This document shows positions 1 to 64,000 of a DNA stretch of 64,000 nucleotides, piece by piece (position 1 is the first letter of the stretch; the number at the start of each line of letters is the position of its first letter). The notes beneath the pieces were generated by a model that was given only the letters and a program-made list of their open reading frames with translations, was not told the origin of the DNA and did not search any database. Source of the DNA: Dickeya poaceiphila (GTDB lineage: Bacteria; Pseudomonadota; Gammaproteobacteria; Enterobacterales; Enterobacteriaceae); assembly GCF_007858975.2 (NCBI RefSeq), contig NZ_CP042220.2:1364001-1428000 (forward strand), given 5' to 3'. A program made the translations under genes and the position numbers.

Positions 1-384
1 ATTGCTTTCTTTTGATTCCAATCGATACCACAGAGTTTTTACAGCGTTCATTCATCTCTGATGTATCCGTCATGCTTTAGTTTATGCCCAGGGCGCACAC
101 GTCATTCGTGTTAAGCGTGACAAAACGCATACCATCAACTGAGGACACCTCACCATCGCCCCGGCATCCTGCCAATTCTAACGAGAACTGAGAATCAACC
201 AGCCGCATATTGGTACTGATTGTATTAGATCAACGTCCCGCCCCATGAGTCAGGACTTTGTCAACAGTCTGATTACAGTCTTTGTTGACGTTTGCTATAA
301 AAAGTGGCAGCGCTTCTAAAACCAAGTAACTATTAACCTTTCTTTGGCTTGGGAATTGAATCAGTGGAACGAGGTTTCAACGCA
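1..384. other. Upstream region of the gtr cassette, no gene seen
   Basis: No convincing ORF, tRNA or repeat is visible here. The only usable signal is a possible extended -10 promoter for the gtr genes near 293-301. The ATG at 62-64 does not open a frame with a recognisable product. The left edge of the window may cut an upstream gene, but nothing coding is seen reaching it. Confidence 0.5.
272..301 (+). promoter_or_regulatory. Possible extended -10 promoter for gtrA
   Basis: TG at 293-294, one base, then TATAAA at 296-301 form an extended -10 element about 85 bases before the gtrA ATG. The -35 region 17-18 bases upstream is poor. This is pattern matching only. Confidence 0.3.
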
Positions 385-759
385 ATGTTATCGCCCCGCA
401 GCGCCTTTATGCGCTATCTGTGCACAGGCGGAATCAATACGCTGATTCACTGGAGCGTGTTTCTGATACTGACGGGCGTGTTTACCGTAGATCAAGCTGT
501 AGCAAACCTGTCTGCATTCTGCGTGGCGGTCAGTTGCAGTTACGTCATCAACGCTCGCTGGACGTTTCGGGCTTCTGTATCTTTGGCCCGTTTTGGATTG
601 TACGTCGGTTTTATGGCTGTTCTTGCCGGACTAACCGGGTATGCCGGACAGCACTTACGGTTTCCTGCACTGCTGACTCTGGTTCTGTTCTCCGCTGTCA
701 GTTTAGTCTTTGGTTATCTTTATGCCCGATGCATTGTCTTCAGGGAGCCATCATCATGA
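385..759 (+). CDS. gtrA: GtrA family bactoprenol-linked glucose flippase
   Basis: A small, very hydrophobic protein of 124 residues with four predicted membrane segments, matching the GtrA family in length and layout. The family moves undecaprenyl-phosphate-glucose across the inner membrane for O-antigen glucosylation (established for Shigella and phage gtr cassettes). The early stretch around [12 protein letters not shown] is typical of the N-terminal helix. I chose the ATG at 385 because GAGG at 371-374 sits 10 bases upstream; an upstream TTG at 349 would add 12 residues and has no better ribosome site. The stop overlaps the gtrB start (ATGA at 756-759), so the two are translationally coupled. 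Order A, B, then a large membrane glucosyltransferase is the classic gtr arrangement. Confidence 0.85.
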
Positions 760-1718
760 TGTTATCGGTAGTGGTCCCCATATTTAATGAAGAAAGCTGC
801 ATTATGCCTTTTTACCGCGCCTTGCGCGGGCTGAAGACGCTGGATTCATGTTGCATTGTGGAAATCGTCTTCGTTAACGACGGCAGTACGGATGCTTCCC
901 GGAAAACCATTGAGGCGCTTCAGATGCGGGATGAACTTGTGGTGTTGGTGAATTTCAGCCGCAATTTCGGAAAAGAGTCCGCGTTGTTTGCGGGACTGGA
1001 ATACGCGCAGGGAGATGCTGTCATCCCAATCGATGTGGATCTGCAGGACCCCGTTGAGCTTATACCTGAGCTGGTTGTCCGCTGGCAGGCTGGCGCTGAT
1101 ATTGTTCTGGCGAGGCGGTCTGATCGCACCAGTGACTCGTTTTTGAAACGAACTAGTGCCCGGCTTTATTATCAACTCCACAACGCATTGAGCCGGGACA
1201 AAATTGAAGAGAATGTCGGGGATTTCCGCCTGCTTTCCCGGCGCAGCGTGGAGCAGATCCTCAGCCTTCAGGAGCGGCTGCTGTTCATGAAAGGAATTAT
1301 GTCCTGGGTTGGCGGTCGGGTTGACGTGGTTGAATATCAGCGGTCGCCACGGACGGCAGGAGCATCAAAGTTCAACGCGTGGAGGTTGTGGAACCTTGCG
1401 CTAGATGGCATTACTTCGTTTTCTACCTTCCCGCTTCGGGTATGGACCTATATTGGCATGTTGATCGCCGGGGGGGCGCTGGGGTATGGGGCCTGGGTCA
1501 TTTTATCAAAACTCTTCTGGGGCAACGCCGTTCCTGGTTACGCCTCGCTAATGACTGTCATGTTGTTTCTCGGCGGGGTGCAGCTGATTGGAATAGGCGT
1601 ACTTGGCGAATATGTGGGGCGGATCTTCCTGGAATCAAAAGGACGACCACGCTACATCATCGACAGCGTCACCGGCGGCAGGAGAGAAGCGGGTCAGCCG
1701 GGCCACCGCACGGCTTAA
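756..1718 (+). CDS. gtrB: Bactoprenol glucosyltransferase GtrB (GT2 family)
   Basis: A 320-residue GT2 enzyme that loads glucose from UDP-glucose onto undecaprenyl phosphate at the cytoplasmic face. The N-terminal fold shows [20 protein letters not shown] (nucleotide binding) and DVDLQDP (metal binding), and GDFRLLSRR in the acceptor region. Two C-terminal membrane helices follow (about residues 230-290), as in GtrB. Two ATGs stand in tandem at 756 and 759; AGGGAG at 743-748 is a good ribosome site for either. It overlaps gtrA by 4 bases and is followed after 40 bases by the third gene of the cassette. Polyprenyl mannosyl- or glucosyl-transferases of the DPM1 type look similar, but the flanking genes favour GtrB. 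Confidence 0.85.
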
Positions 1719-1758
1719 GATCGCCACACCCATGAAAATGACAGAAAGGAACCAGACG

Positions 1759-3273
1759 ATGTTCGCTTCAATCTCTCCATCAATCGCGTCTCGTATGGCC
1801 TTCTTATACCGTCCTTTATCACGTTCTCAGGTTAGCCTTTTTTATGTTATTGCAGCGCTTATATTTATTTTGCCACTGCTGCTTAATAACTACCTTTATA
1901 TCGACGATACGTGGCGAACCCTGAAGGCCAGTACCGGCTGGCAGGCCGAAGGGCGGATGGTTGCCAACCTTATAATCAATCTGCTGTCGGTTACGGCAGC
2001 GGAGCCTAACCTGTTTCCGCTCCCCTTGCTGGGTGCGGCGCTGATTATCGCTCTGACGCTAGCCCGTCTGGCTTTCTTCTGGTTCCGCGACCCGAACTTG
2101 ATTGATTGCCTCACGCTGCTACCGCTGTGGTACAACCCGTTTTTCCTCCAGCTTCTGTCTTATCAATACGACTGCGTGACGGCGACGATAAGTCTTTCCG
2201 CTATGATTATGGCTATCACCTTCAGCAGACGAGCGACGTGGCTTCACTTTCTGGCATCTGGCGTGTGCGTGGCCGCCGCTCTCGGTATTTATCAGATTTC
2301 GCTGCATGTTTTTACCGGTCTCGCAGGGGCGTATCTGTTATATCAACTGTCCTGCCAGTGTTCACCTCAGCGCCTTCTCCGCCTGGTTCTGTTTTTTGTC
2401 GGTTCGCTGTTACTCGGCGGCATCCTGTACTTTTTGACCTTCTTTCAGATGATAACGCACGACCGCGGCGGCGTGGTCCTCCTTGGTCTCCCGGATCTTC
2501 TGTTTCGTTTTACCTATTATTACAGTCGGGTAGCTTTTTTTATCACCCCATTGAATGCCGCTATTTTCCTGCCTCTGGCAGTCATCTCACTCGTCGGGAT
2601 GGTGCAAGGGGGCGTTATGGCGATAGTTGCCAGCAGCCGTGGCGGCAAACTGCTGACAACAGGGCTGTTGGTTCTCGCTCTGGCCGCTGTTATCCTCAGC
2701 CTGCCGGGGATTGGGCTGATAGTCGCGGATTATGAAGACAATGCCGGCGCTCGCATCCTGATGGGAGCAGGTCCACTGCTGGTTGTTTTGCTACTGTTTT
2801 TTCAGCGTGCTCTGCAGGTCGTAGACCGCAGGTTGTCCCTGCTTATGGTGCTTCCGCTGTGGGTTGTTCTCTCATTTTCCTTCAGCTACGGGAATGTGAT
2901 GCACCAGAAGCAAATGAATGAGACGATGCTTCTTAACCTGCTTGTAGGTGATATCAATCAGCATGACTCCCTTTATCAAGCCGAAAAGATCTACATCGAC
3001 AACGAGACAAACCAATACAGCAATCTGTTTCCTGTTAACTGTGCCGTACGTCAACTGCCGGCATTGGGGTACGTGTTTGAATCAAGATATGTGGTATTAC
3101 CTGAGCAGCTCGAAATGTCAGGCATCCGTAACACTGCAATAGGGCGGGTCCCCCCTCCGCAAGATGCAGGGGTTCTTCTTAGGCGAAAATTCTGGACGAT
3201 CTATACAGATGGCAAAAATGCATGGATTGTATTTAACCAGATCATGCCTGCGGACAATCCATGTTCCAACTAA
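1759..3273 (+). CDS. GtrII-like membrane glucosyltransferase
   Basis: A 504-residue integral membrane protein with about ten hydrophobic segments and a soluble C-terminal tail of about 110 residues. Its position after gtrA-gtrB and the acidic YIDDTWRT loop after the first helix match serotype-specific glucosyltransferases (Glucosyl_trans_GtrII family), which transfer glucose from the lipid carrier to O-antigen on the periplasmic side. The open frame extends upstream into gtrB, but AGAAAGGA at 1743-1750 lies 8 bases before the ATG at 1759, so I start there. The C-terminal part holds short hydrophilic loops and YTDGKNAWIVF. The acceptor sugar linkage cannot be read from sequence, because these third genes are highly variable between cassettes. 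Confidence 0.7.
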   Translation: MFASISPSIASRMAFLYRPLSRSQVSLFYVIAALIFILPLLLNNYLYIDDTWRTLKASTGWQAEGRMVANLIINLLSVTAAEPNLFPLPLLGAALIIALTLARLAFFWFRDPNLIDCLTLLPLWYNPFFLQLLSYQYDCVTATISLSAMIMAITFSRRATWLHFLASGVCVAAALGIYQISLHVFTGLAGAYLLYQLSCQCSPQRLLRLVLFFVGSLLLGGILYFLTFFQMITHDRGGVVLLGLPDLLFRFTYYYSRVAFFITPLNAAIFLPLAVISLVGMVQGGVMAIVASSRGGKLLTTGLLVLALAAVILSLPGIGLIVADYEDNAGARILMGAGPLLVVLLLFFQRALQVVDRRLSLLMVLPLWVVLSFSFSYGNVMHQKQMNETMLLNLLVGDINQHDSLYQAEKIYIDNETNQYSNLFPVNCAVRQLPALGYVFESRYVVLPEQLEMSGIRNTAIGRVPPPQDAGVLLRRKFWTIYTDGKNAWIVFNQIMPADNPCSN

Positions 3274-3513
3274 TCATCCGCTATTCATTTTGCCTTCACC
3301 ATCATGCAAATAGCTTAGGTGTTATCGCCCGGCTACTTCCTCTTCAGGCTGCGTCCCATGCCTGTTGAGAACTGAACCCGTTCAGGGAAGCCCTCTTCAC
3401 TATGCTAAAATAGGCTATGGTTTGTCTGGGTACAAAGGGTTTTGCATGGAGAATACCCTTCATGGTGGTATGACGGCATGGTTGCATCATATGCTGCGTG
3501 GAGAGAAGAGAGA
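3274..3513. other. Spacer between gtr cassette and nasR
   Basis: A 240-base gap. A possible extended -10 (TG at 3403-3404, TAAAAT at 3406-3411) could serve nasR, but no good -35 accompanies it. No clear terminator for the gtr genes was found. Confidence 0.35.
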
Positions 3514-4809
3514 ATGGTAGCGGACCCTTCAACGACAATTCGTTTTCTGATGGCATCGCGCCAGTGTGAGCTGAACAGCCTGCGTGGTTTGCTGCAAAGC
3601 GGCGAACTGGTGGGGCGCATCAGCCAACTGGTGCACATGTTGCAGCGTGAACGGGGGACTTCCAACCTGTTCCTGTGTTCAGACGGGCGGTTGTGTGCCG
3701 ATGAATTGTCGCAACGCGAGCAGGACGTGCAACAGGCCGAGGCGTTGTTTATGGCGCAACTGGATGATTTGGCACAACGTGCCGGGTCGCTGCCGCAGGC
3801 CAGTCGATTGTTCAGCCGTGCCGCCAGCGTGGTGTATACCCTGGGATTATTGCCGTCGATGCGTCAGCAGATGCATCAGCGCGTCTTACCGCAGTCAGAC
3901 ATGATGACGGTGTTTAATGACATTATCCGCCATCTGTTGACGCTGGTATTTGAAGTGTCGGATACCGCGGCAGAGCCGGTCATTGCCCGTGCATTGGTGG
4001 CGATGTTCAGTTTTATGCAAGGCAAGGAACTGGCCGGGCAGGAGCGGGCGGTCGGCGCTGCCGCATTTGCCGCTGGTGAGTTTCCGGTCAACGTTCAGCA
4101 AACATTGCTGGATTTGATTGATCGTCAGGAGCGTTGTTTCGATACCTTCGCCAATTTTGCCGATGACGTCAGCCGCGAGCGGTGGCAATCGCTGGTGACC
4201 GACCGGGAGTTTGAGCGGTTACGCCGCGTCGCCTGTACCCGGTTACCGGAGAACTTGCCGCCGGAAGGTGGTCTGCAATGGTTTGCGCTGGCGACGGCAC
4301 GCATCGACGCCATGAAGCAGATCGAAGATCGACTGGCGCAGGTGCTGATGCAGCTGTGCCGCGACCGCATTGCCGCCGCCGAGCAAGCCTGTCTTGATCA
4401 GCAGGCGGATGTCGCCGGCCTGATGGCGGCACAGCAGGGGGAAGACCACAGCTATTCGGTGTTTATCGCTTGCCCGGAGATGGAACAGAACAGTGCCGGG
4501 CAAGGCGGCTGGCTTAATAGCGACGGTGTGCGGCCACAACTGGGGCGTTCGTTGTTGTCGCTGGTGCAGCAGCAGGCGCGACGCTTGCAGGCATTGGACC
4601 ATGAACTGGCGGCGATGCGGGCGACGCTGGATGAACGTCGTCAAATTGACCGGGCCAAAGGGTTGCTGATGCAACATCGTGGATTGAGCGAGGAAGAGGC
4701 TTACAAAACCCTGCGACGTATGGCGATGAACCAGAACAAAAAGCTCATTGAGATTGCTACCGCCATGCTGGCGGTGGCGGATGTTTTTCAGGATGCCCCC
4801 TTGCGATAA
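3514..4809 (+). CDS. nasR: NasR, nitrate/nitrite-responsive transcription antiterminator
   Basis: A 431-residue soluble regulator. The N-terminal about 300 residues form a NIT (nitrate/nitrite sensing) domain, recognised by the helix with QRERGTSNLF. The last about 60 residues form an ANTAR RNA-binding domain (DERRQIDRAKGLLMQHRGLSEE and the following helix with YKTLRRMAM). In Klebsiella NasR, nitrate binding to NIT releases ANTAR to bind leader hairpins and prevent termination upstream of the nas structural genes. Here the gene lies directly upstream of such a leader. The start at 3514 has GGAGAG about 9 bases upstream; in-frame ATG at 3478 is an alternative adding 12 residues. Same orientation as the nas operon, separated by its 478-base control region. 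Confidence 0.92.
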   Translation: MVADPSTTIRFLMASRQCELNSLRGLLQSGELVGRISQLVHMLQRERGTSNLFLCSDGRLCADELSQREQDVQQAEALFMAQLDDLAQRAGSLPQASRLFSRAASVVYTLGLLPSMRQQMHQRVLPQSDMMTVFNDIIRHLLTLVFEVSDTAAEPVIARALVAMFSFMQGKELAGQERAVGAAAFAAGEFPVNVQQTLLDLIDRQERCFDTFANFADDVSRERWQSLVTDREFERLRRVACTRLPENLPPEGGLQWFALATARIDAMKQIEDRLAQVLMQLCRDRIAAAEQACLDQQADVAGLMAAQQGEDHSYSVFIACPEMEQNSAGQGGWLNSDGVRPQLGRSLLSLVQQQARRLQALDHELAAMRATLDERRQIDRAKGLLMQHRGLSEEEAYKTLRRMAMNQNKKLIEIATAMLAVADVFQDAPLR

Positions 4810-4846
4810 CCCGCCATAACACATGCGCCGGGCGTGTATAACGAGT

Positions 4847-4892
4847 GCACATAAAGCGCACATAAACTGCACGCAAAATGTGCGTAATGTGC
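4847..4892. promoter_or_regulatory. NtrC-type enhancer with phased half-sites
   Basis: TGCAC-GCAAAAT-GTGC at 4868-4883 is an exact match to the NtrC core GCAC-N7-GTGC. Two further GCAC half-sites precede it at 4847 and 4858, embedded in the direct repeat GCACATAAA, and a further GTGC follows at 4889. The spacing 4847, 4858, 4869, 4880 is 11 bases each, one helical turn. It lies about 260 bases upstream of the inferred sigma-54 start, normal for an enhancer. Confidence 0.75.
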
Positions 4893-5117
4893 CTGATAAC
4901 AGTGCAGCCGCGAGCGGTGATTGTGCCACAATGCGCAAGTCCGCAAGGGCGACTGACTGGTTTTTCAATCCATCGGATATCCCAGCTGAATTGATCCAGC
5001 TCAATATTCGCTGTGCCTCTGGCGAGCAAAATAGCCGCATGGGGACACGTCGGCTATCCGACGCGGCATAGATGCTTCACTCAATAGGCTGTCAGATGAC
5101 AGAAATATCTGGCAGGT

Positions 5118-5132
5118 TGGCACATCCCTTGC
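5118..5132 (+). promoter_or_regulatory. Sigma-54 promoter of the nas operon
   Basis: TGGCAC-ATCCC-TTGC gives GG at 5119-5120 and GC at 5131-5132 separated by 10 bases, the invariant -24/-12 geometry of RpoN promoters. The expected start is near 5144, so a leader of about 144 bases precedes the nasF ATG. An NtrC-type site upstream and a nitrate operon downstream agree with general nitrogen control, as known for Klebsiella nasF. Confidence 0.88.
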
Positions 5133-5159
5133 TTCATCTCCGGTAACAATTTACTGCGA

Positions 5160-5189
5160 CTTTTCCGTGCTAATGGCGGTATGGAAAAG
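5160..5189 (+). promoter_or_regulatory. Leader hairpin, probable NasR (ANTAR) target
   Basis: CTTTTCC at 5160-5166 pairs perfectly with GGAAAAG at 5183-5189, with inner pairing possible between CCG at 5165-5167 and CGG. It sits between the sigma-54 start and the terminator, the position of the NasR-binding hairpins in the Klebsiella nasF leader. The exact loop contacts needed by ANTAR proteins are not proven here. Confidence 0.55.
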
Positions 5190-5197
5190 CGCTGGGC

Positions 5198-5253
5198 AAA
5201 GGCGTCCATAAGCGTGCGATTCTCGCATGGCTTATGGACGCCTTTTTGTTTTT
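5198..5253 (+). terminator. Leader intrinsic terminator (attenuator) before nasF
   Basis: GGCGTCCATAAGC (5201-5213) pairs perfectly with GCTTATGGACGCC (5230-5242), extended by three A:T pairs, and is followed by CCTTTTTGTTTTT. It lies in the leader 35 bases before the first structural gene, so it must be read through for expression. It is the expected target of NasR-mediated antitermination. Confidence 0.9.
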
Positions 5254-5287
5254 GCCGCCGGAATGGCGGGTTGCCGAGGTGTCGTTG

Positions 5288-6567
5288 ATGAGTGATTCCA
5301 CAACCGATAACAAAACCAGTAACCAAACGCAGGGGTTTTCTCGTCGCCAGTTTCTGGTGGGCAGTGCCGCGCTGGGTGGCGCCATGTTGCTGCCGGGAAT
5401 GATGAGCCGAGCCTGGGCGGCGGGTTCGGACGTTCCGGAGAAGAAAGAGGTGCGTGTCGGCTTTATTCCGCTGACTGCGCGTCGGTGGTGATGGCGTCGG
5501 TCAAAGGGTTTGACAAGAAATACGGCATCACCATTGTGCCGAGTAAGGAAGCGAGCTGGGCCGCGGTACGTGACAAGCTGGTGTCCGGCGAACTGGATGC
5601 CGCCCACGTACTCTATGGGTTGTTGTACGGCTTGCAGGCCGGTGCGTCAGGGCCGCAGCACGATATGGCGGCGTTGATGACCATCAACAATAACGGCCAG
5701 GCGATCACCCTGTCCAATACGTTGCGTGACGCGGGCGTGAACGATGCAGCCAGTCTGAAAAAGTTCATATCAGCCAGTCCGGCGGGAACGTATACCTTCG
5801 CCCAGACGTTTCCCACCGGTACTCATGCCATGTGGCTTTATTACTGGTTAGGGGCCGCTGGCATCAACCCGTTTGATGACGTGCGCACCGTGGTAGTCCC
5901 CCCACCGCAGATGGTGGTGAACATGAAGATCGGCAACATGAGCGGTTTCTGCGTCGGCGAACCCTGGAACCAACGTGCGATTACCGATGGCCTTGGGTTT
6001 ACCGCCGTGACGTCGCAGGCGATCTGGCCGGATCATCCGGAGAAAGTGCTCGGCGCCAGCGCCGCCTGGGTGAACGCCAATCCCAACACCGCTCGTGCCT
6101 TAACCGCAGCGGTACTGGAAGCTTCGCGCTGGATAGACAGCTCAGACGATAACCGGCGCGAAACCGCCCGCGTGATCGCCGGTCGCGCCTACGTCAACAC
6201 CCAGGAGGAGACGATTATCGGTCGTATGTTGGGGCAATACGACAACGGCGCCGGTAAACGCTGGCAGGATGCGCACGCCATGCGCTTCTACCATGACGGC
6301 GAAGTGAACTTTCCGTATCTGTCGGACGGCATGTGGTTCCTCACCCAACACAAACGCTGGGGTCTGCTGACGCAGCAGCCGGATTATCAGGCGGTGGCCC
6401 GTCAGGTCAACCGCATCGATATCTACAAACAGGCGGCCAGTGCGGTCGGCAACGTGCCGCTGCCGTCCGGTGAGATGCGCAGCAGCGTATTGATTGACGG
6501 TAAGCGGTGGGACGGCAGCGATCCTGCCGGTTATGCCAACAGCTTCAGCGTCAGCGTGAAAAAGTAA
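5288..6567 (+). pseudogene. nasF: Nitrate ABC transporter substrate-binding protein, frameshifted
   Basis: Two frames together encode a NrtA/NasF-type nitrate-binding protein. The first (from ATG 5288, ribosome site GAGG at 5276-5279) carries a twin-arginine signal (SRRQFLVG, then hydrophobic stretch and AWA cleavage) and reaches VRVGFIPLT. The mature protein continues in another frame from C at 5476 (CASVVMASVKGFDKKYG) to the stop at 6567. The family motif here is FIPLTDCA; the DNA reads CTGAC-TGCGCG where CTGACCGACTGCGCG is expected, a loss of 4 bases between two GAC copies (5472-5476). Repaired, the protein would be about 426 residues. As written the first frame ends at 5491 after 67 codons, so no exported nitrate-binding protein is made. 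A local assembly error is the alternative. Confidence 0.85.
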
Positions 6568-6579
6568 CGGAGAGCGACC

Positions 6580-7509
6580 ATGAAAACGCAAGCCCAGATT
6601 CTTTCTATCGTGCCGGATGCTGAGCCGGAAAACGCGAGCGCTGCCGATGCTGTTGTTATCACGCTGCCTGAAACGGCAGCCGTGCCGCCGCCTGATGAAC
6701 CGATGGTGGCGATGCCGCGACCCGTCTGGCGGCAGCGTCTGAGTTACTGGCTGTCGCGGGTGCTGCCGGGTGGTATCGGCATGGTTTTGCTGCTGGCAAT
6801 CTGGCAGATAGCGGCGTTGAGCAGCAAAGGTTTCCCGACGCCGTGGCAGACCTGGCAGGCGGCGCAGACCATTTTTGCCGACCCGTTTTACGTGGCCGGC
6901 CCTAACGATCAGGGTATTGGCTGGAACGTGCTGGCATCGCTCAAGCGTGTCGGCATCGGTTTCGGACTGGCGGCGCTGGTGGGTATTCCCGCCGGTTTCC
7001 TGATTGGTCGTTTCCGGTTTATCGCGGCGATGTTCAATCCGCTTATTTCGCTGTTGCGTCCGGTCAGCCCACTGGCGTGGCTGCCCATCGGCCTGCTGCT
7101 GTTTCAGCGCGCCGAGCCGGCATCCAGCTGGACCATTTTCATCTGCTCCATCTGGCCGATGATCCTCAACACCGCCGAAGGGGTGCGCCAGATTCCGCAG
7201 GATTACCTCAATGTGGCGCGGGTGCTGAAGCTGTCCGAATTCACCATCATGCGCAAAATCCTGCTGCCTGCGGTGCTGCCGAGCGTGCTGACTGGGGTTC
7301 GGCTGTCTATCGGCATCGCCTGGCTGGTGATAGTGGCGGCGGAAATGCTGACCGGCGGTATCGGCATCGGCTTTTGGATCTGGAACGAGTGGAACAACCT
7401 CAATGTACCCAACATCATCATCGCTATTTTGGTGATTGGCGTGGTCGGGTTGTTACTTGAGCAAGGGCTGATGTTGCTGGCCAGACGTTTCAGCTATGAA
7501 ACCCGGTAA
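6580..7509 (+). CDS. nasE: Nitrate ABC transporter permease
   Basis: A 309-residue inner-membrane permease of the NrtB/NasE family. A cytoplasmic N-terminal stretch of about 60 residues precedes six membrane segments. The EAA-like coupling loop is visible around residues 200-225, beginning with LNTAEGVRQIPQDYLNVARV, which contacts the ATPase. The family imports nitrate or nitrite together with a binding protein and ATPase, which flank it here. Ribosome site CGGAGAG at 6568-6574, 5 bases before the ATG; it starts 12 bases after the binding-protein stop, so it belongs to the same operon. The frame is intact although the gene before it is broken, so polar effects on translation are possible. Confidence 0.9.
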   Translation: MKTQAQILSIVPDAEPENASAADAVVITLPETAAVPPPDEPMVAMPRPVWRQRLSYWLSRVLPGGIGMVLLLAIWQIAALSSKGFPTPWQTWQAAQTIFADPFYVAGPNDQGIGWNVLASLKRVGIGFGLAALVGIPAGFLIGRFRFIAAMFNPLISLLRPVSPLAWLPIGLLLFQRAEPASSWTIFICSIWPMILNTAEGVRQIPQDYLNVARVLKLSEFTIMRKILLPAVLPSVLTGVRLSIGIAWLVIVAAEMLTGGIGIGFWIWNEWNNLNVPNIIIAILVIGVVGLLLEQGLMLLARRFSYETR

Positions 7510-7519
7510 GGAGAAATCG

Positions 7520-8314
7520 ATGCGCAATCAACCAATTATCCGTATTCAGCAGGTTAGCCAGCAGTTTTCCACCGCCAGCGGTTCGTTTGTGGCGCTCAAT
7601 AACGTGAGTTTCGATATTCATACCGGGGAAACCCTGAGCCTGATTGGGCACTCCGGCTGCGGCAAATCAACGCTGCTCAATCTGATTGCCGGGCTGACGC
7701 TGCCAACCCGCGGCGGCTTGCTGTGTGACAACCGTGAAATCGACGGACCGGGGCCGGAGCGGGCGGTGGTATTCCAGAACCATTCGCTGCTGCCGTGGTT
7801 GACCACGTACGACAACGTCGCACTGGCGGTGAAACAGGTGTTCCGCGGCCAGATGAGCAAGGCCGAAATGCATGAGTGGATTGTCCATAATCTGGAACTG
7901 GTGCACATGAGTCATGCGCTGAACAAACGCCCCAACGAGATTTCCGGCGGCATGAAACAGCGGGTGGGCATTGCTCGCGCGCTGGCGATGAAACCCAAGG
8001 TGTTGCTGATGGATGAGCCGTTCGGCGCGCTGGACGCGTTAACCCGTGCCCATTTGCAGGATGCGGTGATGGAAATTCAGCAGCGTCTGAACACCACTAT
8101 CGTGCTGATCACCCATGACGTGGATGAAGCGGTGCTGCTTTCCGACCGGGTGCTGATGATGACCAACGGCCCGGCTGCCACGGTGGGGGAAATCATGGCG
8201 GTGGCGCTGGAACGTCCGCGCGCTCGTGTGGCGCTGGCGGATGACCCGCGTTACCACCACTACCGCCAGCAGGTGCTGCATTTCCTGTATGAGAAGCAGC
8301 CGCACGCGGCCTGA
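7520..8314 (+). CDS. nasD: Nitrate ABC transporter ATP-binding protein
   Basis: A 264-residue ABC ATPase of the NrtD/NasD/SsuB group. Walker A is GHSGCGKSTLLN, the signature is ISGGMKQRVGIARA, Walker B is VLLMDEPFGALD, and the switch histidine is in LITHDVDEA. The ABC core is followed by a short C-terminal tail of about 50 residues with no NrtC-like binding-protein domain. I chose the ATG at 7520 (TAAGGAGA ribosome site at 7507-7514, spacing 5); the frame opens at 7496 inside nasE. It powers import through the preceding permease. All key residues are intact. Confidence 0.9.
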   Translation: MRNQPIIRIQQVSQQFSTASGSFVALNNVSFDIHTGETLSLIGHSGCGKSTLLNLIAGLTLPTRGGLLCDNREIDGPGPERAVVFQNHSLLPWLTTYDNVALAVKQVFRGQMSKAEMHEWIVHNLELVHMSHALNKRPNEISGGMKQRVGIARALAMKPKVLLMDEPFGALDALTRAHLQDAVMEIQQRLNTTIVLITHDVDEAVLLSDRVLMMTNGPAATVGEIMAVALERPRARVALADDPRYHHYRQQVLHFLYEKQPHAA

Positions 8315-8326
8315 CGGGAGAGAGCG

Positions 8327-11300
8327 ATGATCGCGCATCTGGTCATTATCGGTAACGGCCTGTCCAGCGCCCGGCTGGTAAAAAAATTGGGACAACTGGC
8401 ACCGCAACGCTACCGCATCACCCTTATCGACCGCGAACCACGTGCCGGCTATAACCGCGTGCTGCTCTCATCGGTGCTGGGGGGCGAGAAAACGTTTGAG
8501 GAAACGCAACTGGAGCCGGTGCCTGAGTCGATGGACTTCACCGTCCTGACCGGTGAGTCAGCCCTGCGTATCGACCGGGCCGCGCGGCAGGTGGTCACCA
8601 ACCGCCGCCGTCTGGCCTATGACCACCTGGTGCTGGCGACGGGTTCCCGCCCGTTTATGCCGCCATTGCCGGGCATCAGTCTGCCGGGGGTAACCGGGTT
8701 TCGCACGCTGGATGATGTCGAGCGGATGTGGGCGGCGGTACGGCAAACGACGCCTATGGTGGTGATAGGTGGCGGGGTATTGGGGATTGAGGCCGCCGCC
8801 GCATTGCGCTTGCACGGTGCCGAGGTGACGTTAGTGCATCGCCACACCCGGCTGATGGAGCGCCAGCTTGACGATGTCGCCAGCGATTTACTGGCTACCC
8901 GGTTGCGAGAGCGTGGCATCCGTTGCCTGACCGGTGTGCAAATCCAGTCGCTGGAGGGGAGCGGACGGGTCGAGGCGGTGGCGCTGGCGGACGGTACACG
9001 CCTTCCTGCCGGTCTGGTGGTGGTGGCGACCGGTGTAGCGCCGGTATGTGAGCTGGCTCGCGACAGCGGCCTGCCGTGCCGGCGCGGCATTCTGGTGGAT
9101 GGGCAGTTGCGTACCGAGGATGAGCATATCAGCGCGTTTGGCGAATGTGCTGAAGTGAACGGGGAAATAGTCGGGTTGGTGGCCCCTTGTCTGGCGCAGG
9201 CTGATGTGCTGGCCGCCAGGCTGGCGGGGCAGCCGGTGGCGGATTACGCGCCGACAGCACTCGCCACGCGCCTGAAAGTGACCGGGATTGATGTGGTGAG
9301 TGCAGGGGAACTGCACCCGCAACAGGGGGATCGACTCCACTCGCTGTCAGATCCGCTCAGTGGTCATTATCGCCGTTTGATATTCCGTGATGATCGGTTG
9401 TGCGGTGCGCTGCTGTTCGGTCATGTCAACGACAGTCCGCAACTGTTGGCGGCCATGGAGACCAGGCTGCCATCGGCACCGTCATCGCTTCTATTTGGTC
9501 TTTCTTTTCCTGAAATAGACAGTCGGCCTGAAGCCGTAAGGATTCCTGTCATGAGTAAACCCGTATTGGTGGTAGTGGGACACGGCATGGTCGGTCACCA
9601 CTTTCTGGAGCAACTGGTGGAGCGCGGCCTGCACCAGCAGTATCACGTGGTGGTGTTCGGCGAAGAACGCTACCCGGCCTATGACCGGGTGCATTTGTCT
9701 GAGTATTTCGCCGGGCGCAGCGCCGAATCGCTGTCGATGGTCAGTGAAGGCTTTTTTGAGCAGACCGGTATTGAGCGGCGTACCGGCTATCAGGTGACGG
9801 CGATTGATCGCCAGCGCCGCTGTGTGCGCGACGCGAATGGTCAGGAAACGCCTTATGATCGGCTGGTGCTGGCAACCGGCTCCTATGCGTTTGTACCGCC
9901 AATCAAAGGCAATGATCGCCCCGGCTGTCTGGTTTATCGCACGTTGGATAATCTGGATGAGATTGCCGCCGAAGCACGCGAATCGCGCAGCGGCGTGGTG
10001 GTCGGCGGCGGCCTGCTGGGGCTGGAAGCGGCTAACGCACTGCGCCAACTGGGGCTGGAAACCCATGTGGTGGAGTTCGCGCCCCGGCTGATGGCGGTGC
10101 AACTGGATGATGGCGGTGCCCAGTTGCTCCGGCGCAAAATTGAAGCGTTGGGCCTGCATGTGCACACCAACAAAGAAACGCTCGCCATTACGGCAGGCGA
10201 GCAGGCGCGTCACCGCATGAATTTTGCCGATGGCACGTCGCTGGAAACCGATCTGGTGCTGTTTTCCGCCGGTATTCGCCCACGCGTTCGGCTGGCGAGT
10301 GAGGCCGGGCTGGAGATAGGCACGCGTGGCGGCATCGTGATTGACGATCATTGCCAGACCTCGGATGACGCTATCTTCGCCATCGGCGAGTGTGCGGTAT
10401 GGCAAGGGCAGATTTTCGGACTGGTGGCGCCGGGCTACCAAATGGCGCGCACCGTCGCTGCACGGCTGGCCCAGTCGGTGCAGCAGGAACAGCAGCAACA
10501 GGCTTTTACCGGTGCTGACATGAGCACCAAGCTCAAGCTGCTAGGGGTGGATGTGGCTTCAATCGGTGATGCGCACGGCAACACCGAAGGCAGCCAGAGT
10601 TATCAGTGGAACGATGAACCGAATCAGGTTTACAAAAAAATCATTGTCTCGGCGGACGGCAAGCGGCTGCTGGGAGCGGTACTGGTTGGCGACAGCAGTG
10701 ATTACAGCACGCTGTTGCAAATGAAACTCAACGACATGACCTTACCCGCGCACCCGGAAAGCCTGATTCTGCCTGCGCTGGACGGTGCTGCACCGAAAGG
10801 GCTGGGTGTGGCGGCATTGCCGGATAGCGCGCAGATCTGTTCCTGCCACAACGTCAGTAAAGCGGACATTTTCGCGGCGGTAGACAACGGCTGCACCGAT
10901 CTGGCGTCGCTCAAAGCCTGCACCAGGGCCGGGACGGGGTGTGGCGGTTGTGTGCCGTTACTCAAGCAGGTGATGGAATACCGGTTGCAGCAGTCGGGCA
11001 TCGAGGTAAAAAAAGACATCTGTGAGCATTTCGCTTGGTCGCGTCAGGAGCTGTACCACCTGATCCGCGTTAACCGCATCCGCAGTTTCGGTGAGTTGAT
11101 CGCCCGTCATGGTCATGGCTTAGGGTGTGAAATTTGTAAGCCATTGGTGGGGTCGATGCTGGCGTCCTGCTGGAACGACTATGTACTGAAACCGGAACAC
11201 GTGCCGTTGCAGGATACCAATGACCGCTTTCTGGCCAACATCCAAAAAGACGGTACCTACTCGGTGGTGCCGCGTATCCCCGGTGGGGAGATTACCCCTA

Positions 11301-12490
11301 AAGGCTTGATCGCCATCGGTCAGGTCGCGGAACGCTACCACCTGTACACCAAAATTACCGGTGGTCAGCGGGTTGATTTGTTCGGTGCGCGGCTGGAACA
11401 ACTGCCTGCTATCTGGCAGGAATTGATCGATGCCGGCTTTGAAACCGGCCATGCCTACGGCAAGTCGCTGCGTACCGTGAAATCTTGCGTCGGTTCCACC
11501 TGGTGCCGCTATGGCGTGCAGGATTCCACCGGGCTGGCGATTGCACTGGAGCACCGTTACAAAGGGTTGCGCTCGCCGCACAAGCTCAAGATGGCGGTGT
11601 CCGGTTGTACTCGTGAGTGCGCCGAAGCGCAGGGTAAAGACATCGGTGTGATCGCCACCGACAAGGGGTGGAACCTGTATGTGTGCGGCAACGGCGGTAT
11701 GAAACCGCGTCATGCCGACCTGTTCGCCAGCGATCTGGACACCGATACCCTGTTCCGGTTTATCGACCGCCTGCTGATGTTTTACATCCGTACCGCAGAC
11801 CGGCTCCAGCGCACCAGTGTGTGGCTGGATAATCTGGACGGCGGGGTTGACTACCTGCGTCAGGTGGTGATCGACGACAGTCTGGGACTGGCCGCCGAGC
11901 TGGAAAATGAGATGCGCCACGTTATCGACAGTTACCAGTGTGAATGGCAAACCACGCTGGCGCATGACGAAAACCGGGCGCTGTTCCGCGCCTTCCTCAA
12001 CAGCGACACCCCGGATGAAGCGGTGGTGATGGTGCCGGAACGCGGTCAGCCTCGACCAGCGCGTCCTGATGAGAAAAAACCGACGACGGTATCCGATGCG
12101 ACTGATACAGAAGACTGGCAGTGCGTCGGTTTCCTCAGCGATATCCCGGCGAATGCGGGGATGGCGGCGCGAATCGGGCATCGGCAGGTGGCGTTGTTCC
12201 ATCTCCCGGCGTCGCAACCGGGGCAGGCGGCACGCGTGTTCGCGCTCGATAATCTGGAGCCGGGCAGCGGCGCTAATGTGCTGTCGCGCGGTATTGTCGG
12301 CGACGTGGCGGGCGAGCCGGTGGTGATTTCGCCGTTATACAAAAAACGCCTGCGCTTGCGTGATGGCGTCAGTCCGGATGACAGTCAACTGCGCGTACGC
12401 GTTTGGCCGGTGCGCATCGTTCAGGATCGAATCTGGGTGGCTACTGAGCCGATGACGGTGGTGTCGGCCACTGTGGCGGAGGCGTTATGA
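8327..12490 (+). CDS. nasB: NasC-NirB-NirD fusion: nitrate reductase electron-transfer module joined to assimilatory nitrite reductase
   Basis: One open frame of 1,387 residues covers what are usually two or three proteins. Residues 1-408 form an FAD/NAD(P)H oxidoreductase (VIIGNGLSSARL and VVIGGGVLGIEA dinucleotide folds) like Klebsiella NasC, which feeds electrons to nitrate reductase. Residues 409-1387 are a complete NADH nitrite reductase: a second FAD/NADH unit (VVGHGMVGHHF, GVVVGGGLLGLEA), a [2Fe-2S] BFD-like domain (CSCHNVSKA, CGGC), sulfite/nitrite reductase repeats, a siroheme-[4Fe-4S] site (SCVGSTWC and SGCTREC), and a C-terminal NirD/Rieske-like domain. The enzyme reduces nitrite to ammonium in the cytoplasm. 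Inside the fusion, TAAGGA at 9537-9542 lies 8 bases before an ATG at 9551, so a separate 979-residue NirB-NirD could be made. The stop overlaps nasA by 4 bases. Confidence 0.88.
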   Translation: MIAHLVIIGNGLSSARLVKKLGQLAPQRYRITLIDREPRAGYNRVLLSSVLGGEKTFEETQLEPVPESMDFTVLTGESALRIDRAARQVVTNRRRLAYDHLVLATGSRPFMPPLPGISLPGVTGFRTLDDVERMWAAVRQTTPMVVIGGGVLGIEAAAALRLHGAEVTLVHRHTRLMERQLDDVASDLLATRLRERGIRCLTGVQIQSLEGSGRVEAVALADGTRLPAGLVVVATGVAPVCELARDSGLPCRRGILVDGQLRTEDEHISAFGECAEVNGEIVGLVAPCLAQADVLAARLAGQPVADYAPTALATRLKVTGIDVVSAGELHPQQGDRLHSLSDPLSGHYRRLIFRDDRLCGALLFGHVNDSPQLLAAMETRLPSAPSSLLFGLSFPEIDSRPEAVRIPVMSKPVLVVVGHGMVGHHFLEQLVERGLHQQYHVVVFGEERYPAYDRVHLSEYFAGRSAESLSMVSEGFFEQTGIERRTGYQVTAIDRQRRCVRDANGQETPYDRLVLATGSYAFVPPIKGNDRPGCLVYRTLDNLDEIAAEARESRSGVVVGGGLLGLEAANALRQLGLETHVVEFAPRLMAVQLDDGGAQLLRRKIEALGLHVHTNKETLAITAGEQARHRMNFADGTSLETDLVLFSAGIRPRVRLASEAGLEIGTRGGIVIDDHCQTSDDAIFAIGECAVWQGQIFGLVAPGYQMARTVAARLAQSVQQEQQQQAFTGADMSTKLKLLGVDVASIGDAHGNTEGSQSYQWNDEPNQVYKKIIVSADGKRLLGAVLVGDSSDYSTLLQMKLNDMTLPAHPESLILPALDGAAPKGLGVAALPDSAQICSCHNVSKADIFAAVDNGCTDLASLKACTRAGTGCGGCVPLLKQVMEYRLQQSGIEVKKDICEHFAWSRQELYHLIRVNRIRSFGELIARHGHGLGCEICKPLVGSMLASCWNDYVLKPEHVPLQDTNDRFLANIQKDGTYSVVPRIPGGEITPKGLIAIGQVAERYHLYTKITGGQRVDLFGARLEQLPAIWQELIDAGFETGHAYGKSLRTVKSCVGSTWCRYGVQDSTGLAIALEHRYKGLRSPHKLKMAVSGCTRECAEAQGKDIGVIATDKGWNLYVCGNGGMKPRHADLFASDLDTDTLFRFIDRLLMFYIRTADRLQRTSVWLDNLDGGVDYLRQVVIDDSLGLAAELENEMRHVIDSYQCEWQTTLAHDENRALFRAFLNSDTPDEAVVMVPERGQPRPARPDEKKPTTVSDATDTEDWQCVGFLSDIPANAGMAARIGHRQVALFHLPASQPGQAARVFALDNLEPGSGANVLSRGIVGDVAGEPVVISPLYKKRLRLRDGVSPDDSQLRVRVWPVRIVQDRIWVATEPMTVVSATVAEAL
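9537..9553 (+). promoter_or_regulatory. Internal ribosome site and start at the NasC-NirB junction
   Basis: TAAGGA (9537-9542) followed after 8 bases by ATG (9551) begins MSKPVLVVVGHG, the usual NirB N-terminus. The preceding about 25 residues have the look of translated spacer, with stop codons in the other frames (for example TGA at 9511). Either two separate genes fused, or both a fusion and a free NirB are produced. Confidence 0.6.
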
Positions 12491-15135
12491 ACGGCTGTCG
12501 CACCACCTGTCCTTATTGTGGCGTAGGCTGCGGGGTGATTGCCACTGTGCAGCCGGACGGGAGGGTGACCATTGACGGTGATCGCCAGCACCCGGCCAAT
12601 CGGGGGCGGTTGTGCGTCAAAGGCGCGGCGCTCGGCGACACACTGAGTCTACAAGGGCGGCTGTTGTGGCCGCTGGTTGACGGGCAGCGCGTCAGTTGGG
12701 AGCAGGCGCTGGACCGGGTTGCGCAGTCGCTCGGCGATACCATTGCGCAGCACGGTCCACAGGCGGTGGCGTTTTACGGTTCAGGGCAACTGCTGACCGA
12801 AGATTATTACGTCGCCAACAAGCTGATGAAAGGCTTTATCGGCAGCGCCAACATGGACACCAATTCCCGGCTGTGCATGGCCTCGGCAGTCATTGGCTAC
12901 AAGCGGGCGCTGGGGGCCGATGCGGTGCCGGGTAACTACGAGGACATCGAACAGGCGGATCTGGTGGTGTTGGTCGGCTCCAATACTGCCTGGGCGCACC
13001 CGGTGGTGTATCAACGGTTGATGCAGGCGAAACAACAGCGTCCACATATGAGAGTTGTGGTGGTGGACCCGCGCCATACCGCCACCTGCGATGCGGCGGA
13101 CTTACACCTGCCGCTGGCACCGGGTAGCGATGCCGGGTTGTTCAACGGACTGCTGCGCTGGCTGACGCAGCAGAACGCACCGTCGCCCGATGGGCTTTGC
13201 GGTGTGGAAGCGGCGTTGGCAGCCGCCGATGACTGGACGGTGGATCAGGTGGCGGCGTTCTGCCAGTTGGAGCCAGAGGACGTCGCCTGTTTCTATCGGT
13301 GGTTCAGCGAGAGCGATAAGGTAGTCACGCTCTATTCGCAAGGCATCAACCAGTCTGCTTCCGGCAGCGACAAATGCAACGCGATTATCAATGTACATCT
13401 GTTCAGCGGTCGTATTGGCCGGGCAGGGTGCGGACCGTTTTCGATTACCGGTCAGCCGAATGCGATGGGGGGCCGTGAAGTGGGCGGGCTGGCGAACCAA
13501 CTGGCGGCGCACATGGGGTTCAGCCCACAGGAGGTGGCACGGGTCGGTCGCTTCTGGGGCAGTGATCGGGTGGCCTCGGCTCCAGGGCTGATGGCGGTGG
13601 ATCTGTTCCGTGCGATTGAAGCCGGGCAGGTTAAAGCGGTGTGGATTATGGGCACCAACCCGGTGGTATCAATGCCGGAAGCAGACCGGGTGCGGCAGGC
13701 GTTGTTACGCTGCCCACTGGTGATTGTCTCTGATGTGATGCGACATACCGATACCACCGAATGCGCCGATATCCTGCTGCCGGCATTGGCGTGGGGAGAA
13801 AAGGACGGCACGGTGACTAATTCCGAACGGCGTATTTCCCGTCAACGTGCGTTTTTGCCAGCACCGGGCGAGGCGAAGGCCGACTGGTGGATGTTGTCGC
13901 AGGTCGCCACGCGTATGGGGTTTGGCGAGGTGTTTGATTACTGCCACCCGGCGCAAATTTTTCGTGAACATGCCGCGTTATCCGGATTTGAGAATCAGGG
14001 GCAGCGTGCCTTCAACATCAGCGCGCTGGCGACGCTCAGTGATGAGCAATGGCAACAACTTGTCCCAGTGCAGTGGCCGGTGACCACGCAGGCCGATGGC
14101 GGTACCGCACGGTTATATACCGATGGCCGTTGCTGGCATCCGGACGGTAAGGCGCGGTTACTGGCAATCATCCCGCAATTGCCGGTCAACCCACCGTCCC
14201 CGGCGTATCCACTGGTGCTCAACACCGGGCGGGTGCGTGACCAGTGGCATACTATGACCCGCACCGGCAAGGCGGCGCGCCTGATGCAGCATCTGTCGGA
14301 ACCCTATTGCGACCTGCATCCGCAGGATGCACTACATGCCGGTGTGCACGATGGCGAACTGGTTCGCATCAGTGCGGAATCAGGCTGGATGCTGGTGCGG
14401 GCGCAAGTCCAGCGCGGCCAGCAGCGTGGCAGTATTTTTGTTCCCATGCACTGGAACCGGCAATTCAGCGCACAGGCGCGTGTCGATAGTCTGGTGGCAG
14501 CGGTGACCGACCCTTACTCCGGCCAGCCGGAAAGTAAACAGGCGCGGGTGCGTATCCAGCGCTGGCCCGCCGTCTGGTTCGGCGAGCTGTTTGTGCGCGG
14601 TGACGTGGCAGCACCAGACAGCGGCTACTGGAGTCGGATTACGGCTGACGGCGTATCGCATTACGTGATTGCCGACGAGCGCACGCCAGAACACTGGCTC
14701 GACTGGCTGATCCGGCAATATGATCTGCGCGGCGTTGAATTTCAGCAGGCTCAGGGGGGCGACCGGCTGTTTCATGCGATTGGCTGGCGAGATTCCCAGA
14801 TCGCTGTGGCGCTCTATGTGGGTGTGCATCGTCCGCAACTGGCGCGTGAGGCGGTGCTGGCGGCGTTTGCCTCGCCACCGCAGCAGATATCGGATCGACT
14901 GGCGCTGCTGGCCGGTTGTGCGCCGCAGGGCGACGTGCCGCAAGGCGCAACCATTTGTAGCTGCTTTGCGGTCGGCGAGCAACGCATTATCGACGCTATC
15001 CGTCAGGGTTGCCACAGCGTGGCGCAACTGGGTGAACAGCTACAATGCGGGACTAACTGTGGTTCCTGCGTACCGGAACTGAAGGCGTTGCTGCAACAGT
15101 ATGCGACGCCAGACACATTACGCCGGGCGGGCTGA
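12487..15135 (+). CDS. nasA: Assimilatory nitrate reductase catalytic subunit
   Basis: An 882-residue molybdopterin enzyme that reduces nitrate to nitrite in the cytoplasm. The N-terminal CPYCGVGCGV with a later LCVKG supplies the [4Fe-4S] cluster ligands. Mo-bis-MGD binding blocks follow (YGSGQLLTEDYYVANKL, GSNTAWAHPV, MGTNPVVSMPEA, NTGRVRDQWHTMTRTG). The C-terminal about 60 residues add a BFD-like [2Fe-2S] domain (ICSCFAVGE, CGTNCGSC), as in Klebsiella NasA. The ATG at 12487 overlaps the nasB stop (ATGA), and the next gene starts 27 bases after the stop. Electrons should come from the NasC part of the preceding fusion. Confidence 0.93.
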   Translation: MNGCRTTCPYCGVGCGVIATVQPDGRVTIDGDRQHPANRGRLCVKGAALGDTLSLQGRLLWPLVDGQRVSWEQALDRVAQSLGDTIAQHGPQAVAFYGSGQLLTEDYYVANKLMKGFIGSANMDTNSRLCMASAVIGYKRALGADAVPGNYEDIEQADLVVLVGSNTAWAHPVVYQRLMQAKQQRPHMRVVVVDPRHTATCDAADLHLPLAPGSDAGLFNGLLRWLTQQNAPSPDGLCGVEAALAAADDWTVDQVAAFCQLEPEDVACFYRWFSESDKVVTLYSQGINQSASGSDKCNAIINVHLFSGRIGRAGCGPFSITGQPNAMGGREVGGLANQLAAHMGFSPQEVARVGRFWGSDRVASAPGLMAVDLFRAIEAGQVKAVWIMGTNPVVSMPEADRVRQALLRCPLVIVSDVMRHTDTTECADILLPALAWGEKDGTVTNSERRISRQRAFLPAPGEAKADWWMLSQVATRMGFGEVFDYCHPAQIFREHAALSGFENQGQRAFNISALATLSDEQWQQLVPVQWPVTTQADGGTARLYTDGRCWHPDGKARLLAIIPQLPVNPPSPAYPLVLNTGRVRDQWHTMTRTGKAARLMQHLSEPYCDLHPQDALHAGVHDGELVRISAESGWMLVRAQVQRGQQRGSIFVPMHWNRQFSAQARVDSLVAAVTDPYSGQPESKQARVRIQRWPAVWFGELFVRGDVAAPDSGYWSRITADGVSHYVIADERTPEHWLDWLIRQYDLRGVEFQQAQGGDRLFHAIGWRDSQIAVALYVGVHRPQLAREAVLAAFASPPQQISDRLALLAGCAPQGDVPQGATICSCFAVGEQRIIDAIRQGCHSVAQLGEQLQCGTNCGSCVPELKALLQQYATPDTLRRAG

Positions 15136-15162
15136 GCCGCGTCCGGATTAAGGAGTAACAAC

Positions 15163-15993
15163 ATGAACCCTACTCTGAATACGCTGATGGCGCAGGGCCA
15201 TCAACGCCAGCCGTTGCTGGCAGGCGATGTCTGGCTGGTGGGTGCCGGTCCGGGCGATGCCGAATTACTGACTATCAAGGCGCTGCGAGTGATTCAGCAG
15301 GCGGATGTGGTGGTGCATGACCGGCTGGTTTCCGCCGATATTATGGCGTTGGTGCAGCCGGAGACTTTGCGCATCGATGTCGGCAAGCAGCAGGACAACC
15401 ACGCACTGCCGCAACCGCAAATCAATCAACTGTTGATGGAACTGGCGCAAGCCGGGCAGCGCGTCGTGCGCTTAAAAGGCGGTGATCCGTTTATTTTCGG
15501 GCGTGGCGGTGAGGAAATGGATTACCTGCATCAACAGGGTGTGCGTTGCCATGTGGTACCGGGGATTACCGCCGCGACCGGCTGTGCGGCGGCGGTAGGG
15601 TTGCCGCTGACGCACCGGGATTGTGCTCAGTCGGTGCGGTTTATTACCGGTCATGCCCATGACGGTGAGCCGCAACTGGACTGGGAAACGCTTGGCGCAG
15701 GCCAGCAAACGCTGGTGTTCTATATGGGGCTGAGTCATGCCAGCCGCCTGTGCCAGAAATTGATTGCTCATGGCCTGCCGGCAAGTACGCCGTTAGCGAT
15801 TATTGAACGCGGCACCCAGCCGGAACAGCGTTTGCTGACGGCCACGCTGGCTACCTTGCCCACGCTAATGGCGCGTTATCAGCCGCAGTCGCCCAGCCTG
15901 CTGGTGGTGGGGGAGGTGGTGCGTTTCTGTCGCTATCCAGCGTTGACGGTTGCCGCCGAGGCGATGAGGAAGGTGGGGACGGTAGCGGCGTGA
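15163..15993 (+). CDS. cobA: Uroporphyrinogen-III C-methyltransferase for siroheme
   Basis: A 276-residue SAM-dependent SUMT of the CobA/CysG C-terminal type, with the glycine-rich [19 protein letters not shown], the VVHDRLVS segment, [17 protein letters not shown] and [21 protein letters not shown]. It makes precorrin-2, the precursor of siroheme needed by the nitrite reductase encoded upstream. It lacks the CysG N-terminal dehydrogenase/ferrochelatase domain, so the last steps must come from elsewhere. AAGGAG at 15151-15156 gives a strong start 6 bases on. Last gene of the nas operon. Confidence 0.92.
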
Positions 15994-15997
15994 TCGA

Positions 15998-16021
15998 CTG
16001 CCGCCCGATGGCAGGCGGCAG
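15998..16021. other. GC-rich hairpin after the nas operon
   Basis: CTGCCGCC (15998-16005) pairs with GGCGGCAG (16014-16021) directly after the cobA stop and before the convergent FMN reductase stop. There is no T tract, so it is at best a weak or Rho-assisted end. Confidence 0.35.
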
Positions 16022-16038
16022 CCTGATGAAAGGCGGCG

Positions 16039-16584
16039 TTATCTTCTGAGGCCAATCTCATCGACAAGCGCACTCATTTGATCGGCAATCAGAACGGTAA
16101 TTTTGTCATCTTTCAGGTTGCCCTGATCGTCAAAACCGCCGGCAAAGGCGTTGGCGAAGACTTCCGGCTTGTTCAGCGGATGAAGATTCAGATAGATGCA
16201 AACCTGGCGCAAATGGTACTGCGCCCGCGAGCTGCCCATGCCGCCAGCGGCCCCCATCAGCGCCGCCGGTTTACCGCTCAGAATGGTGGCATCCGGCAGG
16301 CGGGATAACCAGTCCAGAATATTTTTCAGCGCCGGTGCTATTGAATAGTTATATTCGGTGCAGGCGAACACAAAGCCATCCGCCTCATTGGCCTGACGGG
16401 CGATGCGTTGCACAGATTCCGGTACCTCAGTCAAATCAGCGTTATAAAACGGTACATCCAGCAGGTCGGCAATTTCCAGCGTGGCATAAGCGGGCAGTAC
16501 CGACTGCGCGGCACGCAACAATCCCCGGTTGGCAGAGGCTTTACGCAGGCTGCCTGAGATACCTAACAGTTTGATGTGATTCAT
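16039..16584 (-). CDS. NAD(P)H-dependent FMN reductase (flavodoxin-like fold)
   Basis: A 181-residue protein of the NADPH-dependent FMN reductase family (PF03358; relatives ChrR/YieF). The FMN phosphate loop GISGSLRKASANRGLL is at residues 7-22, the TEYNYSIAPALKNILDWLS segment is at about 75-95, and GAAGGMGSSRAQYHLR follows. Members reduce quinones, chromate or azo dyes as two-electron reductases in the cytosol; the natural substrate cannot be told. I chose the ATG at 16584, which has AAGGA about 9 bases upstream; the open frame runs 19 codons further. It is convergent with the nas operon and appears monocistronic. Confidence 0.85.
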   Translation of the reverse strand: MNHIKLLGISGSLRKASANRGLLRAAQSVLPAYATLEIADLLDVPFYNADLTEVPESVQRIARQANEADGFVFACTEYNYSIAPALKNILDWLSRLPDATILSGKPAALMGAAGGMGSSRAQYHLRQVCIYLNLHPLNKPEVFANAFAGGFDDQGNLKDDKITVLIADQMSALVDEIGLRR

Positions 16585-16829
16585 GGTGTTTGTCCTTATT
16601 GGTATGAGAAAGAAAATCACCAGGATAACGTCGGCGCCCACTGCGTCTGCGTTTTTCCCTGACTCGTCATAGCATAGAGCGTGGGGGGGAAAATGCCATT
16701 AGCCTGACTGAAGGATTATCACTGGGTTATCGCTGCGTACTTTTGATTTACAGCAGATTCGGTATCAAACGTTAGTGGAAATACATTAGTTCAACTATAG
16801 TCGCCCTCTTTTCATGAGATTGCCTGCAA
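16585..16829. other. Spacer upstream of the FMN reductase
   Basis: No gene is seen. It contains the promoter region of the minus-strand FMN reductase and ends at a strong hairpin. Confidence 0.4.
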
Positions 16830-16864
16830 CAAGGCCCACATCGTTTGATGTGGGCCTTGTTGCT
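16830..16864. terminator. Strong hairpin terminator beside the truncated binding-protein gene
   Basis: CAAGGCCCACATC (16830-16842), loop GTTT, and GATGTGGGCCTTG (16847-16859) form a perfect 13-pair stem followed by TTGCTTT on the plus strand. It lies just beyond the minus-strand stop of the truncated binding-protein copy, its likely original terminator. The complete copy has a hairpin in the same relative place. Confidence 0.7.
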
Positions 16865-16901
16865 TTAGCGTCGTTCAGTATGCGCAGCAGTGGAATGCGG
16901 C

Positions 16902-17134
16902 CGTTATTGCACCCGTACATCGAAACCGGGGAAATATTGCTTCGCCAGTTTCTCGACGGTGCCGTCGTCTTTCACGTGTTTGATAGCCTTGTCCAGTTCG
17001 GCTTTCAATGCTTCATCGCCTTTGCGCAGGCCAAAGCCGATGCCGCTGCCCAGAATTGAGGTGTCTTCCACCGGACCGCCGATAAAGGCGAAACCTTTGC
17101 CTTCCGGCTTATCCAGGAAACCGGACTGGCCTGC
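16902..17134. repeat. Left copy of a 233-bp direct repeat flanking the island
   Basis: Pairs with 22970-23202 (offset 6,068). The two copies are near-identical with scattered mostly silent changes, which suggests paralogous neighbouring genes rather than a fresh duplication. Confidence 0.85.
16904..17134 (-). pseudogene. Truncated 3' end of an amino-acid binding protein gene
   Basis: Reading leftwards, this encodes about the last 77 residues of a periplasmic Lys/Arg/Orn-type binding protein (AGQSGFLDKPEGKGFAFIGG to the C-terminal YFPGFDVRVQ). It matches the complete gene at 22972-23748 with only a handful of base differences over 233 bases. The 5' two thirds, including the signal peptide, are missing; similarity stops abruptly at 17134 where unrelated sequence begins. 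It therefore cannot make a working protein. It marks the left edge of the AT-rich island. Confidence 0.88.
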
Positions 17135-17630
17135 TACTGCCAATGTGCGGCAGCATAGCCAGAAGCTGTCAGCAGGCGCGGGTTTGCTGGATCTTTTTAC
17201 ACATGATTCGGAGTTCTTCATAAGGGATTGCTGTTATGTCTGGTGCGCTTAGTCTGGTTGGTGATTGAACCGAGCATAACAATTCTTACCGAGTTCCCTT
17301 CAGTTATCTGCTATTAGGTGAGATTATGTAGATATTTCATTTTAAAGAAATTCTATCAGTGAATTAATAAAAATTAATATTTATTAATGGGGGTTGTTAA
17401 AAATGATGATTTCATATATCTGAGTAAATAATCAGACATTCACATGATAAAAGTAAGAAAAAACAATTAGATATGGTGTTTTTTTTATTCTTGGTGAAAC
17501 AGCTAATAATAACAAAATAAATCTAATTCTTCTGTTTTTAAGGAAATTTTGTTTGATCAGTAAATGTTGTATGTGTAATTATCTTTTTCCCCATCCTGGC
17601 GAGGATGGCCATACATAATTAGGGATGACT
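17135..17630. other. Island left junction and AT-rich leader
   Basis: Up to about 17250 the base composition is still mixed and the sequence is unidentified; beyond that it is strongly AT-rich with A and T runs. No ORF is convincing. A hairpin CCATCCT-GGCG-AGGATGG (17591-17608) lies 22 bases before the first island gene and has no T tract after it, so it is more likely a leader structure than a terminator. A promoter for the six-gene unit must lie here, but several -10-like boxes make a choice unsafe. Confidence 0.5.
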
Positions 17631-18489
17631 ATGAATGTAAATGTTGCAAAAACTCTGCAATCAGAAGAGCAGGTTTTCACCACTATTAGTGGAGATTCTG
17701 TTGATGAGTTAGTGAAAAATGGTTCTCACTACCGGTGAGAGAATTTCATCCAGAGCTGGAAATGCACTACAAGCTTATGGCGTAAATTATGTTCTTAAGG
17801 ATCCAGGAAATCGCTTGCATAACATTAGAGCTGGTGCCATAAGGTATTTATCTCGAGAGTATTTGGCTTATTTTAGTGGTAGTCTGAGGGCTAAGGATGG
17901 TCTGGCAAAAGCATCTAAATTCTGGATGACGCTTGTTGACGAAAATGGGAATGTCAATTCAAATTATGGATATTATGTGTTTTATGAGCCGGTTGAAGGT
18001 TATGGCAACCAATACAATTGGGTGAAAAATGTACTTATAAAAAATAAAGATTCCCGCCGCGCTATTATAAACATCAATCAAAATTATCATAAATCAGACA
18101 CTAAGGATTTTCCTTGTACTATCGGCATGCAGTTCTATATCAAGAATGACACATTACATTGTGAAACCATTTCACGAAGCACGGATGTAATTACGGGTCT
18201 TCCCTATGATATGGGCTTTTTCTCATTTATCCATGAGTTGATATGGAAAGACCTGAGAGAGAGTGGGATGGATAAACTCAAGCTAGGCATAACAGTAATG
18301 AAAACTACATTCACACAAATCTATGATAAGACTTTAAATAAAGCGACAGAAGTGGCGGAATGTAGTGAAATAAAACCGTTTTCTGAAAAAATGCCTCAGA
18401 TAGAATCAGCAGAAGAAACGTTGTCGGATATATTATCTGGTGCCGCTAATACCAATGTTATGAAATGGATTTATAAACATGCAGAATAA
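17631..18489 (+). pseudogene. Thymidylate synthase-fold (d)CMP hydroxymethylase-like protein, frameshifted at an A5 run
   Basis: Most of the protein is in the frame from 17719 to 18489. It has the thymidylate synthase landmarks: DSRRAIINI (phosphate arginines), the catalytic cysteine in FPCTIGMQFYI, and SRSTDVITGLPYD. The family's Asn of GLPFN is Asp here (GLPYD). In known enzymes Asp at this site shifts preference from dUMP to (d)CMP, as in T4 dCMP hydroxymethylase. The start with a good ribosome site (AGGGA at 17621) is ATG 17631 in another frame; both frames join at the A5 run 17714-17718. With four As the start would read ELVKMVLTTG...SRAG, matching the family N-terminus. Repaired length is 285 residues. 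The His-x-Tyr of the later GDTHLYSNH motif is not conserved. Overlaps the next gene by 11 bases. Confidence 0.75.
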
Positions 18490-19050
18490 ACACGTGACAC
18501 TTCTATTGGCTTCTGATAATGAAGCAAAAATTTCATCAGTAAGGAATACATGTTCTTTTATTTTTGAGAATTTCACACTTAAACATAAAAGTGTTGAATC
18601 AGGCGTCAGTGAAACACCGCAAAGCGATGATGAGGCAATTAGTGGTTGTCAAACTAGAATTAAAAATATTGAATTAGTACAGGATAGTTATGTTGATTAT
18701 ATTATTGCTCTTGAAGGGTTGACGGAAAAAACATCATTTGGAAATTTTGTATATGGATGGGCAGTTATTAAAGATGTTGTCACATCGGAACTCTATTATG
18801 GTTGCAGTGGGAAAGTAATGCTTCCTGCTATTGTAGCAGAAAAAATCGATAAAAAATCAAGCTTTCAGATATCATTCTGGGGTTGAATCCAGAGATATCT
18901 CAATCAGATATAGATAAAGTAGGAACTAATGGTGTGCTAACAGGAGGTTTATATACAAGAGTCGATGAATTCGAGACAGCACTAAAATGTGCATTTGGCT
19001 CTTTAGTGGCTCATAAGGATTTTTCATATGGTAAAAATAGTAATTTTTGA
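18479..19050 (+). pseudogene. DUF84 / YjjX-like non-canonical NTP phosphatase, frameshifted at an A6 run
   Basis: The first frame (18479-18886) shows the NTPase_1 start LLLASDNEAKISSVR, the VESGVSETPQSDDEA segment and the DYIIALEG motif, all typical of inosine/xanthosine triphosphatases such as E. coli YjjX. The C-terminal part (SDIILGLNPE, then GTNGVLTGGLYTR) is in a second frame ending at 19050. The switch falls at the A6 run 18851-18856; a seventh A would restore one frame of 190 residues. The family removes damaged or non-standard nucleoside triphosphates. In this setting it could clean up or process a modified pyrimidine or purine nucleotide, which is inference. It overlaps the preceding gene by 11 bases and the next by 23. 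Confidence 0.75.
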
Positions 19051-19704
19051 TTTGGACGATACATTGGTCAGCCATAAAGCAGGGGCTGACTCTGCTTTAA
19101 AAGCAGTAACAGACTGGATCGTCAAGTATCAATATGCTAAGGCGAATAGCGATTTCAGTGCGTTTCGAGAATTTTTTTATAAGAAAAATCAATATCTATG
19201 GGAGGATTTTGTATTAGGAAGCATTGAGATGAAAATGATTTTTGATAAAAGGTTTGAATATATATTTGACTGGTTTGATATTAAATTACTAAAGCATAAG
19301 AAGTTAATTGAAGGTATTTACTGGGATGATTATTTCAGTAATTGTTCTTTAACAAGAGATTGGGTTCCTTTATTAAGTGAGTTAAGTGAAAAATTGCCAT
19401 TGATAATCTGTAGTAATGGTATGGATAAGGTTCAGATCAAAAAATTAGAGAATAAAAATATAAAAAAATATTTTAAAAGTCTCTATTTTGGTAAGTCTTA
19501 CCCGGAGTGTAAGCCAAATAAGGTTTTTTTTATAAGATATTAGATGAATATGCCCTGAGACCTAAAGATGCTCTTATGATAGGAGACAGTATTTCAAATG
19601 ATATTCGTCCCTGTCAAGAGCTAGGGATGCAGACATTACATTATTCTGAAAAAATTTCATTCGATAAGTTCAAAAAGGATATGTTGGGGTTTATTAATGG
19701 ATGA
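19028..19704 (+). pseudogene. YjjG-like HAD phosphatase, frameshifted at a T8 run
   Basis: A haloacid-dehalogenase-type phosphatase. Motif I is FDLDDTL near the N-terminus, motif II is ICSNG, the lysine of motif III lies in CKPNK, and motif IV GDSISND is in a second frame. The first frame stops at 19543; the switch lies in the T8 run 19524-19531, where a ninth T would restore KVFFYKILDEYALRPKDALM and a 225-residue protein ending at 19704. The cap region (KKNQYLWEDFVLGSIEMK) resembles E. coli YjjG, a pyrimidine 5'-nucleotidase. Without the second frame the acidic residues of motif IV are lost, so the short product should be inactive. The next gene starts 8 bases before the repaired stop. Confidence 0.75.
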
Positions 19705-20986
19705 TAAATTAATTTTTAAAGAGATAAAATATTTAAATTCAGAAGATATGTGTTTTGAAGTAGGGGATATTCGGATAAGAAACGACAGGATTGTAGAAGT
19801 TGGTCCTAATCTGGATGTTCATGATGAGGAAGTAGTCTTGCTAAACGGCGGTCATATTATACTGCCCGGATTGATAAATGCACATCTTCATCCTAGCAAG
19901 GAAGTTTATGGTAGCCTATTAGACTCATCCCCCATTGATAAGGTATTAGACACCGTACATAAAAATAATGAGCTTGAAGATCCAGAAGGTCAGTATATAT
20001 CATCAATAAAATCAATCGGATGTGCTTTAAGAAAAGGAGTTACTTCATTCGGGATTTTTACTAGCCGAATCGAAAGTGATTACCGGGCTGTCACTGAAGT
20101 GGGAGTTCGCTGTGTTATCAATTTTTGTCAAAGTAACTATTGGGCTGGAAGTGGTAAAAGCCCGAAAAATAAATCAATAGATACTATCTCAAGTGAGTAT
20201 TTTTTAGCAGAGAAACTTTACCAAAACGATTTAGTGAATATCACACCAGCAACTGCTTCAGAATTATCTGCTGACGACTTATTATTAGTCATGCTTCATG
20301 ACATTGCGATAAAGCGTAGCAGGAGGTTTACCTTACACATAAATGAAGGAAGTCACCAGGTAAACGCACATATCAATATGTATTCTAAAAGTGGTATTGA
20401 GCGGTTACATGAGTTGGGGGTGCTTGATCATAACACTACGCTTATTCATGCTAGTTATCTGAGTGACAGAGAGATAGAAATAATAAAAGAATCAAAATGT
20501 AGTCTTGTGCATTGTCCGGTCAGTAACAGTTTCGTAGGGGCCGGAACCATGCCCGCGAAAAAGTTTTCATCAACAAACCACATTGGCCTTGGTACGGATG
20601 CAGCGATGGTTAATCCAGTCAATGATCTGACGTTTGATGCGCTTTTTTCATTATATCATCATGGTGATAGTGAATTTATCAATAAAATTGATGCCAAATC
20701 AGTTCTTCATATGATTACTTTTGGCGGTGCAGAGGCCCTTGGATTGAAAGATACAGGAAAAATTCAATCAGGATTCAAAGCTGACTTGATAATTTATAAA
20801 GAAAATGAAATGGATAATGAATATATTAATACACCAGTTTCAATACTCAAAATGATCAATAAAGAAAATCCCTGTCATGTATTAATTGATGGTGATTTTG
20901 TTATTAAAGAAAATTGCTTTAAAAATATAAAAATTATCGATAGTGTAAAAGAGTATTCCTCAATAAGAAATAGGGTTAAGCTATGA
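19697..20986 (+). CDS. Amidohydrolase-family deaminase (ATZ/TRZ-like)
   Basis: A 429-residue metal-dependent hydrolase of the amidohydrolase superfamily. The beta-sandwich halves at both ends surround a barrel with the metal ligands HLH in INAHLHP, His in TLHINEG, His in LIHASYLS and Asp in GLGTDAA. Close families deaminate guanine, cytosine, S-adenosylhomocysteine or triazines, so a nucleobase or nucleoside amine is the likely target, but the substrate pocket cannot be read. The frame is intact. ATG 19697 overlaps the repaired HAD stop by 8 bases, and the stop overlaps the next start (ATGA at 20983-20986). Confidence 0.82.
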   Translation: MDDKLIFKEIKYLNSEDMCFEVGDIRIRNDRIVEVGPNLDVHDEEVVLLNGGHIILPGLINAHLHPSKEVYGSLLDSSPIDKVLDTVHKNNELEDPEGQYISSIKSIGCALRKGVTSFGIFTSRIESDYRAVTEVGVRCVINFCQSNYWAGSGKSPKNKSIDTISSEYFLAEKLYQNDLVNITPATASELSADDLLLVMLHDIAIKRSRRFTLHINEGSHQVNAHINMYSKSGIERLHELGVLDHNTTLIHASYLSDREIEIIKESKCSLVHCPVSNSFVGAGTMPAKKFSSTNHIGLGTDAAMVNPVNDLTFDALFSLYHHGDSEFINKIDAKSVLHMITFGGAEALGLKDTGKIQSGFKADLIIYKENEMDNEYINTPVSILKMINKENPCHVLIDGDFVIKENCFKNIKIIDSVKEYSSIRNRVKL

Positions 20987-21600
20987 AGAGAGTAGCATTT
21001 ATGTTCTCTGGCCGTGGAAGTTTGCTGTCCACTGTCAGGCAGGCTATTTTAGATTCCAAAGTCACGGCTGAATTAAGTCTTGTTATTACAAATAATGCTG
21101 ATTTCTCAGCTACAGGGAATGCTGCGTTTGATGGTGTTTCTATTGCTAAAATAGACCATCGTGACTTTAATGATCGTAGTGGTTTCGAAAAGGCGATTAC
21201 AGAAAAAATTAATAATTCCGGTATAGATCTAATAATATTAGGAGGTTTTAGAAGAATTTTTTCTCCTAAATTTGTGAAAGATTTTGGTAGTAAAACGATG
21301 AATGCCCACCCATCTTTGCTACCAGCTTTCCCTGGTGATAAGGCTCAACTTAAGGCGTTGCAGGGGGGACTGCGCATTACAGGTGCAACACTTCACTTTA
21401 TTAATGAAGAAGTTGATGCTGGTCCTATAATTGATCAGGAGGCTGTGAGAATTTTAAATGGGACTACTGAGTCTGAGCTAAAAGAGCTAATTATTTTTGC
21501 CGAGAGAAAGATGATCTATCGTGCAGTTTGTGCTTTTCTGGAGTCCAGGTTATCTATTCACGATAACAAAGTTGTCTATGAAGGATATTCTGATGTATAG
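20983..21600 (+). CDS. PurN-like 10-formyltetrahydrofolate-dependent formyltransferase
   Basis: A 205-residue single-domain formyltransferase resembling glycinamide ribonucleotide transformylase (PurN). It starts with the Rossmann-type VAFMFSGRGSLL, has the catalytic Asn and His in MNAHPSLLPAFPG and the catalytic Asp in EVDAGPIIDQEAV. PurN proper belongs to purine synthesis beside purM, but here the gene lies inside an AT-rich, tightly overlapping operon with nucleotide-modifying enzymes, so a specialised amine acceptor is more likely. The frame is intact. It overlaps both neighbours (4 bases upstream, 8 downstream). Confidence 0.82.
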   Translation: MKRVAFMFSGRGSLLSTVRQAILDSKVTAELSLVITNNADFSATGNAAFDGVSIAKIDHRDFNDRSGFEKAITEKINNSGIDLIILGGFRRIFSPKFVKDFGSKTMNAHPSLLPAFPGDKAQLKALQGGLRITGATLHFINEEVDAGPIIDQEAVRILNGTTESELKELIIFAERKMIYRAVCAFLESRLSIHDNKVVYEGYSDV

Positions 21601-22798
21601 AATAAAGAACGATATCGTTGCCGCTAGTTGTGTTGCCAGCATTCTATTTCTGGCTATTGTCAGTTTAGGGCTTTCGCTGGCAGTATTGCCTCTGTTTGTA
21701 AGTAAATATCTTGAGTATTCACCATTCTATATCGGATTAGTTGTTGCAGCTGAGTCAATTGCTACTCTGGCATCCAGAGCTTATGCAGGTAGATACTCAG
21801 ATCGAAATGGGCCCAAAAAAGGCATGGTATTTGGGCTGAGTTTAACTATTATTGCGGGGTTGATGGTTTTTATTGTTTTCTATCTCGATAACCCGGGTGT
21901 ATTTTCGTATATTATTATAATTCTTTCTCGACTTATTATGGGTGGGGGGGAAAGTCTAATCTTTACCTGTAGCGGTACATGGCCGATAGGCCTTGTCGGC
22001 AGAGAGCATGCAGGAAAAATAATGTCTTGGGTCGGTATTGCCATGTTCCTTGGACTGGCTATTGGGAATTATGCTGGTATATGGTCATATTACAATATAG
22101 GTATCATGCTTTCTGCATTTTTTATGACAATCCTTCCTGTATTGGGATTTATAATTGTAATGATTGTCAGGCCTGTTATTTTTCATCCCGAAAGCAATCA
22201 GCCGACTCTTTTTTTTGCTGTTAAGAGAATTTGGAAGGCGGGATCTGGTTTTTCTCTGGCAAATATTGGCTATGCCTCAGTAACTACTTTTTTAGTTCTT
22301 TATTTTATTGAAAGTGGATGGTCTGTATATAGTGCATTTGCCCTATCGTTGTTCGGTATTGGATATGTGCTATCTCGTCTTACATTAGGCTGGAAAGCCG
22401 ATTCTTGCGGGTTAAAGATGACACTGTTTTCCCTTGCTATCGAGGCATCTGGATTGCTTTTGATTGCCATATCATCTCACGCTTATATCGCAATGGCAGG
22501 GTCTTTCCTTACCGGATTTGGTTTATCGATGGTATATCCTTTGCTCGCTTTGCCAGCCTTAAAAAGTATGCCAGAAGAGAATATTGGGCTTGCGTTGAGT
22601 ACCTATGAGTCATGCTTTGATATCGGCATATTACTGGCTGGATTGATTGGTGGCACAATCGTTTCAATCTTTGGTTATTCTGGGATTTATTTTTTTTCAT
22701 TTTTATGTTGTATACTGGCATCGTTTTCCACTGTAATGGCATACCGGCAATTAAAACATACTGGAAGGATGGTAAACCATCAAGCAGCTCTCGAGTAA
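21593..22798 (+). CDS. MFS transporter, probable exporter of the island product
   Basis: A 401-residue major facilitator protein with about twelve hydrophobic segments. The loop between helices 2 and 3 reads SRAYAGRYSDRNGPKKGM, the family G-x-x-x-D-R-x-G-R/K signature. I chose the ATG at 21593 with AAGGA at 21581-21585 (spacing 7), overlapping the formyltransferase by 8 bases; the open frame starts further upstream inside that gene. It resembles drug or sugar efflux members. Placed last in a biosynthesis-like operon, it most likely exports the product or gives self-protection (inference). Confidence 0.8.
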   Translation: MYRIKNDIVAASCVASILFLAIVSLGLSLAVLPLFVSKYLEYSPFYIGLVVAAESIATLASRAYAGRYSDRNGPKKGMVFGLSLTIIAGLMVFIVFYLDNPGVFSYIIIILSRLIMGGGESLIFTCSGTWPIGLVGREHAGKIMSWVGIAMFLGLAIGNYAGIWSYYNIGIMLSAFFMTILPVLGFIIVMIVRPVIFHPESNQPTLFFAVKRIWKAGSGFSLANIGYASVTTFLVLYFIESGWSVYSAFALSLFGIGYVLSRLTLGWKADSCGLKMTLFSLAIEASGLLLIAISSHAYIAMAGSFLTGFGLSMVYPLLALPALKSMPEENIGLALSTYESCFDIGILLAGLIGGTIVSIFGYSGIYFFSFLCCILASFSTVMAYRQLKHTGRMVNHQAALE

Positions 22799-22893
22799 TA
22801 TATTGCCAGTTGTGAAAAACTGGCTGGTCTGATAAATAATCAGAGCTTGCTGGCGTAGGAATGTGTAAGGGTTTTTTATCGCTATCATTAATA

Positions 22894-22930
22894 CCAAGAC
22901 CCGTATCTCTGGAGCGGGTCTTGGTTGTTT
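22894..22930 (+). terminator. Intrinsic terminator after the island operon
   Basis: CCAAGACCCG (22894-22903) pairs with CGGGTCTTGG (22915-22924), followed by TTGTTT. It ends plus-strand transcription from the MFS gene and also sits just past the minus-strand stop of the binding-protein gene. Confidence 0.75.
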
Positions 22931-22969
22931 GATGTTGTACTGTTCAGAACATGCAGTAGTGATAACAGT

Positions 22970-23202
22970 CGTTATTGCACCCGTACATCGAAACCGGGGA
23001 AATATTGTTTCGCCAGTTTCTCGACGGTGCCGTCGTCTTTCACGTGTTTGATAGCCTTGTCCAGTTCGGCTTTCAAGGCTTCATCACCTTTACGCAGGCC
23101 AAAACCGATGCCGCTGCCCAGAATCGAGCTGTCTTCCACCGGACCGCCGATAAAGGCGAAACCTTTGCCTTCCGGCTTATCCAGGAAACCGGACTGGCCT
23201 GC
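22970..23202. repeat. Right copy of the 233-bp direct repeat flanking the island
   Basis: The 3' third of the complete binding-protein gene, matching 16902-17134. Together the copies bracket the 5.8-kb AT-rich segment. Confidence 0.85.
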
Positions 23203-23748
23203 CGCCGCCATCACCAGCGTACCGTCCAGACGGCCTGCTGCCAGGTCGTCGTATGCCAGATTCTGATCTTTGTAGCTTGTCACTGTCACGCCTTTCGGCT
23301 CCCAGTGCGCCTTGGCATACACTTCCTGAATCGAACCCTGCAACACACCGATATTCTTGCCTTTCAGCGCTTCTGCCGTCGGTGCCAGACCAGTATCCGG
23401 TTTGCCAACTAATTGGGTAGGAATACGGTAGATAGGCTGAGTGAAATCAATCGCTTCTTTGCGCTTTTCCGTGATGTTCATCGCGGAGTTGATGGCATCG
23501 AACTTTTTGGCTTGCAGTGCCGGGATCAGGGCATCAAAGGAGGTCTCGACCCAGTTGCATTTGAAATTGCCGGCTTTACAGATGGCGTTGCCCAGATCGA
23601 TATCGAATCCTTCCAGTTGGCCTTTGGCGTTTTTGCTTTCAAACGGCGGGTATTCCGCTTCCAGACCAAAACGCAGTTCGGTTTGCGCCAGCGCAGCAGT
23701 AGAGGACAGTAACCCTAGTGACAACATCAGTATGCTTAATTTTTTCAT
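22972..23748 (-). CDS. Periplasmic basic amino-acid binding protein (ArgT/HisJ/FliY type)
   Basis: A 258-residue solute-binding protein of ABC family 3. A signal peptide (MKKLSILMLSLGLLSSTAALA) precedes the mature TELRFGLEAEYPPFESKN. The ligand-binding elements include LEGFDIDLGNAICK and the segment after FDALIPALQAKKFDAINSAMNIT. Relatives bind lysine/arginine/ornithine or histidine. I chose the Met at 23748, since it gives a clean signal peptide; the frame is open for 18 more codons. It lies 114 bases after the aminotransferase gene in the same direction, so both could be one unit under the ArgR box at 25091. No permease or ATPase is adjacent. A truncated paralogue lies at 16904. Confidence 0.88.
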   Translation of the reverse strand: MKKLSILMLSLGLLSSTAALAQTELRFGLEAEYPPFESKNAKGQLEGFDIDLGNAICKAGNFKCNWVETSFDALIPALQAKKFDAINSAMNITEKRKEAIDFTQPIYRIPTQLVGKPDTGLAPTAEALKGKNIGVLQGSIQEVYAKAHWEPKGVTVTSYKDQNLAYDDLAAGRLDGTLVMAAAGQSGFLDKPEGKGFAFIGGPVEDSSILGSGIGFGLRKGDEALKAELDKAIKHVKDDGTVEKLAKQYFPGFDVRVQ

Positions 23749-23862
23749 AGCGGGAACGATCTCCGGTAAATCAATGAGTAGTGTGCAAATCGTCATCATC
23801 AAACAGCATTACCATCAGGTACAGATCAGGTGCAACCACCTTCATCGGCAGGTGATGGTCGG

Positions 23863-25038
23863 TTAACGCCTTGTGCCTGTCACCTGGCACAACGCTTTTG
23901 CACCGGCCAGTAGCGTAGCGTCATCTTTAGAAAACGACAGGCGAATCAATTTATTATCAGTACCATCGGTGTAAAACGCTGATAGCGGAATGGTCGCTAC
24001 ACCGTGGTCGACGATCAGTCGCTTGACCATGTCGCTGTCGCTTTCATCACTGAAGTGCGCGAAGCTCGCCAGCATGAAGAACGAACCGGCGGAGGGCAGC
24101 AGTTCAAAGGGGCTGCCCTGCAACGCCTGCGTTAACAGATCGCGTTTTTGTTGATAGAACTGCCCCAACGACAGATAGGTAGCGGGGTCTGCCATGTACT
24201 CGGCAAAGGCATATTGCATCGGCGTGTCGGCAGAGAACATCATAAACTGGTGGATTTTGAGGATCTCATCCATCAGCGCCGCCGGGGCCAGACAATAACC
24301 GACGCGCCAGCCGGTGACGTGAAAGGTTTTGCCAAACGATGAGACGATGACGCTGCGTGCTGCCAGTTCGCTGTGGGTCGCCATGCTGTGATGCTGTTGT
24401 CCGTCAAACACCACATGTTCGTAGACTTCGTCGGACAGGATCACGATATCGGTGTTACGCGTCAGACGGGCCAGTTGCGCCAGATCGTCGGTGCTTAACA
24501 CCTGACCGCTCGGATTATGGGGCGAGTTGAGGATAATCATACGAGTACGTGGCGTGATAGCCGCCTGCACCTCGTCCCAGTTGATGGAAAAGTCCGGTAC
24601 AGCGAGTTTCAGCGCGACCGGCATCGCACCCTGTAACCGTACAATCGGCGCGTAGCTGTCAAACGACGGTTCGAAATAAATCACCTCGTCACCGGGGTGT
24701 ACTAACGCAGAAATAGCGGAGTACAGTCCTTCGCTGGCACTGGCGGTGATAGTGACCTCTTGCCCGGCGTCATAGTGTTGCCCGTACAAGCGCCGGACTT
24801 TTTCTGCCACCACCTCTTTTAGCGATACCAGTCCGGACATGGGGGCGTATTGATTATGGCCTTCGGTCATGGCGCGCGTCACCCCGGCGATCAACTCAGG
24901 GGAGCACGGGAAGCTGGGGGCACCTTGCGACAGATTGATGGCATTATGCTGGCTGGATAACTGACCAATGACGGTAAAAATGGTTGTCCCTACATCCGGT
25001 AATTTGGAACTGAACCGCACTGGGGTGTGAATCGGCAT
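23863..25038 (-). CDS. ybdL: PLP-dependent aminotransferase, YbdL-like
   Basis: A 391-residue class I/II aminotransferase very like E. coli YbdL (methionine/aromatic aminotransferase): SKLPDVGTTIFTVIGQL at the start, NLSQGAPSFP, NQYAPMSGL, ILNSPHNPSG, ILSDEVYEH, and SSFGKTFHVTGWRVGY with the PLP lysine. It swaps amino groups between methionine (or aromatic or other) amino acids and 2-oxo acids in the cytosol. The start at 25038 has GGAG 7 bases upstream; 16 more codons are open. An ArgR-type palindrome lies 53 bases upstream. The neighbouring basic amino-acid binding protein suggests a role in using imported amino acids. Divergent from the LysR gene. Confidence 0.87.
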   Translation of the reverse strand: MPIHTPVRFSSKLPDVGTTIFTVIGQLSSQHNAINLSQGAPSFPCSPELIAGVTRAMTEGHNQYAPMSGLVSLKEVVAEKVRRLYGQHYDAGQEVTITASASEGLYSAISALVHPGDEVIYFEPSFDSYAPIVRLQGAMPVALKLAVPDFSINWDEVQAAITPRTRMIILNSPHNPSGQVLSTDDLAQLARLTRNTDIVILSDEVYEHVVFDGQQHHSMATHSELAARSVIVSSFGKTFHVTGWRVGYCLAPAALMDEILKIHQFMMFSADTPMQYAFAEYMADPATYLSLGQFYQQKRDLLTQALQGSPFELLPSAGSFFMLASFAHFSDESDSDMVKRLIVDHGVATIPLSAFYTDGTDNKLIRLSFSKDDATLLAGAKALCQVTGTRR

Positions 25039-25367
25039 ATGTGATCTCCGAGGGTTGCCGTTAATACGCAGTATGTTAACACGCAATAAGTGAATAACTA
25101 TTCATGCATTAGACGTTGCGATCAGTAGTACCACAATCGAATTGTTGTCATAATAGCTATGAGGAAAATGCATGGCTTGATGCGTTTATCGATGAATTTA
25201 TCCTGTATTAGCGATAAGTCATTGTGATGATATGCGCAGTACTCCACTAAACCGGTAACCAGTAGCATGGGCGGTGTGGCGTGATTATACCGATGGTGGT
25301 AGCGCTTTTTATGCATAGTTATGTAATCAATTTACTTATGGCTAGTTGCCGAAAGGGGCTTGCGATC
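25039..25367. other. Divergent control region between aminotransferase and LysR gene
   Basis: A 329-base intergenic region. Apart from the ArgR-type palindrome at 25091-25104 it contains AT-rich promoter-like stretches near the LysR start, but no unambiguous boxes. No gene is seen in it. Confidence 0.5.
25091..25104. promoter_or_regulatory. ArgR box upstream of the aminotransferase
   Basis: TGAAT-AACT-ATTCA is a perfect match to the core of the enterobacterial ARG box (TGAATNNNNATTCA). It lies 53 bases upstream of the aminotransferase start. ARG boxes usually come in pairs; a clear second box is not seen. Arginine control of this gene and the downstream binding-protein gene is inferred. Confidence 0.6.
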
Positions 25368-26252
25368 ATGAATAAACGTATCCCGCCGCTCAATGCGCTG
25401 CACGCCTTTGTGGTGACGGCTCGTCATCTCAATTTCACCCGCGCGGCGGCAGAGCTGTTTGTGACTCAGGGGGCGGTGAGCCGACAAATCGCCTCGCTGG
25501 AAGCGTGGCTGGGGTTTGCGTTGTTTCAACGTCATGCTCGTGGGCTGCGGCTCACTCCTCAGGGGAGCCAATTATTGCCAGAGGTGAGGACGGTGTTTGA
25601 ACACCTGTTTCGAGTGACTGATCAGGTTCGTGAAGGGCGCTCAATACGGATGAAAGCACCAACCTGCGCCATGCGGTGGCTGGTATCGCACCTGATGACG
25701 CTGGAACAGTCACGGCCAGATATCCATGTTGCGCTGACTACCACCACTGATCACGGCGTCGATTTTCGCCATGAAGATTTCGATGTCGCGGTGGTCTTCG
25801 CGTCAGATGACGCGCCGAAGCAACATGATGGCAAATTGTTCGACGAAGTGTTGTCTCCCGTGTTGGCTCCGCATTTGCTATCTGCCGGACAGACGGCATT
25901 ACTGCCGGAGCAACTGGCGCGTCTGACGTTGCTGCATCCTACCCATGATCAGCGCGACTGGAAGTTGTGGTTGAAAACACACGGTATCAGTGAGCAGGTG
26001 ATGCGCCGTAATCAGCAGTTCGACACCATGGATTTGGCGATCAGCGCGGCGATTCAGGGCTTCGGTATTGCGATAGCCGATGTGACGCTGGTAGCGGAAG
26101 ACCTCCGCCGCCAGCGGCTGGTGAGGCCTTTTACCGAGACGGTGCAAACCGGCGCGGCGTATTATCTGGTACACCGCTCTGGTGCGTCGGCGGAATGGCT
26201 GACGGATTTTCTGGCCAGTTTCACCGCGGGTTTATCGACAGATCAAGGCTGA
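25368..26252 (+). CDS. LysR-type transcriptional regulator (GcvA-like)
   Basis: A 294-residue LysR regulator. The winged helix-turn-helix covers residues 5-65 (PPLNALHAFVVTARHLNFTRAAAEL, then TQGAVSRQIASLEAWLG), followed by the effector-binding domain. I chose the ATG at 25368 (GAAAGGGG about 9 bases before); a longer open frame begins at 25281. It is divergent from the aminotransferase gene, the usual layout for a LysR protein controlling its neighbour. The effector is unknown. Its 3' end overlaps the convergent carboxypeptidase gene by 10 bases. Confidence 0.88.
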   Translation: MNKRIPPLNALHAFVVTARHLNFTRAAAELFVTQGAVSRQIASLEAWLGFALFQRHARGLRLTPQGSQLLPEVRTVFEHLFRVTDQVREGRSIRMKAPTCAMRWLVSHLMTLEQSRPDIHVALTTTTDHGVDFRHEDFDVAVVFASDDAPKQHDGKLFDEVLSPVLAPHLLSAGQTALLPEQLARLTLLHPTHDQRDWKLWLKTHGISEQVMRRNQQFDTMDLAISAAIQGFGIAIADVTLVAEDLRRQRLVRPFTETVQTGAAYYLVHRSGASAEWLTDFLASFTAGLSTDQG

Positions 26253-27259
26253 TGAAGCCAGGGCGCAAGTAGCGACACCTGTCCTGCGTCAAAATCCACA
26301 CGTATAGGTACGCCGAGCGGCAGAGTCAGCATCGGGTGGGTGTGGCAGCAGTCAAAATCAGCTAGCACCGGCAGCGGTTGCCCGTTAAGCACCTCGCGCA
26401 ACACGGTGAGTGAATCGCGGCCAGTGCCTTTGTCGTCGAATAGCTCGTGTTTACCCAGAATCACCGCCGCCACCCGGTCAAACACGCCGCAGAGCTTCAG
26501 ATGAGCAAACGAACGCTCTACGGTAGCGATGTCTTTTAGCGAATCTTCCAGCAGCAGAATGTCACCCTCTTCAATCGCCGGCATAAACGGGCTGCCCCAA
26601 ATCCCGGCCATGGTGTTGAGATTGCCGCCAATAAGCCGCCCTTGATAAATACCATTGCCGTCGAAACGCCACTGGTTGGGATAGGTGATTTTGGCGCGCG
26701 ATTGTTGATTCCAGTCGAGTCGTTCGTCGCTCCAGCCTGATGGTTGATGGTAGCGATGGTCGGGTTGCACAGTGCTGGTTAGCGCAAGGAAACTGGCAAA
26801 GGTGTCATCCACTAACGGTGGAAATTCGCCAAACGATGCCACCAGCGCCGGACCGTAAAAGGTCACCAGCCCGGTACGAGCATAAATGCCCAGCAGCAAC
26901 GCGGTGACGTCTGAGTAACCGATGATGATTTTCGGGTCGCGCCGTAGCGCGTCATAGTCGAGATACGGCAGCAGCGAGTTGCTGTTATTGCCGCCGATGG
27001 TGGACATAATGCAGCGCACATCCGGGTTACGGATCAGGCTATTCAGTTCGTCAGCGCGATCAGCGATGCTGCCGGAACGGTAGTAGTCGGTTTTACCGGT
27101 CAACGTGCCAGCGCACAGCCGATAACCGTGCTGTTTCAGAAAGGTTTTCGCCCGGTCAAAACGTGCCGGAGCAAAGTATGTCGCGGGCGAGGACGGCGAG
27201 AAAAAGCCAATAGTATCACCTGGGCGCAGCGGCGAGGGCAGTAACAGCATTTGAGACAT
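26243..27259 (-). CDS. Peptidase S66, LD-carboxypeptidase / MccF-like protein
   Basis: A 338-residue serine peptidase of family S66. The nucleophile elbow is GYSDVTALL, the glycine-rich GGNLNTMAG follows, the acidic partner lies in ILLLEDS, and the histidine in CHTHPM near the C-terminus. Family members either trim murein tetrapeptides (LdcA) or cleave microcin C-type peptide-nucleotides (MccF). Its length and the long middle insertion (SGWSDERLDWNQQ region) look more MccF-like. No signal peptide, so cytoplasmic. The start at 27259 has AAGGAA just upstream. No microcin genes are nearby. Confidence 0.82.
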   Translation of the reverse strand: MSQMLLLPSPLRPGDTIGFFSPSSPATYFAPARFDRAKTFLKQHGYRLCAGTLTGKTDYYRSGSIADRADELNSLIRNPDVRCIMSTIGGNNSNSLLPYLDYDALRRDPKIIIGYSDVTALLLGIYARTGLVTFYGPALVASFGEFPPLVDDTFASFLALTSTVQPDHRYHQPSGWSDERLDWNQQSRAKITYPNQWRFDGNGIYQGRLIGGNLNTMAGIWGSPFMPAIEEGDILLLEDSLKDIATVERSFAHLKLCGVFDRVAAVILGKHELFDDKGTGRDSLTVLREVLNGQPLPVLADFDCCHTHPMLTLPLGVPIRVDFDAGQVSLLAPWLHQP

Positions 27260-27642
27260 GAGTTCCTTTCTCCGTACAGGTGAGGCAGATAGGATTGATT
27301 GAATCATAAACCTTTCTTTTTAATCAGCAAACGCGATAAAAAAATAATTCCCTACGTTATTTTATAAATAGCTGCCTGTAATCACGGAAGTAACGTTTTC
27401 TGCGATTAAAGACAGTTCCTGCTATGTAATTTCTCTTTTAAAACGACATTTCATTCTATTTTGTTCGATAAGCTGATGGGATGGTAACCTTATGTTATAA
27501 AAATATTTTATATATAATTCACGCTCTGTTTTCGGCAGATAACGTAGAAAGAGGCCACCCGACATGGATAAGTGGGGGATGGCGATATTTTCGATCACAA
27601 CATAACAACAAACGATACCTCACAATTCAGGGGGTGGTAGCA
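27260..27642. other. Divergent region between MccF-like gene and chemoreceptor
   Basis: A 383-base AT-rich region. It must hold promoters for both neighbours. I looked for a flagellar sigma-28 promoter for the chemoreceptor, but the best GATAA-type -10 boxes have no properly spaced TAAA. No gene is seen. Confidence 0.45.
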
Positions 27643-29241
27643 ATGAAGATTTCGACACGATTATGGAGTTTCACCGGGATGCTGTCGCTGGGCATTCTGA
27701 TTATGGGTGCTATTGGCATGTTTACCGCAGAAAAGGCCAATCAGTCGCTTAAGACGGTGTATGAAGACCGTACGGTGGCGCTGGCCCAACTGGAAAAAAT
27801 GGAATGGCTGCTGCAGCGTAACCGGATATTGATCATGGATATGCTGTTGTTGCCAAATGCGTCAAATAAACAACAACGTATTGAAGAGTTAAACCAGAAT
27901 ACCACCCGGATTGATCAGGTCTGGAACGAATACCGTTCGACTTATCTGACGCCGGAGGAAACCCGTCTGGCAGATCAGTTTGCCGAATACTTGCAGCGCT
28001 ATCAACGTGAAGGGATACAACCGACCGATACAGCGATCCGAAGTGGGCAAATGGAACAGGCAATACGCCTTTATGACGAGAAAGTCAGTCCACAGGAAAA
28101 GCAAGCGCACGCCCAACTCACCCAACTGGTGATGTTACAGGTTGACGTTGCTAAAGACGAATACACCAGTTCGGTACAGCGTTATCAGTGGTTGAAAGCG
28201 CTGGCGATCATAGCCGTGTTGTCGGGAATTATCGGTGCAGTGGTATTTGGCTGGATGATGGTGCGCGGTATTGTCCGTAGTCTGGCGCAAGCGCAGGCAG
28301 CGGCTGAAGCCGTGGCGAATGGTGATTTGACCTATCCTATCAATGCCAGTGGGCGTGATGAGATCACTACCGTGCTGAATACGTTGTCGCATATGCAGGA
28401 TAGTCTGGGGCGCATTGTAATGCAGGTGCGACATGGCTCTGAGTCGGTGAAAGTCGCCAGTGGTGAAATCGCACTCGGCAACCATGACTTATCCGCACGC
28501 ACCGAATCTCAGGCCAGTGCGCTGGAACAAACGGCGGCGTCCATGGAACAACTCTCTGCAACGGTGAAGCAAAACGCGGATAACGCCAGACAAGCTAACC
28601 AGTTGGCTCAGACCGCCAGTCAGGTGGCCGAGCAGGGAGGGAGCGTGGTGACTCAGGTGGTGGACACCATGCGGGAAATCAATGACAGTGCCCAGCGTAT
28701 CGCCGATATCATTGGTGTTATCGACGGCATCGCTTTTCAAACCAATATTCTGGCATTGAACGCTGCCGTGGAAGCCGCGCGTGCCGGTGAACAAGGGCGT
28801 GGATTCTCGGTAGTCGCCGGTGAGGTACGGGCGCTGGCGCAGCGTAGTGCGGAGTCGGCCCGTGAAATCAAAGCGCTGATTTCCACCAGCGTGGAGCGGA
28901 TCGAAAGCGGCAGTACACTGGCGGATAACGCGGGCCACACCATGCTGGAAGTGGTTAATAGCATCCGTCGTGTGACCGATATCATGGGGGAGATCAGCTC
29001 TGCCAGCCACGAACAGAGTAGTGGGGTATCGCAGGTGGGTGAAGCCGTGGTGAGTATGGAGCGTACTACCCAACAAAACGCGGCGCTGGTCGAAGAGATG
29101 GCGGCGGCGGCAAGCAGTTTGAGTAGTCAGGCGGAAGAGCTGGTGCAAGCGGTCGGGGTATTCCAACTATCGGCACGGGCGCCCGGCATACAGCCGAGCA
29201 CCCGTGTTGCCGAACACAACCTGTTGCCGGATTATCAGTAA
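27643..29241 (+). CDS. Methyl-accepting chemotaxis protein
   Basis: A 532-residue transmembrane chemoreceptor. The N-terminal membrane helix ([18 protein letters not shown]) is followed by a periplasmic four-helix bundle of about 150 residues, a second helix ([19 protein letters not shown]), a HAMP domain, and the cytoplasmic signalling hairpin whose tip reads [20 protein letters not shown]. Length fits Tar/Tsr-type receptors. The C-terminus lacks the NWETF-type pentapeptide that tethers CheR/CheB in some receptors. I chose ATG 27643 with a GGGGTGG site upstream; the frame opens at 27481. The ligand cannot be deduced. Its 3' end overlaps the convergent ggt gene by 7 bases. Confidence 0.9.
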
Positions 29242-30998
29242 CCGATGGCGGCGCCAGCCGGACGACGCGAATCGTTGGCGCCGTACAGATACCCTTCGCG
29301 CACCTTGCCGGACACTGCCGAGTCGTTGCCGGAGTTGGCGGGGATAACGCCTTCCTCGCCGGCTAAGCCAACCATGATAAGCTCGGTGGCGCCCCAGGGC
29401 GTCTGCTCCACCATCTTATAACCGCGTTCTTTGAGCAGATTAAGGGTGTCGGCAGACAGGCCGCGCTGCTCATAGTACACCTCGTCTGGCAACCATTGAT
29501 GGTGGATGCGTGGCGCGTCCACTGCTTCTTGCGGCAACATACTGAAATCAAGAATATTCAGCGCGCTTTGCAGCGTAATGCTGATGATGCGTGCCCCTCC
29601 CGGCGAACCGATGACCAGAAAGATCTTGCCGTCTTTAGTCACCAGTGACGGGCTCATGGATGAGAGCGGACGTTTGCCCGGCGCAATTGAGTTACGTTCC
29701 CCTTGAACCAGACCGTACAAGTTCTTTTCGCCGACTTTGACGGTGAAATCATCCATCTCGTCGTTCAGAAAGAAACCGGTGCCGGGAGCTATCACTACCG
29801 CGCCGAAACGGCCATTCACCGTATAGGTGGTAGAAACGGCGTTACCCTGGTTATCGACAATTGAGTAGTGGGTCGTTTCCGGTTTTTCATGCGGTTCCAT
29901 GCCGGGTTGGACCTGTTCGGACGGTGTGGCGTTGGTGTTGTCGATTTTCTTGCGGATCTCGGCGGCATAGTCTTTGCTCAGCAACCGGTCGGTGGGGTTT
30001 TTAACAAATGCCGGGTCGCCCAGATAGGTGTTGCGATCCATGTAAGCATGGCGCATGGCTTCAGTCATTACATGTATGGCCTGCGCTGAGTTGAATCCCA
30101 TGCTTTTCAGGTCGTAACCTTCGAGAATGTTCAGCGTTTCACACAGGGTAATTCCGCCGGAACTGGGCGGAGGCGACGAGATGAACTGATAACCACGATA
30201 GCTGCAGGTAATGGGTTTGGTTTCAGTTACCCGATAATTGGCGAAGTCCGCTACAGTCAGAATACCGCCGCCTTTTTTAGATGCAGTCTCGATTATCTGG
30301 GGAATGTTGCCGTGGTAGAACGCATCCGGGCCTTTATCCGATATAGCCTGTAACGTATGGGCCAGATCGGTCTGCACCAGCCGGTCGCCCGGTTGTAACG
30401 CCGAGCCGTCCGGGCGCAGGAAGATGCGTGCTGATTCCGGGTCTTGCTTAAATCGTTTGATGGTCGTGTCGAGGATGTCGGTGTCGCCGCGGGTTAACAC
30501 AAAGCCTTCTCGCGCCAGCTTGATGGCCGGGGCCATCACCTGGGCGCGGGCCAGCTTGCCGTATTTTTCGCGCGCGGTTTCCAGCCCCAGTACTGTGCCG
30601 GGAACGCCTGCAGCCAGATAGCCATACAAGCTGGCGTCTTTTTTGACTTTGCCTTCAGCATCCAGATACATCGTAGCGGAAGCCGCGGCGGGCGCAGTTT
30701 CCCGAAAGTTGATGAAGGTATCCTGACCATTTGCCAGATGAATGGTCATAAACCCGCCACCACCGATGTTGCCGCAGCACGGATTGACCACTGCCTGTGC
30801 GTAACCGACTGCTACTGCGGCATCAATCGCATTGCCCCCCATTTTTAGAATATCGACACCGACCTGTGAGGCCAGATGTTGTGAGGTGACCACCATACCG
30901 TGTTTGGCTTCCACTGCTGGTATGGAAACTGCGTGGACTACACCGCTGACCAATAATGCAGTCAGACTTAACGGCAGCAGCCATTTTCCCGATCTCAT
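29235..30998 (-). CDS. ggt: Gamma-glutamyltransferase
   Basis: A 587-residue periplasmic N-terminal nucleophile hydrolase that cleaves or transfers the gamma-glutamyl group of glutathione. A signal peptide ([18 protein letters not shown]) begins the protein. The autocatalytic cleavage site and catalytic Thr lie in [20 protein letters not shown], and [11 protein letters not shown] is the oxyanion region. The start at 30998 has GGGGGAG about 5 bases upstream; the frame opens 20 codons earlier. Proposenzyme length is typical (about 580). It is convergent with the chemoreceptor gene. Confidence 0.92.
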
Positions 30999-31216
30999 AG
31001 AACTCCCCCTTGATTGGTTTATTGGTGTTGTGGTGGACTGCATGGGTTGTGTTTGCATTAATGCATTCTGCGTGCCATTTTTATTGTGAACACTATTTTA
31101 GTGTTGAGTTTTTATCCTGAACGCAATGGCATGATCAGTGTAGCTGCGGCGGCATGTCATGCCCGGAAAATCATCAGGAATGTGGGTGCCCCCTCGCTTT
31201 TTAGCGCTGATCATGT

Positions 31217-32464
31217 CTAGCCGTGGGCGTTATGTCGTGCGTAGGCGTCACGCACCACGGTGACGATTTGCTCGCTCACCGCTTGTTCAGGAAGGCACTG
31301 CTTCCTGATGCGCCGACAATTTTCCGCAATATTGGGGTCATCCAGAAGCTGATGCAATTTATCCTCTAGTTTGTCGATGTCTCTGTCATTCAGCCATGTA
31401 CCACACTTCATGGCGGTAACCCGACGCGCATTATCAAATTGATCAAACGCGCTGGGAATGACCAATTGGGGAATACCGGCTGCGAAAGATTGCGCCATCG
31501 TACCAATACCGCCGTGATGGATAATAGCTGCGCACTGATGCAGGTATTGACTCAAATTGATATGGCGCTCGATACGAATCCCGCTGTCGCCCGCCAGATC
31601 ATGTTGTGGTTGACCGACTATCAAACACTGATAGCCGCGTTGACGGGTTTTTTTCACCAGTGAAACGACCAGATCCCGTTTGCTACTTAACGCCCAACTG
31701 GGCATAAAAATCACCGTAGGCGCACGAGCGATAAACTGAGCCAAATCGGCATCTTGTTGGTTATCCAATAAATTAAAAAGCGGAAAACTCACCTGACGGA
31801 TGTGAGCCGGCCAGTCTGGCAATGGTGAGGCAAACCATTCCGGAAACAGGCACAGCAACGTTGCATCTGTGCAATGTGTCCATGACGTCAGCACGCGGTC
31901 GATACGCGGTAATTGCAACTGGCTCCTGAATTTATTGATAAAAGGCGCGAGTGTGCGATCAATCAGATATTTTTCGGCGAGATACAAAAACAGGCGACGC
32001 AGGCGTATCGGTAATCGACGCCCCCATACCAGTTGCTGATGATAGGGAGGATCATAACTAGAGATAAACGTTGATGGTGTGACTCGTACTGGGATAACAC
32101 AACATCCCTTGGTTTCGCTGAACATTTTTGCAGAAAAAGACCACAACGAAGTAAGAATGATTGACGAGCGATCTACCCACGGCTCCAGCGCTTCATAAGC
32201 CGGCTGTTGCTGCGCATTCATGTAATTGACCATTTCATGGAAGGCGGATTTTTGATGCCACAAACGTTGTGAATTAACAGCGCGTAAATAGTCCTCGCTT
32301 TTGCCGACAGGAATAAAATGAAGTCCTCTTTCTCTTGCCGTTTGTTCAAAATAAGGGTTGGTACAAAGATAAACATCCAGTCCGGCATTTCTCAATGCCT
32401 CACCTATTATGATGAATGGATAAACATCTCCGGCAGAGCCAAGCGTGGATAAAAATATCCTCAT
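31217..32464 (-). CDS. RhlB-like GT1 glycosyltransferase
   Basis: A 415-residue glycosyltransferase with the overall pattern of RhlB, the rhamnosyltransferase of rhamnolipid synthesis. It starts FLSTLGSAGDVYPFIIIGEA; has RLWHQKSAF, VTPSTF, LCLFPEWFASPLPDWP and FPLFNLLD; and ends with the sugar-nucleotide site HHGGIGTMAQSFAAGIPQ and FDQFDNARR. A strong AGGAGGG ribosome site precedes ATG 32464. RhlB adds a sugar to a hydroxyacyl lipid; no rhlA partner is in the window, so the acceptor may be another lipid or a lipopeptide. It points the same way as the peptide exporter, 813 bases upstream, but the gap and a repeat element make a common operon unlikely. Confidence 0.8.
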   Translation of the reverse strand: MRIFLSTLGSAGDVYPFIIIGEALRNAGLDVYLCTNPYFEQTARERGLHFIPVGKSEDYLRAVNSQRLWHQKSAFHEMVNYMNAQQQPAYEALEPWVDRSSIILTSLWSFSAKMFSETKGCCVIPVRVTPSTFISSYDPPYHQQLVWGRRLPIRLRRLFLYLAEKYLIDRTLAPFINKFRSQLQLPRIDRVLTSWTHCTDATLLCLFPEWFASPLPDWPAHIRQVSFPLFNLLDNQQDADLAQFIARAPTVIFMPSWALSSKRDLVVSLVKKTRQRGYQCLIVGQPQHDLAGDSGIRIERHINLSQYLHQCAAIIHHGGIGTMAQSFAAGIPQLVIPSAFDQFDNARRVTAMKCGTWLNDRDIDKLEDKLHQLLDDPNIAENCRRIRKQCLPEQAVSEQIVTVVRDAYARHNAHG

Positions 32465-32631
32465 GATTCCCTCCTTGTCACCAGCATTTACCGGTGCGAT
32501 CTCGTCCTTGAATTATGATGTAATACGATAATTAATGTTTATTACGGTAATTAATAGTGAAGTGGGTAGATGTTTTTAACGGGTCACCATCGTTATTTTT
32601 TTCCATTTGATTACAATAGAGGTCCGACAAC

Positions 32632-32808
32632 ATATATACCCTAAATAATTCAAGTTGCAGGCAGGCGGCGACGCAGCGAATCCCCAAACGCTGCCGGGAG
32701 CAAAGTTGAACGCTGCTGGCAGCGGCCCGTAGGGCGAGGCACAGAGATGGGCCGAGTAACAAAGCAAACGCATCTGCAATGTGAAGTATGACGGGTACGG
32801 GTATATAT
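32632..32808. repeat. Palindromic MITE-like enterobacterial repeat
   Basis: A 177-base non-coding element with inverted ends: ATATATACCC at the left and GGGTATATAT at the right, with TTCAAGTTGCAG inside the left matching CTGCAATGTGAA inside the right. The interior is GC-rich. The motif of a GTTGCAG-type end and a TGACGGGT tail is known from dispersed repeats in Dickeya, Pectobacterium, Serratia and Yersinia genomes (recognised by pattern). Short ORFs within it are not genes. Confidence 0.7.
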
Positions 32809-33233
32809 GTTGATTCATAGAATTATTGCGCAAGTATAGGTGAGGCGATATGTGACTGTACAGGCCTTATTTGTAAGGTGAATTTAATGGCTATTTAGTG
32901 TTGATGGTTATTTTTATATGAAAATAAATTAGGTGGATAAGAAGTAACATAAATAAATTACTATGTTGATTGTATTATGTGAAATAAAAAGCTAGGGGTA
33001 ATCTAACCGAATAACTATTTTCTGGTTTTCATTATGCCTTTTTATAAAACATAAAACGAAATAATGACGCATGATAACCATGAACTCTCTCATTAGCGGT
33101 GACTCTCTGACTGGGATCGCTTTTGCCTGTACTGGCTTATATGGCCTCAGGTCTACGACGGATCAGGATAGTTTCGTACTCCAGTGCTGTCGTCATTCAG
33201 CTTCATGGTCAGAGTGATCAACACTTTACTGAT

Positions 33234-33269
33234 ACAGGTAGTGCGCTGCAAAAAGAGCGCAATACCTGT
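33234..33269 (-). terminator. Hairpin after the exporter gene
   Basis: ACAGGTAGTGCGCT and AGCGCAATACCTGT form a 14-pair stem with one mismatch and an A-rich loop, 8 bases beyond the exporter stop. There is no clear T tract on the minus strand, so termination strength is uncertain. Confidence 0.45.
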
Positions 33270-33276
33270 CATCATC

Positions 33277-34941
33277 TCAATCCGTGGATACACGATCAGC
33301 AGATGAAGACAAACTTGTTACCAGTTGGCCGTCTTCAAACCGGAGCAACTGATCGGCCAGATGGAAGTAACGGTCATCATGGGTGATCACAATCACCAGT
33401 TTATTCTGCGCTTTCAGGCGGGGAATGATCTCGGTGTAAAACAGCCGACGGAATCTGGGGTCCTGATCCGCCGCCCATTCGTCAAAGACACAGATTGGTG
33501 TGTTTTCACAGTAGGACATGATCAGCGCCAGGCGTTTTTTCTGCCCGGAGGAGAGGTTTGTCGAGGACAGCTGACCGTGGGAGACGCTCACTTTATTGTT
33601 CAGTTCCAGGTCAGTCAGATGGCGTTGGATCATGGCGTCATCACCGGGGTTACCCCATTCATCCAGAACGTGATCGAACAGGAAGAAATCCGCGAAAATC
33701 GTGGAAAATGCCTGCTGGTATTCGGTAAGCGGGATGGTGTCAGACACGATGTCATCATCCAGACTGATCTGGCCCTGATCCGGCTGGTACAAGCCGACCA
33801 GCAGTTTTGCAAACGTCGATTTACCGCTGCCGTTGCCGCCGGTCAGAAAGACCGCTTCTCCGCGCCGGAACTGTGCATCAATAGGGCCGATACCAAAGCG
33901 GTACTGATCCCCGGCATCTGCCTGATAGTGAAAGGTGAGCTGGCGGACGTTAAGCGTCTGCCATGCCAGCCGTTCTGAGAGCGAATGGTGGCTTGATGGG
34001 GCCATGTCGGCCTCGTTGCGGGCCAGCGGTAGCCCTTCGACGTTACGGTAGGAGACGGTAAATTCGCTGAAACGGGATAATGAACTGACGACGTTTTCCA
34101 CCGGGTCGATCATATACAGGATCACCAGCGCGAAGCCGACGACTGAGTCGGTCGGGATGTCTTTGAAATACAGGCTGGAGCCGAATATCACCAGACCAAC
34201 CAGAAAAAAAATCAACGTCGAGCCAATGCTGTTCAGCATCGTAAAGATTAACGATACCCGGACACTGAGATGGCGGATATCGCGGTAATTGGTTTTCAGA
34301 ATCCGTTCATAAATGAAGTGACGCCGTCTGGCATTAATGCTCAGCTCCTGGCTGCCGTCGACCATCATCTGCATGCCCTGAAACAGCGCATCTTCATAGT
34401 GGCGCAGGTGCTTGAAATGGCGCAGCCCATAACGGAGGAAGACGCTGGCGATCAGTCCGAGCAGGATGATAAGCGCCGTTGAAACCAGAAACAGACGCCC
34501 GGAGAGGTAACTCATGTAACTCAGACAGAGCACCACCGTGATCAGGCTGTAGACGAACTCCGGGAGGATCAGCAGGCCTTCCGACAGCTTGGCCGCGTCG
34601 GTTTTCAACGCGGCCAGAATGCGGTGCCCGCCGATGCGTTCAATGATGGCATAAGGCGTTGACAGCAGACGGCGGGTGAGTGAGTCCCTGAATTCATAAA
34701 CGACGCGGGCCCCCAGCCTGGCCAGCAGATAGCGGGACATCAGGCCGAACAGCAATACCGCCGAGACCGCCAGTAAAAACCAGACAAAAGGTGTGACGCT
34801 GGCAGCGGACTGGCTGGTCATGGCACCGATCTGTAGGGTAATGATCTTTAGCATGCCAATACCAGACAGCGCGCTGATAGCACTTAGCACCGTGGCCAGC
34901 AGAACCTGCCATTTGAAACGGACAACGATAAGTTTGAACAT
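33277..34941 (-). CDS. Cyclic peptide/lipopeptide ABC exporter (PvdE/SyrD family)
   Basis: A 554-residue half-transporter with an N-terminal six-helix membrane domain fused to an ATPase. The nucleotide domain shows Walker A GGNGSGKSTF, signature LSSGQKKRLALIM, Walker B CVFDEWAADQDP and the switch His in ITHDDRY. The FDEWAADQDP form is characteristic of the cyclic-peptide exporters PvdE and SyrD, which move siderophore or lipopeptide products across the inner membrane. The start at 34941 has AGGA about 8 bases upstream; the open frame begins 36 codons earlier, overlapping the synthetase. It lies 82 bases downstream of the synthetase stop, with an intrinsic terminator between them. It very probably exports that synthetase's product. 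Confidence 0.9.
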   Translation of the reverse strand: MFKLIVVRFKWQVLLATVLSAISALSGIGMLKIITLQIGAMTSQSAASVTPFVWFLLAVSAVLLFGLMSRYLLARLGARVVYEFRDSLTRRLLSTPYAIIERIGGHRILAALKTDAAKLSEGLLILPEFVYSLITVVLCLSYMSYLSGRLFLVSTALIILLGLIASVFLRYGLRHFKHLRHYEDALFQGMQMMVDGSQELSINARRRHFIYERILKTNYRDIRHLSVRVSLIFTMLNSIGSTLIFFLVGLVIFGSSLYFKDIPTDSVVGFALVILYMIDPVENVVSSLSRFSEFTVSYRNVEGLPLARNEADMAPSSHHSLSERLAWQTLNVRQLTFHYQADAGDQYRFGIGPIDAQFRRGEAVFLTGGNGSGKSTFAKLLVGLYQPDQGQISLDDDIVSDTIPLTEYQQAFSTIFADFFLFDHVLDEWGNPGDDAMIQRHLTDLELNNKVSVSHGQLSSTNLSSGQKKRLALIMSYCENTPICVFDEWAADQDPRFRRLFYTEIIPRLKAQNKLVIVITHDDRYFHLADQLLRFEDGQLVTSLSSSADRVSTD

Positions 34942-34974
34942 CCGTTTTTCCTGTTTTTCCTTGTTATTCAGTAT

Positions 34975-35001
34975 AAAACCGCCGGTTGTAACAACCGGCG
35001 G
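34975..35001 (-). terminator. Intrinsic terminator between synthetase and exporter
   Basis: CCGCCGGTTG (34979-34988) and CAACCGGCGG (34992-35001) form a perfect 10-pair stem with a 3-base loop. On the minus strand it is followed by TTTTAT (complement of 34973-34978). It lies 23 bases after the synthetase stop and before the exporter ribosome site. Confidence 0.8.
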
Positions 35002-35023
35002 GGATGAACGACCGTACGATGGC

Positions 35024-64000
<28,977 letters not shown>

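Follow-up and report, generated by a model that had tools for sequence, protein, structure and literature searches.

A 64-kb stretch of Dickeya poaceiphila DNA, referred to here as the window, contains a compact, AT-rich series of six genes belonging, in order on the forward strand, to the families Thymidylat_synt, NTPase_I-T/DUF84, HAD, Amidohydro_1, Formyl_trans_N and MFS_1, and the question it raises is what such a set would make and whether this copy still makes it. We found no description of the combination in the open-licence papers searched. We propose, with a probability of roughly 55%, that this copy, now damaged, derives from a biosynthetic operon that moves horizontally and, where intact, produces and exports a pyrimidine deoxynucleoside acting as an antimetabolite.

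A damaged operon on an AT-rich island

The six families named in a preliminary description of the locus all score above their own Pfam cut-offs in a profile search, and the low GC content it noted is borne out (36.2% for the island versus 58.8% for the remainder of the window; Table 1). That description did not mention, however, that three of the six frames are interrupted. The thymidylate-synthase-fold (TS) gene is split near its 5′ end, the DUF84 gene encodes 135 aa where relatives have 180–193 aa, and the HAD gene encodes 171 aa where relatives have 229 aa from an ATG. Of the overlaps it listed, those of 11 bases (TS/DUF84), 4 bases (amidohydrolase/formyltransferase) and 8 bases (formyltransferase/MFS) agree with the ORF positions and the sequence, whereas by eye the other two, of 23 and 8 bases, exist only if DUF84 and HAD, both interrupted, are read in their downstream frames. 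In Dickeya oryzae ZYY5 the TS and HAD genes are interrupted too and DUF84 is open, the TS lesion differing from that in D. poaceiphila. The copy in D. poaceiphila is probably no longer functional and the pathway there dead.

Table 1. Positions in the window of the six genes, the island and its flanking repeats
Feature	Position	Strand	Basis and state
TS-fold gene, predicted dCMP 5-hydroxymethylase	17631..18489	+	PF00303 and residue signature; frame interrupted near 5′ end, open 17719–18489
DUF84/YjjX-like NTP pyrophosphatase	18479..19050	+	PF01931; frame interrupted, open 18479–18886
YjjG/YfnB-like HAD phosphatase	19028..19704	+	Pfam HAD; frame interrupted, open 19028–19543
Amidohydrolase, adenosine/isocytosine deaminase-AtzA fold group	19697..20986	+	Pfam Amidohydro_1; open
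PurN-like formyltransferase	20983..21600	+	PF00551; open
MFS transporter	21593..22798	+	PF07690; open
Mobile island holding the operon (~5.8 kb)	17143..22960	+	GC, identity and sparse distribution
Left direct repeat (241 bp), partial copy of the 3′ end of the adjoining ABC-type substrate-binding gene	16902..17142	-	95.9% identical to 22970–23210; gene type by eye
Right direct repeat, 3′ end of the full-length substrate-binding gene (22972–23802)	22970..23210	-	ORF list and repeat comparison

The island is present in 2 of the 58 relatives compared, and the host gene adjoining it in 9 of 9 members of the genus. Positions 17600–22800 are 99% identical to those of a congener; blocks near both ends of the island are 97–100% identical, flanking blocks mostly 80–98%. 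A simple target-site duplication is only a possible origin of the flanking repeats, which diverge more than the island itself: the pair within each Dickeya genome is 95.9% and 96.8% alike and the copies of the two species are 91.7–93.4% alike, as against 99% for the island. Scans for promoters (26 found versus 22.2 in shuffles) and terminators (7 versus 3.9, sd 2.2) were near background.

Distribution of the gene set

Co-occurrence of the six families in other genomes had been put forward as a test of the preliminary reading, and the six genes are indeed found together elsewhere, all open, in Erwinia persicina, Ewingella americana and a third genome. Sets without the HAD gene occur in Edwardsiella, Trabulsiella and E. 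coli plasmids; because this gene was undetected in 6 of the 10 other loci compared, it is a dispensable member of the set. Since the combination reappears in other genera as well as on plasmids, it is not due to chance. In nine loci the operon has a GC content of 32.6–41.2%, in every one lower than the remainder of the locus, and a related divergent LysR gene accompanies it in 5 of 10. As judged from codon comparisons between Erwinia and Ewingella (dN/dS 0.09–0.23 across all six), the genes are under purifying selection. Rfam at the gathering threshold returned no leader RNA for loci L012, L014 and L018, its sole matches being RNAI (L018) and a tRNA (L014), and no shared element was seen on reading the upstream stretches of nine loci and folding each separately.

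For Bacillus, Burkholderia, Pseudomonas, Lysinibacillus, Chelonobacter, Xenorhabdus and Vibrio, the operon context was deduced from contigs of equal length. The longest contig of 31 of 63 formyltransferase homologues equalled in length that of a TS or amidohydrolase homologue, and that of both in 14 of 63 (shifted lists as control: mean 0.2, maximum 3), the TS homologues compared being the first 80 of 120 listed among 298 found; these equal lengths indicate that the three genes share contigs in Pseudomonas, Lysinibacillus and Chelonobacter. Operon-bearing genomes are rare (1 of 394 in the order, 3 of 392 in the family and 1 of 398 in the phylum sample, D. poaceiphila counted each time), and the gene set is mobile and thinly spread over several bacterial groups.

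A predicted dCMP hydroxymethylase

T4 dCMP hydroxymethylase is the top match of the TS-fold enzyme by sequence and by fold, but the fold-search E-values for it (3.7e-16) and for E. coli thymidylate synthase (8.4e-16) are such that fold scores alone do not separate hydroxymethylase from synthase, and the TM-score is higher for MilA (0.73) than for the T4 enzyme (0.64). We compared residues in 25 aligned homologues (one locus protein and 24 chosen from 120 listed, among 298 found) with a hydroxymethylation signature taken from passages of PMC6400193 and a base and sugar code taken from passages of PMC5175136; the controls, the dCMP hydroxymethylase of phage Cronus and Dickeya ThyA, separated as expected. 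The catalytic Cys and Glu were found in 25/25, as were an Asp three residues before the Cys together with Ser-x-Tyr (Leu and Pro in ThyA) and the cytosine Asp in place of the Asn that ThyA has. At the two ribose-selecting positions all 25 have Arg and Ser rather than the Lys and Ala that the same passages of PMC5175136 give for MilA and BcmA, and on these residues we reject a CMP hydroxymethylase of that type. Because all 25 keep the residues that specify cytosine hydroxymethylation and deoxyribose, we read the enzyme as a 5-hydroxymethylase of dCMP rather than CMP. The residue signatures thus support the earlier assignment to the hydroxymethylases and not to the thymidylate synthases, but point to another substrate than its analogy with MilA and BcmA would imply.

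With T4 gp42 the operon enzyme shares fold, both catalytic residues, the Asp before the Cys, the Ser/Tyr pair, the cytosine Asp and the deoxyribose Arg and Ser, at ~24% identity over the fold alignment. Unlike gp42, it has Gln for the sugar-binding His (25/25, the partner Tyr being kept in 25/25), so that its substrate sugar may not be plain deoxyribose, and it lies in a bacterial operon with a transporter rather than in a DNA-modification pathway. Deoxycytidylate hydroxymethylase is usually found in bacterial viruses, according to PMC6400193; the present prediction places one in a small-metabolite operon of ordinary bacteria, E. coli plasmids included.

The accompanying proteins

The preliminary description allowed that each gene might be a recent copy of a housekeeping gene. 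For the three compared with their D. poaceiphila counterparts this is ruled out by divergence, the TS-fold enzyme being 24% identical to ThyA, the DUF84 protein 22.5% to the YjjX-type protein and the formyltransferase 33% to PurN. The Erwinia HAD homologue scores below the cut-off of TIGR02254 YjjG_YfnB (112.7 versus 159.9 bits). For the Erwinia amidohydrolase homologue, a predicted model (pLDDT 92.5) has adenosine deaminase, AtzA and isocytosine deaminase as its top Foldseek matches, and the Erwinia MFS homologue exceeds the NF003477 cut-off.

The formyltransferase may catalyse an ordinary PurN-like reaction, since the Erwinia homologue passes the NCBIfam PurN cut-off (158.4 versus 150.1 bits). 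The Asn-His-Asp catalytic set of PurN (GAR formyltransferase) is kept in all 11 homologues aligned, among them P0250, which may lie outside such an operon. The Asn of the SGxGSN motif, at the GAR phosphate site, is present in Dickeya PurN and missing in 11/11. PurN-type enzymes formylate amines, and no amine-forming step is evident in the operon.

Discussion

For the intact operon we infer a product, a formylation target, a direction of export and a toxicity as follows. The TS-fold enzyme would hydroxymethylate dCMP, or a closely related compound, at C5 with methylene-tetrahydrofolate as donor. The DUF84 protein may convert a nucleoside triphosphate to the monophosphate, either feeding the dCMP pool or destroying a toxic triphosphate in the producer; T4 dCTPase supplies dCMP in the first manner. 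The HAD protein, or host nucleotidases where it is missing, would strip the phosphate; the amidohydrolase, to judge from its fold and its residues of the metal-ligand type, may remove the ring amino group hydrolytically to give, e.g., a product of the 5-hydroxymethyl-deoxyuridine type; and the formyltransferase would cap the molecule before export by the MFS protein, after which any neighbouring cell that imported and rephosphorylated it would be poisoned. Conservation of biosynthetic enzymes together with a transporter in one operon, a feature of antimetabolite clusters, is found here. A precedent is thmABC of Photorhabdus (4′-thiothymidine), likewise a small deoxynucleoside cluster of gammaproteobacteria (Enterobacterales), in which the NTPase ThmC gives self-resistance, as the DUF84 protein may do by analogy; as portrayed in passages of PMC12691670, it differs in consisting only of a radical SAM enzyme, a nucleoside-kinase homologue and the NTPase, without TS-fold, amidohydrolase, formyltransferase or MFS genes.

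The same biosynthesis and export might instead yield a non-antibiotic metabolite such as a signal, or a vitamin antagonist (a thiamin antagonist of the bacimethrin type). Bioactivity is not defined by the enzymes, 5-hydroxymethylcytosine precedes bacimethrin and mildiomycin according to passages of PMC4081090, and MilA and BcmA share with the operon enzyme the cytosine Asp and the use of a TS-fold cytidylate hydroxymethylase in a small-molecule pathway. We nonetheless regard this explanation as improbable: the residues indicate dCMP over CMP, no N-glycosidase or methyltransferase is annotated within the operon of the plasmid records, and no further gene lies between the operon genes of L013–L016. 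One could also envision uptake and salvage, the MFS protein importing a modified nucleoside that the enzymes dephosphorylate, deaminate and recycle, as HAD, deaminase-type and MFS proteins also occur as salvage families and transport by the MFS protein may run inwards. However, a folate-dependent hydroxymethylase and a formyltransferase are enzymes of synthesis and not of breakdown, the weaker NCBIfam matches of the MFS protein include efflux families, and rarity and carriage as a small-plasmid cassette fit an antimicrobial better, making salvage quite unlikely.

An equally poor prospect is that the hydroxymethyl-dCMP goes into DNA, or serves as a poison of phage replication within the cell. 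The TS-fold enzyme matches phage dCMP hydroxymethylases, the operon is carried by plasmids and islands, nine loci in viral contigs have TS relatives, and two close relatives adjoin a NUDIX-like gene in phage-like contigs, among whose listed ORFs no amidohydrolase, formyltransferase or MFS gene was seen by eye; members of the TS family in such contigs and in Patescibacteria show, against our preferred reading, that the enzyme serves other contexts too. Yet PADLOC gave no match for any of the six proteins at E 0.001, which speaks against a known anti-phage system, the six genes include no nucleotide kinase or DNA glycosyltransferase, and an NTP pyrophosphatase and a transporter argue against incorporation by the host.

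If the product is an antimetabolite, as we prefer, a complete antibiotic and the immunity to it would be encoded by five or six short genes, a set small enough for cloning and trial in a laboratory strain, and functions would follow for two proteins whose present annotations are inosine/xanthosine triphosphatase (DUF84) and PurN (the formyltransferase). ColE1-type microcin and colicin plasmids are small, bear RNAI and carry one locus, including a transporter, for a peptide or protein product. A 5698-bp plasmid record with the operon resembles them in its ColE1-type RNAI and in having no gene annotated beyond this single locus with its transporter; it differs in that the predicted product is a nucleoside. 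Only tentatively would we extend this to a new microcin-like class of antibiotics in several phyla, in which a phage-type deoxycytidylate hydroxymethylase would lead to exported C5-hydroxymethyl deoxynucleosides with an interchangeable formyl or carbamoyl cap and DUF84 self-immunity, with small plasmids and islands as its means of dissemination. A carbamoyltransferase gene takes the place of the formyltransferase in one Salmonella plasmid only, where its N-terminal part is apparently out of frame or missing; its relatives occur in 193 plasmid records.

Results

The ORF table, sequence and Pfam matches agree on a thymidylate synthase-fold protein (TS), DUF84 NTP pyrophosphatase, HAD phosphatase, amidohydrolase (AMI), PurN-like formyltransferase (FMT) and MFS transporter, the six families and order given in the preliminary description. 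The GC content of the island is 36.2%, against 58.8% for the remaining window. Three frames of this copy, whose damage had escaped that description, are interrupted: TS close to the 5' end, DUF84 with 135 aa left open, and HAD with 171 aa left open. The other three, AMI, FMT and MFS, run uninterrupted. The near-identical copy in Dickeya oryzae ZYY5 has a different TS lesion, an interrupted HAD and an open DUF84 (190 aa). Nonsynonymous changes between the two Dickeya copies number 1–3 in each of four genes compared, which points either to recent decay or simply to counts too low for a conclusion.

The window's genome is a single contig of 4.32 Mb. The island was present in two of 58 relatives searched (this genome and one congener, 99% identical over 17600–22800), the other six matches being 23–38 bases long; the neighbouring substrate-binding gene was present in all nine genomes of the genus searched. 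Against ZYY5, blocks near both island ends are 97–100% identical and flanking blocks mostly 80–98%, with a few low and gapped. The 3' end of the substrate-binding gene forms a 241-bp direct repeat (95.9%) on both sides of the island (252 bp and 96.8% in D. oryzae), and in each of the two Dickeya genomes the two copies are more like each other than like those of the other species. No integrase or transposase frame was seen among the island ORFs. The Edwardsiella operon is likewise flanked by a direct repeat.

When used to scan the genome collection, the TS piece identified five loci, in D. oryzae, Edwardsiella anguillarum, Erwinia persicina, Trabulsiella odontotermitis and Ewingella americana, with identical order of the common genes. 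Conserved co-occurrence of the six families, the check suggested in the preliminary description, was found: all six frames are open in Erwinia, Ewingella and a further locus, L026. A search with the Erwinia HAD found this gene in four of ten loci besides the window (D. oryzae L012, L014 and L016 of Erwinia and Ewingella, and L026) and not in L013, L015, L018, L019, L020 or L056. A divergent upstream LysR gene occurs in five of the ten (L014, L016, L019, L026 and L056); it is the same in L019 and L056, and Erwinia and E. coli plasmid versions are 58–59% identical. At E≤1e-25, TS was found in 1/394 genomes of the order, 3/392 of the family and 1/398 of the phylum, each count including the window's genome.

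Four of 72,556 plasmid records matched TS, and the identical four matched AMI (three E. coli, one Salmonella); operon DNA occurred in 3 of 5,426 E. coli genomes, each time on a plasmid. On one of the four, pSTEC2018_553-f (5698 bp, recorded as linear), a five-gene operon comprises the sole annotated genes, and there is a match to RNAI, the copy-number RNA of ColE1-type plasmids. In the Salmonella plasmid a carbamoyltransferase gene, its N-terminal part missing or out of frame, precedes TS, and the gap between AMI and MFS is too small for a formyltransferase. In one of the three E. coli genomes, the annotation divides the plasmid-borne TS (L056) between two adjoining open frames, and this copy may also be damaged.

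Coordinates of features in the window and in compared loci
Feature	Location	Strand	Remarks
Island	window 17143–22960	+	
Six-gene operon	window 17631–22798	+	
Gamma-glutamyltranspeptidase gene	window 29235–31058	-	adjoins giant frame
EryCIII-like protein gene	window 31217–32464	-	adjoins giant frame
ABC transporter gene	window 33277–35049	-	adjoins giant frame
Giant open frame	window 35024–64000	-	9658 aa within window, runs to window edge; NRPS domains in 3000-residue piece scanned
Edwardsiella direct repeat	L013:7107–8016 and 13650–14564		924 bp, 92%; contains a gene we take to be yajL-like
RNAI match	pSTEC2018_553-f 264–363		
Five-gene operon	pSTEC2018_553-f 827–5372		
TS, two frames	L056:5069–5906		E. 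coli plasmid
Carbamoyltransferase gene	L020:10339–11904		Salmonella plasmid
TS-family and NUDIX-like genes	L028:3814–5185		metagenome contig
TS-family and NUDIX-like genes	L029:3605–4997		metagenome contig

Co-occurrence was also approximated by exactly equal length of the longest contig, using 298 TS homologues (E≤1e-8; 120 listed, best 80 used), 67 of AMI (E≤1e-50) and 63 of FMT (E≤1e-45), with lengths shifted by 1–200 bases as control. Against the best 80 of 298 TS, at least 20 of 67 AMI matched a TS; at least 31 of 63 FMT matched TS or AMI, at least 14 matched both, and 32 matched neither. The control gave means of 0.2 (maximum 3) for FMT and 0.12 (maximum 2) for AMI. Matches of all three include Xenorhabdus nematophila, Trabulsiella (L015, the one whose sequence context was read), Pseudomonas sp. 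GGS8, Chelonobacter oris and Lysinibacillus. Matches of TS with FMT include those in Bacillus and Pantoea stewartii, and matches of AMI with FMT those in Vibrio sp. S11_S32 and Burkholderia. In Vibrio caribbeanicus TS and AMI match, with no FMT of equal length among the 63.

Among PDB sequences, the Erwinia TS matches T4 dCMP hydroxymethylase best (E 9.3e-14, residues 75–214). Foldseek with its AlphaFold model (pLDDT 90.3) also placed the T4 enzyme top (3.7e-16), followed by E. coli TS (8.4e-16) and MilA (2.4e-15), although MilA had a higher TM-score than the T4 enzyme; with scores so close, fold alone is not decisive. NCBIfam thymidylate synthase models fall far under cut-off (best 56.5 against 327 bits, Erwinia homologue), and the window TS piece is 24% identical to ThyA of the same genome. 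According to PMC6400193, hydroxymethylation is marked by an Asp at position −3 from the catalytic Cys, together with a Ser and Tyr two apart (T4 enzyme), and cytosine specificity by Asp in place of Asn; the MilA study (PMC5175136) associates Arg and Ser with deoxyribose and Lys and Ala with ribose. All these positions are of dCMP-hydroxymethylase type in 25 of 25 aligned TS homologues, a residue set identical to that of the phage Cronus dCMP hydroxymethylase, whereas Dickeya ThyA has other residues at the hydroxymethylation and cytosine positions. An adjacent second Arg is Lys in 2 of 27 aligned family rows. Gln replaces the sugar-binding His in all 25 homologues, and the natural substrate may thus carry an unusual sugar.

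The Erwinia AMI model (pLDDT 92.5) matches adenosine deaminase, atrazine chlorohydrolase and an isocytosine-specific deaminase in fold. Its HxH, His, His and Asp, which we take to be of metal-ligand type, and the Glu of HxxEG, whose role we likewise assume, are invariant (n = 23). DUF84 weakly matches VC0702 and YjjX structures (22.5% identity between the window piece and the same genome's YjjX-type protein), HAD matches YfnB structures, and MFS exceeds the cut-off of NF003477. Between Erwinia and Ewingella, dN/dS was 0.09–0.23 in all six genes, showing purifying selection; between Edwardsiella and Trabulsiella, dS was saturated in four of five.

Discussion

The operon is conserved, mobile and selected, and its TS-fold member carries dCMP-hydroxymethylase residues. 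From this signature, we conclude that the protein probably acts as a hydroxymethylase of dCMP or a closely related cytidylate (probability about 0.75). The preliminary description is partly supported, as to the conserved set and, by the residues of 25/25 homologues, the hydroxymethylase; a CMP-type route as with MilA and BcmA is not, since the same 25 have the deoxyribose-type Arg and Ser.

The balance tips slightly toward an operon making an exported antimetabolite. Its product would be a pyrimidine deoxynucleoside with a C5 hydroxymethyl group, which AMI would deaminate and FMT would cap, the carbamoyltransferase taking the latter role in one plasmid. The catalytic Asn, His and Asp of PurN are retained in FMT, but 11/11 homologues lack the Asn of the GSN motif, which argues against GAR as substrate; counting against this reading, the Erwinia FMT scores 158.4 bits with the NCBIfam PurN model, above its cut-off of 150.1. 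DUF84 could either feed dCMP to the TS-fold enzyme or remove a toxic triphosphate in the producer. For the latter, ThmC of the 4'-thiothymidine cluster is a precedent: this NTPase alone confers 4'-thiothymidine resistance in E. coli BL21(DE3), and its three-gene cluster occurs in multiple gammaproteobacteria, nearly all Enterobacterales, although section 7 of PMC12691670 does not say whether ThmC is a DUF84 protein.

Nucleoside antimetabolite clusters are already known as a kind. We found no description of this enzyme combination in the open-licence literature, judged by title and abstract, and the set, which places a dCMP-type hydroxymethylase in a cellular operon, seems to be new.

TS-family members also occur in Patescibacteria/Saccharibacteria (P0100, P0117 and P0120), the first two with the full residue signature. 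In two metagenome contigs, phage-like by eye, a TS-family gene (50–51% identical to Erwinia TS) is directly followed by a gene that by eye is NUDIX-like, and the pair may be another instance of a hydroxymethylase with an NTP pyrophosphatase.
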